Shown here one piece after another: positions 1-64,000 of a DNA stretch of 64,000 bases (position 1 is the stretch's first letter; each line of letters opens with the position of its first letter). This DNA is from Burkholderia vietnamiensis LMG 10929 (GTDB lineage: Bacteria; Pseudomonadota; Gammaproteobacteria; Burkholderiales; Burkholderiaceae): assembly GCF_000959445.1 (NCBI RefSeq), contig NZ_CP009632.1, positions 558,001 through 622,000 of the forward strand, in the 5' to 3' direction. The position numbers and the translations under genes were made by a program. Below the pieces are notes generated by a model. It was not told where the DNA came from. It saw nothing but the letters and a program-made list of their open reading frames with translations, and ran no database searches.

Positions 1-100
1 ATTCGCCGTGATCGTTGCCGCATTGAGTGCTGCAACTGACGATCCACTGGACAGAGACACATCGAGGCGACTCGCTTCGCCGCAGCCGCTTGGTCTGGCG

Positions 101-358
101 TCACGAGCCGTGGAAGACCGTGTCGTCCAGGCGTTGCAGAGTACCGTCCTGCCCGGCCTTGATCATGTCGTTGATCACCTCGCCGCGGGTCATTGCGCGC
201 TGAGCTTCCGGCGCTGCATTCCGCTGAATCAACGGCGCAGCAGAGTGGTAACCCGGTGAAGCCGCTTCTGCGGAAGATGCAGCAAGCGCGGTCGTGGTGG
301 AAGCAGCCAGCGTGAGTGCCGACACGACGTAAGAAATGTGACGGATTCTCTTGTTCAT
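101..358 (-). CDS. DUF4148 family small secreted protein
   Basis: The 85-residue product begins with basic residues, then a hydrophobic stretch of small residues ending near an ALA-type cleavage site around residue 26, so it is probably exported to the periplasm. The remainder has the short pattern (GEVINDMIKAGQDG around residues 58-71) typical of DUF4148 peptides, which occur in many copies in Burkholderia and have no settled function. It stands alone with no obvious operon partner. Family assignment is from pattern recognition; the role is unknown. Confidence 0.75.
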   Translation of the reverse strand: MNKRIRHISYVVSALTLAASTTTALAASSAEAASPGYHSAAPLIQRNAAPEAQRAMTRGEVINDMIKAGQDGTLQRLDDTVFHGS

Positions 359-789
359 GATGTTTCCATTTCCTTGTTTCGATATAAGGTAAGTTTTACT
401 AATGGTAGTGCTGTCGCGGCTCGAAGACTCTGCTAACAGTGACCATAGATTCAGCTAGCGGGCAAACCAGCGCCGCCGCCGTTAGAAAACCCTGAGACCG
501 ACGGTCTCCTCGTCTCCGCACGCGATGCGCTCGCGTAACAGACGGGGGATGTCCGTGCGAAGGTTTTGCTATTGCGCCTTCATGTCGGATGTGGTTCACG
601 AGGCAGCGGATCACTTCCTCAGCTAGGCCTTCGTCGGCCCGAAGTGGCGGAGCCACCAGACGAGATTCGCGCACCACTCGACACAACCAGTAGTACCGGC
701 GAACTTCAACACACGCCCAACGATCCATTGTGCTTCGCCACGAGATTGTTGGGCGCGAACCTCTCATTGCGGCTCTAACGCGCCGGGCG
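359..789. other. Intergenic stretch with no convincing gene
   Basis: The stretch carries overlapping open frames on both strands, but none has a recognisable domain, a convincing ribosome binding site or sensible composition. It may hold decayed coding DNA. The leader of the DUF4148 gene presumably lies at its left edge. Confidence 0.4.
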
Positions 790-1269
790 TCAAAGTCCCA
801 ACTCGCTCAGTCCCGGATGATCGTCCGGCCGACGGCCCAAGGGCCAGTGATACTTGCGCTCGGACTCTTTGATCGGCATGTCGTTGATACATGCATAGCG
901 GTGTTGCATGAGGCCGTCCTCGCCGAACTCCCAGTTCTCGTTGCCGTAGGAGCGGAACCAGTTGCCCGAGTCGTCATGCCATTCGTAGGCGTAGCGCACG
1001 GCAATGCGATTGCCGCCGAATGCCCACAGCTCCTTGATCAGACGATACTCGTGCTCCTTCTTCCATTTGCGCTCGAGAAACGCCTGCGCTTCCGTGCGAT
1101 TGTTCGCGAACTCTGCACGATTGCGCCATTTCGTGTCGAGCGAATAGGCGAGCGCGACCTTAGCGGCGTCGCGCGAATTCCAACCGTCTTCTGCGAGACG
1201 AACTTTCTCGATGGCCGACTCCAGCGTGAACGGCGGAAGCGGCGGACGAACTGCTGCGGATGAGGTCAT
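790..1269 (-). CDS. DUF1348 (NTF2-like) family protein
   Basis: The 159-residue product matches the DUF1348 branch of the NTF2-like fold: an N-terminal helix with WNSRD near residue 29, then [32 protein letters not shown] and a C-terminal block rich in Trp and Tyr. Members are small cytoplasmic proteins with a cone-shaped ligand pocket and no established reaction. The start at 1269 is preferred because a strong AAGGAG-type ribosome binding site lies 7-8 bases upstream and because about 150-160 residues is the usual length. The frame stays open upstream into a lipoprotein-like leader, which is treated separately. Confidence 0.75.
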
Positions 1270-1410
1270 TTCGGATCTCCTTGTGGGGGACAGCGCGTTG
1301 TTGGTGCTCGACGTGGAGCGCGGCCCCGTCATCGTGCAACCCGAGAGGGCAAGGCCGCCCGAAGCAAGCGCGGCACCGGTGCTTAGTAAGAACTTTCGTC
1401 TTTGCATCAT
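1270..1410 (-). pseudogene. Orphan lipoprotein-type signal leader
   Basis: In frame upstream of the DUF1348 start is a peptide beginning [19 protein letters not shown] and reaching a lipobox-like LALSGC. This looks like the export signal of a different protein. No mature domain follows before the DUF1348 start, so this is probably the 5-prime remnant of a gene whose body was deleted. Alternatively it could make a lipid-anchored DUF1348 fusion, but the internal ribosome binding site argues against that. Confidence 0.35.
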
Positions 1411-1414
1411 GGGT

Positions 1415-1883
<469 letters not shown>

Positions 1884-1944
1884 GATGTTGCTCCTTGAGA
1901 AAATCAACCTGGTGAGATCGGCAGTCGGTTTGACGAGCCGGGAA

Positions 1945-2616
1945 TCAGAGCGCAGCCACGCACTCGGCGGGCGTCGCGGTGACATCGGGATGCGCGGCGA
2001 GCGGCACGAACTGGCGAGTCGCGGCGTCGAGCGCGTCGATCGAGCCGGATTCGATTTCGTAGACCCATCCGTGCAAATTGAGGCGGCCTTGTGCGAGTCC
2101 CAGTGCAACGGAGGGATGGGTCTTGAGGTTGTCGAGCTGCGCAATGACGTTCTCGCGCACCATCGAGTCGACGCGCTCGCGTTCGCCTGCATGTTCACGC
2201 GCCTGGTTGACGAGCTTCGCCGAGTCGGCGTAGCGCAGCCAGTTCGCGACGGCGGGCATATGGTCGAGGCACTTGCACGTTGCGACGGCCGTCATCGCGC
2301 CGCAGTCCGAGTGGCCGCAGATCACCACATCCGTCACGCCGAGCGCGGCCACTGCATATTCGACGGTTGCCGACACACCGCCCGGCTCGGGACCGAACGA
2401 AGGCACGATGTTGCCGGCGTTGCGGATCACGAACAGGTCGCCCGGTTCGCGCTGAGTGACCAGTTCGGGAACCATGCGGCTATCGGAACAGGAAATGAAC
2501 AGGGTGCGCGGCGTCTGGCTGGTGGCCAGCTTGCGGAACAACTCCCTGCGAGCGGGCATGATGTCCCGTTGAAATTTCAGAAAACCGTCGATGATCTCTT
2601 GCATGGTCAGCTCCAT
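1945..2616 (-). CDS. cynT: Beta-class carbonic anhydrase of the cyanate operon
   Basis: The 223-residue product interconverts CO2 and bicarbonate, and in cyanate operons it keeps bicarbonate available to cyanase. Zinc ligands are visible as C43 and D45 in CSDSR, H102 and C105 in GHSDCG, with the D45-R47 dyad also present. Length is usual for the class. It precedes cynS on the same strand with about 60 bases between them, and a decayed LysR gene lies divergently upstream, as in cynR-cynTS loci. It appears intact even though its partner cynS is frameshifted. Confidence 0.9.
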
Positions 2617-2757
2617 TCAGTCTGGCGTTCGTCGCCGCGTCGGTCAGTGCGATGCGTTGAACAGAGAATGGACCTGTTTCATCATAGTGTCCAAGACGGG
2701 TTTATGATGCCAACCATAGGCAAGACCAATTGTTCTCGGGTGCGAGGAAATTCGCCA

Positions 2758-2930
2758 TGCTGTTGTGGGCTATCCGTTACTTCCTGGCCGTCCCGGAACA
2801 CCGCTATTTCACGTGCGCCGCCGAGGCACTGCACGTTTCGTAGCTCCCGCGGTCGGAGCAGATACGTCAACTGGAAGCCACGCGGCGCACTAAGCGAACT
2901 GCTGAGTGGATTCAGCATCGCTGCGCGTGC
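2758..2930 (+). pseudogene. cynR-like LysR regulator, N-terminal relic
   Basis: Starting at an ATG at 2758 the frame reads a LysR-type helix-turn-helix opening resembling the CynR N-terminus (IRYFLAVPEHRYFTCAAEA, then ALHVS). A TAG follows at the next codon and the frame then resumes with SEQIRQLEA. The effector domain is missing and transposase-like sequence begins soon after. The divergent position relative to cynT is where an active cynR would sit, so local cyanate control has probably been lost. Confidence 0.7.
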
Positions 2931-2934
2931 CGCT

Positions 2935-3510
2935 GACGCGACGCGTCTGAAAGGCCCGCCGCGAAGCGAAGACTTCCCGCGCACGCCGCGAGGTGTTTTT
3001 ACCAGGTTGTTGAATTCGACGGGCACCGGCTCGATATCCGGCCCAAAGGTCGTGATGCTCGATCAGCCCGGTTTTGCCCGAGAGTTCGAAATCAAATCGA
3101 ACCCGTTTGGCTGCTGGTAATCATTGACGTATGCACACGCGCCGTGCTCGGGCATCATCTCGTTCCAGCTCGCGAATAGAGTCGATACGAAGTCATCAAA
3201 GCGATCGAATGAGCGCTCGAGACGGATCCTTCACGATTTGCGCGCTCCGCTACGGCCCCATGGTTAGGTACCGGTCTCACGCATGCAGGAAGTGGTGTAC
3301 GTGATGTGGGAGCACATCAAGCGTCGACAACGCGAAGGCGAAGCTCCCCACCGAGACGCTGGGTGCTTTATACGAGTTCGTTGGCTGTCGGATCGCGGCC
3401 AAACCGGAGTACAGTCCGGATGCGCATCCTTACATCGAGCGGTTCTTTGGCACGATCGCCGCTCAGTTGTCCCCGCGCTATCCCGGGGCGCCAATTTGTC
3501 GGGCAAGATG
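2935..3510 (+). pseudogene. DDE transposase relic (Mu/Tn7-like integrase core)
   Basis: Pieces of one integrase-core transposase can be read across shifting frames: VEFDGHRLDI near 3010 (first catalytic Asp block), then KVVMLDQPGFAREFEI, IIDVCTRAVLGHHLVPARE with in-frame stops, and finally LPTETLGALYEFVGCRIAAK followed by HPYIERFFGTIA near 3340-3470 (the Glu block). Several frameshifts and stops make it non-functional. It lies directly against the truncated cynR and may have caused that truncation. Confidence 0.6.
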
Positions 3511-3660
3511 ATCTGTTCGCGGCGTTTAGTCCGGTCAGGATGTCGGTACCGGTCAGGTGCCACGGGGCAGCGAGCCGGTATGGATGCGACCCACGAATCG
3601 TAGGGGCGGCCGCCCTCGTCCCGCGCCGACGCTCATTTGTCTTCGAGGCGGTATCGGTCG

Positions 3661-5052
3661 CTACATCGCGGCACCGTAAAGATGATGTGCATCGGTCAGT
3701 GCCTCCGCGACGAGTTGCAGGCCTTCCAGACACTGCGCCCGATCCTGCGGCCCGCCGAGGCAAATGCGGATCGCAGCCGGCGGGTCGCCGTCCGTCGAAA
3801 ATGCCGCGCTTGCCACGGCGGCGACTCTCTGACTCCGCAGATGCTGTGCCAGATCCGGTGCCGTCCATAGGCACTCGCGCGGAATCGGCAACCACAGATG
3901 GAAACCGTCGGGGGGGGCATCGAAAGGCCAGGCGCCGAGAATCCGGCTGGCAATCGCCTGCCGCGCGCGCGCTTCCGCTCGAATCGCGGCCAGCATCTCG
4001 CTGGCCGTGCCGTCGTTGATCCACTGGGTCGCCAGCAGCATTGTGAATGGGCTCGGCATCACGGTCGTGGCACGCAACGCTCCGGCGATACGCTGTGCTT
4101 CGCGCACGGTCGGCGCCAACAGGTAAGCGATTCGCAGCCCGGCGCCGAGATTCTTCGACATGCCGGTCACGTAATAGGTCAGTTCGGGCGCCAGCAACGC
4201 CAGGGGTGGCGGCGCGCTCTGCGGCAGCATCGCGTAGGCGTCGTCCTCGATGATGGGCACGCTGTAGCGCATCGCGATATCGGCCAACGCTTCGCGGCGC
4301 CTGAACGGTATCGTCAGCGTGCTCGGATTCTGCAGTGTGGGGTTGCAGTACAGCGCCGCGGGTTGTCCGCTTCTGCAGAGCGACTCGAAGGCGTGCGGGA
4401 GCGGTCCGTCGTCGTCTCGTGGCAGCGGCTGCAACTGCACGCCCAATTGCGATGCGATTGCCTTGATGCCGGGGTACGCGAGCGAATCGAGGCAGATCGC
4501 GTCGCCGCGGCGCGCAAGCCGGGAGACGAGCGCGACGAGGGCGCTGTGGATTCCGGGGCAAACGAGCACGTTATCGCTACTGCAACCGGGCAGGCGATTG
4601 GCCAGCCACGCGCGGCCGGCGGCCCGATCCGCCGGTGTGCCACCGAAATCCTGATATCGCATCAGTTGGTAAGGATCCGCCACAGCGAACAATGCGGCTG
4701 CCGATCGCTGAAGCCGGTCGACCATCTCGGTCGGTTCAGGGGGCATGTTCATCGTCATCTCGACGCTGCTCCCGCCTGATAGCTGGAACGTCCGTGTCGG
4801 GCCGCGCACGAACGTTCCGCTGCCTGCCCGCGTATCGAGCAAGCCGCGTCGGCGAGCTTCCGCATACGCGCGGGCGACCGTCGTGTAGTTCAGGTTCAGC
4901 GCACCGGCGAGATCGCGCAGCCCGGGCAGGCGGTCGCGCGGCTTCAGCCGGCCCGTCGCGAGATCTTCCTCGATGAGATCGGGGATCAGCAGATAGGCCG
5001 GCTTCCTGCTTTCCAATAGTCGCTTCGACCAATGATGGATCGCGTAATCCAT
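3661..5052 (-). CDS. MocR-type GntR/aminotransferase transcriptional regulator
   Basis: The 463-residue product has an N-terminal GntR winged helix (about residues 10-85) joined to a class I/II aminotransferase-like domain. The pyridoxal phosphate lysine is visible in GMSKNLGAGLR and the IIEDDAYA block supplies the cofactor Asp. MocR proteins bind PLP and regulate adjacent genes, usually those divergent to them. Here the divergent target would be the nitrilase operon starting at 5435. The start at 5052 is chosen because it opens the winged helix; an in-frame ATG at 5076 is possible. Direct repeats at 5143-5174 are candidate operator half-sites. Confidence 0.85.
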   Translation of the reverse strand: MDYAIHHWSKRLLESRKPAYLLIPDLIEEDLATGRLKPRDRLPGLRDLAGALNLNYTTVARAYAEARRRGLLDTRAGSGTFVRGPTRTFQLSGGSSVEMTMNMPPEPTEMVDRLQRSAAALFAVADPYQLMRYQDFGGTPADRAAGRAWLANRLPGCSSDNVLVCPGIHSALVALVSRLARRGDAICLDSLAYPGIKAIASQLGVQLQPLPRDDDGPLPHAFESLCRSGQPAALYCNPTLQNPSTLTIPFRRREALADIAMRYSVPIIEDDAYAMLPQSAPPPLALLAPELTYYVTGMSKNLGAGLRIAYLLAPTVREAQRIAGALRATTVMPSPFTMLLATQWINDGTASEMLAAIRAEARARQAIASRILGAWPFDAPPDGFHLWLPIPRECLWTAPDLAQHLRSQRVAAVASAAFSTDGDPPAAIRICLGGPQDRAQCLEGLQLVAEALTDAHHLYGAAM

Positions 5053-5142
5053 ATCCGTTTCCGTTTGATGATTCATCAAAACGTTAGCATGACGCATTAA
5101 TAGAAAAATATATATATCGCAGTCTCTGTGTCGAATGATTGC

Positions 5143-5174
5143 ATTGATCGCATCATGTATCGGATTGATGCATC
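5143..5174. promoter_or_regulatory. Direct repeats in the mocR/nitrilase-operon intergenic region
   Basis: Two near-identical direct repeats, ATTGATCGCATC at 5143 and ATTGATGCATC at 5164, start 21 bases apart, about two helical turns, in the divergent region between the MocR gene and the nitrilase operon. MocR regulators commonly bind direct repeats in their divergent promoters, so these are plausible operator half-sites. This is an inference from placement and spacing. Confidence 0.45.
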
Positions 5175-5434
5175 GATGCACGCCGGATGCGCATCTATTT
5201 GATCTCGTTGCATCAGTCCGGTGCGCTGTCCACCCCCGACAGGTGGCTTCCGGCTGGATCAGCATTGGTGCGCACAAGGATCGACCTGACTGCAGCAGCA
5301 TTTTTCGATTGAATGATTGGAGAATGATCGCATCGGGGCGAGGCCCGCTTGGCATATGCGTTGCGTTAATGAGTTCACCCGGATTGGAAAACGTCCGGGA
5401 ACGTCATTCAACTCATTTTCAAACGGAGCGTGCC

Positions 5435-5917
5435 ATGCCCGCAGTCAATCAGCCTCTGCACAAGAAGGGAGATTTCCTCGTCGACTACGAGGAAAAGGTA
5501 TTCGAAGACGTCAAGGCGGAGCCGGGCGAAAAGGCGCTCGTGACGTTCCATACGGTTGCGTTCGAGGGATCGATCGGCTTCGTAAACCTCCTGCAGGCGA
5601 CGCGCCTGCAACGCAAGGGGTTCGAGACGTCGGTGCTGCTCTACGGCCCCGGCGTGACGCTCGGCCTGCAACGCGGGTTTCCGACGCTGGGCGACGAGGC
5701 GTTTCCCGGTCACCTGAATTTCAACAAGCAACTCGTCAAGTTCATGGAAGAGGGCGGGAAAGTCTATGCGTGCCGCTTTGCGCTGCAGGCGCTTTATGGG
5801 CACGGCGAAGCGTCGCTGATCGAGGGCATTCGACCGATCAATCCGCTTGACGTGCTGGATATTCAGCTGCTTCACCGCAAGGAGAATGCGCTGGTCATCC
5901 ACACTTGGACCGTTTGA
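5435..5917 (+). CDS. MSMEG_0572/Sll0783 family Nit1C protein
   Basis: This 160-residue protein opens the Nit1C operon. It resembles the MSMEG_0572/Sll0783 family, whose members sit next to the cluster nitrilase and rise on nitrogen starvation in cyanobacteria; the biochemical role is unknown. The sequence has a DsrE/peroxiredoxin-like look: a [20 protein letters not shown] strand-helix block, then [17 protein letters not shown], then a [10 protein letters not shown] block near the C-terminus. A GGAG ribosome binding site precedes the ATG. The nitrilase starts 19 bases after its stop. Confidence 0.85.
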
Positions 5918-5936
5918 TCCAATGACGGGTGCCATC

Positions 5937-6959
5937 ATGTCCGACAAACGCATCGTCCGGGCCGCCGCCGTCCAGATCGCGCCCGATCTGGAACGCGCCG
6001 GCGGCACGCTCGACAAGGTTTGCGCGGCGATCGACGAGGCGGCTGGAAAAGGCGTCCAGCTGATCGTTTTTCCGGAAACGTTCGTGCCGTACTACCCGTA
6101 CTTCTCGTTCGTGCGGACGCCGGTCGCGTCCGGGGCCGATCACATGCGTCTCTACGAGCAGGCCGTGGCGGTGCCCGGCCCCGTGACGCATGCGGTCGCC
6201 GAGCGCGCACGGCTGCACGGGATGGTGGTCGTGCTCGGCGTGAACGAGCGCGACCACGGCAGCCTGTACAACACGCAGCTGATCTTCGACGTCGACGGAC
6301 GCCTCGCGGTGAAGCGCCGCAAGATCACGCCGACGTTTCACGAGCGGATGATCTGGGGGCAGGGCGACGCGGCCGGGCTCAAGGTTGCGCAGACAGGGAT
6401 CGGACGGGTCGGTGCGCTCGCGTGCTGGGAGCACTACAACCCGCTCGCCCGTTATGCGCTGATGACGCAGCACGAGGAAATTCATTGCAGCCAGTTCCCC
6501 GGTTCGCTGGTCGGTCCGATCTTCGCGGAGCAGATCGAAGTCACGATTCGTCACCACGCGCTGGAAGCGGGCTGCTTCGTCGTCAATGCGACCGGCTGGC
6601 TGACGGATGCCCAGATCGAGTCGATCACCGGCGATCCGAATCTGCAGAAGGCCCTGCGCGGCGGCTGCAATACCGCGATCGTGTCCCCGGAGGGCCAGCA
6701 TCTGGCCGAGCCGTTGCGCTCGGGCGAAGGGATGGTAATCGCCGACCTGGACATGTCGCTGATCACCAAGCGCAAGCGAATGATGGATTCGGTCGGCCAC
6801 TATGCGCGCCCGGAGCTGCTGAGCCTTGCCATCAACGATCGGCCGGCGACCACGGTGACCCCGATGGGGACCAGCGGGTCGGCCGCACGCGAATTCGAGG
6901 GAAACTGCCATGAGCGCGAACGCGAAACCGTCGGTGCAGAGCCGGCAATTGATGACTGA
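5937..6959 (+). CDS. Nit1C-type nitrilase
   Basis: A carbon-nitrogen hydrolase of 340 residues with the full triad: E47 in [14 protein letters not shown]129 in [12 protein letters not shown] and C163 in LACWEHYNP. It should hydrolyse a nitrile to the carboxylic acid and ammonia in the cytoplasm; the natural substrate of this branch is unknown, though Nit1C has been linked to bacterial growth on cyanide. It is closest in kind to the Sll0784/MSMEG_0566 branch, as its neighbours confirm. The 3-prime end overlaps the radical SAM gene by 50 bases, more than the 4-base overlaps elsewhere in the operon. Confidence 0.92.
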
Positions 6960-8022
6960 ACTGCAGTCGGTCGGGCTGCGTCTCGCGGATCCGCGCGCTG
7001 GCGCCGCGAGCCGGCGCGGCGGCGCCGGGCCGTCCGATCACAAGGCCGTGACGGTCGACGGCGTGACCATCATGGTGCCGGTGCACACGAGCACCGCATG
7101 GGAATCGCCGTTCGTCGCGGCCGAGCCCGACGCGGCGGGCGTCAGCCTGCTGTCGCGCGGCGCCATCCCGATCGCGAGCATCAGCTTTCCGTCGAACCCG
7201 CGCTTCTACGCATTGCAGACGCTGGAGGGCGTGCCGTATTCGCACATCGCGACGCTGCATGGCGCCGACGTGCTGGCGACCACGGTGTTGCAGACCTGCA
7301 TGCGCTACGAGAGCCGGCGCAAGACCTGCCAGTTCTGTTCGATCGGCCAGTCGCTTGCCGCCGGCCGGACGATTGCGCGCAAGACGCCCGAACAACTCGC
7401 GGAAGTGGCGCGCGCGGCGGTGCTGCTCGACGGCGTCAAGCACATGGTCTTGACGACCGGCACGCCACCGACGCCGGATCGCGGCGCCCGGGTGCTGTGC
7501 GAGAGCGCGTTCGCGATCAAGGCGGCTGTCGATCTCCCGATCCAGGCACAGTGCGAACCGCCCGACGACGACGGCTGGTTCGACCGGATGAAGGCAAGCG
7601 GGATCGATACGCTGGGCATGCATCTGGAAGCCGTGACGCCGGCCGTGCGCGAACGGATCATGCCGGGCAAGGCGAGCGTGCCGTTGTCACGGTATATGTC
7701 GGCATTCCGCGCGGCCGTGGCCGTGTTCGGCCGCGGGCAGGTCAGCACCTACATCCTCGCCGGGCTGGGGGACAGCGAGGCGGCGATTCTGGACATGTCG
7801 CGCGAGCTGATCGACTTGGGCGTGTATCCGTTCGTCGTGCCATTCGTGCCGATCAGCGGCACGCCGCTGGAGAGCCATCCCGCGCCGTCGCCGGACTTTA
7901 TGCGCGCGGTGCTCGCGCCGCTCGGAGCGATGTTGCGCGACGCCGGCATGCGTTCCGCCGACATCAAGGCCGGCTGCGGAAAGTGCGGCGCCTGCTCGTC
8001 GCTTTCGACCTACGAGGTGTGA
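6910..8022 (+). CDS. Radical SAM protein, MSMEG_0568 family
   Basis: The 370-residue product is a radical SAM-like enzyme of the Nit1C cluster. The cluster cysteines appear to be C130, C140 and C143, a C-X9-C-X2-C spacing instead of the usual CX3CX2C. A second group, CGKCGAC, lies at the extreme C-terminus and could bind an auxiliary cluster. Mid-protein blocks ([37 protein letters not shown]) fit a biotin-synthase-like barrel. The reaction is unknown. It overlaps the nitrilase and precedes the GNAT gene by 2 bases. Confidence 0.88.
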
Positions 8023-8024
8023 CC

Positions 8025-8585
8025 ATGTACTGCGTGGAGATGGGGCTGGCCGACAGCCGCGACACGTACCGGCCTGCCGAATACTGGATCAAATGGGCGC
8101 AGCTTCCGTGGGAAATCGACGAAGCGTACAAGCTGCGCCGGGCCGTATTCTGCATCGAGCAGGGGATCTTCGTCGGCGACGATCGCGACGATATCGATCG
8201 TCACGCGCAATTGCTGGTCGCGGTCAGTTGCTGCGCCGGCCTGCCGGAGCAGGTGGTCGGCACGGTCCGGATTCATGAAACCGTGCCCGGCACGTGGATG
8301 GGGTCGCGGCTCGCGGTGCATCCGGCGTTTCGCCGGCAGGGCAGGATCGGCTCGATGCTGATCGCGCTGGCCGTCAGCAGCGCGCATGCCGAAGGTTGCG
8401 GCACCTTCGTCGCGCACGTGCAAGCGCAGAACGTGCCGCTGTTTCGTCGGCTTCACTGGGATGCGCTCGGCGAGGAAACATTGTTTGGCCGCGCCCATCA
8501 ACTGATGCAGGCCCAGCTTGCGCACTATCCGCCGTGCGGCACGCCGTTCGAGGGTTTCGTCCTGCGCGCGGAGGGACGGCCATGA
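8025..8585 (+). CDS. GNAT acyltransferase, MSMEG_0567 N-terminal family
   Basis: The 186-residue protein has a GNAT fold: EIDEAYKLRRAVFCIEQGIF near the start, then a beta-strand region around VVGTVRIHE and the acyl-CoA loop RLAVHPAFRRQGRIGSMLI. In some genomes this domain is fused to the AIR-synthase-like domain encoded next; here they are separate genes sharing an ATGA overlap, supporting joint action. The acceptor is unknown. Translation starts at ATG 8025, right after the radical SAM stop. Confidence 0.88.
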   Translation: MYCVEMGLADSRDTYRPAEYWIKWAQLPWEIDEAYKLRRAVFCIEQGIFVGDDRDDIDRHAQLLVAVSCCAGLPEQVVGTVRIHETVPGTWMGSRLAVHPAFRRQGRIGSMLIALAVSSAHAEGCGTFVAHVQAQNVPLFRRLHWDALGEETLFGRAHQLMQAQLAHYPPCGTPFEGFVLRAEGRP

Positions 8586-9568
8586 GTGTCGCGGATCGCA
8601 TCGCGGCATTGCGTGCCAGCCGCGGCTTCCAGCATAAGCACGACATCTCCGGCGTGGTCGCGTCGCTCGCGGCGGCATTGCCGAACGGTGCACGGGATCT
8701 CGCCCAGGCGGTGGCGCTCGGCGACGACTGCGCGGCGATTCCCGACGGGGACGGCTACCTGCTGTTCGCGATCGAGGGCATGGTCGGCGATTTCGTCGAG
8801 TCGATGCCGTGGTTCGCCGGGTACAGCGGCGTGATGGCGAACGTCAGCGACGTCTACGCGATGGGTGGGCGGCCGATCGCCGTCGTCGACGCATTGTGGA
8901 GCGACGGGATCGACGCCGCGCGGCCGGTGCTCGCCGGGATGGCCGCGGCTGCGTCGGCGTATGGCGTGCCGATCGTCGGCGGCCACAGCAACACGCGCAG
9001 CGCGCAGCGGCAACTGGCCGTGTCGATCCTGGGCCGGGCGCGCGCGCTGCTGTCGAGCTTCAATGCGCGGCCGGGCGATCGCCTGATGATGGCGGTCGAC
9101 CTGCGCGGCGTATTCGAGGAGCCGTATCCGTTCTGGAATGCGTCGGTCTGCGCGCCGCCGGACCGGCTGCGCGCCGATCTCGAGATTCTGCCGATGTTGG
9201 CGGAAGACGGGCTGTGCGATGCCGCGAAGGATATCTCGATGGCGGGCGTGCTCGGTACGGCGCTGATGCTCGTCGAATGCTCGCGTGTCGGCGCGCGGAT
9301 CGCGCTCGACGCGATCCCGCGGCCTCCCGGCGTCGACTTCGATCGCTGGCTGACGGCCTTTCCAAGCTACGGATTCCTGATGGCGGTGCGGCCGGCGCAT
9401 ACCGACGCGATCGCGGAACGCTTCGCGGCGCGCGGGCTCGCGTGCGCGGTGATCGGCGATATCGACGCCACGCGCGAGGTCGTCGTCGAGGAGGCGGGCG
9501 AAACGGCGGTGCTGTGGGATTTCCGGATCGAGCCGTTCATCACCGGTGTCGAAGGAGGTACGCGATGA
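8582..9568 (+). CDS. AIR synthase-related protein (Sll0787 family)
   Basis: This 328-residue protein belongs to the PurM/ThiL/SelD ATP-binding superfamily. The N-terminal half has ALGDDCAAIPDGDGYLLF and a middle block MANVSDVYAMGGRPIAVVD typical of AIR synthase-like folds, followed by VGGHSNTR. It probably uses ATP to activate or phosphorylate a small substrate; which one is unknown. It overlaps the GNAT gene by 4 bases and the glycosyltransferase gene by 4 bases, so the three are translationally coupled. Confidence 0.88.
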   Translation: MSVADRIAALRASRGFQHKHDISGVVASLAAALPNGARDLAQAVALGDDCAAIPDGDGYLLFAIEGMVGDFVESMPWFAGYSGVMANVSDVYAMGGRPIAVVDALWSDGIDAARPVLAGMAAAASAYGVPIVGGHSNTRSAQRQLAVSILGRARALLSSFNARPGDRLMMAVDLRGVFEEPYPFWNASVCAPPDRLRADLEILPMLAEDGLCDAAKDISMAGVLGTALMLVECSRVGARIALDAIPRPPGVDFDRWLTAFPSYGFLMAVRPAHTDAIAERFAARGLACAVIGDIDATREVVVEEAGETAVLWDFRIEPFITGVEGGTR

Positions 9569-10749
9569 GCGGCGATACGTTGCGCATCGCGCTGCTGACC
9601 CACTCGGTCAATCCGCGCGGCGGTGTCGTGCACGCACTCGAACTCGCGAGGGCGCTGCACGAAGCGGGACGCGATGTCACCGTGTTCGCGCCGGCCGCGC
9701 CGGGCGACGAGATGTTCCGCGATGTCCCGTGCCGCGTCGTGCTGGCGCGCGTCGATGGCCGTCCGCGCGGCGTCGCGGAAATGGTGCGCGCGCGAATCGC
9801 CGCGATCAAGTACGCCCTGCTGGAGCACGACGCAAGCGGGTTCGACGTGCTGCATGCACAGGACAGCATCACGGGCAATGCGCTGGCCGAGCTGAGGCAG
9901 TCGGGCGAAATAGATGGATTCGTACGGACCGTGCACCACCTCGACGTATTCGACGACCCGCAGCTCGAACGCTGGCAGGAACGCGCGTGGCGCGAGGCGG
10001 ACCAGGTGCTGTGCGTGAGCGCCGCGTGGGCGGCCACGATGCGCAAGACGTTCGGGGTCGACGCGAGCGTGGTGCCCAATGGGGTGGACGTCGGCCGGTT
10101 CGCTCGCGCGAGCGAGGCGGACATGCAGGCGGTGCGGCGGCGTTTCGGCCTGCACGGCGCGCCGGTCGTCCTGGCGATCGGCGGGATCGAGCAGCGGAAA
10201 AACTCGATCGCGCTGCTCGAGGCATTTTCCCGGTTGCGCGGCACGACGCCCGATGTACGGCTCGTGATCGGGGGTGGCGCGAGCCTGCTCGATCACGATG
10301 CCTACACGCGCCGCTTCGTCGCGCGCGCCGCCGCGCTCGGGCTGGGGATCGGCGTCGACGAAACCGTCGTGCCGACGGGGCCGCTCGACGATGCGGCGCT
10401 GGTCGCGCTGATGCACTGCGCCGACGTGGTGTCGATGGTGTCGATCCGCGAGGGATTCGGTCTGGTCGTGCTTGAGGCGCTCGCGTGCGGCAAGCCGGTC
10501 GTCGTATCCGAAATCGAACCGTTTACCGAGTATCTGGACGAGCACGCGTGCGTGTGGGCCGATCCCGCCGACGTGGATTCGATCGCCGATGCGCTGCGCG
10601 ACGCGCTCTCGGGGCGGCGTGGTCCCGATTTCACGCATGCAGTTCCCGCACTGTTGAACCGCTTCACATGGGACGCGAGTGCGCGCAGGCATCTGGACAT
10701 TTACCAGGACAGGCTGGCGCAGCGTGCGCAAGCATCGTCCGCCGAGTAA
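9565..10749 (+). CDS. Family 4-type glycosyltransferase, MSMEG_0565 family
   Basis: The 394-residue GT-B glycosyltransferase starts with THSVNPRGGVVHALELARAL and ends with the donor-binding segment VSIREGFGLVVLEALACGKP around residues 290-312, including the E-x7-E pattern of GT4 enzymes. It would transfer a sugar from a nucleotide sugar to an unknown acceptor, so the cluster may make a glycosylated small molecule. A GAAGGAGG ribosome binding site precedes the ATG. It overlaps the AIR-synthase-like gene. Confidence 0.88.
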   Translation: MSGDTLRIALLTHSVNPRGGVVHALELARALHEAGRDVTVFAPAAPGDEMFRDVPCRVVLARVDGRPRGVAEMVRARIAAIKYALLEHDASGFDVLHAQDSITGNALAELRQSGEIDGFVRTVHHLDVFDDPQLERWQERAWREADQVLCVSAAWAATMRKTFGVDASVVPNGVDVGRFARASEADMQAVRRRFGLHGAPVVLAIGGIEQRKNSIALLEAFSRLRGTTPDVRLVIGGGASLLDHDAYTRRFVARAAALGLGIGVDETVVPTGPLDDAALVALMHCADVVSMVSIREGFGLVVLEALACGKPVVVSEIEPFTEYLDEHACVWADPADVDSIADALRDALSGRRGPDFTHAVPALLNRFTWDASARRHLDIYQDRLAQRAQASSAE

Positions 10750-10758
10750 GGGGGCATC

Positions 10759-11043
10759 ATGCCGGTCATGCATTTTCGGGTTCGTTGGCCCGACCAGTCG
10801 GAAACCAATTGCTATTCGCCTTCGACCGTGGTGTCGGAGTTTTTCACGCCCGACACGCAATACGCGCTCGACGACTTCGTCGAACGCGCACGGCGCGCAC
10901 TGGGTATCGCATCCGATCGCGTCCGCGAGAAATACGGGTTCGCGTGCTCGGCCGCGATGGACGAGCTGGCACGGATCGAAGCGCACGCGGAACGATTCGC
11001 GCCGCAGCGCGATGCGACCGTGACCGTCATCGAGCTCGTTTAG
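10759..11043 (+). CDS. MSMEG_0570 family small Nit1C protein
   Basis: A 94-residue protein conserved in Nit1C clusters. It opens with MHFRVRWPDQSETNCYSPS and has a helical middle with REKYGFACSAAMDEL. No enzyme motif is visible, and it may be a carrier or accessory protein. It lies 9 bases after the glycosyltransferase and about 56 bases before the flavoprotein, within the same transcription unit. Confidence 0.85.
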   Translation: MPVMHFRVRWPDQSETNCYSPSTVVSEFFTPDTQYALDDFVERARRALGIASDRVREKYGFACSAAMDELARIEAHAERFAPQRDATVTVIELV

Positions 11044-11099
11044 GGCGTCCGGCACGCAGAAATCCACCGCCATCTTCAACACACATTCAGGACTGCATC

Positions 11100-12401
11100 A
11101 TGTCAAGCGAACCCGTTTTTTCATCCAGCCTCCCGGATATCGATGCCCATCTCGGCGTAGCCGTCATCGGCGGCGGGCAGGCCGGGCTGTCGATCAGCTA
11201 CTACCTGAAGCAGGCAGGTATCGATCATCTCGTATTCGAAAAGGAAACCGTGACGCACACGTGGCGCAAGCAGCGCTGGGACGCGTTCTGTCTGGTGACG
11301 CCGAACTGGCAGTGTGCGCTCCCGGGCTATCCGTATCGCGGGGCCGACCCGCACGGCTTCATGACGAAGGACGAGATCGTCGAGTATCTCGACGGCTTCA
11401 CCCGCAGCGTCGATGCGCCGGTACTGGAACATACCGCGGTCGAGCATGTGACGCGCGACGCGGACGGACGCTATCGCATCGCGACGTCGCGCGGCACGTA
11501 CACGGCGGATCGGGTCGTCGTTGCGTCGGGCGGCTACCATCGGCCGATCGTGCCGCGCATGGCCGAGCGGCTTCCTGCATCGATCGTGCAGCTCCAGTCG
11601 TCGGAATACCGCAATCCGGCCGCGTTGCCGGACGGGCCGGTGCTCGTGGTCGGATCGGGGCAATCGGGTGCGCAGATCGCGGAAGACCTCCACCTTGCCG
11701 GGCGTAAGGTGTTACTCGCGGTGGGCGATGCGCCGCGCTGTGCCCGTTTCTATCGGGGCAGGGACGTCGTCGACTGGCTGGCCGACATGCAGTACTACGA
11801 CATGCCGGTCGATGCACATCCGCTGCGCGAAGGCGTGCGCGACAACACCAACCACTATGTGACCGGGCGCGACGGCGGGCGCGACATCGATCTGCGCCGC
11901 TTTGCCGCCGAAGGGATGGAACTGTACGGCCGGCTGGAGGACTTTTCAGGCGGGCAGTTGCGCTTCTCCGCAGACCTGTCGGCGCAGCTCGACAGCGCCG
12001 ACGATACGTACAACCGGATCAATGCCGGCATCGATGCGCATATCGAGAAGAATGGGATCGCGGCGCCGCCCGCGACGCGCTACGAACCCGTGTGGCGTCC
12101 AGACCATGAGCGGACGACACTCGATCTAGCGGCCAGCGGCATCGCATCGGTCATTTGGTGCATCGGCTTCACCCCCGACTTCAACTGGCTGGATGCGCCG
12201 GTCTTCAACGGTCGCGGCTATCCCGCGCACCGGCGTGGCGTGACGCCGGTTCCGGGGCTCTACTTCGTCGGGCTGCCCTGGCTATACACGTGGGGGTCGG
12301 GGCGATTCTCCGGCGTGGCGCGAGATGCGGCCCATATCGTCGACCGGATCCAGGCCGAGATGACAGCCGCGCGGCGTTCGGCCGAAAGCGAGGTCGCCTG
12401 A
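11100..12401 (+). CDS. Flavin-dependent oxidoreductase, MSMEG_0569 family
   Basis: The 433-residue protein is a flavin-containing monooxygenase-like enzyme. An FAD dinucleotide fold is seen as [19 protein letters not shown] near residue 20 and a second NAD(P)H fold as VVGSGQSGAQIAEDL near residue 183, with FVGLPWLYTWGSGRFSG at the C-terminus. It would oxidise a cluster intermediate using NAD(P)H and oxygen; the substrate is unknown. This is normally the last conserved Nit1C component. Here transcription continues into two further genes, the next starting 5 bases downstream. Confidence 0.88.
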   Translation: MSSEPVFSSSLPDIDAHLGVAVIGGGQAGLSISYYLKQAGIDHLVFEKETVTHTWRKQRWDAFCLVTPNWQCALPGYPYRGADPHGFMTKDEIVEYLDGFTRSVDAPVLEHTAVEHVTRDADGRYRIATSRGTYTADRVVVASGGYHRPIVPRMAERLPASIVQLQSSEYRNPAALPDGPVLVVGSGQSGAQIAEDLHLAGRKVLLAVGDAPRCARFYRGRDVVDWLADMQYYDMPVDAHPLREGVRDNTNHYVTGRDGGRDIDLRRFAAEGMELYGRLEDFSGGQLRFSADLSAQLDSADDTYNRINAGIDAHIEKNGIAAPPATRYEPVWRPDHERTTLDLAASGIASVIWCIGFTPDFNWLDAPVFNGRGYPAHRRGVTPVPGLYFVGLPWLYTWGSGRFSGVARDAAHIVDRIQAEMTAARRSAESEVA

Positions 12402-12406
12402 CGCCG

Positions 12407-13240
12407 ATGCATACCGCCATCCATCGCTATCGGGCCGGCATGCCGCAGCTCGCGCACACGGGGCTCGCGGAAAACTGGCTGCTCAAGGAGTGCGGACAGC
12501 GCCACTGGGACGCGCTGGCCGCGTATAGCGGTCGCGACGCGCCCGAGTTCTTCGACGACGACGGGCGGCGCGCCTATGCGTCGTTCGTTGCGGTGCACGT
12601 CGACATGAGCCGCCGTCACGCGATTCGCGAGAACGACACGTTCGCGCTGCATGTCGCGCTTCACCGGGTCGGCCCGATTCGTCACTTTAGCGAACAGCGG
12701 ATCCGGCATGGCGACCACGAAGCAGGCGTCGTGCGGATGATGTCGACGTTCGTGACGCGCGAACACGCCGGCAGCAACCGCTCGGTGATGAAGGCGCGAA
12801 TGACCGGCGTCGACGGCCGCACCGGGCCGGTCCCGGCCGATGCGCTGGCGATGGCGGAACGGGGGAAGAAGCTGCGGACGCGGGATGCGTCGATCGTGCC
12901 GGCGCTCGCCGGCCTCGCGGAGGACGACGGCGCCAGCGTGTCGTTCCTGCCGTGCCCGAACATGGATTTCAACGGCGCGGACCTGCTGTACTTCGCCAGC
13001 TTTCAGGCCTTCGTCGACCGCGCGGAATGGCAGCATTATCGCTTCGCGCACGCACCGGTGCTGGCAGCACGTCAACTGTACTTTCATGGAAATCTCGACA
13101 TCGGCGATGCGTTGACCGTGCGTTTCGTGCGTGCCGGACCCGATACGGGCGGCCTGCTGCACTGGAGCGAAATCCTGCGCGACAGCGACGGGACGAAGAT
13201 TGCCGATGTCATCACGCAAAAGCACTGGAGCCGGGCATGA
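12407..13240 (+). CDS. LnmK-like acyltransferase/decarboxylase (Pnap_2097 family)
   Basis: The 277-residue product resembles the LnmK/Pnap_2097 family of double hot-dog proteins. LnmK itself takes methylmalonyl-CoA, decarboxylates it and loads propionyl onto a carrier protein. Visible blocks include SFVAVHVDMSRRHAIRENDT, SVSFLPCPNMDFNGADLLYF, ASFQAFVDRAEW and LYFHGNLDIGDALTVRF. It starts 5 bases after the flavoprotein and overlaps the mutase by 4 bases. Adjacency to a methylmalonyl-CoA mutase supports a methylmalonyl or propionyl substrate. No acyl carrier protein gene is seen in the operon. Confidence 0.75.
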   Translation: MHTAIHRYRAGMPQLAHTGLAENWLLKECGQRHWDALAAYSGRDAPEFFDDDGRRAYASFVAVHVDMSRRHAIRENDTFALHVALHRVGPIRHFSEQRIRHGDHEAGVVRMMSTFVTREHAGSNRSVMKARMTGVDGRTGPVPADALAMAERGKKLRTRDASIVPALAGLAEDDGASVSFLPCPNMDFNGADLLYFASFQAFVDRAEWQHYRFAHAPVLAARQLYFHGNLDIGDALTVRFVRAGPDTGGLLHWSEILRDSDGTKIADVITQKHWSRA

Positions 13241-15378
13241 ACGAGGCGGCAATCATGGCGCCGGACACCGAGGTGGAGCGCGTCGGGCCGAACGATCGAC
13301 GCGCGCGCACGGTGCCGCTGCGCAAACTCTACACGCAGCGCGATCTCGAAGCCGTCGCGCATCTCGGCAGCATGCCCGGCGCGTGGCCCTATGTGCGCGG
13401 GCCGTACGCGTCGATGTATACCGATCGCCCATGGACGATTCGCCAATACACGGGGCATGCAGACGCGGCGGATTCCAATCTCGCGTTTCGCACGGCGCTC
13501 GAGCAGGGCGCGCAGGGGCTGTCCGTGGCATTCGACCTGGCGACACAGCGCGGCTACGACTCGGATTGCGTCGAGGCGTGGGCCGATGTCGGCGTGGCTG
13601 GTGTCGCGATCGATACGGCTGACGACATGGTGCGGCTGTTCGACGGCATTGCACTCGACGCCACGACAGTGTCGATGACGATGAACGGCGCGGTCCTGCC
13701 GATCATGGCGGCGTTCGTCGTGGTCGCCGAGGAGCAGGGCGTGCCGCCCGAGCGGATCGGCGGGACGATTCAGAACGACATTCTGAAGGAGTACATGGTC
13801 CGCAATACGTGGATTTTCGGGCCGGCGCCGTCGATGCGGATCGTCGCCGACGTCGCGTTGTGGCTGGCCGAGCATGCGCCGCGCTTCAATGCGCTGTCGG
13901 TGTCGGGATATCACTTCCAGGAAGCCGGCGCCGACGCCGTGCTCGAACTCGCGCTGACGCTGTCGAATGCGCGGGCGTACGTCGACACGCTGGCCGCACG
14001 CGGGATGCCTGCGGATGAGGCCTGCTCTCGGTTGAGCTTTTTCTTCGGCGTGGGCAGCGATTTCTATACGGAGATCGCCAAGCTGCGCGCGGCGCGTCTG
14101 CTGTGGGCGGAGATCGCGCACGCGTGCGGCGCGCGCTCGCCCCGGGCGTGTGCGCTGCGCATGCATTGCCAGACATCTGGATGGTCGTTGACCGCACAGG
14201 AGGCGGAAAACAACATCGTTCGCGTGACGGCGCAGGCAATGGCCGCGGCGTTTGGCGGCACGCAGTCGCTGCACACGAATGCGTACGACGAAGCGCTTGC
14301 GCTGCCGTCCGCGGCGGCAGCGCGCCTCGCGCGCAACACGCAGCTGATTCTGCAGCATGAAACGGGACTGTGCGACACGGTCGATCCGTGGGCCGGTTCG
14401 TACATGATGGAATCGCTGACGGACGACATCGCGACCCGCGTGCGCGCCGAGCTGGCCGCCATCGACGCGCAGGGCGGCGTGATCGCCGCGATCGAGTCCG
14501 GTTGGGTCAAGCGGCGCTTGCTGCATGCCGCGGCCAAGACGCAGGCGCAGGTCGATTCCGGGCGCCGGACCGTGGTCGGCGTGAACCGTTTCGTCGCGAG
14601 CGATCCGACGGATGAATTCACGGTGCGCGAGATGGACGGTCGTCATGTTCGTGCGGGGCAGGCGCGGCGAATCGCAGCCGTCAAGGCCGCGCGCGATCCG
14701 GCGCGGGTGGAGGCGGCGTTGTGGCGGCTGGCCAACGCGGCGCGCGACGGCGGCGGAAACCTGCTCGCATTGGCGATCGACTGCATGCGGGCACGTGCGA
14801 CCGTCGGGGAGTGTACGCGCGCACTGGAATCGGTATGGCCGCGACATACCGCGGCGGTGGAAGCGAATGGCGCGGGTGCTTACGGCGACCATCGGCGCGG
14901 CGACGCCGCATGGCGCGCGGCCAAGGGCTGCGTCGGCCGGCTGGCACAACGTGCGGGACGCAGGCCGCGCATCGTGATCGCCAAGCTCGGCCAGGACGGA
15001 CACGACCGCGGTGCGGCGGTGGTCGCAGCCGCGCTCGAGGATGCCGGATTCGACGTCCTACGTCTGCCGCTATTTCAGCAACCGATCTGCGTGGCGGCAG
15101 CCGTGCAGGCGTATGGCGCCGATATCGTGGGCGTTTCGTCGTTGTCGGGCGGCCACCGCGAGCTCGTCGAAGGGCTGCTCGACGAACTGGCATCGCTTCG
15201 CGCTGGGATTCCGGTGGTGTTGGGCGGCATCTTTCCCGCCGCGGATGCGCGCCATCTGAAGGCGAAGGGCGTCGCGGCGAGTTTTGGGCCGGGTACGCCG
15301 CTCGATGCGATCGTCGAGGCGCTGTGTGCATGTATCGAGCGAGCGCGGTGTGTACATCCGGCGGACCACGTGGGCTGA
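13237..15378 (+). CDS. Methylmalonyl-CoA mutase, single chain with B12 domain
   Basis: The 713-residue enzyme contains the TIM-barrel catalytic domain (RQYTGHADAADSN, FDLATQRGYDSD, VSMTMNGAVLPIMAAF, GTIQNDILKEYMVRNTW) and a C-terminal cobalamin domain with the QDGHDRG motif near residue 587, whose His is the lower cobalt ligand. It interconverts succinyl-CoA and methylmalonyl-CoA; related mutases act on other acyl-CoAs, so specificity is inferred. It lies at the end of the nitrilase operon, coupled to the LnmK-like gene. A gene for its MeaB-type chaperone is not seen nearby. Confidence 0.85.
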   Translation: MNEAAIMAPDTEVERVGPNDRRARTVPLRKLYTQRDLEAVAHLGSMPGAWPYVRGPYASMYTDRPWTIRQYTGHADAADSNLAFRTALEQGAQGLSVAFDLATQRGYDSDCVEAWADVGVAGVAIDTADDMVRLFDGIALDATTVSMTMNGAVLPIMAAFVVVAEEQGVPPERIGGTIQNDILKEYMVRNTWIFGPAPSMRIVADVALWLAEHAPRFNALSVSGYHFQEAGADAVLELALTLSNARAYVDTLAARGMPADEACSRLSFFFGVGSDFYTEIAKLRAARLLWAEIAHACGARSPRACALRMHCQTSGWSLTAQEAENNIVRVTAQAMAAAFGGTQSLHTNAYDEALALPSAAAARLARNTQLILQHETGLCDTVDPWAGSYMMESLTDDIATRVRAELAAIDAQGGVIAAIESGWVKRRLLHAAAKTQAQVDSGRRTVVGVNRFVASDPTDEFTVREMDGRHVRAGQARRIAAVKAARDPARVEAALWRLANAARDGGGNLLALAIDCMRARATVGECTRALESVWPRHTAAVEANGAGAYGDHRRGDAAWRAAKGCVGRLAQRAGRRPRIVIAKLGQDGHDRGAAVVAAALEDAGFDVLRLPLFQQPICVAAAVQAYGADIVGVSSLSGGHRELVEGLLDELASLRAGIPVVLGGIFPAADARHLKAKGVAASFGPGTPLDAIVEALCACIERARCVHPADHVG

Positions 15379-16047
15379 TGCGGGACGGCTTCTCGTTCGT
15401 GCGTCAGCGGTCGCATCGCATGAACGAGCGGCTGTTGCCGTGTCATGCGATCACCGCGGGGTCGTCAGCCGCCGGCACGTCCTGGCGGGCGTCGAGCACG
15501 CACAGCGGATTGATGCTGGATTCGGCGAAACGGTCGCCGAGTCGAAAGGCCATCCGCTCCGATTTCCTCAGCCACGGCGTTGGCGCCGGGTCAGAACCCT
15601 TCAGTGTCCAATCGCGTCGGGCGCGCTATTCGACTACGCCGGCCGCGGGCCACCCGACCTGATCGCTCCAGCTCTGGTCGCGCTTAAAGCTGAACAGGTT
15701 GTCCTTGAGCAGGCGCATTCAGCCATATCAGTTTGAGCGCGGCCTAATCCCCCGGGTAGTGGCTGACGTCACAATCAATTCGAAGCAGTCCGACTATGTC
15801 GAGAACGCCTTCGATCGGTTGCAGCAAGAGGCCATCAAGCTATTCAGCTCCTGCATCGTGAAGCCCAAGGCTCCTCACGCGGCGCTGCAATGCACACGCG
15901 GTCCGGGCGCTGCGCCATCGAAGACCCGGCGTCCTATCCGGATCGGCTGATTCACGTGGGCAGGTGCCATGGTGAGTGTGCCGTGTCGGGGCGTGACGCG
16001 CGGATCGTTTTGGCGACCTCGAGCGAGTGGCAAGCGCGCAACAGGTG
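15379..16047. other. Stretch after the Nit1C operon without a convincing gene
   Basis: Short open frames exist on both strands, but none shows a recognisable domain or a convincing ribosome binding site. It may contain decayed coding sequence, since the following gene is a deletion relic. No clear terminator hairpin with a T run was found after the mutase. Confidence 0.4.
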
Positions 16048-16434
16048 TCACGCGTGCACGCGCACCGCCGGATCGCCGAGGATGGTTGCAAGGGTCCGGA
16101 TTGCCTCATCGATCTTCGTGTTCCATGGATGTCCGAATTTGACGTGCACGCAATTTTGAAAGGCATGCTTTGTCGAAAAGATGGGCTCCGGCGCGATACT
16201 GATGCGGTGGCCGATCGCCAGCCGATGCAGCGCCATCGTGTCGAAGCCCGAGCGCTCCTCGGCGCGGACGGGGCCCCATTCTTCCAACAGTTGGTGCGCG
16301 CGGAACACGGTCGACTGGCTGACGCGCCGTTGCGCGATGGTCCGCCGGACCGACGGCAACCGCGCGCCGACCGGAATATAGCCTGACCGGATGCGGCTGG
16401 CGATGGAATTGGCGAGCGCCTCGTAGTGATTCAT
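16048..16434 (-). pseudogene. MocR/GntR regulator reduced by internal deletion
   Basis: The 128-residue frame begins with a GntR winged helix (YEALANSIASRIRSGYIPVG, then RLPSVR and SQSTVFRAHQLLEEWG) and jumps straight to the C-terminal end of an aminotransferase-like domain (RISIAPEPIFSTKHAFQNC, then FGHPW). Most of the PLP-binding domain is missing, including the lysine block. The join is in frame, so a short protein could be made, but it cannot work as a normal MocR regulator. It lies just downstream of cydB on the same strand. Confidence 0.65.
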
Positions 16435-16519
16435 GGCGTGCTTGTTTCGGCGGATGTTTCCTGCCGCGGCGCATTCGGCGGGTGCCGTTTGACGGTCCGG
16501 TGAACTGCGCGACGCATCG

Positions 16520-17521
16520 TCAGTGATAGTGCAGTTCGGCATGGTCGGTCTTGCCGCGGAACACGCGGTAGCCGAGTGCTGTGTAGGCGAGAATTACCGG
16601 GATGATGACGACCGCGCCGACCAGCGTGAACACCTGGCTCGTATGGGGTGACGCGGCTTGCCAGATCGTCACACCCGGCAGGATCGCGAACGGATAGACG
16701 GTGGCGAGCAGGCCCGCGTAGCCGGCTAGGACGAAGCCCAGCGTAAGCACGAACGGCAGCGTCGGATGGCGGCTGCGCGTGGCCCTGAGCATGCCGGCCG
16801 CACACGCAAGCACGGTGGCCGGTGCGAGCAGTGCCCAGTGCAGCATCGGCGAATCGAACCAGCGGGAGTCGAACATCGGCGTGAGCCTCGGCGTCCACAG
16901 CGTAACTGCGATGATCGTCACCAGTTGCAGCGCGGTGAGCGGCATAGCGAGCCGGTAGAGGCGACGTTGCAGGTCGCCGTCCGTTTTCGCGATCAGCCAC
17001 GTGCAGCCCAGCAGGGCATAGGTGACGACAAGCGCGAGGCCGGTAAACAAGCTGAAGGGTGTCAACCAGTCGAACGCGCCGCCCGCGAAGTGGTCACCGA
17101 CGACGGGAATGCCCGACAGCCATCCGCCGATGGCGACGCCCTGGAAGAATGTCGCGCCTGCCGAGCCGCCGATGAACGCGAGATCCCACCACGCTCGCGT
17201 GCGTCGCGCCTTGCCACGCAACTCGAACGCGACGCCGCGAAATATCAGGCAGATCGTCATCAACAGCAGCGGCAGGTACAGCGCTGACAGCACGACGGAA
17301 TAGACCGTCGGGAACACCGCGTAGAGCGACGCGGCGCCCAGCACCATCCAGGTTTCGTTGCCGTCCCAGACAGGGGCGACGGAACTCATCATGCAGCTGC
17401 GCGCATCGTCGTGATCGAAAAACGGGAAAAGGATGCCGATGCCGAGATCGAATCCGTCAAGCACGACGTACATGCCCAGACCAAACGCGACGATGGCGGC
17501 CCAAACGAGAGTGATGTTCAT
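16520..17521 (-). CDS. cydB: Cytochrome bd-type quinol oxidase subunit II
   Basis: The 333-residue integral membrane protein has eight or nine predicted membrane segments and the N-terminal VLDGFDLGIGILFPF motif of subunit II, then VWDGNETWMVLGAASLYAVF. With subunit I it forms a bd-type quinol oxidase of the inner membrane that reduces oxygen to water. Its gene follows cydA by 18 bases. As the neighbouring subunit I looks like the short-Q-loop CioA type, this could equally be called cioB, the cyanide-insensitive form. Confidence 0.9.
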   Translation of the reverse strand: MNITLVWAAIVAFGLGMYVVLDGFDLGIGILFPFFDHDDARSCMMSSVAPVWDGNETWMVLGAASLYAVFPTVYSVVLSALYLPLLLMTICLIFRGVAFELRGKARRTRAWWDLAFIGGSAGATFFQGVAIGGWLSGIPVVGDHFAGGAFDWLTPFSLFTGLALVVTYALLGCTWLIAKTDGDLQRRLYRLAMPLTALQLVTIIAVTLWTPRLTPMFDSRWFDSPMLHWALLAPATVLACAAGMLRATRSRHPTLPFVLTLGFVLAGYAGLLATVYPFAILPGVTIWQAASPHTSQVFTLVGAVVIIPVILAYTALGYRVFRGKTDHAELHYH

Positions 17522-17539
17522 GTTGAAAGTCCGGTTGTA

Positions 17540-18955
17540 TCAGGAGATGCGACGGCGGGCGAGCGTGTTGGCGACGACACGGTCGGCCGGCTCCGGCGCG
17601 TTGCCGATGCGAACGGGAACCGGCGTGCCGCTGGGGCGATCCTCGGACAGCACGGCGGGGCCGTGCTTTGCGAGGCGCAGCAAGTAGTAGATGCCAGTGC
17701 CGAAGACGAGGGCATACACCACGACGAACGCGAGCAGCGTGATGCCCACCTGTTGAGCGGGGACGGGCGAGAGTGCATCGGTGGTGTGCATGACGCCGTA
17801 GATGACCCACGGCTGGCGCCCGACTTCGGTCGTGATCCAGCCCGCGAGCAGGCTGATGAAGCCAGTCGGCCCCATCGCCAGTGCGAAGCGGTGATACGAC
17901 GCACTGTCATACAACCGACCGCGGCGCCGCAGCACGAAGCCGACGATCGCGAGCAACGCCATCAGGACGCCGAGGCCCGCCATGATCCGGAACGTCCAGA
18001 AGACGATCGTCGAGTTCGGCCGGTCGGCCTTCGGAAACGCCTTGAGCCCCTTGATCTCGCCGTCCCATGTGTGAGTCAGGATCAGACTGCCCATATGAGG
18101 TACCGACACGCGGTACCGTGTCGTTTCGGCATCCATGTCCGGAATGCCGAACAGATTCAGCGCCGTCCCGTTGTGTTCTGTTTCCCAGACGCCCTCGATC
18201 GCGGCGAGCTTCGCGGGCTGGTATTCGCGTGTGTTCAAGCCGTGCGCATCACCGGCGAGGATCTGCAGCGGCGCGATGACGACCAGCAGTCCGATGGCCA
18301 TCGAGAACATCTTGCGCACCGCCGGATCGCGACGGCCGCGCAGCAGATGCCAGGCGCCGGTCGCGGCGACGACGAGCGCGGCCACGATAAACGCGGCGAG
18401 CGCCATGTGCACGAAGCGGTACGGGAACGACGGGTTGAAGACGATCGAGAACCAGTCGACCGGTACGACCCGGCCGTCGACGATCGCGATCCCCCGTGGC
18501 GTCTGCATCCAGCTGTTCGACGCGAGAATCCAGAACATCGAAATATTCGTGCCGATCGCGACCAGCGCGGTCGCGATGAAATGAGGCACGCGGCCGACGC
18601 GGTTCCAGCCGAACAGCATGATGCCGAGGAAGCCCGCCTCGAGGAAGAACGCCGTCATCACCTCGTAGGCGAGCAGCGGACCGGTGACGCTGCCGGCGAA
18701 GCTCGAGAAGCCGCTCCAGTTCGTGCCGAACTCGTAACTCATGACGATGCCGGAGACGACACCCATGCCGAACGCGACGGCGAAGATCTTCGACCAGAAC
18801 CGGCATAGTTCGCGATAGACCTGACGGCCCGTCTTGAGCCACAGGCCTTCGAGCACGGCGATGAAGGTCGAGAGGCCGATGCTGAGCGCGGGAAAGATGA
18901 TGTGAAACGAAACTGTGAACGCGAACTGGATTCGCGCGAGGTGCAATGCATCCAT
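17540..18955 (-). CDS. cydA: Cytochrome bd-type quinol oxidase subunit I (CioA-like)
   Basis: The 471-residue subunit carries the haem ligands: H18 in SFHIIFPALS, a second His in the middle and a Met in the LMALLAIVG region, plus the quinol-site GRQPWVIYG motif. Length and the short loop before GRQPW are nearer to Pseudomonas CioA than to long-Q-loop E. coli CydA. CioAB oxidases tolerate cyanide, which fits the adjoining nitrilase and cyanate genes. The start at 18955 is chosen because MDALHLARIQFAFTVSFH is the standard N-terminus; the frame continues upstream without homology. Confidence 0.9.
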   Translation of the reverse strand: MDALHLARIQFAFTVSFHIIFPALSIGLSTFIAVLEGLWLKTGRQVYRELCRFWSKIFAVAFGMGVVSGIVMSYEFGTNWSGFSSFAGSVTGPLLAYEVMTAFFLEAGFLGIMLFGWNRVGRVPHFIATALVAIGTNISMFWILASNSWMQTPRGIAIVDGRVVPVDWFSIVFNPSFPYRFVHMALAAFIVAALVVAATGAWHLLRGRRDPAVRKMFSMAIGLLVVIAPLQILAGDAHGLNTREYQPAKLAAIEGVWETEHNGTALNLFGIPDMDAETTRYRVSVPHMGSLILTHTWDGEIKGLKAFPKADRPNSTIVFWTFRIMAGLGVLMALLAIVGFVLRRRGRLYDSASYHRFALAMGPTGFISLLAGWITTEVGRQPWVIYGVMHTTDALSPVPAQQVGITLLAFVVVYALVFGTGIYYLLRLAKHGPAVLSEDRPSGTPVPVRIGNAPEPADRVVANTLARRRIS

Positions 18956-19419
18956 ATAGACCACCGGTAGTGTCGGGTTGAATCGGTGGCCCATTTTCGT
19001 AACAAAGCGCAGTGCTACACAGCAGCACATCGATCGCGAAAACGGGTAGCAGCACCAGAAGAGGCGTGGCATTTCGACTCATGCGCGACGCAATATCGCA
19101 CCGGCTTTTCATCGGCAACCGCACCGGATTGCGTCGATCAGAGGGACAGCAGGCCCTCGGTCGTGCCGACGTACGCCGCGAGGCCGGCCTTCTGCAACGC
19201 GCGCGGCGACACGCTCAATCGCGCCGACCGGAGAGGCGCGAACGCCGGTGTCCGCGCGTGTTTAGCGCAACGCCGCTGCCGAGGTCGGGTAGACGGTCGT
19301 GTCCGTCGCGAACAGCGTGCTGTCTGCGCCGCGTTCGAAGGCGATGGGTCGCGGTCGTAGACCGCCACGAGGTGCGAACCGACGGCCTTTTCGATGGTTT
19401 TGAAAGGAAGGGGAGTCGG
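18956..19419. other. Upstream region of cydAB with degraded sequence
   Basis: The stretch contains the cydA leader and presumably its promoter, which I could not place with confidence. On the minus strand a short frame ends in VSPRALQKAGLAAYVGTTEG, which looks like the tail of a lost protein. No intact gene is supported. Confidence 0.35.
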
Positions 19420-20060
19420 TCAGGCATTGCCGGGGCGGACCGACAGCGGATCGCAGCAACAGAACTGTGGAAAATGCGCGTGGCACTCGCGAGGGCGAAG
19501 GGGTGGCATGCGGGTGCCGCCCGGGCCGAGCAACGCGACGATTGCGCTGGCTGAGAACGCGCGCAAAGCGTCGGTACCGCCCGTATGCACGGCGAGGTGC
19601 GCCTCAACTGGACCACGTTTGAGGTACGATCGGGATGAATGCGGCTTCGCGCCAGCGTGGTCGAAGCGGGACCCGGCATTGCGCAGATCGCCGCAGCCGC
19701 CACTAGCCCCGAGCTCGAGGAGCGACACGATCGCGTGCGACACGGTGGAGTGCAACTCGATGAAGCCGCAGGCGAGGGCGACGCTACCGTTGACAGACGG
19801 GGCGAGCCGTTGCAACGACACGCGTCGCTCGAGCGGGCGGCTGCCAGCGACGGCGCAGGCCCGCTGGTTGACCAGGCTCGGCGACAATCCGTGCGGCATA
19901 TCCGGCAGCAGAAAAACGGCGTTACCTGCGGCAACCGGGATGCTGCCGCGCCTGTCGGCATAGTGAAGCCACGCCGACCCATGCAGGATGATGTGGAAGC
20001 TCGCGTTCGCGCAACCGGCGGTCGATGCTTTCCAGTTGCCGCAATTCTGGCTGACATGAA
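19420..20060 (-). pseudogene. AraC-family regulator relic (cupin domain)
   Basis: Across two frames the minus strand reads a cupin-type ligand domain such as those of AraC regulators: FHIILHGSAWLHYADR in one frame, then PVAAGNAVFLLPDMPHGLSP in the next, followed by a leucine-rich helical stretch. A C-terminal AraC helix-turn-helix cannot be read. A frameshift lies near 19950. It may once have controlled cydAB. Assignment rests on motif appearance only. Confidence 0.45.
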
Positions 20061-20313
20061 CAAGCTGGCTCCTCGGCTCCCTGGCTCGACAACGGCCAAT
20101 CGACGCCCGCGTCTGATTGCGCGGACATTCCGATGCTGGGGGGCGGACGACGCGCCCATGCTAAGGGCTTCGCCGCGCCGCCCAAACCAACGATTCGTGA
20201 AATGTATGTTCCCCCCGGGGCCACGCCGATGTCGAACTGAATGACGTCTGGTGGGCGGAAGATCAAATTGCCGAGCGATCTCGCGTCGTGAACCCACATG
20301 AAGCAGTAGTCGT

Positions 20314-20721
20314 TCAGCGACCTACGTCCTTCTCACGATAGGGTGCAGCACGGGTGACATCGCCCTGATAGAACGCCGCAAATCGTTCCAACTGCCGCCG
20401 GGCCGCTTCGCTGTCGGAGCCCTCCTTCAATACCGCACTCGAAAAACCCATGCGCTCCATCTGCTGCAATTGGTCGACGAGAACCTCGCCAGTGGCCCGC
20501 AAGTCGCCCTTGAAACCGAGCCGTCGGCGCAGGTAATAAGCCTGGCTATACGCTCGCCCGTCAGTAAACGACGGGAAATGCAAATCGACGCGCGTCGCGA
20601 TTGCGATCTCGAGCGCGTACACGCGCGGGTCGGCATCGTTCGGCAACGTGAGTACGGACGGGGCGGCGTCGGCGGCATGTTCGCCCGCGTCGAGAAGACG
20701 AATGCGTGCGACGGCGTTCAT
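20314..20721 (-). CDS. DUF934 family protein
   Basis: The 135-residue protein belongs to DUF934, found next to CysI-like reductases in proteobacterial sulfate assimilation operons. Typical blocks are DPRVYALEIAIATRVDLHFP, FTDGRAYSQAYYLRRRLGF, then LRATGEVLVDQLQQMERMGF. It may assist sulfite reduction as an electron-transfer or assembly partner, but this is not established. Its start overlaps the end of the reductase gene by 4 bases. The frame extends upstream, but the ATG at 20721 fits the family. Confidence 0.85.
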   Translation of the reverse strand: MNAVARIRLLDAGEHAADAAPSVLTLPNDADPRVYALEIAIATRVDLHFPSFTDGRAYSQAYYLRRRLGFKGDLRATGEVLVDQLQQMERMGFSSAVLKEGSDSEAARRQLERFAAFYQGDVTRAAPYREKDVGR

Positions 20722-22508
20722 GCGAGAGTCTCCGCGGTTGTGCGAGCCGCGTCGGCAGCCGACTTGAACGGTTCGAGTCCGACCCGGCGCAACGTTTCGA
20801 TAAAGGTCTCGCAGCGTTCGCCCGACCGTGCACGTAGCGCCAGATAACAATCGAGCACCGCCTCGACGGCATCCGTTACTTCATGTGCCGCGAACGACGG
20901 GCCGATGACCTTGCCGGGCCGTGCAACGCCGCTGCGCGCGGAGCCGTCTGCTCCACCCAGTGTGATTTGGTACCACTCGGCGCCGTCCTTGTCGACGCCG
21001 AGGATGCCGATATGCCCGCTGTGATGATGTCCACACGAATTGATACAGCCGCTGATGTGGAGATCGATCTCGCCGATGTCATTCAGTTCGTCGAGATCCT
21101 GGAAGCGCTCCATGATGCTTTGCGCAACCGGTAGCGACCGAGCATTGGCGAGCGCGCAGAAGTCGCCGCCAGGGCACGAGATCATGTCAGTGAGCAAATG
21201 TACATTTGCGCTTGCGAGTTGCACGGCAACCGCCGCGTGCCAGAGCGGCAGCAAATCGTCGACATGAACCCAGGGCAGCACGATATTCTGGCTATGGGTG
21301 ACGCGTGCTTCGCCTGCCGAGAAGCGATCCGCGAGCTCGGCGATTCGTTCGAGTTGCTCTGCAGACGCATCTCCTGGTGACTGTAATGGTCGCTTGAAGG
21401 AGAGGGTGACGATACGCAGCGACGGATCCCTGTGTGATGCGACGTTACGCTCGAGCCAGCGCGCGAATTGGGGAGACTGCCGTGCAGTTGCGGTACGCAC
21501 AACGTCCGCTTCCGGATCGGCTGGGCGACTCGCGGCCACTTCGGGTGGCACCGCGAAGTACGACCTCATGCGCGCTAACTCTGCCTGCGGGATCGTATGT
21601 GGCCCCCCGTCAAAGTCCACGATTTGCCTGAATTCTTCTTCGACCTCGTCGATGAAACGCTGGCCTTCAGCCTTTGCGAGGATCTTGATCCGAGCCTTGT
21701 ATTTGTTGTCTCTTCGGCCGAACTGGTTGTACACGCGGACAACGGCCTCGATGTAGTTCATGATGTGCCGCCACGGCAGGAATTCGCGCAGCACGATGCC
21801 GATCACCGGCGTTCTGCCCATGCCACCACCCACCAATACGCGAAATCCAAGTTCGCCGTCCTCGTCTTGGACGAGTCGCAGTCCGACGTCGTGCCAGCCC
21901 GTTGCCGCACGGTCCTCGGTGGAGCCGGAAATGGCGATCTTGAACTTGCGCGGCAGGAATGCGAACTCAGGATGCAGCGTCGTCCATTGGCGCATCAGTT
22001 CTGCAAAAGGCCGCGGATCTGCAATTTCGTCCGGCGCAACACCTGCTCGCTCGTCGCAGGATATGTTTCGGATGCAGTTGCCGCTCGTCTGTATGCCGTG
22101 CATGTTGACGGTTGCGAGAAGATCCATCACGTCGGCGGCTTTGGAGAGCGGAATCCAGTTGTACTGGACATTCGTTCGGGTCGTGAAGTGCGCCTGATGC
22201 GTCGGCAGGCGTTCGGTGCCAAGTTTACGCTGGGCATCAAGTGCTCGACGGTAGACCTCGGTATCAGGCTCGTCGTACTCGCGAGCAATGCGTGCCAAAA
22301 CGCGAATCTGCGCACTTGAGAGTTCGCCGTATGGAACGGCGACACGCAACATCGGAGCGTGACGCTGCACGTACCAACCGTTTTGGAGACGCAGTGGCAG
22401 AAACTCTGCGTCACTGAGTTTGCCACTTTGCCAGCGCTCGATCTGATCGCGAAACTGAGCGGCGCGATTTGCCACGAAGGCCTTGTCGAATTCGTTGTAA
22501 CGATACAT
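20718..22508 (-). CDS. Nitrite/sulfite reductase haemoprotein (CysI-like)
   Basis: The 596-residue protein has two ferredoxin-like plus sirohaem domains. The catalytic 4Fe-4S/sirohaem ligands are visible near residues 425-470 as ISCPGGDFC and SGCINSCGHHHSGH, while the N-terminal half has TSGNCIRNISCDE. It would reduce sulfite to sulfide or nitrite to ammonia in the cytoplasm. Coupling to a DUF934 gene points to the assimilatory sulfite role, but no cysH, cysD or cysN is present here. The ATG at 22508 starts the family N-terminus MYRYNEFDKAFV. Confidence 0.88.
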   Translation of the reverse strand: MYRYNEFDKAFVANRAAQFRDQIERWQSGKLSDAEFLPLRLQNGWYVQRHAPMLRVAVPYGELSSAQIRVLARIAREYDEPDTEVYRRALDAQRKLGTERLPTHQAHFTTRTNVQYNWIPLSKAADVMDLLATVNMHGIQTSGNCIRNISCDERAGVAPDEIADPRPFAELMRQWTTLHPEFAFLPRKFKIAISGSTEDRAATGWHDVGLRLVQDEDGELGFRVLVGGGMGRTPVIGIVLREFLPWRHIMNYIEAVVRVYNQFGRRDNKYKARIKILAKAEGQRFIDEVEEEFRQIVDFDGGPHTIPQAELARMRSYFAVPPEVAASRPADPEADVVRTATARQSPQFARWLERNVASHRDPSLRIVTLSFKRPLQSPGDASAEQLERIAELADRFSAGEARVTHSQNIVLPWVHVDDLLPLWHAAVAVQLASANVHLLTDMISCPGGDFCALANARSLPVAQSIMERFQDLDELNDIGEIDLHISGCINSCGHHHSGHIGILGVDKDGAEWYQITLGGADGSARSGVARPGKVIGPSFAAHEVTDAVEAVLDCYLALRARSGERCETFIETLRRVGLEPFKSAADAARTTAETLA

Positions 22509-22597
22509 GGTGGTTGCAGAAATGCCGGGATCCGGTGGACATAGAGTGTTCACGTTATCGTGCCCCGGAGTGCAGTTAAAGCAGCAGACGACACTCA

Positions 22598-22775
22598 AAC
22601 GAGCGTAGCAGTGACGGTGCAGGTTGCGTATCGAGTAAGCTTCTTCGCCACTGCGCGACCATATTGGCGTTCAAGCCGTGCGCACGCGCTACCTCGGCAA
22701 TCGAGCGATTCGGATCGTTCGCTTCGGCAGCAACCGCTTCCCGAAACTCCTTCGTGTAGTTCTTCGATCCCGGTT
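22598..22775 (-). pseudogene. IS66-type orfA (TnpA) fragment
   Basis: The minus strand reads KNYTKEFREAVAAEANDPNR, then SIAEVARAHGLNANMVAQWR, which is the helix-turn-helix small protein of IS66-family elements. No ATG precedes it, no tnpB or large transposase follows, and it is fused to the truncated end of the neighbouring membrane-protein gene. It is therefore an insertion-sequence scar. Confidence 0.7.
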
Positions 22776-23188
22776 GTCTTCCAGTCAGGCAGCTTTCGGC
22801 GCGCGCTGGCGAGTAATTGCGTCACCCGGGCTTGGTCGCGTGCGACGACATCGCGCGGCCGGCCCAGCTCGGCTTGGGTCGGCGCATTCGGTTCGACAGT
22901 CTCGATTGCGCTTGCTCGCTGCGCACCAGCGTGTTGCTGGGCCGACAAGAAGAGCGTCGCGTGGCCGTAGCCAGCGCCAACGAGGCACACCAACCAGAGC
23001 GCCATCGCAGGCAATTTGATCTGCAGCGGCTCGCCCCGCGTCAAGGCGGGTAGAAGGTGGGCGGCAAGTAGGACGACGAGGGCAACAGCGGCCCACGCGA
23101 TCCGTTCGGCCGATGTGCCGCCGCGTTCAATACCCGCGACGATCAAGATCCACGCGGACGTGCTCGTGGCACCGAGGGCGAGGACCAA
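22776..23188 (-). pseudogene. Small membrane protein truncated by an IS66 remnant
   Basis: The frame encodes three or four hydrophobic segments (TSAWILIVAG, AWAAVALVVLLAAHLLPAL, LPAMALWLVCLVGAGYG), then a charged tail ending KLPDWKTTG where the IS66 fragment begins. The protein looks like a phage- or island-borne membrane protein. No ATG opens the frame; the nearest start is TTG at 23188, and a nearby out-of-frame ATG suggests a small indel at the 5-prime end. Function is unknown. Confidence 0.5.
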
Positions 23189-23480
23189 TGCGATTAGGCG
23201 GGGGAGGGTAAGGCGCGGGGCTGTGCATGGGCGGCCTCATTAGCAGGGTTTCAGCCCGCTCCCGTCGCCAAACGGGGTGAGCGGGCGCAGAGCGGGGTTG
23301 GCGAACCGGCGGCTAATGAACACCGGCAGACCCGAAGGTCTCCCCACCCAGGCCCGCCCATAGAAACCGACGTGCAAAGGCACACCGCACAAAAAAGCCG
23401 CAGAACGCGGCTGTGCGCATTAACCGTTCGGGTCGCCAAACCCGGCACCTGTTGTTTCAGGTGCGCGGCCAGTGTAGCTC
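23189..23480 (-). other. Phage/Ash-like structured leader region
   Basis: This GC-rich stretch contains several inverted repeats and, on the minus strand, a 65-codon frame (23251-23448) with the Cys- and Gly-rich wording FCAVCLCTSVSMGGPGWGDL seen in Ash/Icd-like leader peptides of prophages and islands. Such regions precede small membrane or phage genes and may act mainly as structured RNA. The identification is by resemblance only. Confidence 0.4.
23391..23411 (-). terminator. Rho-independent terminator, minus strand
   Basis: Read on the minus strand, GCCGC and GCGGC arms around a 5-base loop (23397-23411) are followed by six Ts (23396-23391). This is a compact intrinsic terminator within the Ash-like leader, and could act as an attenuator for the membrane-protein gene downstream. 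Confidence 0.6.
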
Positions 23481-23518
23481 CCGGCAGCGGTGTTTACGAC
23501 ACACTTGATGCGTGATGT

Positions 23519-23546
23519 TTGATGTTTGATGCGGCGTCGCTATAAT
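23519..23546 (+). promoter_or_regulatory. Promoter of the vapBC pair
   Basis: A perfect TATAAT at 23541-23546 has a TTGATG -35 candidate 16 bases upstream at 23519. The surrounding stretch repeats GATG-containing units many times (TTGATG, TTTGATG, ATTGATG), which could serve as autoregulatory sites for the VapB-VapC complex. Confidence 0.6.
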
Positions 23547-23584
23547 GATGATGATTGATGTCTGATGCTTACAAGGAGCGCAAT

Positions 23585-23812
23585 ATGCGTACCACTATTG
23601 ATATCGACGACGACGTCCTTGCCTTCGCGCGGGAGCGTGCAAAGCCCGGCACGAGTATCGGGAAGGTCATTTCTGACCTCGCCCGTGCGGCCCTGCAGCG
23701 CGGAACAACGAACCAGTCGAGCCGAAACGGCTTGCCGTTGATGCCGGTTTCCGCGACCGCCCGTCCGGTCACCCTTGATACCGTTAATCAACTTCGCGAC
23801 GACTCGCTGTGA
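23585..23812 (+). CDS. VapB-like ribbon-helix-helix antitoxin
   Basis: The 75-residue protein opens with MRTTIDIDDDVLAFARERA, a ribbon-helix-helix DNA-binding segment, and has a flexible C-terminal tail expected to bind the toxin. It should neutralise the following PIN-domain toxin and repress the shared promoter. A clear AAGGAG ribosome binding site precedes the ATG. Its stop overlaps the GTG start of the toxin gene. Confidence 0.85.
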   Translation: MRTTIDIDDDVLAFARERAKPGTSIGKVISDLARAALQRGTTNQSSRNGLPLMPVSATARPVTLDTVNQLRDDSL

Positions 23813-24243
23813 TTACCTACCTTCTCGACGTCAACGTACTCATTGCTTTGCTCGACCCGGCACACGTTCAACACGAGCCGGCGCATGCGTGGTTTGGCCG
23901 GGTAGGCCATTCCGCATGGGCCACGTGCCCGCTCACCGAGAACGGCGTGCTTCGAATTATCGGCAATCCGAAATACCCGAATACGATGGTCTCTCCTGCA
24001 TCCGTTGCACCGCTTGTTGTGCAACTGCGGTCCCATGCTGGGCACACATTCTGGTCGGACGATGTGAGCCTGCTCGACGAAAAACACGTCGACGCCACCC
24101 GTTTACTGTCCTCCGCTCAACTGACCGACACTTACCTCCTCGCGCTCGCTCGCGCACACAAAGGCAAGTTGGCGACCTTCGATCGCCGCTTGGTCGTCGA
24201 CGCGGTTCCGAACGGCGGGAAGCATCTTGAACTGATTCCTTGA
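23809..24243 (+). CDS. VapC-like PIN-domain ribonuclease toxin
   Basis: The 144-residue PIN-domain protein has the acidic active-site pattern: D7 in YLLDVNVLIALLD, an early Glu in PLTENGVLRI, and DTYLLALA plus TFDRR near the C-terminus. PIN toxins cut RNA using Mg2+ or Mn2+. It uses a GTG start that overlaps the antitoxin stop, so the pair is translationally coupled. RNA target unknown. Confidence 0.85.
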   Translation: MITYLLDVNVLIALLDPAHVQHEPAHAWFGRVGHSAWATCPLTENGVLRIIGNPKYPNTMVSPASVAPLVVQLRSHAGHTFWSDDVSLLDEKHVDATRLLSSAQLTDTYLLALARAHKGKLATFDRRLVVDAVPNGGKHLELIP

Positions 24244-24657
24244 TCATCGACCGACGGCCGGATTTTGCACGAAAAGGACGATTACCCCGCCTTGGCGGTG
24301 ATCAACGTGATCAATCCGGCTGACAACAGAGTGGAAATCGCCGTGCTGGTCAGAACGGTCGCGAGAATAGGGTGCACGTATGCCACCCTTGTTCGACGAA
24401 GGGTGGCAGGTTGGGATCGGGCATACCGAGGTCTCCGCGAAAGTCGGTGGTCGGGTGAGCGCACCGGTCATGTCGGGGTCGCGCTTCAGGCGCGATACGA
24501 CGTGCAGGCATGCTGGCCGACTTCAAGGGACGCATCACGGGAAATTTGTCGGTGCAAAAGCGCCACATCTGATAACTCCCCTTATCAGACGTGCCACTTT
24601 TGAATCCCGTCTGTGCTATAACTGTTCATGATTTGTGCATAAAAGGAGCGCGGCACC
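24244..24657. other. Gap between the two toxin-antitoxin pairs
   Basis: No intact gene is supported. On the minus strand two frames together read a small protein ending in a hydrophobic helix (LATVLTSTAISTLLSAGLIT), suggesting a decayed small membrane protein. The right end is the promoter of the next pair, with TATAAC at 24617-24622 and an AAGGAG ribosome binding site before the ATG at 24658. Confidence 0.4.
24568..24589. promoter_or_regulatory. Perfect inverted repeat upstream of the Xre-RES pair
   Basis: TCTGATAA and TTATCAGA form 8-base arms around a 6-base spacer about 70 bases upstream of the antitoxin start and about 27 bases upstream of the TATAAC -10 candidate. It is a plausible operator for the Xre-type antitoxin. 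Confidence 0.5.
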
Positions 24658-25089
24658 ATGAACACCCTCGCGACCCCCAGCCCAGCGGCGTCTGCGGCGA
24701 CGCCCACCGGTGCGGCACCCGTCAGCTTCGAGGCCTTTCTCAGCTCGCTACGGGAACCCGACACGGCAGCCCCCGTGCTGTCGGCACGACGCTATGTGGC
24801 GGCCCTGAACATCGATCTGCAGACGCTGGCCGACCAGGCGCATGTTCACCGAAACACCGTGGCGCGAGCCCCGGAGTCGGCATCGGTTCAGCACTTCCTG
24901 CGCGAAGCGATCCGCGTGATTCGCGCCGCGACCGACCTGTCCGGTGACGTGTACCGCGCGTTGTTCTGGTACCGCAACGAGCCGCTGGCGGTGTTCGATT
25001 ACCAGACAGCCGAAACGCTGGTTTCCGCCGGCCGGGCCGAGGACGTGCTGCGCTACATCGTGTCGCTGGAAGCGGGCGCGGCCGGATGA
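24658..25089 (+). CDS. Xre/MbcA/ParS-type antitoxin
   Basis: The 143-residue protein has an N-terminal low-complexity Ala/Pro region, a helix-turn-helix-like middle (LQTLADQAHVHRNTVARAPE) and a C-terminal MbcA/ParS-type domain with DLSGDVYRALFWYRNEPLAV, FDYQTAETLVSAGRAEDVL and YIVSLEAG. It should bind and inhibit the RES toxin encoded next and repress the operon. The genes overlap by 4 bases. Confidence 0.85.
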   Translation: MNTLATPSPAASAATPTGAAPVSFEAFLSSLREPDTAAPVLSARRYVAALNIDLQTLADQAHVHRNTVARAPESASVQHFLREAIRVIRAATDLSGDVYRALFWYRNEPLAVFDYQTAETLVSAGRAEDVLRYIVSLEAGAAG

Positions 25090-25619
25090 TCCTCAAGCCA
25101 CTGCAGGACATCATCGCGTACCGGATGCACCAGCCCAAATGGGCGGTCGCGCCCACCAGTGGCGCCGGGGCAGCGAAGGCAGGCGGGCGGGCGAACCGGG
25201 TCGGCACGCCGGCTTTGTACCTAGCCCTCGAAGTGGCTACCGCGGTGGCCGAGTATCAGCAGCTGTCGCCGCTGCTACCGCCTGGCACGCTCGTGAGCTA
25301 TCGCGTGACGGCCGCGCCCGTCGTTGATTTCACGGCGGGCTTTCGTGGTGACCACTGGTCGCCATTGTGGGAGTCGTTCTTCTGCGACTGGCGCCGTGAC
25401 TGGTTCAACAAGCGGATCGAGCCACCAAGCTGGGTGCTAGGCGATGAGGTGATTGCCGCCGGCGCCAAAGGCATCCTGTTTTCGTCAACGCAGGCAGCCG
25501 GCGGCACGAACCTGGTGCTGTTCGTTGACCAACTGGACAACACCGATCGCCTGGAGGTCATCGATCCAGCGGGCGCCTTGCCGCGCGATCAGGCCTCGTG
25601 GGGCGAGTCTCCCGCTTGA
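25086..25619 (+). CDS. RES-domain toxin
   Basis: The 177-residue protein fits the RES family, named for conserved Arg, Glu and Ser residues: an Arg region at GGRANRVGTPALYLALE, a Glu in the following helix, and Ser in ILFSSTQAAGGTNLVLF. RES toxins such as MbcT deplete NAD+ in the cytoplasm. Length and the upstream Xre/MbcA partner match a complete pair. Downstream is a decayed stretch followed by the RIT element end. Confidence 0.85.
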   Translation: MILKPLQDIIAYRMHQPKWAVAPTSGAGAAKAGGRANRVGTPALYLALEVATAVAEYQQLSPLLPPGTLVSYRVTAAPVVDFTAGFRGDHWSPLWESFFCDWRRDWFNKRIEPPSWVLGDEVIAAGAKGILFSSTQAAGGTNLVLFVDQLDNTDRLEVIDPAGALPRDQASWGESPA

Positions 25620-25867
25620 CCGGCCTGCGGCCGCATGCCAACACAACAAGGAGAGCGCATGCAATTCGACGCCACAGCAGAATTCCGACGGCTTCAGGCC
25701 CTGTGACGGCCTTGGACGCTACCCATCCCGGTGCAACGGTCCACGCGTTCGACGCGCCAGTCCGCGCCGGCGTTTCGCCGGGCAATCAGGCAGCGGAGGT
25801 GGAGCAAGTGGAGCTGCAGCGGGTATGAACACGGTACGTGATTATGCGCCGCAGAGCATAAACGCTT
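25620..25867 (+). other. Possible decayed small gene between RES toxin and RIT element
   Basis: A good ribosome binding site precedes ATG 25660, which opens a 15-codon frame (MQFDATAEFRRLQAL). Its TGA overlaps a GTG at 25703 that opens a 41-codon frame ending at 25828. The two may be one gene split by a single-base loss. No family is recognised. Confidence 0.3.
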
Positions 25868-25899
25868 TTAGGCACAGTTCCCGGTTATGCCCAGCTCGT
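25868..25899. repeat. Left terminal inverted repeat of the RIT element
   Basis: The 32 bases starting TTAGGCACAGTTCCC are the exact reverse complement of those at 29915-29946. They define the left boundary of the recombinase trio. Confidence 0.85.
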
Positions 25900-26019
25900 G
25901 GCGGGTTAAGTTCTGCAGAGCCCCTGGGGTGTCCGTCATAGCCAGTTGGCATCTGAACCATCTGCGCATAATCGGAGCAAGCTTCCCCGATCGGCCATTC
26001 CGGCCGACGGGAGAAGCTC

Positions 26020-27003
26020 ATGAACAACACACCGTCTCCGACTTCGTCCGCAACTCGATCACGAGGTAACGGCAAGCGTTTGGCGCAGGCAGCACTGCCC
26101 GACGAACTGAACAGCTGGGTCGGCGATTTCGATCGCCATCTCTCGCAGGTCGTGGGGCTTGCAGCCGCGTCCCGCCGCCAATATCGCTTCTTTGTCCGGC
26201 GGTTCCTGGCGGAGTACTGCCCGGCAATCGCCCGTGACCAGTGGGTGCCTCGCGCGGAATGGCTCACCGCGTTTGTTCGCCAAGAGGCTGCACGTCTTCA
26301 CGGACACTCGCGCAAGAAGCCAGGTACTGCACTGCGAGCCTGGCTCCGGTATCTGGTGTTCTGCGGCATGGCGGGCCGTGAGCTCGAAGCCGCGATTCCC
26401 TCGATGCCCCAGTGGAAGTACGCATCTCTGCCGGTTCGTCTCACCGCAGAGGAGACCGAGCGCGTGCTCGGAGCGGCGCTCGACGGCAGCGCCCACGAGT
26501 TGCGCAATCGGGCGATGTTGCTGGTCCTGGCGAGAATGGGCGTACGGGCCTGTGAGCTCACGCATTTGATGCTCGACGACATCGACTGGGTCGAGGGCTG
26601 CGTGCGCGTTCGTCCTGGAAAGTCTCACCGCGAACGGCGACTGCCGTTGCCTTGCGAGGTCGGCGAAGCATTGTGCGCCTATCTTCAACACGAACGCCCC
26701 GCCAGTGCTTGCAGAGCAGTTTTCCTGAGTACGCGGGAACCGTACGGGCCAATTCTCGACTCGTCGGTCGTCTCGAGAACGGTCCGCCAAGCGATGACCC
26801 GTGCCGGCGTGACGGGTATCCCGGCCGCGGCACATGCGCTGCGTCACACTGCGGCCACGCAGATGGTATGCCGAGGCGCAACCTTCAAGGAAGTCGCCGA
26901 CGTGCTGGGACATGCCTCGCTGGCGACGACGGCGATCTATGCGAAGCTCGATCTCGCGACGCTCGCGCACGTGGCCTTGCCGTGGCCGGGAGTACGGTCA
27001 TGA
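26020..27003 (+). CDS. RIT tyrosine recombinase A
   Basis: The 327-residue site-specific recombinase has an N-terminal core-binding domain and a C-terminal catalytic domain with the expected residues: Arg in GVRACELTHL, Lys in RPGKSHRERR, HALRHTAATQ, LGHASL and the nucleophile Tyr in TTAIYAKLD. It is the first gene of the trio and overlaps the second by 4 bases. A GGGAG ribosome binding site precedes the ATG. Confidence 0.88.
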   Translation: MNNTPSPTSSATRSRGNGKRLAQAALPDELNSWVGDFDRHLSQVVGLAAASRRQYRFFVRRFLAEYCPAIARDQWVPRAEWLTAFVRQEAARLHGHSRKKPGTALRAWLRYLVFCGMAGRELEAAIPSMPQWKYASLPVRLTAEETERVLGAALDGSAHELRNRAMLLVLARMGVRACELTHLMLDDIDWVEGCVRVRPGKSHRERRLPLPCEVGEALCAYLQHERPASACRAVFLSTREPYGPILDSSVVSRTVRQAMTRAGVTGIPAAAHALRHTAATQMVCRGATFKEVADVLGHASLATTAIYAKLDLATLAHVALPWPGVRS

Positions 27004-27328
27004 ACGGGCATCCAGAGTTACGCTACCACCTTGATGCCTATCTTGCCGTTCGGGAGGCGCTCGGCTTCAACGATGCGGCCAGAAAGGCAGTGCTGAGAAG
27101 CTTTGTTGAGTATGCGATCGTCGCCGACAGGTGGCCGATCGACGCGCAGCTTGCGGTTGACTGGGCGTGCGGGCCATCATCCGTCCGCAGTCCGGCCGGG
27201 CAGGCAAGTCGTCTTTCTACGGCCCGGCGGTTTTTGTACTTCCTGCGCGCGAGCGTTCCGGAAACGCAAGTTCCCGGAAGCGGATTGCTTGCGCGACCGC
27301 GACGGCGTAGGCCCTACATCTTCACTCA

Positions 27329-28242
27329 GAGACGGTTTCAAAAAGGCCCCGTGGGGCTGTTAACTTTCGCGGTGAGCTGTTAACCTCAGGCATCGGAACA
27401 ACCGAGACTGAGGAGATGGCCAAGCCGATCATCGACGATGAATTGTGGACACTGATCGAGCCGTTACTGCCGCCACCCAAGCCGCGGCGCGAGAAGAACC
27501 CGGGCCGCCTGCCTGTTTCGAATCGCGCCGCGCTGACCGGCATCCTGTTCGTTCTCAAGACCGGACTACGCTGGCGCGACCTGCCGGCCGAGATGGGATG
27601 CGGCTCGGGCGTGACATGTTGGCGCCGGCTGCGCGATTGGCAAGCAGCCGGTGTCTGGGATCGCTTGCACGAGCTACTGCTCGCAAAGCTGCGCGCAGCG
27701 GACCAGATCGACTTCTCACGAGCCGCCGTCGATTCATCATCGATTCGCGCCGTTGGGGCAGGCCAAAAACTGGGCCAAACCCCACCGATCGCGCGCGACC
27801 CGGTTCCAAGCACCACATCGTCACCGACGCCAACGGTACGCCGCTCGCCGCGATCCTGACCGGCGCGAACGTCAACGACGTCACGCAATTGCTGCCGCTG
27901 ATCGACGCGATTCCGCCGATCCGCGGATTGCGTGGCCACCCATTGCAGCGGCCGCGTGTGGTCTACGCGGATCGCGGTTACGACTCCGAGCGACATCGGC
28001 GCGCGTTGCGCGATCGCGGTATCGAGCCAGTGATCGCCAAGCGCCGTACCGAACATGGCAGCGGCCTTGGCAAATATCGCTGGGTCGTCGAACGCACGCA
28101 TGCCTGGCTGCATCACTTCCGTCGTCTCCGTATTCGTTTCGAGCGCCGTGCAGACATTCACGGCGCGTTCCTCAAACTCGGTTGCTGTCTGATCTGCTGG
28201 AATACCCTTCGGCGGGCCGATCAGTCTTTATGAAACCGTCTC
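27329..28242 (+). mobile_element. IS5-family insertion sequence inside ritB
   Basis: This 914-bp element is bounded by imperfect inverted repeats whose outer 12 bases match perfectly (GAGACGGTTTCA at the left, TGAAACCGTCTC at the right). A 3-base TCA target duplication flanks it (27326-27328 and 28243-28245), fitting the TNA preference of part of the IS5 family. It carries two overlapping transposase frames. Confidence 0.88.
27416..28233 (+). CDS. IS5-family transposase, two frames joined by a -1 frameshift
   Basis: The first frame (27416-27859) begins MAKPIIDDELWTLIEPLLPP and carries the first catalytic Asp in AAVDSSSIRAVG. The second, in the -1 frame and ending at 28233, carries the other acidic residues in VVYADRGYDSE and KYRWVVERTHAWL. 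An A5 run at 27765-27769 is the likely slippage site. This two-frame layout is normal for the IS427-like group, so the transposase may be active. Confidence 0.85.
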
Positions 28243-28866
28243 TCAGGAGGAGCTCGCCCGCCTTCTGGATGCCGCCGCGGCAATGCGGCCTCGTCGCAGA
28301 TTGCGACCGCACGTGTACGTATCGATGATTGGCCTGCTGGCCAGCACCGGTATCCGGGCGGGCGAGGCCATCCGATTGACGGTCGACGACGTGCTGCTTG
28401 ACGCCAATCCACCGAGGATCTCGATCCTCGAGACCAAGTTTCGGAAGTCGAGAATCGTGCCCCTGCACCCGACGACCTCCGAGAAGTTGAAGGCCTATGT
28501 GCTGCTGCGCCAGAAGCTCGGCTACGCCGGGCTATCGGATCTGTTCTTCATGTCCGAGGTCGGAACGGCGATCAGCTACGGATTCTTCGCGAACTGGTTC
28601 ACGCGCACGGCTTACCGGCTCGGCATGGTGCCGTCTTCGGGCACCAGGTCGCCGACGCTGCATAGCCTGCGCCATACCTTCGCCGTCGAGCGTCTGACGC
28701 AATGGTGCCTGGAGGGTGCACCGGTTCAGCAATGGATACCGAATCTGTCCGTCTATCTCGGGCATGTCAGCCCCGTGGAAACGTACTGGTACCTGACCGC
28801 GACGCCGGCATTGCTGACTACTGCGGCGGCGACGTTCCGGCAGTATGCAAGTCTGGGAGAGAAGTC

Positions 28867-29865
28867 ATGAAGGCCACCACTATGATCGGCCCGTTGCTGC
28901 AGGGCTTCTTCGTCGAACACCTGCTCGCCCATAAGCATGTCAGCCCGAGAACGGTATCGAGCTATCGAGACACGTTCCGTCTCTTGCTCCAGTTCGTCTG
29001 GAACGAAGCGCACATTGAACCTTCGTCACTGCACCTGGCCGCGCTGGATGCGCCCGTGATCCTGTCGTTTCTTGACTACCTGGAAGTTGAGCGGCGCAAT
29101 TCGGTGCGATCGCGCAACGCCAGGCTGGCAGCGATTCACAGCTTCTTTCGATGGGTCGCGCTGTGCGACCCGGAGTCGGTGGGCTTGGCTACCCGCGTAC
29201 TTGCGATTCCGTTGAAGCGGACCGATCGACTGCTGGTGCAGGCGCTCACCCGAGTCGAAATCGATGCGCTGCTTGCAGCACCCGACCGGTCCCTATGGCG
29301 CGGTCGTCGCGACTACGCGCTGCTGCTGACGATGTACAACACCGGAGCGCGCGTTTCCGAAATCACCGCGCTCCGACAAGAGCAGGTCCAGTTCAGCGGC
29401 AGCACGCTGATCAACCTGATGGGCAAGGGCCGCAAGGAACGAAGCATCCCGTTGTGGTCAAACACGGCCCAGGTATTGAAGACGTGGTTCCATGAACTGG
29501 AGAGCACCCGCACGCCGATCGCGTTTCCCAGTCATCGCGGCCGGCAACTGTCGCGCAACGGCGTCGATTACATCCTCCAGCAAGCCGTCAATCAGGCTGG
29601 CTTGAAATGCCCGAGCCTGATTGGCAAACGCATTTCGCCGCATGTCGTGCGCCACACGACGGCCATGCATCTGCTGCAATCGGGCGTCGACATCAGTCTC
29701 ATCGCTCTCTGGCTCGGGCACGAGAGCATCGAAACGACTCACGTCTACATCGACGCTGATCTGGAGACGAAGCAGCGAGCACTCGAGAAACTGGCGCCAG
29801 CGGAAGCCGCCTCGTTCCGGTTCAAGCCTTCCGATAGCGTGCTTGCCTTCCTGCAACAGCTCTGA
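28867..29865 (+). CDS. RIT tyrosine recombinase C
   Basis: The 332-residue recombinase has a SAM-like N-terminal domain (SPRTVSSYRDTFRLLLQFV) and the catalytic set: Arg in NTGARVSEITAL, Lys in GKGRKERSIPL, HVVRHTTAMH, WLGHESIETT and Tyr in HVYIDADLE. It overlaps the end of ritB by 4 bases and is the last gene of the trio, ending about 50 bases before the right terminal repeat. Confidence 0.88.
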   Translation: MKATTMIGPLLQGFFVEHLLAHKHVSPRTVSSYRDTFRLLLQFVWNEAHIEPSSLHLAALDAPVILSFLDYLEVERRNSVRSRNARLAAIHSFFRWVALCDPESVGLATRVLAIPLKRTDRLLVQALTRVEIDALLAAPDRSLWRGRRDYALLLTMYNTGARVSEITALRQEQVQFSGSTLINLMGKGRKERSIPLWSNTAQVLKTWFHELESTRTPIAFPSHRGRQLSRNGVDYILQQAVNQAGLKCPSLIGKRISPHVVRHTTAMHLLQSGVDISLIALWLGHESIETTHVYIDADLETKQRALEKLAPAEAASFRFKPSDSVLAFLQQL

Positions 29866-29914
29866 TTATCTACAGTCTCGTCGCCGGCGATCCAAAGCTG
29901 GCGGACACCGGTCG

Positions 29915-29946
29915 ACGAGCTGGGCATAACCGGGAACTGTGCCTAA
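29915..29946. repeat. Right terminal inverted repeat of the RIT element
   Basis: The 32 bases starting ACGAGCTGGGCATAACC are the exact reverse complement of the left end at 25868-25899. Confidence 0.85.
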
Positions 29947-30003
29947 TCGTGGGTATCTGAAGCTTTGGATATTTGTGAGTATCGGCCGAGCTCCGGCAAG
30001 ACA

Positions 30004-30663
30004 TCAGGGCTTGTATTCAAGAACCTTGAATACCTGTGTGAACGCCTGCCTGCTACCTTGCAGGAGGGATACGCGCCCTTCGCGGAGTGCTTGCGTAGGA
30101 GTGACTTCGCGCAAAGCCAGGGCCATGAAAGTCCCCATGTCGCACTGTATCTTGACGTCGGGGGGCTCTGTGCTGGGGCCGGAACGGATCAGCACCTTTC
30201 CGTGGTTCACCGGGACATGGAAAACCTCCGCGCCCACATGAAACTCATACAATGTTTGTAAGCCGGCGCTCGCGGCTGGATCGCTTGACCCCGTCAAGCA
30301 CAGTGCGATGAGTTCCGCACGGGCCGTGGACTGATCGATACGTTTATCGAGCGGCAGGCGCAGACCCCAGAGCCCGAGTGCAATCACAGGCTTGCGCAGT
30401 TGTTCGCCCATTTCCGTCAGTTCATAAGCTGGCGTAGCGGCGGATGTTGGCAACGTGGTCGGTTGGATGACATCGTTCTCTACCAGCATGGCCAAGCGCT
30501 CGGACAGCCGGTTCGCACCCATGGCCGGCAAAATCGCTAGCAGATCCTTGAACCGCTTCGGGCCTAGCAAGAGTTCGCGGATCACGAGAAGCGTCCAACG
30601 ATCGCCGAGGACGTCCAATGCCCGGGCCATTGGGCAAAGTTGACCGTAGGTTTTGTTTGGCAT
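30004..30663 (-). CDS. HxlR-family transcriptional regulator
   Basis: The 219-residue protein starts with an HxlR winged helix (CPMARALDVLGDRWTLLVIR, then LLLGPKRFKDL and NRLSERLAMLVENDVI) and has a C-terminal extension with an SCP2-like look, as in HxlR regulators of catabolic genes. It presumably controls the oxidoreductase cluster to its right, perhaps through the palindromes at 31090-31132. The start at 30663 is chosen to open just before the CPMA motif; the longer frame adds 18 residues without homology. Confidence 0.85.
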   Translation of the reverse strand: MPNKTYGQLCPMARALDVLGDRWTLLVIRELLLGPKRFKDLLAILPAMGANRLSERLAMLVENDVIQPTTLPTSAATPAYELTEMGEQLRKPVIALGLWGLRLPLDKRIDQSTARAELIALCLTGSSDPAASAGLQTLYEFHVGAEVFHVPVNHGKVLIRSGPSTEPPDVKIQCDMGTFMALALREVTPTQALREGRVSLLQGSRQAFTQVFKVLEYKP

Positions 30664-30720
30664 GTCACATTGTACAAGGCCCTGCTTAAGCAAAGCCGGT
30701 TGGAAGGTAATCGTCACTGC

Positions 30721-31044
30721 TCACACGGGAAATTGACGGACGCCTTGCGGACAACAGCATCCGTAGGGACGATTTTCCAGACAAGACGTGCCCTGCCATC
30801 GTGAATCTGCCGCCGCGTTGGGTATCCGTTGGGTCACGTCCTGAACCTCCTCGGGGCAACACACCCGGCGCGCACGTCGGGTCGTCCCGTAAGGCGATGA
30901 CCGGCCGCGCGATCGTTGCCGCAGCGAAAGGGGTATTTGTTGTCGCGCCTTCTCGCGCAGAGACGCCACGGCACGCGCGGCGGTCTGATCAAACGGTAGC
31001 GCGACCTTGAGGGCTCGCGATGTCAACTTCGTAACCGGATCCAT
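30721..31044 (-). CDS. Hypothetical basic protein
   Basis: A 107-residue frame starts at ATG 31044 with a GGAG ribosome binding site 8 bases upstream. The first half (MDPVTKLTSRALKVALPFDQ, then TAARAVASLREKARQQ) looks like real helical protein. The second half is rich in Arg and Cys and may be out of frame after a mutation. No family is recognised. Confidence 0.35.
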   Translation of the reverse strand: MDPVTKLTSRALKVALPFDQTAARAVASLREKARQQIPLSLRQRSRGRSSPYGTTRRARRVCCPEEVQDVTQRIPNAAADSRWQGTSCLENRPYGCCCPQGVRQFPV

Positions 31045-31089
31045 ACGTTTTCTCCAGTCTCGGGGTTTTGAGCGCGCACTACACATTCT

Positions 31090-31132
31090 ACTATATTGTT
31101 TGTATAGTCATTGTGCTATACCAAGCGTATAG
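31090..31132. promoter_or_regulatory. Tandem palindromes upstream of the oxidoreductase cluster
   Basis: Two related palindromes lie in tandem: ACTATA-N7-TATAGT at 31090-31108 and CTATAC-N5-GTATAG at 31116-31132. They are in the divergent region between the HxlR-side genes and the GMC oxidoreductase. They look like two operator sites for one dimeric regulator, probably the HxlR protein. This is inferred from symmetry and placement. Confidence 0.5.
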
Positions 31133-31455
31133 TGTTGTCGGTGGTCGTAACGTCGGTTCCGCATTTGTGCCTTTCGCACCGGTCTGGGGCGGTCCGATAC
31201 TGCGCCCAAGCTAACGCGGTGTGACGGTTGGCGGACTGTACGGGGTCGTCTCCTATCAGTACGGATACCTGAATGATGGGAGACGATGATTTCATTCGTG
31301 CGGATCTATCCCCATGAGATCGTTGTGGATCGCGGTCCTTCGTCGACTACGCTGCTGCAGACTACTAGAACCAGGAAACGGAGACAAACCATGAACGTCC
31401 TATTCGCCAATGTGGGTGTGGAGACCCGGACCGGAGAAGGCTCGAGGTGCTCCAG

Positions 31456-33108
31456 ATGAGTACTTCATATGATTTTGACTATATTGTCATCGGTTCAGGG
31501 TTCGGTGGTAGCGTGTCCGCCTGCCGTCTTACTGAAAAGGGCTATTCGGTTGGTGTGATGGAGATGGGGCGGCGTTGGACGGCAGAAGATTTTCCTAAGA
31601 CCAACTGGGACGCGCGGCGCTGGATGTGGCGACCCGGTTTGAAGATGTTCGGCTTCTACAACATGCGGCTGTTCCGCCACGTCATGGTGTTGAGCGGAAA
31701 CGCAGTCGGTGGTGGTTCCATCACATACGCGAACGCCTTACTGGTGCCGCCCGAAAAGGTTTGGGACGAGGGTTCGTGGGCAGGCCTGAAGGACTGGAAG
31801 CGCGTCATGCCCCAGTACTACGCCATGGCTGAACGAATGCTCGGGGTGACCGAGAACCGAATTCTGGGCGAGGCCGATTTTCGGCTCAAGAAGATGGCGG
31901 ACTTGCAGGGCGTAGGCGATACGTTTCACAACGGCCGTGTGGCGACGTTCTTTGCGCCAAACGGTGAGGCTGGTGGCAAAACCTACGCCGATCCCTACTT
32001 CGGGGGCGAAGGTCCGGAGCGCGGGACGTGTGTCGGTTGCGGTGGCTGTATGGTGGGTTGTAAGCACAACGCCAAGAATACGCTCGACAAAAATTATCTC
32101 TATTTTGCTGAAAAGCGTGGGGCACAGGTTTTTGCCGAAACCAGGGTGGTGGACGTGCGCCCACTCGACGGTAAGGAAGACGGAAGCAACGGCTACGAAG
32201 TCTTCACTGAGCGCTCGACCACATGGTTCAATAAGCAACGACGCAGTTTCCGCTGCCGCGGGGTGGTATTTGCCGCGTCCTCATTAGGCACGATGGAATT
32301 GTTGTTCCGCCTTAAGCAGAGCGGCTCCTTGCCGCGCATCAGTGATGACCTCGGCAAGCGCGTGCGCACAAATGCCGAGTCTCTCGTCGGTGTGCGCTTT
32401 CCGGCCAAAGACAAGAGCATGTCGCCCGGCGTAGCCGGTGGCGCCGGCGTCTATATCGACGAACGGACGCACATTGGCGCGGTGCGTTATCCGGAAGGTT
32501 CGGACGCTACAGGTCTAATGATGACCTTACTATCTGGCGGGCGTGCCGGGTGGACGCGGATTTTTACCTGGCTATGGACGCTGGTAACACATCCGGTGAA
32601 AGCAATGCGCGTGCACAATCCCGTCGGATTTGCACGCCAGACCATACTGTTCGTAGTAATGCAGACGGTGGACGCCTTTATCAACATGCAGTTCAAGCGT
32701 CGCTGGTATTGGCCGTTTGGCAAGCAATTGTGCACTGAAGGTGGCCCGATCCCTACCTTCATCCCTGAAGCCAACAGCTTTGTTGAAAAGGGTGCGAAGG
32801 CACTGGGTGGTATCCCAACGACGTTGCTGACCGAAATTCTATTCAACATTCCAACGACGGCGCATTGCATGGGCGGATGCGCAATGGCGGACTCACCCGA
32901 GCGCGGGGTGATGGACGCTCAGAACCACGTCTTCGGTTATCAAAATTTGCTGATCTGTGACGGCTCGATGCTCAGTGCCAACCTTGGTGTGAATCCGAGT
33001 CTCACTATCACGGCGCTGACTGAGCATGCGATGTCCCACATTCCCGCGAAGTCTTCGCACGCTCCCCATCTTTCGAGTGTCTCCCATGACCAGTCCGCTT
33101 ACAACTAA
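31456..33108 (+). CDS. GMC-type FAD oxidoreductase (cholesterol oxidase-like)
   Basis: The roughly 550-residue enzyme starts with an FAD fold (YIVIGSGFGGSVSACRL) and ends with a GMC C-terminal segment (AHCMGGCAMAD, then NLLICDGSMLSANLGVNPSL). A Cys-rich insertion, GTCVGCGGCMVGCKHNAKNT near residue 200, sets it within the GMC branch that carries such a ferredoxin-like insert. It should oxidise an alcohol or sterol-like substrate using FAD. The start at ATG 31456 is preferred to GTG 31447 because a GAGG element lies suitably upstream. It is the first gene of the plus-strand cluster. Confidence 0.82.
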   Translation: MSTSYDFDYIVIGSGFGGSVSACRLTEKGYSVGVMEMGRRWTAEDFPKTNWDARRWMWRPGLKMFGFYNMRLFRHVMVLSGNAVGGGSITYANALLVPPEKVWDEGSWAGLKDWKRVMPQYYAMAERMLGVTENRILGEADFRLKKMADLQGVGDTFHNGRVATFFAPNGEAGGKTYADPYFGGEGPERGTCVGCGGCMVGCKHNAKNTLDKNYLYFAEKRGAQVFAETRVVDVRPLDGKEDGSNGYEVFTERSTTWFNKQRRSFRCRGVVFAASSLGTMELLFRLKQSGSLPRISDDLGKRVRTNAESLVGVRFPAKDKSMSPGVAGGAGVYIDERTHIGAVRYPEGSDATGLMMTLLSGGRAGWTRIFTWLWTLVTHPVKAMRVHNPVGFARQTILFVVMQTVDAFINMQFKRRWYWPFGKQLCTEGGPIPTFIPEANSFVEKGAKALGGIPTTLLTEILFNIPTTAHCMGGCAMADSPERGVMDAQNHVFGYQNLLICDGSMLSANLGVNPSLTITALTEHAMSHIPAKSSHAPHLSSVSHDQSAYN

Positions 33109-33272
33109 CGGCATGCCGTTGAACTGGCCTTTGCACCTGCCCAATGGCAGCGTGTACAGCAACCGGCATAAGTGAGGCATTAGATAGGTGCGACAACCAT
33201 GTGACGCCCACACTCGCTGAGCTGTACCGGCGCTGGACAGCTCCAGGTGTCGCACTAGGTACAAGCGGGCTT
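33086..33272 (+). pseudogene. Old-yellow-enzyme N-terminal relic
   Basis: From ATG 33086 the frame reads LNWPLHLPNGSVYSNRHK, then hits a stop. Further on, in another frame, it reads TPTLAELYRRWTAPGVALGT. Both align with the N-terminus of the intact enzyme at 38964 (LPNGSTLRNRLAK, LVQLYRRWAASGLGLI), and the DNA is similar. The rest of the gene is gone. This suggests an ancestral tandem copy. Confidence 0.7.
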
Positions 33273-33313
33273 GACCGCTGATACGATTTTTCCACTATTA
33301 GCGTCGTCGAAGG

Positions 33314-34303
33314 ATGACCATGGAGATCAATGCAATGCACCATCTACTGAAGTCGGGTGTCATCGGACTATCCCTGGCCGTAACTCTCATTTACTCGCCA
33401 GTTCAGGCAGGCGAGGTATCGTCAGATAACGAGAAGGTGAGCACACCGATACAAAAACAGGAACTCGAGGTCACTTGGAAGGACGTGCCGACGCAGACCA
33501 TCGCTGCAGGAGGTGTGGACTTCGCGTATCGAGAACTCGGGAAGGAGCATGGTGGTACACCGGTGATCTTCCTTACTCATTTGGCTGCCGTGCTAGACAA
33601 TTGGGACCCTCGAGTGGTGGACGGCCTCGCAGCGGAGCATCACGTGGTCACGTTCGACAACCGTGGTGTCGGGGCCTCCAGTGGCTCGCCATCCGATTCG
33701 ATTGAGCAGATGGCTGATGATGCCATTAGCTTCATCAAGGCCATGGGGTTCAAGAAGGTAGATCTTTTTGGATTTTCGATGGGCGGCATGGTTGCACAGG
33801 AAGTCGTGCTGAAGCAGCCGGAACTCGTCCGCAAAATTATTCTCGCGGGAACGGGGCCTGCCGGCGGGGAGGGCATCAGTGCGGTGACTGGCGTTACCTT
33901 CTACGACATGCTTCGAGGGTTCCTCACTGGCCAGGATCCGAAGCAGTACTTGTTCTTTACCCGTACACCAAACGGTATCGAAGCAGGAAAGGCGTTTCTG
34001 GCGCGTTTGAAGGAGCGTTCGGAAAACCGAGACAAGAAAATCTCCCTGACCGCTTTTGGGGCTCAACTGGAGGCGATTCGCGCATGGGGGGGGAAAGAGC
34101 CAGAGAACCTGTCGGTGGTGCAGAACCCAGTGTTAGTTGTCAACGGCGATAGCGATCGGATGGTTCCAAGCAAGAACTCCGAGGATTTGGCGCGGCGACT
34201 GCCGAACAGCACACTCATCATCTACCCTGATTCGGGCCATGGCGGTGTGTTTCAGTTCTACGCGGACTTCGTGCCAAAAGCGCTTGAGTTCCTTGGCAAA
34301 TAA
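33314..34303 (+). CDS. Alpha/beta hydrolase with signal peptide
   Basis: The product (329 residues from the first ATG) has an N-terminal signal-like segment (HHLLKSGVIGLSLAVTLIYS) ending near VQAGEV, so it is probably exported, unlike its two paralogues in this cluster. The hydrolase core shows the nucleophile in LFGFSMGGMV, an acid loop NGDSDRMVP and the catalytic His in DSGHGG. The substrate is unknown. An internal ATG at 33335 with a GGAG ribosome binding site may be the true start. Confidence 0.82.
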   Translation: MTMEINAMHHLLKSGVIGLSLAVTLIYSPVQAGEVSSDNEKVSTPIQKQELEVTWKDVPTQTIAAGGVDFAYRELGKEHGGTPVIFLTHLAAVLDNWDPRVVDGLAAEHHVVTFDNRGVGASSGSPSDSIEQMADDAISFIKAMGFKKVDLFGFSMGGMVAQEVVLKQPELVRKIILAGTGPAGGEGISAVTGVTFYDMLRGFLTGQDPKQYLFFTRTPNGIEAGKAFLARLKERSENRDKKISLTAFGAQLEAIRAWGGKEPENLSVVQNPVLVVNGDSDRMVPSKNSEDLARRLPNSTLIIYPDSGHGGVFQFYADFVPKALEFLGK

Positions 34304-34464
34304 GTATGAAGGTGGCGCCCACAAGGGCGCTCGATCCTTCCAGGCGGGCTCGCGTAGTGCGAAGAACGGCAAGTTTGAGGCAGTAGACGGCTAGTTTCCC
34401 GATTCGCGCCGAGCGTGGTGTCAGTCTGTCATTTTAGAACATCAATAATTATAAGGATTCCATC

Positions 34465-34641
34465 ATGATCGATACTTTCTGTAGTGGCACGTCTGCCGTG
34501 GGGCAGGCCGATATATTCAAAAAATGGATTCAATATTTCGGTGCGACCGATCCCAAGGATCTCGACCTCGGAACATTAACGGCTATCCATGCGTGGGTCA
34601 TGGACGGTTTGGAGCCGAATGATCAAAGACAAGAACGGTAG
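34465..34641 (+). CDS. Small hypothetical protein of 58 residues
   Basis: ATG 34465 follows a good AAGGA ribosome binding site by a normal spacing and opens a 58-codon frame with balanced composition (MIDTFCSGTSAVGQADIFKK, then WIQYFG and LTAIHAWVMDGLE). It lies between a hydrolase gene and the convergent TetR gene. It may be a true small protein or the 5-prime remnant of a longer gene. No family is recognised. Confidence 0.45.
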   Translation: MIDTFCSGTSAVGQADIFKKWIQYFGATDPKDLDLGTLTAIHAWVMDGLEPNDQRQER

Positions 34642-34726
34642 TCGGCCCCGCAAGTGTATCGGTGGTTGGAAGCCCCCGTTCCTTGAAATGCAACACCGTC
34701 CAGTAAGGGGCCATCGGTGCCCCATG

Positions 34727-35356
34727 TCACTTTTGCTTAGCGGAGCTGTCGTTACCATGATCGTGCGCCGGTTCGCATGCTGCCGCCGACGGCCCTAGAG
34801 TCGCGAGGATCTTGTCGCGGCATACCGTCAGAATTTCGTCGGCCAGTGGGGAATCATCCGGGCACGCGCGCGACAACACAATGGCGCCGACCGCATGCGC
34901 CATGATGTCGAGGCAGTTGGCTCGCGCCTCCGCCGAGTCTGCACCGTCCGACGAACCACGTTCTTGGCACAGCGCCGCCAGCAGTCTTTCGATGCCGTCC
35001 GCGAATGTGGCGCGGACGGCTTCGGATTGACGCGCGGCATCTCCACCCAGCGCAGCCATCGTGCAGCCGGTTCCACGCGAGTCCCGGTGCTCGCGCGCGA
35101 GATACAGTCGCACAAACTCCGATGTGTCGACCCCAGCCGACAGCGCAACGGTCTGCGCCATGCCGCAGGCGGCCGACTCCGCGATCAGATCGGCCTTCGA
35201 GCGGAATTGCTTGTAGAAGCCGCCGTGAGTAAAACCAGCTGCTCCCATCAGATCGGCTACTCCGACCCCATCATAGCCGCGCTCCCTGAATAGAGTGGAC
35301 GCAGTTTCAACAACGTGGGCCCGATTGGCCTGGGCCTGTGCCTTAGTGACCTTCAC
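34727..35356 (-). CDS. TetR-family repressor (NemR-like position)
   Basis: The 209-residue protein has a TetR helix-turn-helix near residues 10-55 (TASTLFRERGYDGVGVADLM, FTHGGFYKQFRSKADL) and a C-terminal ligand domain with TGCTMAALGGDAARQSEAVR. It is transcribed divergently from an N-ethylmaleimide-reductase-like gene, the arrangement of NemR-NemA, and a CCGAC-N11-GTCGG repeat lies between them. It likely represses that gene in response to a reactive electrophile. Confidence 0.85.
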   Translation of the reverse strand: MKVTKAQAQANRAHVVETASTLFRERGYDGVGVADLMGAAGFTHGGFYKQFRSKADLIAESAACGMAQTVALSAGVDTSEFVRLYLAREHRDSRGTGCTMAALGGDAARQSEAVRATFADGIERLLAALCQERGSSDGADSAEARANCLDIMAHAVGAIVLSRACPDDSPLADEILTVCRDKILATLGPSAAACEPAHDHGNDSSAKQK

Positions 35357-35391
35357 TTTTCCTCTTCCGTGGACGAGTTTCTGTATGAAGT

Positions 35392-35412
35392 CCGACTATA
35401 CATTGATGTCGG
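35392..35412. promoter_or_regulatory. Candidate TetR operator and promoter region
   Basis: An inverted repeat CCGAC-N11-GTCGG lies between the divergent TetR and old-yellow-enzyme genes, just upstream of a TTGACA (35427-35432) that could be a -35 box for the plus-strand gene. It is a plausible TetR binding site. Confidence 0.45.
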
Positions 35413-35488
35413 TCGTCATCAAAGTCTTGACATGTTGGATTATGACCATCATCATTGAGTCATTCCCAACACCGAACGCTGGAACAAC

Positions 35489-36571
35489 ATGTCAGAGAAA
35501 TCGCTTTTCGAGCCGTACGCCCTCGGTAGCCTGACGCTCACCAATCGCATCGTCATGGCACCGCTGACCCGCAATCGTGCTGGAGCCGGGTTAGTGCCCA
35601 GCGAGCATGCCGCGACCTACTACGCTCAGCGCGCCTCGGCCGGGCTGATCATCACCGAGGCCACGCAGGTTTCGGCTCAGGCCCAGGGCTATCAGGACAC
35701 TCCCGGCCTGTACACGCCCGAGCAGATCTCTGGTTGGCGTAAGGTCACGGATGCCGTACATGCCAAGGGTGGGCGCATCTTCGTGCAGCTTTGGCATGTG
35801 GGCCGCGTCTCGCACACTGACTTGCAACCTGGCGGTACGGCGCCGGTCGCACCTTCCGCTATCCGCGCCGAGACGAAGACTTTCGTCAACAACGGATTTG
35901 CCGACGTGTCCGAGCCACGTGCCTTGGAGCTCGCCGAACTGCCGGGCATCGTGAACGACTTTCGACAGGCTGCCGCCAACGCTATTGCTGCTGGTTTCGA
36001 CGGAGTGGAAATTCACGGCGCCAACGGATATCTGCTGGAGCAGTTCATCAAGGACGGGGCCAACCAGCGCACCGACGACTACGGCGGCTCGATCGAAAAC
36101 CGTGCGCGCCTGCTGCTCGAGGTGGTCGGCGCGGTGGTCAAGGAAATCGGCGCGGAACGCACCGGCGTGCGCATTTCGCCCGTTTCGCCGGCCAATGGCA
36201 TTTCCTGCAGCGATCCGCAAGCGCAGTACGACTACATCGCCGAACAGCTCAGCGCGCAAGGCACCGTCTATCTGCACGTGGTCGAAGGTGCGACTGGCGG
36301 CCCACGCGATGTGGCGGCATTCGACTATGACGCGCTGCGCCGCCGTTTCAAGCAGACCTATCTGGCCAACAACGGATACGACCTGGAATTCGCCACCACT
36401 CAACTCAATGAGGGCAGAGCCGACTTGTTCGCGTTTGGCCGTCCGTTTATCAGCAACCCGGACCTGGTCGAACGCCTGAAGCACGGCGCACCCCTGACGC
36501 AACTCAACCCGGCGACGCTCTATGGCGGTGGCGCGGTGGGCTACATCGATTACCCGACGATTTCCGGCTAA
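35489..36571 (+). CDS. Alkene reductase, old yellow enzyme family (NemA-like)
   Basis: The 360-residue FMN enzyme has the family hallmarks: SLTLTNRIVMAPLTRNRA at the N-terminus, VQLWHVGRVSH, the catalytic HGANGYLLEQF region, DDYGGSIENRARLLLEVV and LFAFGRPFISNPDLVERL near the end. It reduces activated C=C bonds of enones, maleimides or nitro compounds with NAD(P)H. It lies divergent to a TetR gene and heads an SDR-hydrolase-SCP2-OYE series. Confidence 0.88.
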   Translation: MSEKSLFEPYALGSLTLTNRIVMAPLTRNRAGAGLVPSEHAATYYAQRASAGLIITEATQVSAQAQGYQDTPGLYTPEQISGWRKVTDAVHAKGGRIFVQLWHVGRVSHTDLQPGGTAPVAPSAIRAETKTFVNNGFADVSEPRALELAELPGIVNDFRQAAANAIAAGFDGVEIHGANGYLLEQFIKDGANQRTDDYGGSIENRARLLLEVVGAVVKEIGAERTGVRISPVSPANGISCSDPQAQYDYIAEQLSAQGTVYLHVVEGATGGPRDVAAFDYDALRRRFKQTYLANNGYDLEFATTQLNEGRADLFAFGRPFISNPDLVERLKHGAPLTQLNPATLYGGGAVGYIDYPTISG

Positions 36572-36627
36572 GGCTCGTGCTTTTGATCGAGCCTCCGCCA
36601 GAAGAACCCTTGCAAAGGAAAGTACCC

Positions 36628-37416
36628 ATGACCACGCTTCCGACTGTCCTCATCACCGGCGCCTCCAGTGGCATCGGTGCCACCTACGCCGAGCGCTTCG
36701 CTCGACGTGGCCATGACCTCGTGCTCGTCGCCCGCGACAAGGCGCGACTCGATGCGTTGGCAGCGCGCCTGCGGGAGGAAACTGGTGTGGCGGTAGAAGT
36801 GCTGCAGGCCGACCTGACCCAGTCCACCGATCTGTCCGCGCTCGAGGCTCGTCTGCGCGATGACGATCGAATAGGAATTCTGATCAACAATGCCGGCGTG
36901 GCTCAGTCGGGCGGCTTCCTGCAGCAAACCCCTGAAAGCATCGAACGCCTGATCACGCTCAACACGACGGCGCTGACGAGGCTTGCAGCCGCGGTCGCTC
37001 CACGCTTTGCGCATTCCGGTGATGGCTCGATCGTCAATATTGGCTCGGTTGTAGGTTTCGCACCCGAATTCGGCATGTCGATCTACGGTGCCACCAAGGC
37101 ATTCGTGTTGTTCCTGTCGCAGGGCCTGAACCTCGAGTTATCGCCCAAAGGCGTCTATGTACAAGCGGTACTGCCGGCGGCGACGCGCACGGAGATCTGG
37201 GAGCGCGCCGGGGTTGACGTGAACACGCTTCCTGAGGTTATGGAGGTCGGAGAGTTAGTTGACGCGGCACTGATTGGGTTCGACCGCCGCGAACTGGTCA
37301 CGATCCCACCGCTGCACGTGGCCGGGCGGTGGGACGCACTGGATGGCGCTCGTCAGGGACTGATGTCGGACATTCGACAAGCACACGCGGCTGAGCGGTA
37401 TCAGCTCGATGCCTGA
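36628..37416 (+). CDS. Short-chain dehydrogenase/reductase
   Basis: The 262-residue SDR has the cofactor motif TGASSGIGATYAERFARRG near the start, the structural NNAG block and the active-site Y-x3-K in MSIYGATKAFVLF. It interconverts a ketone and alcohol with NAD(P)H. An AAAGGAAAG ribosome binding site precedes the ATG at 36628, and the frame upstream lacks homology. It follows the alkene reductase by 56 bases, probably in the same operon. Confidence 0.87.
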   Translation: MTTLPTVLITGASSGIGATYAERFARRGHDLVLVARDKARLDALAARLREETGVAVEVLQADLTQSTDLSALEARLRDDDRIGILINNAGVAQSGGFLQQTPESIERLITLNTTALTRLAAAVAPRFAHSGDGSIVNIGSVVGFAPEFGMSIYGATKAFVLFLSQGLNLELSPKGVYVQAVLPAATRTEIWERAGVDVNTLPEVMEVGELVDAALIGFDRRELVTIPPLHVAGRWDALDGARQGLMSDIRQAHAAERYQLDA

Positions 37417-37656
37417 CTATTGCCGTTTCTGCTTTTGGTGCGAGCCAGGTCGTGCGTGATCTGCGAAGAGCCGTTTCCTGCATGCTGATATTGCACCCCG
37501 GGTTACGTTTCTCCGAGGTCAATGCGGCGATCGCAGAAAACGGTGGAAGGACTAATACCACGAGGACTTTGCGCCTCCAAGCGTTGGCAGTTCTGGCGCA
37601 TTGAAGCTGCGGCAACGAGACCGACATCTCGACACACGTCCTCAAGAGGTGAATAC

Positions 37657-38502
37657 ATGACTGACAACCATATCACTACGCCCACGCGCTTCGTGGATGT
37701 CGACGGTACTCGATTCGCCTACCGCCGCTGGGGTAAGGCTGACTCTTCGCAGCCGCCGTTACTGTTCCTGCAGCATTTTCGCGGAGGCATGGACAACTGG
37801 GATCCACTAATGACGGATGGGCTTGCCCAAAGCCGCGAAGTAATTCTCTACAACGGTCGCGGCGTCGCGTCCTCAGGGGGGCAACCACGAACTCGCATTG
37901 AGGACATGGCCGATGACGCAGCGGCCTTCGTTCGCGCACTCGGCTTGCAGCAAATCGACGTTCTGGGGTTTTCGTTGGGAGGGTTTCAGGCGCTGGACTT
38001 GACCTGGCGCCATCCCGAACTCGTGCGCAAGCTGATGCTGCTGGGTACCGGGCCGCGGGGCGGAAATCCCGAAATGGAGCAGCGCGTGTTGACAACAGCA
38101 GTCAATCCGATCCCGGCGTTCGAAGACTTCCTTTACCTGTTCTTCGGCCGATCAGCAGAGGCTGAGCGGGCAGCAAGGGAGTTCTGGGAACGGCGTCATA
38201 TGCGAGCCGACCAAGATCCACCGTCCTCGCCGGAGGTCTCGATCGCGCAGATCGAGGCCAACATGCTGTACATGCCGAGGCTCTCGGAAGACGATCCTTT
38301 TGCGTATCTGCGCAGCATCCGGCAGCCGACGTTCGTCCTCAACGGCGTGAACGACGTGATGGTCCCGACGGTTAATTCGTTCTACATGGCTCGCAACTTG
38401 CCAAACGCTCAGTTGTTCATTTACCCGGACGCCGGTCACGCCGCGCAGTTCCAGTACCCGCAACGCTTCTTGGGTCACGCAATTCAGTTCCTGAGCGAGT
38501 GA
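37657..38502 (+). CDS. Alpha/beta hydrolase, second paralogue
   Basis: The 281-residue cytoplasmic hydrolase has the oxyanion region LLFLQHFRGGMDNWDPLMTD, the nucleophile in VLGFSLGGFQ, an acid loop NGVNDVMVP and the catalytic His in PDAGHAAQF. It shares blocks with the hydrolases at 33314 and 40910, notably DNWDP, GTGP and RIPQ-like C-terminal segments, so the three arose by duplication. An AGAGGTG ribosome binding site supports ATG 37657. Substrate unknown; haloperoxidase-like or ester hydrolases share this fold. Confidence 0.83.
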   Translation: MTDNHITTPTRFVDVDGTRFAYRRWGKADSSQPPLLFLQHFRGGMDNWDPLMTDGLAQSREVILYNGRGVASSGGQPRTRIEDMADDAAAFVRALGLQQIDVLGFSLGGFQALDLTWRHPELVRKLMLLGTGPRGGNPEMEQRVLTTAVNPIPAFEDFLYLFFGRSAEAERAAREFWERRHMRADQDPPSSPEVSIAQIEANMLYMPRLSEDDPFAYLRSIRQPTFVLNGVNDVMVPTVNSFYMARNLPNAQLFIYPDAGHAAQFQYPQRFLGHAIQFLSE

Positions 38503-38558
38503 CGCGACGGTCGTCATAGTCCGAACGCGCTTTTTGCATGTCAAAAGGATGGTCAGAA

Positions 38559-38957
38559 ATGCTGAAGTTCAAGTTCCTGTTGTGGGCGTTTGCCCAGATG
38601 CTGAGACGCAAGATCAGGAGCGACGCCAGCGCCGCGCGTTACGTCGCGTCCAAGAGCCTGGTATTCCAGATTCGTACGGTTTCAGGTGCCGGGCGCTACT
38701 TTGTTATCAAAGATGGCACCGTCCGATCATTTTCGGGGCTGGCAGCGACTCCTCGATTTACGCTCACCTTTACTAGTGCCGCCAAAGGCTTCGAGATTCT
38801 GTCGGCCAAGGACGCCCAAGCGGCTTTCCTCAGGGGGGTGGGCAGTAAAGACCTGACCATCAGTGGTGACTTCCGGGAAGTGTTGTGGTTCCAGGGCCTT
38901 ACGGCATTCCTGCAGCCTCCGAAAGTCGTCTTGCCTTACGACCGCACCGTTTTCTGA
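38559..38957 (+). CDS. SCP2-like lipid-binding protein
   Basis: The 132-residue protein ends with a sterol-carrier-protein-2-like pattern: GRYFVIKDGTVRSFSGLAAT, then FTLTFTSAAKGFEILS and FLRGVGSKDLTISGD. Such domains bind hydrophobic molecules, which would suit a pathway handling lipophilic ketones or terpenoids. ATG 38559 has an AAAGGA upstream; a leading ATG at 38538 lacks one. The next gene begins 6 bases later. Confidence 0.75.
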   Translation: MLKFKFLLWAFAQMLRRKIRSDASAARYVASKSLVFQIRTVSGAGRYFVIKDGTVRSFSGLAATPRFTLTFTSAAKGFEILSAKDAQAAFLRGVGSKDLTISGDFREVLWFQGLTAFLQPPKVVLPYDRTVF

Positions 38958-38963
38958 GTTGCC

Positions 38964-40214
38964 ATGAAACCAGATCTGCTTAACCAGCCACTGCGCCTGC
39001 CCAATGGCAGCACTCTGCGTAACCGGCTCGCCAAGGCCGCCATGAGTGAAACCCTGGGAACCTACGATAATCGCCCAACACTGGACCTGGTGCAGTTGTA
39101 CCGACGCTGGGCTGCCTCGGGGCTCGGACTGATCATGACAGGCAACGTAATGATCGACCGCCGCGCCTTGGGCGAGCCTGGGAATGTCGTAATCGAAGAC
39201 GAGGCAGACTTGCCCGTGCTGCGGCAGTGGGCGGAATCTGCAACCGCGCAGGGGGCGTCGATCTGGGTCCAACTTAACCATCCCGGAAAGCAGTCGACCA
39301 AGGGTTTGAACGCCTTCAACCTGGCGCCCTCTGCGGTTCCTTTCCGCGAGGACATGGCAGCATTCTTCGAGACACCACGCGAAGCGACCACGTCCGAGAT
39401 TCAAGAAATCATCGAACGCTTCGGGCGAAGTGCGGCAATTTGCAAGAAGGCCGGGTTCAGTGGCGTAGAGATCCATGGAGCACATGGTTATCTGATTAGC
39501 CAATTTCTTTCTCCGCACCACAACCGCCGCAGCGACGAATGGGGTGGCAGTCCCGAGAAGCGGCGCCGCTTCGTACTGGCCGTATATGAGGAAATCCGCC
39601 GGCAGGTCGGTCCAGACTTCCCGGTTGGTATCAAGCTCAATTCGGCCGACTTCCAGCGTGGTGGTTTTACGGAAGAGGAATCGATCGAGACAATCCGCGC
39701 GTTGACCGATGCGGGGATCGACCTGATTGAGATTTCTGGCGGTACCTATGAGGCGCCGGCCATGAGCGGGGCGATGCGAGAACCGAAGAAGGAATCCACC
39801 GCGGCCCGAGAAGCCTACTTCCTTGAATTTGCCCAGAAGGTGCGCGCAGCAGTCAAAGTGCCACTGATGGTGACCGGTGGTTTCCGCACGGCTGCCGGCA
39901 TGAACGCGGCGCTGCACTCCAGCGCGCTGGATGTGGTGGGCTTGGCGCGTCTGCTCGCGATCGATCCTGATGCCCCCGTCGCGTTGCTTCAAGGGCGCGA
40001 CAGCCTGCAGCAGGTGCACCCAATCAGTACCGGCCTCAAGGCTATCGATCGCATCGGAATCATGGAGGTGCTGTGGTACACGCGCCAGCTCAAGCGCATT
40101 GCGAGGGGTAGAGAACCGCGTCCCGGCGAGAGCGGGCTTGCGGCATTCTTGAAGTCTGCATTCACCAGCGGCTGGGGAACGTTTCGCACGCGTCGTCTGC
40201 GGGCGCGCAGTTGA
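38964..40214 (+). CDS. NADH:flavin oxidoreductase, old yellow enzyme family
   Basis: The 416-residue enzyme has the FMN-binding TIM barrel: LPNGSTLRNRLAKAAMSE, VQLNHPGKQS, EIHGAHGYLISQFLSPHHNR and DEWGGSPEKRRRFVL. It is closer to the NADH oxidase/2,4-dienoyl reductase-type branch than to NemA, and lacks the iron-sulfur extension of true dienoyl-CoA reductases. It starts 6 bases after the SCP2-like gene. A decayed partial copy lies at 33086. Confidence 0.86.
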   Translation: MKPDLLNQPLRLPNGSTLRNRLAKAAMSETLGTYDNRPTLDLVQLYRRWAASGLGLIMTGNVMIDRRALGEPGNVVIEDEADLPVLRQWAESATAQGASIWVQLNHPGKQSTKGLNAFNLAPSAVPFREDMAAFFETPREATTSEIQEIIERFGRSAAICKKAGFSGVEIHGAHGYLISQFLSPHHNRRSDEWGGSPEKRRRFVLAVYEEIRRQVGPDFPVGIKLNSADFQRGGFTEEESIETIRALTDAGIDLIEISGGTYEAPAMSGAMREPKKESTAAREAYFLEFAQKVRAAVKVPLMVTGGFRTAAGMNAALHSSALDVVGLARLLAIDPDAPVALLQGRDSLQQVHPISTGLKAIDRIGIMEVLWYTRQLKRIARGREPRPGESGLAAFLKSAFTSGWGTFRTRRLRARS

Positions 40215-40259
40215 GCGCCGAGGGCTTGCGATTAGAAACTCATCGCTGATGAACGTCCA

Positions 40260-40841
40260 ATGAAACGATCCATCACCCGATCAAAGGAAGCCACGCACGA
40301 GCGCATCGTCGACGCTGGCGCGCGCGTGATCCGTCGCAGCGGGTATGACGGCGTCGCCATTGCCGACATCATGAAGCAAGCGGGCCTCACCCACGGCGGG
40401 TTTTACGGACATTTCGCGTCAAGAGAGGCAATGCTGGTCGAACTGGCGGATCGCGCAGGCGCCGATGCCATCGCCACCTTTTCGCGCTGTACGGCCGCCG
40501 TGCCCGCCGAGCATGCCCTGCGGGCGCTCTTACGAGCTTATCTGTCCAAGGAGCATGTAAAGAACCCGGAGGCCGGTTGCCCAATCGCCGCACTGGGAAC
40601 GGAGATGCCGCGTCAAGCGCCGGTTGTACGACGCGCCATAACGCGCCGTATCAAAGACATGATCGAAGTTGTCTCCCGCCAATCGGCCGATTGGGGCGAG
40701 CCCGACGCGCACAAGCGTGCCTTGGCGATCGCGGCAACGATGATTGGGGCCGTGATCCTGGCGCGGGCTGTCGACGAAGAGCCGTTGTCCGACTCGATGC
40801 TTGAAGCAGCTCTCGAGCATCTTGCTTGCGGCGCGGATTGA
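40260..40841 (+). CDS. TetR-family regulator
   Basis: The 193-residue TetR protein has the helix-turn-helix VIRRSGYDGVAIADIMKQAG and LTHGGFYGHFASREAMLVEL, with AGCPIAALGTEMPRQAPVVR in the ligand domain. It resembles the TetR protein at 34727 in several blocks, so the two regulators are probably paralogues too. It is transcribed in the same direction as the flanking genes, between an oxidoreductase and a hydrolase. Confidence 0.85.
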   Translation: MKRSITRSKEATHERIVDAGARVIRRSGYDGVAIADIMKQAGLTHGGFYGHFASREAMLVELADRAGADAIATFSRCTAAVPAEHALRALLRAYLSKEHVKNPEAGCPIAALGTEMPRQAPVVRRAITRRIKDMIEVVSRQSADWGEPDAHKRALAIAATMIGAVILARAVDEEPLSDSMLEAALEHLACGAD

Positions 40842-40909
40842 ATTTCGACCGCTTTTTTTTTACCCGTCAGCATGATGCTCGACATATGAAAGTAGAACCC
40901 AAGGAGTCA

Positions 40910-41776
40910 ATGATGAAGAGCATCAACCCAGACACCCAATCGGCAACGTCGTTTGCTCGAGCACCGAACAACTTCGTCAAGGCGGCTGGAACCACCTTCG
41001 CCTACCGCGAACTGGGTCCGCACGGCGGAATTCCTTTAGTCTTACTAAATCATTGGGGAGCCGTGCTGGACAACTTCGACCCGCGCATCGTCGATGGCTT
41101 GGCTCACAAGCATCGAGTTATCGCCGTCGACTATCGTGGAATTGGCTTATCCGGCGGTATCGCTCCGGTGACCGTGGGCGAGATGGCGCGCGACACCATT
41201 GCGCTGATTCACGCAATGGGTTTTGATCGAGTCGATCTGCTTGGCTTCTCGCTTGGCGGATTCGTGGCGCAGGACGTGGCTCTCAAGGCGCCAGGCTTGG
41301 TGCGCAAGCTCATCCTCACTGGCACGGGTCCCGCCGGTGGTCACGGCATTGATCGTGTGGGTGCCGTGTCCTGGCCACTTATGCTGAAAGGTCTGTTAAC
41401 GCTGCGCGATCCAAAGGCCTATCTGTTCTTCACCTCCACAACCAATGGCCGTCGGGCAGCAAGCGCCTTCTTGAAGCGGTTGAAGGAACGTAAGACTGGC
41501 CGTGACAAGGGGCCGACACCTCGCGCCTTCCTCCATCAACTCAGGGCGATCAAGGCTTGGGGCCAGCAGGCGCCCCAGGACCTCACCAATCTGCCTATGC
41601 CAGTCCTGATCGCCAATGGGGATAACGACATCATGGTGCCCACCGCTCTGAGCCACGATATGGCCCACCGCATCCCCGATGCACAACTCATCATTTATCA
41701 GGACGCCGGCCACGGTGGAATCTTCCAGCATTACACCAGCTTCGTACCCACGGCACTTGAGTTCCTATCGCAATGA
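40910..41776 (+). CDS. Alpha/beta hydrolase, third paralogue
   Basis: The 288-residue hydrolase is close to that at 33314 but lacks the signal peptide. Motifs are LLNHWGAVLDNFDPRIVDGL, VDYRGIGLSGG, the nucleophile in LLGFSLGGFV, GTGPAGGHG, NGDNDIMVP and His in QDAGHGGIFQHY. Two ATGs (40910 and 40913) follow an AAGGAG ribosome binding site. The pair of near-identical hydrolases, one exported and one cytoplasmic, is notable. Substrate unknown. Confidence 0.84.
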   Translation: MMKSINPDTQSATSFARAPNNFVKAAGTTFAYRELGPHGGIPLVLLNHWGAVLDNFDPRIVDGLAHKHRVIAVDYRGIGLSGGIAPVTVGEMARDTIALIHAMGFDRVDLLGFSLGGFVAQDVALKAPGLVRKLILTGTGPAGGHGIDRVGAVSWPLMLKGLLTLRDPKAYLFFTSTTNGRRAASAFLKRLKERKTGRDKGPTPRAFLHQLRAIKAWGQQAPQDLTNLPMPVLIANGDNDIMVPTALSHDMAHRIPDAQLIIYQDAGHGGIFQHYTSFVPTALEFLSQ

Positions 41777-41899
41777 ATACTTTGTGGACCCGCGGCGTAT
41801 GACGATTCTCGTGAACCCCGGAAGAGCGCGCATGATTATCGACCGAAATTCGTCGACGACGCGCTTTGACGAAAACATCATCGAAATTTGGAGAAGGAA

Positions 41900-42883
41900 A
41901 TGAAAGCAGTTCGATTTTATAAGACTGGAGGCCCTGAAACTCTGGTTTATGAGGATGTGCCAGATCCCTCACTCGCCGACGACGAGGTTCTCATTCGCGT
42001 CGAAGCGGCTGGAGTGAACTTCGCCGATGTCATGCGTCGTCGCGGCGACGACTATCCCGAGCCGTCCCCCACGCCGTTCACGCTCGGCGCCGAGGTGGCC
42101 GGCACAATCGCTGCTGTCGGCAAGGCGGTGACTTCGCTCCCTGTAGGTACGCCGGTGATGGCCGCCCCAGGAGCGGGGGGATATGCTCAATACGCCCGTG
42201 TGCCAGCTGGCATTGTGATACCGCTGCCACCCGGGCTCGACGCTGTACGCGCGTCGGCGTTGGTTGCCCACGGTTTGACCGCTGCCTTGGTACTTCGCAA
42301 GGCAGCTCGACTTCTACCTGGCGAAACTGTATTGGTAGAAGCTGCTGCGGGCGGTGTAGGTTCGCTCGCCGTACAACTTGCCAAGCTTTATGGCGCGGGC
42401 AAGGTCATCGCTGCCGCTAGCACCCCTGCGAAACGGGCCTTGGCCGAAAGTTTGGGGGCGGATGCGACCGTAGACTATACAGCCCCCGATTGGGCCGCTC
42501 AAGTACGCGCGCTGACCAACGACAAGGGTGTCGATATAGTCCTGGAGACAGCCGGTGGTGACAATCTTGCCGAGGCGTTCAAGTCTATGGCGCCGTTCGG
42601 GCGCTTGATCTTCATCGGCCAGTCGAGTGGCAAATCCAGCCTGATTGATCCATGGACTCTGACGGTCCCCAACCACACCATCACCAGTTTTTATGTCGGC
42701 GCGTACCTGGCTTTCTCCGAGCTGATTCAGTCGACGCTGTCGGAACTCATCGGACTGGTCTTATCCGGCAAAGTGACGCTGCAAACAGAAATGGTGTTAC
42801 CGCTCTCGCAAGCCGCCGAAGCACATCGCCTGCTCGAAGGACGTCATACCATGGGCAAGGTAGTTCTCCAACCGTGGGCGTGA
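41900..42883 (+). CDS. Zinc-independent NADPH:quinone oxidoreductase (MDR family)
   Basis: The 327-residue medium-chain reductase lacks the zinc Cys/His set and has the quinone-oxidoreductase pattern MKAVRFYKTGGPETLVYEDV, GVNFADVMRR and the nucleotide fold VEAAAGGVGSLAVQLAKLYG. It should reduce quinones or enones with NADPH. GAGAAGGA lies just upstream of ATG 41900. It is followed 55 bases later by a second MDR gene. Confidence 0.87.
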   Translation: MKAVRFYKTGGPETLVYEDVPDPSLADDEVLIRVEAAGVNFADVMRRRGDDYPEPSPTPFTLGAEVAGTIAAVGKAVTSLPVGTPVMAAPGAGGYAQYARVPAGIVIPLPPGLDAVRASALVAHGLTAALVLRKAARLLPGETVLVEAAAGGVGSLAVQLAKLYGAGKVIAAASTPAKRALAESLGADATVDYTAPDWAAQVRALTNDKGVDIVLETAGGDNLAEAFKSMAPFGRLIFIGQSSGKSSLIDPWTLTVPNHTITSFYVGAYLAFSELIQSTLSELIGLVLSGKVTLQTEMVLPLSQAAEAHRLLEGRHTMGKVVLQPWA

Positions 42884-43856
42884 GCGCGGCTCAGTCCAGC
42901 GCCTTCACAATACAACGCAACATCGGAGTAAGAGCAACATGAAAGCACTCACATTCAAACGCTATGGCAAATCACCCGAGATTGGGTTCGCGGAAGTTCC
43001 GCGCCCCACGCTAAAGCCCGACGAACTGCTGGTTGAAGTTCACGCTGCGGGGGTGAACCCGATCGACAACATGATTCCGACGGGAATGTTCAAACCCGTA
43101 TTGAAGTTCCAACTGCCCGCAACTATGGGTAGCGATCTGGCTGGCATTGTGATCGATGTTGGCAGTCGCGTAACCCGCTTCAAGAAAGGCGACGCTATCT
43201 TTGCAAGTCTGTTCGACCTTGGAAGAGGATCTATCGCCGAATTCGCCGTTGTACCGGAGAGTGCAGCAGCCCCAAAACCGGATAATCTCGACTTCGTGCA
43301 GGCCGCCTCAGTTCCAATGGTCGCACTCACTTCCTGGCAAGCGCTGAAGGAACGTGCCAATCTTCAGGCGGGTCAGAAGGTATTCATTCCTGCGGGGTCC
43401 GGCGGCATTGGCACTTTTGCGATCCAATTGGCCAAGTATTTTGGTGCTAAAGTGGGGACCAACACCAGCACGGGTAATATCCCATTGGTTACAAACTTGG
43501 GTGCGGACGAGGTAGTCGACTACAAGAAGCAAGAGTTCGAGAAAGTGTTGCGCGGCTACGATGTGGTGATTGGTACGATCAGGGGTGATGCGATTGAGAA
43601 ATCAATCGGCATCCTGAATACCGGAAGCAAGGTCGTCTCTCTTATCGGGCCGCTGGACGCGGCGTTCGCCCGTGCTCGCGGGCTGAACTTCGTCCTGAGG
43701 TTCGTATTCGGCCTAATGAGCCGCAAGATCATGCGTCTTGCGAAAAAGCGGGACGTCACCTACTCATTTCTCTTCGTCCGCCCTGACGGTGCTCAACTCG
43801 CCGAGATCGGCAAACTGCTCAATGAACCGCACCGGGAATCGTGGAGGCTGGTTGGT

Positions 43857-44711
43857 TTAAGTTAATGCGGACACGTCAGCGGCATTTCTGAGTTGCCTGT
43901 AGTAGTTTGCCTCAGCTTCAGCAGGCGGGATATAGCCGAGCGGTTCCATCAGCCGATGACGGTTGTACCAGGCGACCCATTCCAGCGTTGCCAGTTCGAC
44001 GGATTCCCTCGTTTTCCAAGGGGCGCGCCGATGAATCAGTTCCGTCTTGTACAGGCCGTTGATCGTCTCGGCCAGCGCATTGTCGTAGCTGTCGCCCCGG
44101 CTGCCGACCGACGGCTCGATGCCGGCCTCAGCCAGCCGTTCGCTGTAGCGGATGCTGACGTATTGAGACCCTCTGTCGGAATGATGAATCAAAGTCCCGT
44201 CCTCACCCGGTTGGCGGGCGTACAGCGCTTGTTCAAGTGCATCCAGAACGAAGTCCGTGGTCATCGACGAGCTGACGCGCCAGCCAACAATACGGCGGGC
44301 AAACACGTCGATCACGAATGCCACGTACAGCCAGCCTTGCCATGTCGAGACATACGTAAAATCCGACACCCAGAGCTGATTCGGTCGGTCAGCCTTGAAC
44401 TGCCGGTTGACTCGGTCCAGCGGGCGCGGCGCGGTCACCTCGGGAATCGTCGTGCGAACACGCTTACCGCGAACTGCGCCACGCAAGCCCTGCAGTTTCA
44501 TCAACCGTCCGACCGTGCAGCGTGCCACTGCAATGCCTTCCCGGTTCATCTGCTTCCAGACCTTCGGCACGCCGTAGACCTGCATGTTGGCCTGCCAGAC
44601 ACGCTTGATCTCCGGTTGCAAAAGCTCATCGCGTTTCGCGCGGGCGCAGCGCTTCGACGGATCGCGAAGTTGTGCTGCATGGCGTCGGTAGCCCGACGGG
44701 GCAATCCGCAA
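43857..44711 (-). CDS. IS3-family transposase OrfB (integrase core)
   Basis: The frame carries the DDE core: Asp in QLWVSDFTYVSTWQGWLYVA, Asp in LIHHSDRGSQYVSIRY and Glu in SYDNALAETINGLYKTELI. The initial ATG here is not the biological start, because OrfB is normally made as an OrfAB fusion by -1 frameshifting near the end of orfA, and coding similarity (FIDQHRDTFGVEPICKVL) continues upstream to about 44786. Confidence 0.9.
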   Translation of the reverse strand: MRIAPSGYRRHAAQLRDPSKRCARAKRDELLQPEIKRVWQANMQVYGVPKVWKQMNREGIAVARCTVGRLMKLQGLRGAVRGKRVRTTIPEVTAPRPLDRVNRQFKADRPNQLWVSDFTYVSTWQGWLYVAFVIDVFARRIVGWRVSSSMTTDFVLDALEQALYARQPGEDGTLIHHSDRGSQYVSIRYSERLAEAGIEPSVGSRGDSYDNALAETINGLYKTELIHRRAPWKTRESVELATLEWVAWYNRHRLMEPLGYIPPAEAEANYYRQLRNAADVSALT

Positions 44712-44767
44712 GACCTTGCAGATCGGCTCGACCCCGAAGGTGTCGCGATGCTGATCAATGAAGGCCT

Positions 44768-45094
44768 TCAGGACTTGAAACGGCGGTCGAGCTCCGCCTG
44801 GGCGAAAAACGCGCTCGCCAGTTTGAGAATCTCATTGGTCCGGCGCAGTTCCTTGACCTCGCGCTCCAAGGCCTTGATGCGTTCACGCTCGGCCGTACTC
44901 ACGCCATCGCGCTCTCCACGGTCGACCTCGTCGCGCTTAACCCAATCCAACAACGTCTGCGGCGTGCAGCCGATCATCGGCGCAATCGATTCGACTGCCG
45001 CCCACATCGACGGGTGCTCGCTACGCTGCTCGCGTACGAGGCGCACTGCGCGCTCTCGGACTTCCGGGGAAAACTTGCTTGGCTTCTTGTTCAT
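44768..45094 (-). CDS. IS3-family OrfA (helix-turn-helix, leucine zipper)
   Basis: The 108-residue protein has a helix-turn-helix ([20 protein letters not shown], then [15 protein letters not shown]) and a leucine-zipper-like tail ([20 protein letters not shown]). A T5 run near 44800-44815 (GCGTTTTTCGCC on the coding strand) is a likely slippage region for the OrfAB fusion. Confidence 0.88.
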
Positions 45095-45265
45095 GGCTCC
45101 ATTCTCTCAAGAGTTGGAGCCTCCACAAAACTCGGGGCGGTTCACAAGTCAGAACGCATCCATCCTGTGATTGACAAGGTGTTTCCGTTTGAACAGGCCA
45201 AGGAAGCGCTTGAGTACTTAGCTCAAGGACGCGCCAAAGGAAAGGTTGTCGTCAAGATCAAGTAA

Positions 45266-45597
45266 GGTTTCTGAGGGTTGATTGTTGGGGCGTGCCGAGC
45301 CCGGGAATGATGCGTGACTCTCACTACGCCTACCCTTGGGCGACTTGGCGTCAGTCTTCGCACCGCCGAGCGTCGGAGTTACTTCATTTCGCGGCACGCA
45401 TGGCGACATTTTCTCCTTCGGCGTCGGTGTCGACCGGCGAGGTGATCTCCTTCTTTCGCAAACGGTAACGATTTTGCGTTGGTCGACGCTCTCGGAGGGG
45501 CGTCTAACGCTGATACTGGGGAACCGGGCTACAACCTGTTCGTTGAGGAAGTTCCCACCAGAACAACGACTTACGACGATTTAACAGTTAGTAGTAT
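45266..45597. other. Junction between the oxidoreductase cluster and the phage-like region
   Basis: No gene is supported. Composition differs from both sides. It lies where the missing C-terminal part of the SRAP gene would be expected, so it may mark a recombination boundary. Confidence 0.35.
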
Positions 45598-46359
45598 TCA
45601 GACACATCTGTCGTGGCCAGCTGCCTCCACTTTCGGCGGTGGGTCGTCGCCGCCCTGGATCTCGGTGCGCGTCCACAGGCACGCGACCTGCATCGATTGC
45701 GGCGGCGTCGGATCGAAACGCAGCACGACGTTCTGGCCGTCGCGCTTAACGTTTTCGAAAAAGGCGTCGACGAATACGAGGCCATGCGTGAATCCGAAGA
45801 CCTTGCGCCAAGCCGTCGACAGACTGTCCAGCCGCGCGTTGTAAGTCCCGGGCTTCTGCTTCTCGTCTGCCTCGGTCCAGCCTGGCAGACGGCACCGGTA
45901 TCGCATCGGCACGACAATGCGCTTGCCGTCGAGTTCGATGAGCACAGGAGCGTACCAGCCGGGGAAAATCCGGGAATCGCGCTCCTGTAGATCCTGACGG
46001 CGAAGATCATCCAGCCCGCGCTGCACGGCTTCGATCTTGTCGATGGCGATCCTGACGTCCTCGCCAGCCTTCTTTGTGATTTTCACGGCGAGCTTCTTCT
46101 CTGCCGCGGCGAGCCGAGTGCGCTGCTCGAACAGATCGGTCTCGAGCTTCCGTGTTCGCTGGCTTCGATACGCGGCGATTGCGGCCGAGATTTCCTCGTC
46201 GACACCTACGAGCGCCGCGTCCACCGCCTTCGGAATCTTGATGTCGCTCCCGGCCGCACGCGCGAAGAACAGGCGGCGGAACGTCTCGATGTCCATCTCG
46301 GCACCGTAACGTCGCACGTACTCACGATAGTTGGCTTGGATCTTTGCCGAATAGCACAT
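45598..46359 (-). CDS. SRAP/YedK-like SOS-associated protein, short at the C-terminus
   Basis: The 253-residue product starts MCYSAKIQANYREYVRRYG, where the catalytic Cys2 of SRAP (HMCES/YedK) proteins must be exposed after Met removal. The other active-site residues are plausible as Asn in YNARLD, Glu in FVDAFFENV and His in AAGHDRC. SRAP proteins crosslink to abasic sites in single-stranded DNA. The frame stops right after GHDRCV, where the family normally continues for some tens of residues, so it may be a truncated, possibly inactive, gene. A long coiled insertion lies at residues 60-125. Confidence 0.72.
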   Translation of the reverse strand: MCYSAKIQANYREYVRRYGAEMDIETFRRLFFARAAGSDIKIPKAVDAALVGVDEEISAAIAAYRSQRTRKLETDLFEQRTRLAAAEKKLAVKITKKAGEDVRIAIDKIEAVQRGLDDLRRQDLQERDSRIFPGWYAPVLIELDGKRIVVPMRYRCRLPGWTEADEKQKPGTYNARLDSLSTAWRKVFGFTHGLVFVDAFFENVKRDGQNVVLRFDPTPPQSMQVACLWTRTEIQGGDDPPPKVEAAGHDRCV

Positions 46360-46489
46360 CGCCGACTCCGAGAGCAACCGTACCGAAACAGGGTAACGCA
46401 AGTATCGGGTTGCCGGTGGCGATCGCTGTCGTCAGGTAAGCCCCGACCGTGGAGCACTCTATCGGTGCGAAATTCGCTTGCGCGCGTCG

Positions 46490-46816
46490 TCAGGCGTGTT
46501 CTCCGGGCCACCACGATTTCGCCGCACGCTCAATCAGGTAGTCGTCGAGATTCTTGCCTTCGAGCCATTTCGGTCTTGGGCCGAATCCCGACCATTGCTT
46601 ACCCGACGAGGGGTCGTAGTACTTCGCTTGCGCCTGCCGTTTGCGCGCTTTCCGGAAGCCGGCCGCGCGTAGCAGTTCATCTTCGGTGATGCCGTAGAGC
46701 GCAACGCGCTCCTGGACGCCGGCCAAATACGCCTGCTTCTCGTCCTTCTTCACGTCCGCGAGTCGAATATTCAAGCCGCGGAGCTGAGCCTGTAGGTCTT
46801 GTAGTTCGGTCGTCAC
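46490..46816 (-). CDS. H-NS-family nucleoid protein
   Basis: The 108-residue protein has an N-terminal coiled oligomerisation segment and the C-terminal DNA-binding block of H-NS relatives (KYYDPSSGKQWSGFGPRPKW, then LEGKNLDDYL). Such proteins silence AT-rich acquired DNA, and horizontally moved copies are common on plasmids and islands. A GTG start at 46816 is used, with no strong ribosome binding site. Confidence 0.82.
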   Translation of the reverse strand: MTTELQDLQAQLRGLNIRLADVKKDEKQAYLAGVQERVALYGITEDELLRAAGFRKARKRQAQAKYYDPSSGKQWSGFGPRPKWLEGKNLDDYLIERAAKSWWPGEHA

Positions 46817-46980
46817 GATCGTGCTCGAGTTATTGCAATAGAGCGAAATGGTAACGGAAGCTCAGCGCCGCGCCGAATTTTCCGAGGTTGCCTTATAGGG
46901 CGGCGCGGTAGTATCGAAAAAGAGCCTGCACGGTTTTCTCTCTGAATGATCCCGATTTCCATCCTGTTCAGAGAGCCATC

Positions 46981-47226
46981 ATGCCCAACGTCATAAAACG
47001 AGCCGCCGTTCTGTCGCCCGGCCAGATTCGTCATCTGCTGCGCGTCACTGAAGCGACCAGCAGGCATCCGGCGCGCGACGCCGTGATTCTTCTGTTTGGA
47101 CTGAGCGGCGGTGCGACGCTCGAGCAAGTTCAACTGTTGCTGCGTCATGAATCGATCGACGACACCCGGCGTTACATCGACGTCGAGAGCGCAGTTCTGT
47201 CCCGGATTTTCGAGGCGGCAATTTGA
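46981..47226 (+). pseudogene. Tyrosine recombinase with internal deletion
   Basis: The 81-residue frame opens like a site-specific integrase (AAVLSPGQIRHLLRVTEATS, then HPARDAVILLFGLS) and jumps to the C-terminal catalytic end (EQVQLLLRHESIDDTRRYID) with the His and Tyr region. The catalytic Arg and most of the core are missing. The join is in frame, so a short non-functional protein could be made. Confidence 0.6.
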
Positions 47227-47242
47227 TGACGCGTCTGGTATA

Positions 47243-47261
47243 TAGTACCGCCATGGTACTA
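47243..47261. promoter_or_regulatory. Palindrome overlapping a start codon
   Basis: TAGTACC and GGTACTA arms surround GCCAT, and the ATG of the 47253 gene lies inside the palindrome. The same arms recur at the stop codon of that gene. It could be an operator or a translational control hairpin. Confidence 0.6.
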
Positions 47262-47540
47262 GACAAACTTTCTAAAGGTCTCTTCGAACGCTGGCTGGAG
47301 ATTGAGGCGGCCGCCGGCAAGCCGCTCAAGCAAACACTCGAAGAGATTAATGCCGCATGCGGCACGGCATACCGTCATAACTGGCCGGCCAAGATGGCAG
47401 AAGCCGGGTATTCGCTCGAGCGCATCCCTGTGGCCGTGCGCCGCCATATGATGCGGACCGTGTTGCCGGCGGAATTGAGCGCGCGAGGCGTCACTGTCTC
47501 GCCGCAGATCGTTGAGCAGCTGATAAAAGCGTTGACATAG
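47253..47540 (+). CDS. Plasmid/phage-like hypothetical protein bracketed by palindromes
   Basis: The 95-residue protein begins MVLDKLSKGLFERWLEIEAA and contains CGTAYRHNWPAKMAEAGYS with a basic C-terminal half. It could be a small DNA-binding regulator, but no family is recognised. Its start codon and stop codon each lie inside near-identical palindromes (47243-47261 and 47538-47556), which suggests autoregulation or a mobile cassette. A longer frame from 47223 is possible but skips the palindrome ATG. Confidence 0.6.
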   Translation: MVLDKLSKGLFERWLEIEAAAGKPLKQTLEEINAACGTAYRHNWPAKMAEAGYSLERIPVAVRRHMMRTVLPAELSARGVTVSPQIVEQLIKALT

Positions 47541-47556
47541 TACCGCAGCGGTACTA
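47538..47556. promoter_or_regulatory. Palindrome overlapping a stop codon
   Basis: TAGTACCGC-A-GCGGTACTA is a perfect palindrome with 9-base arms. Its first three bases are the TAG stop of the 47253 gene. It shares seven bases of each arm with the palindrome at the start of that gene. A short T/A tail follows, so a weak terminator role is also possible. Confidence 0.6.
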
Positions 47557-47610
47557 TTATCTGATTCAAGCTCGGCGTTCGTATGCCGATAATGAATCGG
47601 GGGTTAGGCG

Positions 47611-48063
47611 ATGCCGCGCTGCATGGTTGGCCACGGAGTCTATGACGTAGGTCTGTATCGGACTCAAAAGCGGGGTCGCGTCTGCGGAGATCGGTCGCAG
47701 TGGCCGGTCATCAAGACACCGGGTACGCGTATCAAATAGTCCACGCTGCGAGAATGGATGGACGCGTGGCGGCGGATCAACGGGCGCTCGGCTAGCTCGA
47801 AACGGCACCAGCAACGCGCAGCACACGTCGCCGAGCTCGCTTCGAACATGAGCGTGGTCAATCGCGAGACGGATGTGGAGACCCTCGCAGCAGCCAAGCT
47901 GCTCATCGAGCGCGAGAACCTTCTTCCGCCGCGCGGCACGCGCGAAGGGCATCCTGCGACGGAAGTATTGCAGCGTGTCGGCACCGTGCTTGGGGAGCGT
48001 CGTCGTGCTGCTACTGAGCGCGATGCCAACGTCGACCGGAACTGCTGGAAAGCTGCAGCATAA
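47611..48063 (+). pseudogene. Phage-like hypothetical gene with an internal TAG
   Basis: From ATG 47611 the frame reads 42 codons (MPRCMVGHGVYDVGLYRTQK), meets TAG at 47737, and stays open in the same frame to 48063 with helical sequence (REWMDAWRRINGRSASSKRH). A single stop in an otherwise sensible frame suggests a point-mutated gene of about 150 codons. No family is recognised. Confidence 0.45.
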
Positions 48064-48082
48064 AGACGAGGAAGGCACGAAG

Positions 48083-48229
48083 ATGGATGCGAAGACAACG
48101 CTCGACGACGCATTTACAACCTTTCCGGATGAGGTGTATCTCGCCCAGGATGGTCGCAGGGCCCGCTTAGCGACCACGCCGTTTGAGATGCCGACACCGA
48201 ACTGGGCGATGCCCGCGAAATCGAAATAA
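48083..48229 (+). CDS. Tiny protein carrying the duplicated C-terminal module
   Basis: This 48-codon frame starts at ATG 48083 after a GAGGAAGG-like ribosome binding site. After eight unique codons the rest is the module DAFTTFPDEVYLAQDGRRAR plus LATTPFEMPTPNW that also forms the C-terminus of the 49055 gene. It looks like a 5-prime-truncated copy that acquired a start codon. Confidence 0.5.
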   Translation: MDAKTTLDDAFTTFPDEVYLAQDGRRARLATTPFEMPTPNWAMPAKSK

Positions 48230-48243
48230 GCCACGGAAAACGC
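48106..48243 (+). repeat. 138-bp direct repeat, copy 1
   Basis: This segment matches 49375-49512 base for base except for seven substitutions and no indels, about 95 percent identity. It spans the C-terminal coding module, the stop codon and the GGAAAACGC leader that follows. Confidence 0.9.
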
Positions 48244-48272
48244 CGGCCCGTTCGGCTCAACGAGAACGAAAC

Positions 48273-48485
48273 ATGGACCTGAAAGAAGAACTGGGAGTCG
48301 CCACCGTCAATGAATTGCGCCACGTGAGCTCGCGCGCGAAAGGCACGATGGGACAGACTGAGATCGACGAATATGAAGAGGTCGCTCCAGGGGGCGAGGT
48401 AATCGCCAGATACACCGTCACCGTGCATACCAACCTGCGCGGCCTCAAGACGACGCGCACCATCCAGAGACACGCTGTCGCCTAA
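48273..48485 (+). CDS. Small hypothetical protein in the tiny-gene array
   Basis: The 70-residue protein is acidic at its N-terminus (MDLKEELGVATVNELRHVSS) and has a beta-rich C-terminal half (GEVIARYTVTVHTNLRGLKT). It is in the array of small genes, with GGAAAACGCC lying between the previous stop and its ATG. No family recognised. Confidence 0.55.
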   Translation: MDLKEELGVATVNELRHVSSRAKGTMGQTEIDEYEEVAPGGEVIARYTVTVHTNLRGLKTTRTIQRHAVA

Positions 48486-48502
48486 CGCAACGGAAAAAGA
48501 CG

Positions 48503-48778
48503 ATGCATTTAGATTGCCAATCCTGCGGTGGGTGCTGCGCGTACTCGGACACGTGGCCCGAGTTCCTCGAAGAGGACACGTGCGATGGCATTCCGGAGGA
48601 GATGTGCAATTGTGAAACCGGTCGTATGAAGTGCGCCAGTGATCGCTGCGTCGCGCTGGTGGGCGAGATCGGGGTCGAGGTGTCATGCTCCGTCTACGAG
48701 CATCGACCAAGCGTGTGTCGAGCGTTCGCTGCCGGCTCGGATGCCTGTCGTCAGGTTCGGACATTTTTTGAGCTGTAG
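48503..48778 (+). CDS. YkgJ-like cysteine cluster protein
   Basis: The 91-residue protein has many cysteines in the order CQSCGGCCAYSDTWPEF, CNCETGRMKCASDRC and YEHRPSVCRAF, matching the zinc- or iron-chelating YkgJ/CxxCxxCC family. The function is unsettled. An ACGGAAAAAG leader precedes its ATG, in line with its neighbours. Confidence 0.78.
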   Translation: MHLDCQSCGGCCAYSDTWPEFLEEDTCDGIPEEMCNCETGRMKCASDRCVALVGEIGVEVSCSVYEHRPSVCRAFAAGSDACRQVRTFFEL

Positions 48779-48820
48779 GAAAATTCGCCGGCTCGGCCGG
48801 CACTGGAAAACGGAAAGATC

Positions 48821-49045
48821 ATGGCGACACTGCTTGAATGCCTTCGTGAGCTACCTGCGGATCTAGTGATGCGCGATCTCGCGGCCGTACGCGATGACGT
48901 TGCGACGGTGGCCGCGCACATCGAGCGCATTCATCGCGACGAGGGCGGATATGAGATGCGCAAAGAGTCGCGTAACTACGGGCGCAACGAGCTGGTGGCC
49001 GTCGGCCTGATCAGCGGGCCAGCGATGTACCGGGAAGTGAGATAG
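48821..49045 (+). CDS. Small hypothetical protein in the tiny-gene array
   Basis: The 74-residue protein has a helical leucine-rich start (MATLLECLRELPADLVMRDL) and a basic middle (RIHRDEGGYEMRKESRNYGR). A GCCGGC-TCG-GCCGGC hairpin at 48787-48801 and a GGAAAACGGAAAG leader precede its ATG. No family recognised. Confidence 0.55.
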   Translation: MATLLECLRELPADLVMRDLAAVRDDVATVAAHIERIHRDEGGYEMRKESRNYGRNELVAVGLISGPAMYREVR

Positions 49046-49054
49046 GAAAACGAT

Positions 49055-49498
49055 ATGAAACTGGGGCTGGGGTGGCTGGTGTTCTGCCTGCCAGTGCTGG
49101 GATTTGCAAACCCTGTATGTACCGAGATACCCGAAGGGGCGCGATTGCAACCCTACGTGATCGAAGACGTGGAATATAAGCCCCCTGGCTTCCCTCGGGC
49201 AATTTATGCAGTGACGGACGGTGAGGTCCTATGGGTTCGGTTTGATACGCCCCCGCCATGGCCACGCCCCTACACGCCGGGACCGAAGGACGGGGCAGAT
49301 CTTATTTTGAATTGGCATGCGTCGAAAGATTGTCTTATGGTCATGAAAGAAGGCCACTATGCCAACGGAAAGCGCGACGCATTTACAACCTTTCCGGATG
49401 AGGTGTATCTCGCCCAGGATGGCCGCAGGACCCGCTTAGCGACCACGCCGTTTGAGATGCCGACACCGAACTGGGCGACGCCCGCCAAATCGAAATGA
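49055..49498 (+). CDS. Exported hypothetical protein with the duplicated C-terminal module
   Basis: The 147-residue protein starts with a signal peptide (MKLGLGWLVFCLPVLGFA, cleavage near FANP) and contains a Pro-rich middle (FDTPPPWPRPYTPG) and a cysteine pair suited to the periplasm. Its last 41 residues are encoded by the 138-bp repeat shared with 48083. An AGGAAAACGAT leader precedes the ATG. Function unknown. Confidence 0.6.
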   Translation: MKLGLGWLVFCLPVLGFANPVCTEIPEGARLQPYVIEDVEYKPPGFPRAIYAVTDGEVLWVRFDTPPPWPRPYTPGPKDGADLILNWHASKDCLMVMKEGHYANGKRDAFTTFPDEVYLAQDGRRTRLATTPFEMPTPNWATPAKSK

Positions 49499-49512
49499 GC
49501 CCCAGAAAACGC
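49375..49512 (+). repeat. 138-bp direct repeat, copy 2
   Basis: It corresponds to 48106-48243 with seven substitutions. Both copies keep the reading frame and end in the leader of the next gene, pointing to duplication with selection or a recent copy. Confidence 0.9.
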
Positions 49513-49547
49513 TCGTGCTCGATGCGCGGGCCATACAGGAAAACATC

Positions 49548-49778
49548 GTGACGAAATCGGGGCGCCCAAATCCGGACTTATTGCCCGACGGCGACTACTG
49601 GGCAACATGCCGCGAACGAAATGAGATGTCAGCTGCCATCAACGGCCATAGCGCCGTGTTTCCGCAAGCCCGGATGACCGTCGCAAAAGGTTGGGCAGTT
49701 TTCTACCGTAACGGGGAAGAAGTCTGGACCTGCAATGCACGGTACGCGGCGGCGAACTTCAACATTCAGAAGGCGTAG
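49548..49778 (+). CDS. Small hypothetical protein in the tiny-gene array (GTG start)
   Basis: The 76-residue protein starts at GTG 49548 after an AGGAAAACATC leader. It contains PDGDYWATCRERNEMSAAIN and AVFYRNGEEVWTCNARYAAA, with the look of a compact beta-alpha fold. The GTG is preferred because of the shared leader. No family recognised. Confidence 0.55.
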   Translation: MTKSGRPNPDLLPDGDYWATCRERNEMSAAINGHSAVFPQARMTVAKGWAVFYRNGEEVWTCNARYAAANFNIQKA

Positions 49779-49785
49779 GAAAACT

Positions 49786-50004
49786 ATGGCAGCGATTCGC
49801 AAACTAGCTAAACGCATCTCACTGGCGAACTATCGTCGCTCCGCGGCGACAGCACGGCTTCGTGTCGCTCTGTCGATGGAGACGGAATCGTTGGCAGGCG
49901 GCGAAGCGTTGGCGGCCTTTGCCGCGCAGGCGCAGCGCTATCGCCCGCATGTCGTGGTGGCGAAGCAGGATTTGAGCGTGCTGCAAGCTCACTACGCGAA
50001 GTAG
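49786..50004 (+). CDS. Small basic hypothetical protein in the tiny-gene array
   Basis: The 72-residue protein is basic and helical (MAAIRKLAKRISLANYRRSA, then SVLQAHYAK). The leader AGGAAAACT ends two bases before the ATG and begins inside the preceding stop codon. It might bind nucleic acid, but no family is recognised. Confidence 0.5.
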   Translation: MAAIRKLAKRISLANYRRSAATARLRVALSMETESLAGGEALAAFAAQAQRYRPHVVVAKQDLSVLQAHYAK

Positions 50005-50007
50005 GCA

Positions 50008-50208
50008 ATGGAAGCCAAAATGCCCGCCTGGACGTTGCTGCTGTCGCTGTTCTGGTGCGTCATCCCGTTGTCGATCCTATGGGCGTGCAGAGACGCGGGC
50101 TTGTCGTGGTGGATCGGTGGGCCGGCCGCAGTTGTAGTCGCGGTGGGCGGCGTCTTTTTGGACCGTGCCATCGAGCGCAAGTACCGGCAAAAGCAACGTA
50201 CCAACTGA
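50008..50208 (+). CDS. Small two-helix membrane protein
   Basis: The 66-residue protein has two hydrophobic segments (WTLLLSLFWCVIPLSILWA and WWIGGPAAVVVAVGGVFL) and a basic tail, so it is probably an inner-membrane hairpin. It begins 3 bases after the previous stop. In phage-like contexts such proteins can be holins, but nothing else here supports lysis. Confidence 0.5.
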   Translation: MEAKMPAWTLLLSLFWCVIPLSILWACRDAGLSWWIGGPAAVVVAVGGVFLDRAIERKYRQKQRTN

Positions 50209-50221
50209 CACGGAAAAAATC

Positions 50222-50488
50222 ATGGATGAACAGGCTCTGCCTTCGCTGCTTGGTGACTTTACGCGGATTCTGCGCAGTCATGGGATTGCCATAGTATTTC
50301 ACGCTGGCAAGATCGACTCGATAGACGGTGGGACCGCTGCAGAAAGCCTGCGCGCGGCAGTCGAACAGTTCGGCCGTCGCGAGCGCCTTAGCCCCGAGTG
50401 CCAAGCAAGACTCATCAGGGAGATCTCGGGATCGCTGTTCGACGCAACCGACGGCTTTAACGCTGTTAAGAAAGCCCAAGTGGCTTGA
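50222..50488 (+). CDS. Small hypothetical protein in the tiny-gene array
   Basis: The 88-residue protein (MDEQALPSLLGDFTRILRSH) is mostly helical with balanced charge. A CACGGAAAAAATC leader precedes ATG 50222. No family recognised. Confidence 0.5.
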   Translation: MDEQALPSLLGDFTRILRSHGIAIVFHAGKIDSIDGGTAAESLRAAVEQFGRRERLSPECQARLIREISGSLFDATDGFNAVKKAQVA

Positions 50489-50501
50489 ATGGGAAAACAC
50501 G

Positions 50502-50612
50502 ATGAACCTCGGAGCGATAACGATCCGCTGCCCGGATTGCGGACGGCCGGCGCTGTGCAGCGCGAGCAAAGGGATGTGGTGCATTCACTGCAAGAACGGC
50601 ACCGCTCGATAG
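50502..50612 (+). CDS. 36-residue zinc-ribbon protein
   Basis: The short frame encodes CPDCGRPALC and CIHC, two CxxC-type pairs of a zinc ribbon. It starts at ATG 50502 after GGGAAAACACG. Its size makes it easy to overlook. A DNA- or RNA-binding adaptor is possible. Confidence 0.5.
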   Translation: MNLGAITIRCPDCGRPALCSASKGMWCIHCKNGTAR

Positions 50613-50626
50613 GAAAACGCGCAAAT

Positions 50627-50815
50627 ATGATGGACCGACCGCAATACACCACCGCCGAGTGCATCAGCATGGACGACGATGTCTGCAGAGCGTATGACAC
50701 CGCGTGCGACCTCGCTGTGTCGATAGAGGCTCCGCAACTGTGCGTGGACATTTATGTGTTTGTGGACGGTAGCAAGCTGCAATTTGAAGCTCGGCGCATG
50801 ACCGTTCTCTGGTAA
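50627..50815 (+). CDS. Small hypothetical protein, last of the tiny-gene array
   Basis: The 62-residue protein (MMDRPQYTTAECISMDDDVC) is acidic in its first half and ends in LQFEARRMTVLW. AGGAAAACGCGC precedes the ATG. No family recognised. Confidence 0.45.
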   Translation: MMDRPQYTTAECISMDDDVCRAYDTACDLAVSIEAPQLCVDIYVFVDGSKLQFEARRMTVLW

Positions 50816-50994
50816 GCGCGGTGGCATCAGCCGGTTGACGCGGTGTCGCGGCATCGATATTTCAATGGCCCAGGCAGTGCTCACATCGGTTAGGTATCCA
50901 TAATTTTACATAATAACTATTATCGACTAAATAGGGTCTGAACCCGACATCTCGAAGATTTTGCAGGGCCGTCACTGCAGTAGACCAACCCGAC

Positions 50995-52039
50995 TCAGTC
51001 TGAATCAGACAAATCGGGGCCCAATTCTGCTTCAATCTGGTCAATGGATGGCAGTCCGGCTTCAAGCGACGCGGGGACGTCCCGAAGGAGCTGGTATTCT
51101 GCGACGCCCATCGGATTTGCCATGCCACGCAGCGCATACTCGGCAACCAAACGGTTCTTTTCCCGGCACAGGAGCAACCCAATGGTCGGATCATCATCAG
51201 GCGACTTCAGTTCCGAGTCGACTGCGGACAGGTAAAAGTTCAGTTGCCCGGCATATTCGGGCCGGAACGGTGTCGCCTTCAGCTCTACCACCACATAACT
51301 GCGAAGTTTCAGGTGGTAAAATAGCAGATCGATGAAGAATTCATCGCCGCTGACTTCGAGCCGATACTGTCGCCCGACAAACGCAAAGCCGGCGCCAAGC
51401 TCGAGTAGAAAGCGGGTAATGTGGCGCGTCAGCCCCTGCTCGATATCGCGTTCCTGAGCATCTTCGGACAATCCGAGGAAGTCGAAGATGTACGGATCTT
51501 TGAGCGCTTCGCGCGCCAGATCTGATTGATGAGGCGGCAGGCGTGCGTCGAAATTGGTTACGGCCGCACCCGTCCGCGCATGTGCTTGCGTGTCAATTTG
51601 CATCGCGAGAACGTTGCGGGACCAGCCGTGCTCAAGCGCCTTGCCCGCGTACCAATCGCCGACCACCGGATCCTTTGCTTTGTCGAGCAAGGTACAAAGA
51701 TGAAACCACGGCAATTGTGCAGCAGGCTGCTGCACAAATTCCGATGAAGGCCATGCTTGCGCCAGAGCCCGCATGTATTTCAGGTTGCGCGGCGAGAATC
51801 CCCGCATGTCGGGAAACGCAGCCTTCAGGTCCTGCGCCAGCCGATCGATGACTTTTGCCCCCCCACCCTTGTCTCTCCTGGCGTTCGAGAATGTCGCTAC
51901 CGATCTGCCAGTACAGTGTCACCAACTCGCGATTCACACTTGCGGCGGCGCGTGCACGGGCAAGCTCGACCCGCTGCTTGAGCTCTGTGAGCCAGCGGCG
52001 ATAGTCTTCGTCACCCTGCGGGGTAAGGGAATTTGTCAT
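50995..52039 (-). pseudogene. PDDEXK nuclease (DUF1016/YhcG-like), frameshifted in a G7 tract
   Basis: The N-terminal DUF1016 domain (DYRRWLTELKQRVELARARA, TLYWQIGSDILERQERQGWG) is in one frame and the rest, starting MRGFSPRNLKYMRALAQAWP, in another. The C-terminal nuclease domain shows GDEFFIDLLFYH, LRSYVVVELKATPFRPEYAG and QLNFYLSAVD, with the Asp and Glu-x-Lys of a PDDEXK core. Removing one base from the seven-base C tract at 51868-51874 (plus strand) gives 347 residues, the normal length. The slip may be real, phase-variable or a sequencing error. Confidence 0.82.
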
Positions 52040-52163
52040 CCGGCCTTTCGTTTGCAGTGTCGTAGTCAAAAAGACAGTAGGCAATTATCCCGGCTGCAAC
52101 CGGAATGAGGCAATGCCTTGCCGAACCTGAGGGAATGTTGATCAAGCCCTATAGGGGCCCTAG

Positions 52164-53513
52164 CAGGCTGTTGAAATTGGATACGGTGTAAACGAGCCCT
52201 GAGGGCGGTGCGTTAGAGATATCGTGTTCATGATCTTGGGCAGACGAGAGCGATGCGCGGAATGGACGAGATGCAAGAACCGCTGTTCACGACGGTAAAG
52301 CTGGAAGATTTTGTTCCGGCCGATCACCCATTGAGGCCGCTTCGACTGCTGGTCAATCAAGCGCTGAAGCGACTCAATGGGCTGTTCAGCACGATCTATG
52401 CAGACAGCGGTCGAGCATCGATTGCGCCCGAGAAACTGCTGCGTGCGCTGCTGTTGCAAGTGTTTTACTCGGTGCGTAGCGAGCGCATGCTGATGGAACA
52501 AATGCGCTACAACTTGCTGTTCCGTTGGTTCGTCGGGCTGGCGATTGAAGACGCCGTCTGGGATCACTCGGTGTTCTCGAAGAACCGCGATCGTTTGCTC
52601 GAGCACGAAGTGGTCGAAGCGTTCTTTACCGAAGTCATGAGCTTGGCCGACAAGCAAGGGCTGCTGTCTAGAGAACACTTCTCGGTCGATGGCACGCTGA
52701 TCCAGGCGTGGGCCAGCCACAAGAGCTTCCGACCCAAGGACGGTTCGGACGATCCACCGGCCGGCGGTGGCCGCAATGCCGACACCGACTGGAAAGGCAA
52801 GCGGCGCAGCAACGACACGCACGAATCGAGTACCGATCCGGATGCGCGTCTGTTCCGAAAGGGGCGGCAAAGCGGAGCCATCCTTTGTTATCAGGGGCAC
52901 ATCCTGATGGAGAACCGCTCGGGCTTGGTGGTCGGCGCAGTGGTCAGCCACGCTGACGGTTTCGGCGAACGTGTAAGTGCATTGCGCCTGCTCGACTGTG
53001 TGCCGGGTCGTCACGCCAAGACGCTCGGCGCCGACAAGGGTTACGACATGCGCGACTTTGTCCGGGATTGCCGGGCTCGCAAAGTGACGCCACACGTCGC
53101 GCGCAACGACACGCATCAAGGCGGCAGCGCGATCGACGGCCGCACTTCGCGACACGCCGGCTATGGCATCAGCCAAGTCATTCGCAAGCGCATCGAAGAG
53201 CACTTCGGCTGGGGCAAGACCGTCGGCAGGATTCGACAGACTGCGTATCGCGGCATCAAACGGGTCGACCAGCACTTCAAACTGACGATGCTGGCGAGCA
53301 ACCTGACTCGAATGGCTCGAATACTGGCAGTGGTGCCACAAGGAGCGGCGCGATGAGCCGCCCAAGCGCTGCCGTTGCGCGGCAACGCGCCGGCCGACCC
53401 GCTCACCAGCGGGGCATCCGGCACGATCCGTCTGAAACTCAGCAGCCAATCGCATACGAAACCCTTTTAAACCGCGTTCCGGTCGTCAAAACGAGGCGCT
53501 TTTCAACAGCCTG
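52164..53513 (+). mobile_element. IS5-family insertion sequence with CTAG duplications
   Basis: The 1350-bp element has inverted ends CAGGCTGTTGAAA and TTTCAACAGCCTG and is flanked by CTAG (52160-52163 and 53514-53517), a known IS5-family target. It carries one intact transposase gene and appears complete. Confidence 0.9.
52253..53356 (+). CDS. IS5-family transposase
   Basis: The 367-residue DDE transposase has the N-terminal region LRPLRLLVNQALKRLNGLFS, the first Asp in HFSVDGTLIQAWASHKSF, the second in TLGADKGYDMRDFV and the Glu in KRIEEHFGWGKTVG. It is a single uninterrupted frame, unlike the two-frame IS5 relative in ritB. Start at ATG 52253; an in-frame ATG at 52262 is also possible. 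Confidence 0.9.
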   Translation: MRGMDEMQEPLFTTVKLEDFVPADHPLRPLRLLVNQALKRLNGLFSTIYADSGRASIAPEKLLRALLLQVFYSVRSERMLMEQMRYNLLFRWFVGLAIEDAVWDHSVFSKNRDRLLEHEVVEAFFTEVMSLADKQGLLSREHFSVDGTLIQAWASHKSFRPKDGSDDPPAGGGRNADTDWKGKRRSNDTHESSTDPDARLFRKGRQSGAILCYQGHILMENRSGLVVGAVVSHADGFGERVSALRLLDCVPGRHAKTLGADKGYDMRDFVRDCRARKVTPHVARNDTHQGGSAIDGRTSRHAGYGISQVIRKRIEEHFGWGKTVGRIRQTAYRGIKRVDQHFKLTMLASNLTRMARILAVVPQGAAR

Positions 53514-53951
53514 CTAGCGAACGAAATCCTGTCGAATGTTCCGACGTGTATTTGATTTTTACTCGATCACGCGCACGTGGAATTTCCCGATCTCCGCGCG
53601 ACGGCGTTTCTCTCCGGCCGTCACGTATTCGGACGCCGTCTGAAGCGAAGCATGCTCGGTGGGCACGCTGTAGGGCCTCCCCTTGATTTCCGTGCGCTTT
53701 ACCGGGGTAAGGCGATCTAGCTGCGACAAGGCCTAGCGGTCAGCCCCCAAAATAATAACTAATCAAATCAACCACTTCCTGACTGGTCTTTCCAACGTTC
53801 CTCAACACTTTCTCGCTGCGCCGATCGGCGCTGTCATGCGTTGGCCAGTGCTTTGGGAGCTGCGTGGCCGCGATAAGAAAACTTATCCACGATAGCATCT
53901 TTAGGTCAGCGCGAAATATCGTTTTCTAGCGTTATAGTCGTATGGAATAAT
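53514..53951. other. Region between the IS5 element and kfrA
   Basis: The minus strand holds an open stretch ending at 53559 without a start codon (TPVKRTEIKGRPYSVPTEHA, then SEYVTAGEKRRRAEIGKFHV), probably the tail of a disrupted gene. To its right the DNA becomes AT-richer, with TTATCCACG at 53883-53891, one base from a DnaA box, and TATAGT at 53933 as a -10 candidate for kfrA. Confidence 0.4.
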
Positions 53952-53968
53952 AGGCGGAAATTCCGCCT
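53952..53968. promoter_or_regulatory. Palindromic operator upstream of kfrA
   Basis: AGGCGGAA-A-TTCCGCCT is a perfect inverted repeat with 8-base arms, 21 bases upstream of the kfrA start. KfrA proteins repress their own promoters by binding such repeats, so this is the likely operator. Confidence 0.6.
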
Positions 53969-53989
53969 GTTTCCTTTCCGAAGCCCGTC

Positions 53990-54940
53990 ATGCCTCGTCC
54001 GGCTGCCACTACCCCCGACCAGATCCGTTCAACGGTGCTTGCGATGCTGGCCGAGGCCGGCGATGCGACGCCTGCAACCGGCGCCCGCTTCCGGAAGTTG
54101 GTGTCCGTCCGCAAGCTGCGGGCGCGGCTCGGCGCCGGCGACCCCGCCACACTGTCGCGCGCACTGAACGCCATCGAGGCCGAGGTCGTGCGGTCCGGGC
54201 TCAGCGAAATCGCGATACCCGGCGTTCCGCCCGAAATCGCCGAACAGATGCACGCGCTTTGGCAGGCGGCCGTGGCCGTTCAGCTGGACGATGTCGTGCG
54301 ACTCAAGCGCGAGGCACAGGAGGCGATCGACGCAGCCGACGCTGCCCGCACCGACGCCGAGATGCGGGTCGAATTGCTGCGGCAGGAAATCACGGAGTTG
54401 CGGTCGGCGCTGACGGCACGCGACGCCGAGCTGGCGGATGTGCGCGCGCAGCACGCGCTCGTACAGGAGCGCTGCGCGACACTCGACGCCGCGGCCGTCG
54501 AGTGCCAGGCCGCACTGGATGCGGCGGTGACCAAGCATGCCGAGCTCGACCGGGCCCATGTGGAAGCGCTGGCGGCCGCGCAGCACCGCTACGAAGCGCT
54601 GTCGAAGCAGTTGCTGCAGGAAACCGCGCACCAGCGCGAGGCCCTGAAAAAAGAACACGCGCAGTCCGCCTCGCAGCTCAAATTCGCCGAGCGCCGGATT
54701 GCGGCGCTCGAGGCCGAACGCGACCGGCTGGATGGTGAGCTCGCCCACGAACGCGAAGCCCGACAGCGGGCGGTTGGCGAAGCCCTCGCGCTGAAAGCCG
54801 TCAACGCGCAGCAACATGCCCAGCTCGGCGATTTGCTGCGTGACATCGCGCCGAAACCGGGTCGGGCCACCACGCACGCCGGTCTCGCAAGTGCCAAACG
54901 CACCGCCAGCGGCACGGCCGCGAAACGCAAGAGCAAGTAA
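53990..54940 (+). CDS. KfrA-like plasmid DNA-binding coiled-coil protein
   Basis: The 316-residue protein has an N-terminal KfrA-type DNA-binding domain (about residues 1-95: TPDQIRSTVLAMLAEAGDAT, VRKLRARLGAGDPATLSRAL) and a long Ala/Glu/Arg-rich coiled coil (about 100-290), ending in a basic tail. KfrA proteins regulate their own synthesis and help plasmid maintenance or partition. The palindrome at 53952-53968 is a probable autoregulatory site. It precedes a tyrosine recombinase gene by 42 bases. Confidence 0.85.
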   Translation: MPRPAATTPDQIRSTVLAMLAEAGDATPATGARFRKLVSVRKLRARLGAGDPATLSRALNAIEAEVVRSGLSEIAIPGVPPEIAEQMHALWQAAVAVQLDDVVRLKREAQEAIDAADAARTDAEMRVELLRQEITELRSALTARDAELADVRAQHALVQERCATLDAAAVECQAALDAAVTKHAELDRAHVEALAAAQHRYEALSKQLLQETAHQREALKKEHAQSASQLKFAERRIAALEAERDRLDGELAHEREARQRAVGEALALKAVNAQQHAQLGDLLRDIAPKPGRATTHAGLASAKRTASGTAAKRKSK

Positions 54941-54982
54941 CGCGAGCTGCCCCTTGAATACCTTTCCGAGTGCCATTCGCCA

Positions 54983-56455
54983 ATGAGCTTTGCGGACTGG
55001 ATCGACATTGGTGCGACACCGCCTCAACGGTTGCCCGGCGAGGCGGACGCCGTCACCGCGTATCTGACCGACGCGCTCGGCCATGTCGTCTATACGCGCT
55101 GGAACCTCGCGACTGTCAAGCAACGTTATCCGTCGCTTGCAGAAGCGAAGGCCGCGAAGCCGGCGGTGATGCGACTGCTCCTCGACCAGTCGACCGCGGT
55201 CGAATACTGGGATCGCGGGCGCGCGCGGGTGGTGCCGGCTACCGAAGCACCCGCACCCAACACGATCGTGGAACGGGTACTGCGCGCGCACGCACGCCGG
55301 TTCAAGCGCGACCCGGGCGACGTCTCCATCTCGACCATTGGTGAGAGAAAACAGGAGACCCTGCTTGTTGCTGGCCTCGGGGGGAGTCTCCTGCAGTGGG
55401 TGGCGCGCGCGGGCCGCTATGCGAATCCGGGAAGCGCGACGAATACGCTCGGCGTCGGCGACGATGCGCAGGCGATCGCCCTGTTCCTGCGCGATCGCGG
55501 CAGTCGGTCGTCACATACGACGCGGGCGTATGTGACGGAGATCCGTCGCCTTGCGGCGTGGTGTATCGCGCATGAACTGGGGCCGTTCTCGGATCTGACT
55601 CGTCACGATCTGCTTGCGTACCGACACACGCTGCATCATCCCGCGCGCGACGTCAACGGCGGTGACGCGCGAAGCCTGACGGCGGCGTCGCAAGCGCGCG
55701 CGCTTGCGGTCGTCGCCAGCCTGTTCCGGTACTGGACGGAGACCGGCTATCTGACTGCGAATCCGGCCGCCGGCCTGGTGCGCGGGCAACGCCGGCATGC
55801 CGGCGTTGCCTCCAGCCGCATACTGACGGCCGCACAGCTCGCTGCTTGTGACGCGAAGGTCAACGAGGTAATGGCTGATATCGATCCCGTCGTGGCTGCA
55901 CGGCGCCGGGCTATCTGGATGCTGTATCGCTATGCGGGTGTGCGCCTCGTCGAGTTGGTCTGGTCCGACGATCAGAAACTTCCCGTCGTTGAAGCGGAGT
56001 CCGACGGCCGCTGGACCCTGCACGTATTTGGTAAAGGGCAGAAAACCCGCGCCATCCCGCTGCCACAGGGCTGCGTGTCGGTGCTGCAGGCGTACCGACA
56101 GCTGCGTGGCTTGCCGGCACATCCCGAATCCGGCGAGCGCGAGGCACTGATTCATGGCCTCAAGGGCGGCTCGCTGCAAAGCTCGGGCCTGTACGATGAA
56201 GTGAAGGCGATCTTTGTGGTGGCGGCTGCGACGCTCCAGTACACCGATCCGGGTGGCGCGGCGACGCTGCGCCGTGCGTCGCCGCACTGGCTGCGCCACA
56301 CCTACGCGCGTACATTAGTGGTCGACCGACAAGTGCCATTGCCTGCTGCGCAGGCTCTACTCGGGCACGCGTCGATCCAGACCACCGCCGGTTACGCAAA
56401 AACCGATTTGTCGCAGTTGCGCGCGTTCGTCGATCGCGCGTTTTCGACTGACTAG
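54983..56455 (+). CDS. Plasmid-type tyrosine recombinase
   Basis: The 490-residue recombinase has a long N-terminal extension (about residues 1-150) and a phage-integrase core-binding and catalytic domain. Catalytic residues are seen as Arg in RYAGVRLVELVW, Lys in GKGQKTRAIPL, HWLRHTYART, LLGHASIQTT and the Tyr in AGYAKTD. Together with the kfrA gene just upstream it makes a plasmid-backbone pair, possibly for multimer resolution. Confidence 0.86.
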   Translation: MSFADWIDIGATPPQRLPGEADAVTAYLTDALGHVVYTRWNLATVKQRYPSLAEAKAAKPAVMRLLLDQSTAVEYWDRGRARVVPATEAPAPNTIVERVLRAHARRFKRDPGDVSISTIGERKQETLLVAGLGGSLLQWVARAGRYANPGSATNTLGVGDDAQAIALFLRDRGSRSSHTTRAYVTEIRRLAAWCIAHELGPFSDLTRHDLLAYRHTLHHPARDVNGGDARSLTAASQARALAVVASLFRYWTETGYLTANPAAGLVRGQRRHAGVASSRILTAAQLAACDAKVNEVMADIDPVVAARRRAIWMLYRYAGVRLVELVWSDDQKLPVVEAESDGRWTLHVFGKGQKTRAIPLPQGCVSVLQAYRQLRGLPAHPESGEREALIHGLKGGSLQSSGLYDEVKAIFVVAAATLQYTDPGGAATLRRASPHWLRHTYARTLVVDRQVPLPAAQALLGHASIQTTAGYAKTDLSQLRAFVDRAFSTD

Positions 56456-56766
56456 CTTTCGGTGCGCGGCACGGCCGAAATCGGCGACTTCAGCCCTTTG
56501 AGCCCGAACCGGTTCCGCTTGTCGACTGTGTCGAGATGACGATGCGTGGCCGTCGTCGCGCGCTGCTCGTCATGAATCAGCAGCACCCACTCGATCGGCG
56601 CCTTGTCCGTGTCGAGCATGATCCAAGTTTCGCCGTGTTCAGCACGGGCCGTGCACCGCTCCAGTGCCGCCTCCGCACACTGAATGACTCGAATGTCCGC
56701 GTCCGCTGGCGTTCCGTCGTGCAGATAGAGCGTCCGGTTTTGCTCCTGCTCAGTTGACTCACATCA
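56452..56766 (-). pseudogene. 5-prime-truncated hypothetical gene
   Basis: A minus-strand frame without a start codon reads STEQEQNRTLYLHDGTPADA, then TWIMLDTDKAPIEWVLLIHD and RNRFGLKGLKSPISAVPRTE, ending at 56452. The composition is that of a genuine protein, but a TGA interrupts the frame just upstream of 56766. No family recognised. Confidence 0.4.
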
Positions 56767-56830
56767 ATCGCAAGCCCGTTGAAACGCGCAGACTCGCCAG
56801 CAAAGATCAGCGACGAATCGGAGGGATTCC

Positions 56831-57100
56831 TTGGAAGACAACGAGCACGAATTAGCCAAGCTCTGGCGATACGCTGCACACACACGAGCACAAACGGAGG
56901 CGGTTACCACGCTGCTTCGCTCCGCTTTGCCGCTGATACAGGACTCGCCTGAGTTCTCGGCGAAGCTTCGCGAGGCCGTTGATGCGCACGTTGCAGAACT
57001 GGTTTGCCGCGGCGTCGACCAAGCGTTTATGGACGAGTATTTCGCGTGCCTGAACGCGCTGTTGCCCGTACACCTGCGGTCACTGAGTGCCCCCTCCTGA
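56831..57100 (+). CDS. Small hypothetical protein (TTG start)
   Basis: The 89-residue protein uses TTG 56831 after a GGAGGG ribosome binding site. It is helical ([20 protein letters not shown], then [20 protein letters not shown]). It converges on and overlaps the end of the flavoprotein gene by 21 bases. No family recognised. Confidence 0.5.
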
Positions 57101-58186
57101 CATGGAGGGCGGCGCTGAAGCTTCTTGCTCTTGAATCCGCAGATATTCGGCAATTTCGCGGGCCGTGTCACGTGCGCCGCGCATCACACCAATGAGCGTG
57201 GCCGACGCAGCGCCGCACCATTCGCCATAGCCGACCAGCCATAAGCGAGGCTCATCCCTGGCGCGGGTGCCGTCCGTCGCCACCCGCCCGTCGGCGTCCC
57301 GGATCTGCAGCGCATCGAGATGGCCGAGCGCGGGACGGAAACCGGTGCACCAGATCACGGCGTCGACGTGAGCATGCGAGCCATCGACCCACACGACTCC
57401 GTCTGCATCGAAGCGCGAGAACGGCCGTACGGCGTGCAGCACGCCTCGCGCACGCGCGTCTCGCACCGGTGCCACCATCACGACGTCGCCCAATCCGCCT
57501 ACCGGAACTCCCGTCGCTTGCCCATCGCGGAGCGCTTTCCATTTGGCGGTCGCGCGTTCGAACAGGATCCGGCCATCGACGTCGTCTGGAAGAAACACCG
57601 GCTCGTGCAACGTTACCCATGTGGCGTTGCAGACCATTGATACCTCCGCCAGGATCTGCGCCCCCGAGTTGCCACCGCCGACGACCAGCACGTTTTGTCC
57701 GAGCAAATCGTCCGGATTTCGATACTGTGCCGAATGCGTCTGGCGACCGCGAAAGAGCTCGCGTCCGGGATAGTCCGGGATATAGGGGGCGCTCCAGGTG
57801 CCGGTCGCGCTCACGACCGCTTGGGCAAGCCACTCACCACGATCCGTGCTGACGAGCAAACCCTCGCGGTTGCGAGAAACGGCTTCGACATGAACGGAGC
57901 GTTGTACCGGGAGATGGTAACGATGCTCGTAGTTCACCAGATAGTCGATGACGTCGTTGCGCGACGGATAGATATCCTGCGAGGCCGGCATCTGCCAGCC
58001 CGGCAGTGAACTCCACTCCGCTGGCGAGAACAGGTGCAGGGATTCCCATGTGTGACGCCAAGCGCCGCCGGGTGCGCTTTGGTCATCCAGCACGAGGTAG
58101 TCAATCCCCGCGCGGCGCAGGAAGTATGCGGTGGCGAGCCCGGCTTGGCCGCCCCCGATCACCACGACGTCAACGTGCGTCGGCAT
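57080..58186 (-). CDS. arsO: ArsO-like FAD-dependent monooxygenase
   Basis: The 368-residue flavoprotein has an FAD fold ([20 protein letters not shown]) and an NADPH fold ([20 protein letters not shown]), with the flavin-monooxygenase style [15 protein letters not shown] between them. It matches the putative flavin monooxygenase called ArsO found in arsenic operons; its reaction is not firmly known. It is the last gene of the minus-strand ars operon. The start at 58186 is preferred to 58201 because the family begins just before the FAD motif. Confidence 0.82.
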
Positions 58187-58204
58187 GCGTTTCCATCCCA
58201 TCTT

Positions 58205-58615
58205 CTAACTCGGATCCTGCTTGCTACCTTGGGCATTGAGCGTCAAGGCTGCAATCAGCCCGGCCTTCACGAGCAGCGCCTCCGGAATGACCTCGTAGCT
58301 CGCGCCTTCGACCTCCACGGTACGGCATTCGGCATCGCCGCAGACGGAACAGCAACGGCTACTGCCGACCGTGCCGTTCAACCATGCTTCCATCGACTTG
58401 CCGGCAATCCAGATACGATTGGATTCGGCGGGGGTGGCCTTGAAGGTCGCCTCGTCGATCTCGCGTGTTTCCAATACCGGCTCGATTCCGAGCGGCAACA
58501 GGATGTCTCGGAGTTGCCGGATTGCCCGGTTCACTTCCTCGCCGGTATCGGCGCAACGCGGACAGGTCTTGCCGCTGGTGACGAGTCGTTGCCACAGAAT
58601 CGGAAGCGCTTTCAT
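58205..58615 (-). CDS. DUF2703 family protein of the ars operon
   Basis: The 136-residue protein has Cys pairs suited to metal or arsenic binding: CPRCADTG near residue 18 and SRCCSVCGDAECRTVEVEG around 86-103. DUF2703 proteins occur next to ars genes, with no proven function. It sits 19 bases downstream of arsA on the same strand. Confidence 0.8.
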   Translation of the reverse strand: MKALPILWQRLVTSGKTCPRCADTGEEVNRAIRQLRDILLPLGIEPVLETREIDEATFKATPAESNRIWIAGKSMEAWLNGTVGSSRCCSVCGDAECRTVEVEGASYEVIPEALLVKAGLIAALTLNAQGSKQDPS

Positions 58616-58634
58616 CGCGTTGCTCCTTCGGGCG

Positions 58635-60398
58635 CTACGCGTTCATCCGCGATGTGATCACCTGCTCGAGGCCTGCCTCCCCGACCGGGGCCTCGGCGAG
58701 CCACGGGATCAGTGCGGCCCGCGGCGCCAGGTCGTCCGCTACCCGGCGCACGAAGGGCACCTCGTAAGTGCCGCGCTGACACAGCATCGGATCGGTCGTG
58801 CCGCTGGCCAGCAGCGACTGGTTGATGACCCATGCGTAGGGTTCGATGCCCGCCCGCGCGAGGTCGGCGCTCAGGCGTTCCGCTTCGTGAACCGGGGTGG
58901 CTTCTGGCAGCGTGACGATCAGGATTCGCGTGTAGTCCGGATCCCGCAACCGCGGCAGCAACTGACGGACCGGCTCCGGCATGTCGCCCTGCGTACGCAT
59001 CACTTCGCGGTGATAGGCCTCGGCCGCATCGAGCAGCAGAATGGTGTGGCCGGTGGGCGCCGTATCCAGGACCACAAACCCGGACTTGCCTTGATCGACC
59101 GCGCGCGCGAATGCCCGGAACACCGCGATTTCTTCCGTGCATGGCGAGCGCAGATCCTCCTCGAGCATCGCTCGACCGCCGGCATCGAGTGCGGTTCCTG
59201 CTTTCGCGAGCACGTCCTCGGTGTATTGCCGGACCTCGAGCGCCGGGTCGATGCGGGTGACCGTCAGGCCGGGCACAACGCCGTCGATGGTCGCGGCGAC
59301 GTGCGCGGCCGGGTCGGTGGTCGACAACACGACCGGATGCCCTTTTCGGGCGAGTGCGACGGCGATCGCGGCGGCTACCGTGGTCTTGCCCACTCCGCCT
59401 TTGCCCATCGTCATGATCACGCCGTGGCCGACGCTCGACAGCTCGTCGACGAGGCCGCCCAAGCCGGGCGGCAAGGTCGTTGCGGGCATCCGGCAGTCCG
59501 TCGGCACCCGGACGCGCTCGGGTTGCGCCATATCGCGCAGCGCGTCCAGCCCGACCGTGCCGCGTGGCAGAAACGGAATCCGGGTCTGCGGCAAGCAGGC
59601 CAGGTCGCGCGGCATGTCGGCCAGCGCTTGCTGCGCGCGCTCCGCCATGGCCGTTGCGATTGCGTCATCGTGGCGGTTCGTAGTGAACAGGCCATTGATG
59701 GCCAGCATCTGGTTGCGAATGCCCAACTCCGCCAGTTCGTGCCGCGTGCGGTTCGCTTCGCGCAGCGCAGCGACTTCTGGCCGGCTGACCAGCACGACGG
59801 TGGTTTCCGTGGCGCTCGACAAGCGCTCGACGGTCGCCGCGTACAGCGCCTTCTGCTTTTCCAGACCGGCCAGCGGACCCAGGCAGGAGGCGCCGCCCGT
59901 CGACGACGAGATGAACTCGTTCCACGCCGACGGCAACGTCAACAGGCGCAACGTGTGCCCGGTCGGTGCCGTGTCGAAAATCACGTGGTCGAAATCGGCC
60001 GTCGCCGAAGGGTTGCCGAGCAGCTTCGAAAACTCGTCGAAGGCCGCAATCTCGACCGTGCAGGCGCCGGAAAACTGTTCCTCCATGCTGCGGATCGCTG
60101 CGGCGGGCAGGACGCCCCGGTACGGTCCGACCATGCGTTCCCGATAGGCATGCGCGGCCGCCTCCGGGTCGATGTTCAGCGCGAACAGGCCCGGGGCGCC
60201 GGGAACGGCCGTTGGCAGTTGACTCAAGCCCACGCCCAGCACTTCGTCGAGGTTGGAGGCCGGGTCGGTGCTGACGATGAGCACCTTCCGTCCGACATCG
60301 GCCATCGCCACGCCGGTGGCGCAGGACAGCGACGTCTTACCAACGCCACCTTTCCCGGTAAAGAACAGGTAGCGGGTCTGCGTGTCGGGCAGCGACAT
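58635..60398 (-). CDS. arsA: Arsenite-stimulated ATPase ArsA
   Basis: The 587-residue protein is the two-domain ATPase that energises arsenite efflux. Both P-loops are present (GKGGVGKTS near residue 15 and GKGGVGKTT near 335), with the two DTAPTGHT signature loops and metalloid-site cysteines in GACTVE, SCLGPL and PCTEE. ArsA normally pairs with ArsB, though pairing with Acr3 is known. The ATG at 60398 is preceded by AGGAG at a good spacing. arsD lies directly upstream. Confidence 0.93.
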   Translation of the reverse strand: MSLPDTQTRYLFFTGKGGVGKTSLSCATGVAMADVGRKVLIVSTDPASNLDEVLGVGLSQLPTAVPGAPGLFALNIDPEAAAHAYRERMVGPYRGVLPAAAIRSMEEQFSGACTVEIAAFDEFSKLLGNPSATADFDHVIFDTAPTGHTLRLLTLPSAWNEFISSSTGGASCLGPLAGLEKQKALYAATVERLSSATETTVVLVSRPEVAALREANRTRHELAELGIRNQMLAINGLFTTNRHDDAIATAMAERAQQALADMPRDLACLPQTRIPFLPRGTVGLDALRDMAQPERVRVPTDCRMPATTLPPGLGGLVDELSSVGHGVIMTMGKGGVGKTTVAAAIAVALARKGHPVVLSTTDPAAHVAATIDGVVPGLTVTRIDPALEVRQYTEDVLAKAGTALDAGGRAMLEEDLRSPCTEEIAVFRAFARAVDQGKSGFVVLDTAPTGHTILLLDAAEAYHREVMRTQGDMPEPVRQLLPRLRDPDYTRILIVTLPEATPVHEAERLSADLARAGIEPYAWVINQSLLASGTTDPMLCQRGTYEVPFVRRVADDLAPRAALIPWLAEAPVGEAGLEQVITSRMNA

Positions 60399-60412
60399 AT
60401 GGGCGCTCCTCC

Positions 60413-60784
60413 TCAGCAGCAGCCGGAGCCCGGCGAACAGCAGCTTCCCGCCTTGACGCGCGGCTTTTCCTCGGTCGTCAGCGTAATTCCGAGTTTCTGC
60501 GCGAGTTGCGGGCGGGACGGGTACAGCCCGGTCGACACGATCTGGCCGTCGACGGTGAGGATCGGCAGGCGGTTCATGCCGCCGTCTTCCATCTCCTTGA
60601 CCACCGCGGGGTTGGCCACGAACGCTTGCGGGTCCTGGCCGAGGTTGTGGCGGGCCACGACAATGCCGTGTTCTTCGACCCACTTCAGGTCCGCCGCGAA
60701 CTGCGCGAGAACCGGGTCGACATCGACGCCGCAAACGCCCGTCGAGCAGCACATTGCCGGATCAAACACTTCGAGTTTTTTCAT
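60413..60784 (-). CDS. arsD: ArsD arsenic metallochaperone
   Basis: The 123-residue protein delivers arsenite to ArsA. The key cysteines C12, C13 and C18 are present in MCCSTGVC, and the C-terminal pairs (GSCCSPGSGCC) are also there. The start at 60784 opens MKKLEVFDPAMCCS, the usual N-terminus. It lies 14 bases upstream of arsA. Confidence 0.93.
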   Translation of the reverse strand: MKKLEVFDPAMCCSTGVCGVDVDPVLAQFAADLKWVEEHGIVVARHNLGQDPQAFVANPAVVKEMEDGGMNRLPILTVDGQIVSTGLYPSRPQLAQKLGITLTTEEKPRVKAGSCCSPGSGCC

Positions 60785-60952
60785 CGCATTTCCTTTCATT
60801 ACAACAGCGTAACGCGTGTACTCAGGTTGAACCATGAGGCAAGGTGCCTCACCACGCGCTGAATGTTTCCCACTTTCGCTCGTGGGCCGCGTTGGTGCTC
60901 GCGAGCGTCTATGTGTGGCCCTGTTACTGCGACGAATCCCTCGCCGATCTCT

Positions 60953-61675
60953 TCAGATATTCGATTGATTCACCCGCCGCGCAAGCTCCTCTGCGCTTTC
61001 CTTACGTTCGCTATAGCGATCCACCAGAAAGGCACCGATGTCACGGGTCAGCAAGGTGAATTTGACCAGTTCCTCCATGACATCCACGACCCGATCGAAG
61101 TAGGCGGACGGTTTCATCCTGCCCGCGTCGTCGAATTCCAGGAATGCCTTCGCAACCGAAGACTGGTTGGGAATGGTCAGCATGCGCATCCAGCGCCCCA
61201 GCACGCGCATCTGGTTCACCGCGTTGAACGACTGCGAGCCGCCGCTCACCTGCATGACCGCGAGCGTTTTGCCTTGAGTCGGTCGAACGGCGCCGACCGA
61301 CAAAGGAATCCAGTCGATCTGCGACTTCATGATCCCGGTCATCGCACCGTGTCGCTCCGGCGAGCACCACACCATGCCCTCCGACCACTGCACGAGTTCA
61401 CGAAGCTCGACCACCTTCGGGTGACTCTCCGGCGCATCGTCGGGTAACGGCAAGCCGCTCGGATTGAAGACGCGCACCTCACCGCCCATGGCTGTGAGCA
61501 GGCGCGCCGCTTCTTCGATCAACAGGCGGCTGAACGAACGCTCGCGCAGCGATCCGTAGAGAAGCAGGAACCGGGGCGGATGGGTCGATGGCGCGGGCGC
61601 GCGCAATTGACTTGCTTCCGGCACGCGAAACAGCGTGGTGTCGACCTGCGGCAAATCGTTCAGGCAGTCAGACAC
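60953..61675 (-). CDS. arsH: ArsH NADPH-dependent FMN reductase
   Basis: The flavodoxin-fold protein (240 residues from GTG 61675) has [40 protein letters not shown] and the [15 protein letters not shown] block of ArsH, which oxidises trivalent organoarsenicals. The GTG start is favoured because GGAGGG lies 5 bases upstream and because it overlaps the arsC stop; an ATG at 61690 would add 5 residues. Confidence 0.9.
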
Positions 61676-62090
61676 GCTTGCCCTCCGCATCGATCACGAC
61701 TTCGCCATCTTCCTTGGTGAACGGCCCTGTCTGCGGATTCGGCAACAGGTCGAGGACCGTTTCCGACGGGCGACAGAGGCGTGTGCCCAGCGGCGTGACC
61801 ACGATCGGACGGTTGATCAGGATCGGGTGATCGAGCATGAAGGCGATCAGATCCGCATCGCTCCATTTCGCATTGTCGAGATCCAGTTCGTCGTACGGCG
61901 TGCCTTTGCGACGCAGCACGTCGCGCACCGGGACGCCCATCGCGGCGATCAGGTCGGCCAATTCGTCACGGCTCGGCGGCGTTTCGAGGTAATGGACGAC
62001 GCGCGGCTCGACGCCCGAGTTGCGTATCATCGCCAGCGTGTTGCGCGACGTACCGCAATTCGGATTGTGATAGATCGTGATGTCAGTCAT
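61668..62090 (-). CDS. arsC: Glutaredoxin-dependent arsenate reductase
   Basis: The 140-residue protein reduces arsenate to arsenite. The catalytic C12 is in [16 protein letters not shown], and the family motifs [20 protein letters not shown] and [18 protein letters not shown] follow. It is the glutaredoxin-type enzyme, distinct from the phosphatase-type reductases encoded upstream in the same operon. It lies 20 bases after acr3. Confidence 0.93.
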
Positions 62091-62110
62091 GTCTTGATTC
62101 CTGTACTTGT

Positions 62111-63181
62111 TCAAGCGCACTCGTACCAGTCCTTGGACTGGTTGACGATGCGCACCACCAGCAACATGACCGGCACTTCGATCAGCACGCCCACGACCGT
62201 CGCCAGCGCGGCGCCGGAGTTGAAGCCGAACAGGCTGATCGCGGCGGCGACTGCCAATTCGAAGAAGTTGGATGCGCCGATCAGCGCAGACGGGCACGCG
62301 ATATTGTGTTTTTCGCCGACGGCGCGGTTGAGCCAGTAAGCGAGGGCCGAATTGAAGAACACCTGGATCAGGATCGGCACGGCGAGCAGCGCGATCACCA
62401 GTGGTTGCTTCAGGATCGCTTCACCCTGGAACGCGAACAGCAGCACCAGCGTGGCCAGCAGCGCGGTAATCGACCAGGGGCCGATCTTGGCCATCGCCGC
62501 ATCGAATGCGGCTTGCCCCTTGGACAGCAGCGCCTTTCGCAGGATCTGCGCGAGAATCACCGGAATGACGATATAGAGCACGACGGACGTGACCAGTGTG
62601 GCCCACGGCACGGTAATAGCGGAGATGCCCAACAACAGGCCCACGAGCGGCGCAAAGGCAATCACCATGATGCTGTCGTTCAACGCCACCTGCGACAGGG
62701 TGAACAACGGATCTCCGCCGGTCAGCCGGCTCCAGACGAACACCATGGCCGTGCACGGCGCGGCAGCCAGCAAGATGAGGCCGGCAATGTAGCTGTCGAG
62801 CTGCTCCGCCGGCAACATCGGCGCGAACAGATGCCGGATGAACAGCCAGCCGAGAAACGCCATCGAGAACGGCTTGACCAGCCAGTTCACGACGAGCGTG
62901 ACGCCGATTCCCTTGATGTGCTGACGGACCTCGTGCAACGCGCCGAAGTCGACCTTGACGAGCATCGGGATGATCATCACCCAGATCAGCAGGCCGACCG
63001 GCAGATTGACCTGCGCGTACTCCAGCCGGCCGATGCGCTGGAACACGTCGGGCAACGCCTGGCCGAGCGCAATGCCGACGACGATGCATAGCGCGACCCA
63101 GACGGTCAGATAGCGCTCAAAGAAGTTGATGGCGGGCTTCGCGACGGCTTTTCCCTGGGGTGCGACGTTTGAGGTGGTCAT
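62111..63181 (-). CDS. Acr3-type arsenite efflux permease
   Basis: The 356-residue membrane protein has ten predicted helices and the Acr3 signature APCTAMVFVWSRLTGGD, which holds the essential Cys. It expels arsenite across the inner membrane, using the proton motive force or coupled to ArsA. The sequence is distinct from ArsB. It follows a phosphatase-type arsC and precedes the glutaredoxin-type arsC. Confidence 0.92.
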   Translation of the reverse strand: MTTSNVAPQGKAVAKPAINFFERYLTVWVALCIVVGIALGQALPDVFQRIGRLEYAQVNLPVGLLIWVMIIPMLVKVDFGALHEVRQHIKGIGVTLVVNWLVKPFSMAFLGWLFIRHLFAPMLPAEQLDSYIAGLILLAAAPCTAMVFVWSRLTGGDPLFTLSQVALNDSIMVIAFAPLVGLLLGISAITVPWATLVTSVVLYIVIPVILAQILRKALLSKGQAAFDAAMAKIGPWSITALLATLVLLFAFQGEAILKQPLVIALLAVPILIQVFFNSALAYWLNRAVGEKHNIACPSALIGASNFFELAVAAAISLFGFNSGAALATVVGVLIEVPVMLLVVRIVNQSKDWYECA

Positions 63182-63256
63182 TGGACTGCTCGATGGAGAT
63201 GGGTCGGGCCTGAAAGCACAGCAGCACGCCGGTCCGGCAAGCTGCCATGCGGCTGC

Positions 63257-63751
63257 TCAGTTTTGCGAGATTTCAGTCAGGGCTCGCTGAAGTTCAGCGT
63301 TGTCGAGACGATCGAGCGGCAGCGTCAGCAACTGCAGCATCCGATAGCCGATCGCCTGACGTGTCAGCTCGAACGCCAGCCGCTTGCCGTCATCCCCTCC
63401 CACGGCATTCGACGGGTCGGCATAGCCCCAGTGGACCTTGACCGGACTGCCTGGCCAGTACGGACACGTCTCCGATGCCGCGCTGTCGCACACTGTGATG
63501 ACGACGCGCATTTCGGGGGCGCCGTCGCCGACGAATTCGTCCCAGCTCTTGCTGCGATAGCCGCTGACGTCGACGCCGGCGCCGGTCAGCGCTTCCAGCG
63601 CGAACGGATTGAGGCGACCACTCGGCGCGCTACCGGCGCTGTATGCGCGCACGTCCTTGTCGAGCTTCTTGGCCCAATGATTGAGCATCCCTTCCGCCAG
63701 CACGCTGCGCGCGGAGTTGTGAGTGCAGAGAATCAATACGTTCGTGGTCAT
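63257..63751 (-). CDS. Low-molecular-weight phosphatase-type arsenate reductase
   Basis: The 164-residue protein has the phosphatase-type N-terminus VLILCTHNSARSVLAEGMLN with the CX5R loop, and the Asp and Cys region CDSAASETCPYWPG near residue 90. It is likely an arsenate reductase of the thioredoxin-linked or mycothiol-like class, or a regulator-associated ArsC. The start at ATG 63751 begins just before the CX5R loop; a TTG at 63775 would extend it. It lies downstream of a second, partial phosphatase-type gene. Confidence 0.87.
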   Translation of the reverse strand: MTTNVLILCTHNSARSVLAEGMLNHWAKKLDKDVRAYSAGSAPSGRLNPFALEALTGAGVDVSGYRSKSWDEFVGDGAPEMRVVITVCDSAASETCPYWPGSPVKVHWGYADPSNAVGGDDGKRLAFELTRQAIGYRMLQLLTLPLDRLDNAELQRALTEISQN

Positions 63752-63761
63752 AGGGGGATTT

Positions 63762-64000
63762 TCACTGTTGTCCAATGTCGCGCACGGCCTTCTGGAGCGC
63801 GACGTTGTCGAGTTTTGCGATCGGTACCGACAGCAGCAGATCGATGCGGCGTCTCAGTGTCAGCGCAACCTCGTGCATGGCCTGTTGCTTTCGTTCGTCG
63901 GAGCCTTCCACCTCGGCCGGGTCGGGTACGCCCCAATGCGCGGTCATAGGCTGCCCCGGCCATACCGGGCAGACTTCGCCCGCGGCCTTGTCACACACGG
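63762..64000 (-). CDS. Second phosphatase-type ArsC, cut by the window edge
   Basis: The visible C-terminal 78 codons read CDKAAGEVCPVWPGQPMTAH, then WGVPDPAEVEG, aligning with CDSAASETCPYWPG and the tail of the adjacent gene. It is therefore a tandem paralogue whose 5-prime half is outside the window. The stop at 63762 is 10 bases upstream of the neighbour's ATG. Confidence 0.82.
   Translation of the reverse strand, partial: VCDKAAGEVCPVWPGQPMTAHWGVPDPAEVEGSDERKQQAMHEVALTLRRRIDLLLSVPIAKLDNVALQKAVRDIGQQ

Follow-up and report, generated by a model that had tools for sequence, protein, structure and literature searches.

The Nit1C gene cluster (nitBCDEFGH) is described from Pseudomonas oleovorans CECT 5344 and Pseudomonas fluorescens NCIMB 11764. 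Two Pseudomonas strains need nitC to grow with cyanide as their source of nitrogen, and at the first description of Nit1C experimental evidence for the function of the whole cluster was lacking, according to the available parts of the source (PMC11049912). As far as the available descriptions extend, the Pseudomonas clusters have genes for a nitrilase, a radical SAM protein, a GNAT protein, an AIR-synthase-like protein, a small protein and an oxidoreductase in common with the locus studied here. A glycosyltransferase, an LnmK-like enzyme and a mutase are additional in our locus.

The Sbm/YgfG (sleeping beauty) pathway of E. coli converts succinyl-CoA to a propionyl unit with a mutase and a methylmalonyl decarboxylase, the latter of the crotonase type. 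Our locus has the same mutase-decarboxylase coupling, but the mutase has a partner of the LnmK type with hot-dog fold, and both genes are tied to a nitrilase operon. LnmK of leinamycin biosynthesis is, by the name of its PDB entries (4hzn-4hzp and 6x7l-6x7p), a bifunctional methylmalonyl-CoA:ACP acyltransferase/decarboxylase. Pnap_2097 was not found in the open PMC literature, and nit1C and methylmalonyl-CoA were found together there, in the text accessible, solely in work on a thermostable nitrilase.

The window, a stretch of 64,000 nucleotides from Burkholderia vietnamiensis LMG 10929, has ten genes at positions 5435-15378: eight of the Nit1C type, one for an LnmK-like protein (Pnap_2097) and one for a full-length methylmalonyl-CoA mutase (MCM). 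Families were called by comparing the bit score of each NCBIfam model with its curated cut-off, with Pfam domains as support, and all ten genes score above cut-off. These genes and the region upstream are:

3661-5052, minus strand: MocR-type regulator with a GntR winged helix and, fused to it, an aminotransferase-like domain (PF00392, PF00155), divergent from the operon
5053-5434, no strand: intergenic region with TGATTGCAT/TGATCGCAT-type repeats at 5133-5144, 5145-5154 and 5322-5333 (short repeats can be chance)
5435-5917, plus strand: MSMEG_0572/Sll0783 family protein, NitB position (TIGR04044, 290.9 bits, cut-off 109.85)
5937-6959, plus strand: Nit6803-family nitrilase, NitC position (TIGR04048, 579.7 bits, cut-off 502.6; PF00795)
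6910-8022, plus strand: MSMEG_0568 family radical SAM protein, NitD (TIGR04043, 602.3 bits, cut-off 303.7)
8025-8585, plus strand: GNAT N-acetyltransferase, NitE (TIGR04045, 232.1 bits, cut-off 68.45)
8582-9568, plus strand: AIR-synthase-like protein, NitF (TIGR04049, 509.3 bits, cut-off 321.3; PF00586, PF02769)
9565-10749, plus strand: MSMEG_0565 family glycosyltransferase (TIGR04047, 561.3 bits, cut-off 259.85)
10759-11043, plus strand: MSMEG_0570 family small protein, NitG (TIGR04042, 132.6 bits, cut-off 79.85)
11100-12401, plus strand: MSMEG_0569 family flavin-dependent oxidoreductase, NitH (TIGR04046, 690.1 bits, cut-off 498.35)
12407-13240, plus strand: LnmK-like (Pnap_2097 family) putative acyltransferase/decarboxylase (TIGR04099, 362.9 bits, cut-off 125; LnmK model TIGR04098, 304.1 bits, cut-off 100)
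13237-15378, plus strand: methylmalonyl-CoA mutase in one chain, with the B12 domain at the C-terminus (NF006944, 985.4 bits, cut-off 876; PF01642, PF02310)

A sequence-only reading of this DNA had listed eight Nit1C genes in this order, and all of them are present in place and on the expected strand, with every NCBIfam score above cut-off. The LnmK-like enzyme and the B12-dependent mutase that it had named are likewise borne out by TIGR04099, TIGR04098 and NF006944, all above cut-off, and the coupling of the last two genes by a 5-base gap (12402-12406) and a 4-base overlap (13237-13240) is correct. Membership in Nit1C is given by seven co-directional families in order above their curated cut-offs, with the glycosyltransferase as an extra. 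This MSMEG_0565 glycosyltransferase is an optional Nit1C member: it is found in 39 of 76 loci (tblastn, half coverage), and a 40th, L181, has it in two pieces. In the window, cytochrome bd genes adjoin the operon.

The MocR-type regulator, absent from the gene list of the earlier reading, belongs to the Nit1C locus; a homologue (over half covered, at least 38% identity) is present in 72 of the 76 Nit1C locus stretches. Pseudomonas Nit1C has the sigma-54-type NitA instead, according to the available parts of the source (PMC11049912). The nearest named model for the window protein, EhuR (NF052286), gives 382.9 bits, below its cut-off of 480, which leaves a MocR-type regulator of another subtype. 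The intergenic block at 5053-5434 is well conserved between the window and seven close Burkholderia loci and less so in L054, L055 and L108. We propose its repeats as candidate MocR-binding sites and the region as the candidate operon promoter; a scan for sigma-70-like promoters found none on the plus strand and three on the minus strand. Terminator-like sites on the plus strand number two in the scan, both within genes, versus 6.8 in shuffled sequences. The ten genes may form one transcript. The 5-base gap and 4-base overlap recur identically in L052 (a near-identical genome), L053, L107 and L189; in the remaining 30 loci of the spacing table, the spacings are different or the start codon is not resolved.

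The distribution of the two additional genes was analysed in 299 Burkholderiaceae genomes. Nit1C is present in 64, and an LnmK-like gene above cut-off in 32, all among these 64 (Fisher p 2e-25, which overstates the association as the genomes are mutually related); the other 32 Nit1C genomes have no full LnmK-like gene. An MCM above cut-off adjoins the LnmK-like gene in 31 of 32 genomes, the exception being G769, which has Nit1C and the LnmK-like gene but no MCM above cut-off. Among Nit1C genomes with the LnmK-like gene absent or reduced to a remnant, none has an MCM above cut-off (0/31), and at Nit1C loci an MCM occurs only together with an LnmK-like gene (36/36 loci). The linkage of LnmK-like gene, MCM and Nit1C recurs across several Burkholderiaceae genera. 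Two of the linked MCMs (G937, G945) have an in-frame TGA.

The earlier reading would have been contradicted by absence of the pair from near relatives, and here the outcome is mixed: five of nine Nit1C genomes of the genus keep both genes (in one, the contig ends inside the MCM) and four do not, three with an N-terminal LnmK remnant and no MCM and one with neither gene. In the phylum sample, Nit1C persists with the pair missing in 12 of 16. What stands is that the additional genes track Nit1C and each other; but, as some near relatives keep Nit1C without it, the pair is an accessory and not a core part of Nit1C, and the core function therefore does not need it.

In another order, the LnmK-like gene is found with Nit1C in 18 of 21 genomes with no MCM seen adjoining, and an MCM is present elsewhere in all 21. 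In genomes outside the class of the window, an MCM is also present in six of six that have Nit1C but no LnmK-like gene, and for this reason the argument from mutase supply is weak there. In M. extorquens (L113) and in G211 (L061), one reading frame that looks outer-membrane-like by eye lies between the flavoprotein and the LnmK-like gene.

The mutase of the window has the N-terminal mutase barrel (PF01642) and the C-terminal B12 domain (PF02310). Like MCMs of the ScpA/MutB type it is a full-length single chain with intact active-site residues: those holding the substrate carboxylate, the catalytic residues and the B12 motif DxHxxG are invariant in all 18 linked mutases aligned, compared with two canonical MCMs and with residue numbers that we take to be equivalent to those of the solved enzymes. 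Unlike the ScpA/MutB type, it belongs to a divergent set linked to LnmK-like genes: it is about 50% identical to the two canonical MCMs, and complete linked mutases score 929-1015 bits with NF006944, whereas the best unlinked MCMs in other genomes score 1163-1302 and that of G024 scores 1068. By similarity, several Pseudomonas have mutases of the same divergent kind. A protein query and the MCM model found no second mutase in the genome of the window, the operon copy being the single match. Such statements are limited to what the MCM model detects at its cut-off, because weaker mutase-like matches, several of IcmF length, are present below it in 14 of 26 genomes checked, and two LnmK-bearing genomes (G933, G838) have a second, incomplete MCM-like match. 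The window protein itself is not IcmF, the isobutyryl-CoA mutase/GTPase fusion (314.9 bits, cut-off 1500, no GTPase domain reported). Neither are LnmK-mutase fusions behind the long mutases P0232 and P0240: each has a second mutase-type stretch (small-subunit model) and no match to an LnmK model.

The LnmK-like protein is predicted to adopt a double hot-dog fold close to that of LnmK, and its 304.1 bits with TIGR04098 (cut-off 100) place it in the LnmK-like family. It differs from LnmK in being only 21% identical (structural alignment) and in being encoded in a nitrilase cluster without a polyketide synthase and, in the named loci, without an annotated carrier protein. Its Tyr57, invariant in 30/30 and 48/48 aligned sequences, aligns with chain residue 62 of 6x7l, which is a Phe in 4hzp. 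Tyr62 of LnmK is catalytic, and by analogy we propose Tyr57 as the putative catalytic residue. None of the seven named, annotated Nit1C loci has an annotated carrier protein near the pair (the gene tables are incomplete, and a housekeeping carrier may be encoded elsewhere), and the LnmK-like genes of Thalassospira and Azospirillum have a carrier protein gene nearby. P. fluorescens NCIMB 11764 encodes an LnmK-like protein (P0101, 43% identity). According to the available parts of the source (PMC11049912), nitA of this strain is located three genes downstream from nitH. This spacing would leave room for such genes.

The following model rests on the gene content, on the conserved linkage, on the missing mutase in genomes that have lost the LnmK-like gene, and on the conserved residues and the predicted fold. 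The two additional genes probably make methylmalonyl-CoA and then a propionyl group, hinting that a Nit1C-type cluster may also build an acylated molecule. The mutase would convert succinyl-CoA to (2R)-methylmalonyl-CoA, and the LnmK-like enzyme would take this isomer directly; no epimerase would be needed, as the isomer made and the isomer used would be the same. The acyl group would be loaded onto the LnmK-like enzyme with the help of Tyr57 and then decarboxylated, and the resulting propionyl group would pass to an amine, a hydroxyl or a carrier-bound group of a Nit1C pathway intermediate. The Burkholderiaceae concerned may have the operon-borne mutase because those tested mostly have no housekeeping one, while in the other Proteobacteria examined the LnmK-like enzyme could draw on a mutase already present. 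We give about an even chance to this reading of the last two genes as an accessory module for acyl supply and acyl transfer within the Nit1C operon. Against it stands the lack of an annotated carrier in the seven named loci, given that LnmK itself uses a carrier protein. G769 with its missing MCM, the in-frame TGA in two linked MCMs, the persistence of Nit1C where the pair is missing and the mutase-like matches below cut-off also count against it.

That same lack would suit a general propionyl supply, with mutase and LnmK-like decarboxylase working by the logic of the E. coli pair and the propionyl thioester (on CoA or a housekeeping ACP) being used outside Nit1C. However, a general source need not be confined to Nit1C genomes, as the LnmK-like gene is in 32 of 32 cases among the 299 Burkholderiaceae genomes, nor spaced as tightly as in the window and four further loci, and we consider this explanation unlikely. 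Unlikely too is the transfer of another acyl group, either methylmalonyl without decarboxylation or malonyl or another acyl-CoA, with the mutase acting on a related acyl-CoA: the separate models TIGR04099 and TIGR04098, the low identity to LnmK and the divergence of the linked mutases would allow for it, but the 18 aligned mutases show no variation in the residues holding the substrate carboxylate, nor do the aligned LnmK-like sequences in the LnmK tyrosine. A catabolic role, in which the pair would remove a C4 acid or acyl-CoA from the nitrilase and the mutase would run towards succinyl-CoA, fits experiments on two Pseudomonas strains that tie Nit1C to the assimilation of cyanide (PMC11049912, available parts) and the adjoining cytochrome bd genes; yet a mutase working in that direction needs no LnmK-like partner, and at 36 of 36 loci it has one, making this role improbable. 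That the genes are chance neighbours or a hitch-hiking remnant would account for relatives with a missing pair and decaying LnmK remnants, but is highly improbable given the recurrence of the linkage in several Burkholderiaceae genera, the purifying selection on both genes, and their divergence in step with the flavoprotein (pairwise distances correlate at 0.94-0.96, with a contribution from shared ancestry).

Returning to the acyl-supply and acyl-transfer module, Nit1C is spread over distant taxa, and a co-inherited mutase and acyltransferase give a tangible hint of an acyl group in its pathway. The linkage names a testable substrate, (2R)-methylmalonyl-CoA, and suggests a cluster-dependent metabolite; with an LnmK-like gene in the genetically studied cyanotroph NCIMB 11764, a direct test is feasible. 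More tentatively, and with the balance of probability against it, Nit1C could be more than a pathway to nitrogen from cyanide: it would make a dedicated small molecule. A carrier-free enzyme of the LnmK type would propionylate this molecule in Burkholderiaceae and in other Proteobacteria, and in Burkholderiaceae the operon mutase would feed (2R)-methylmalonyl-CoA to that enzyme. If true, the LnmK family would have a role outside polyketide assembly, and P. fluorescens NCIMB 11764 and other cyanotrophs would be predicted to contain an acylated metabolite.

Ten genes on the same strand (5435-15378, plus strand) form the predicted operon: eight genes of the Nit1C nitrilase cluster, an LnmK-like gene (Pnap_2097 family, model TIGR04099, 12407-13240) and a methylmalonyl-CoA mutase gene (MCM, 13237-15378). 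The source genome has 6.93 Mb on four contigs; the window covers positions 558001-622000 of the fourth, contig 4. The arrangement described in the sequence-only reading was confirmed: all ten genes exceed the curated NCBIfam cut-off and the 5-base gap and the 4-base overlap at the LnmK-like gene and the MCM are present as claimed. The gene order is already public, as RefSeq annotates these genes as neighbours, for instance at locus L107. No mention of Pnap_2097 was found in the open-access PMC literature, where the one paper that has both methylmalonyl-CoA and nit1C appears to treat another subject.

Nine of 61 Burkholderia genomes have the Nit1C flavoprotein (MSMEG_0569 family) above cut-off. 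Absence of the last two genes from near relatives had been named as evidence against the sequence-only reading; it applies to four of these nine genomes, while five keep the pair. The five have a full LnmK-like gene followed by the MCM (one contig stops within the MCM), three (G041, G005 and G060) have remnants of the LnmK N-terminus and no MCM, and in one (G050) neither gene was seen. The Nit1C radical SAM gene (MSMEG_0568 family) scores above cut-off in 64 of 299 Burkholderiaceae genomes, and these include all 32 genomes with TIGR04099 above cut-off. An MCM above cut-off adjoins the LnmK-like gene in 31 of the 32 (two of these MCMs have an in-frame TGA); the sole exception is G769, with no such MCM beside the gene. 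When G741 is excluded (its LnmK-like gene is incomplete and close to a contig end, and its MCM is on another contig), none of the remaining 31 Nit1C genomes that lack a full LnmK-like gene has an MCM above cut-off; weaker mutase matches are present in 14 of a subset of 26, several with the length of IcmF, an isobutyryl-CoA mutase/GTPase fusion. In the rearranged Nit1C cluster of G793 (L193), the pair is flanked by a second GNAT-like gene and the MSMEG_0572 gene, and the stretch examined does not contain the flavoprotein.

In a phylum sample of 398 genomes, the radical SAM model identifies Nit1C in 16; four have the LnmK-like gene and none was found at the other 12 loci. Two genomes (G181, G328) match TIGR04099, yet not the Nit1C radical SAM model. 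The order of genome G167 has TIGR04099 above cut-off in 21 of 297 genomes: in 18, Nit1C genes share the stretch with the LnmK-like gene, and in G585, G609 and G628 no Nit1C genes were seen around it. No MCM was seen in the stretch at any of the 18 loci (the contig stops just past the gene in G539 and G701). All 21 genomes have an unlinked MCM above cut-off, which is weak evidence, because an MCM is also present in all six Nit1C genomes outside the window's class that have no LnmK-like gene. The named plasmid records, of which 13 of the 60 with a match were covered, agree with the genome samples: Nit1C, Pnap_2097 and scpA are annotated together in Burkholderia anthina, Paraburkholderia FT54 and Caballeronia zhejiangensis and were found by tblastn in Cupriavidus oxalaticus; Nit1C and Pnap_2097 with no MCM in the stretch are annotated in Methylocystis, Agrobacterium vitis, Tabrizicola and Agrobacterium T29 and were found by tblastn in M. 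extorquens AM1. Other settings of the LnmK-like gene occur in Thalassospira, Azospirillum (both with a carrier protein nearby) and Roseobacter, and in Streptomyces globosus the match falls within a ketosynthase-type protein.

Locus L167 (G691) has a reduced Nit1C cluster (regulator, MSMEG_0572, nitrilase, radical SAM, flavoprotein and LnmK-like gene); GNAT, AIR-like, glycosyltransferase and MSMEG_0570 genes were not found there by tblastn. The cyanotrophy model strain Pseudomonas fluorescens NCIMB 11764 has an LnmK-like protein (P0101, B723_21895) with 43% identity to the window protein.

Compared with five loci, the window's LnmK-like gene has a dN/dS of 0.16-0.30 and its MCM one of 0.20-0.32, with synonymous change near saturation in L108. 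Pairwise distances were correlated across the window and 34 loci that have the genes in question; shared descent inflates all the values. The highest is that of flavoprotein and LnmK-like gene (0.955), and next come LnmK-like gene with MCM (0.947) and flavoprotein with MCM (0.940); other gene pairs have 0.79-0.94.

The window MCM is full length and retains the substrate-carboxylate- and CoA-binding residues, the catalytic His/Tyr pair and the B12 DxHxxG motif; these are conserved in all 18 linked mutases aligned (out of 37 obtained) and are also kept in comparison with two canonical MCMs. Identity to the latter is about 50%, and linked MCMs, including the window's, have MCM-model scores below those of the best unlinked MCMs, so the substrate may differ from methylmalonyl-CoA. 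A mutase search of 36 Burkholderia genomes (the nine that have Nit1C plus 27 of the other 52) found an MCM in the five genomes that carry the linked pair, in one of them below cut-off because the contig end cuts the gene, and in a sixth, G024, where no Nit1C flavoprotein exceeds the cut-off. The window genome has a single MCM. Thus, in the genomes tested, the operon comes with a mutase gene of its own in hosts without any further MCM above cut-off, as would be expected if methylmalonyl-CoA is what the LnmK-like enzyme requires.

Upstream of the operon and divergent to it lies a gene for a MocR-type regulator (GntR domain and aminotransferase-like domain), with a homologue within the same stretch at 72 of 76 Nit1C loci. 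The intergenic region carries repeats (TGATTGCAT/TGATCGCAT); conservation is good at seven close Burkholderia loci as well as in the window, and lower at three more distant loci. The divergent gene and the conserved repeats suggest that the MocR protein regulates the operon, and it may bind the repeats. The Pseudomonas nit1C regulator is instead the sigma-54-type NitA, according to PMC11049912. A short GntR-type reading frame (16048-16542, minus strand) lies between the operon and the cytochrome bd genes; its end resembles a MocR C-terminus and by eye it looks like a degenerate regulator.

Downstream features of the window are:
16521-17521, minus strand: cytochrome bd subunit II, convergent with the Nit1C operon
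17543-19072, minus strand: cytochrome bd subunit I, convergent with the Nit1C operon
20314-20850, minus strand: small reading frame beside the reductase-type gene
20718-22598, minus strand: sulfite/nitrite reductase-type gene with NIR_SIR domains, near the cytochrome bd genes and likewise convergent with the operon

The oxidase is probably of the cyanide-insensitive kind. Together with the reductase-type gene it is reminiscent of the cio cluster of P. pseudoalcaligenes CECT 5344, which according to PMC11049912 includes a cyanide-insensitive oxidase, CysI and mocR. Among 87 loci searched, cydAB is near Nit1C also in L052, from a near-identical genome, and in Methylocystis L111, and a cydB stretch is at the locus edge in L113. 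The downstream genes support a cyanide setting for the locus, if by a loose link.

Elsewhere in the window, C4 antisense RNA and isrK RNA matches (23273-23464, minus strand) suggest prophage-type DNA. There are phage-integrase genes at 28702-29865 and 54983-56455, a match to the ALIL pseudoknot, an insertion-sequence frameshift element (44697-44813, minus strand), and a second flavoprotein (57080-58201, minus strand), the first half of which fits the MSMEG_0569 profile with 120.8 bits, below cut-off.

The locus can be read as a variant of the known Nit1C cluster that makes a biochemical prediction open to testing. The pair and the Nit1C genes would be transcribed as one unit, the mutase would work in the direction that supplies the LnmK-like enzyme, and the latter would decarboxylate its substrate and pass the propionyl group to an acceptor. 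In the seven named Nit1C loci examined, whose gene tables are incomplete, no carrier protein is annotated, which would favour a small molecule or a housekeeping carrier as acceptor. The analysis shows the linkage of the two genes, their joint absence, the conserved residues and the predicted fold; on our reading the pair most likely brings a propionyl group into the Nit1C pathway.
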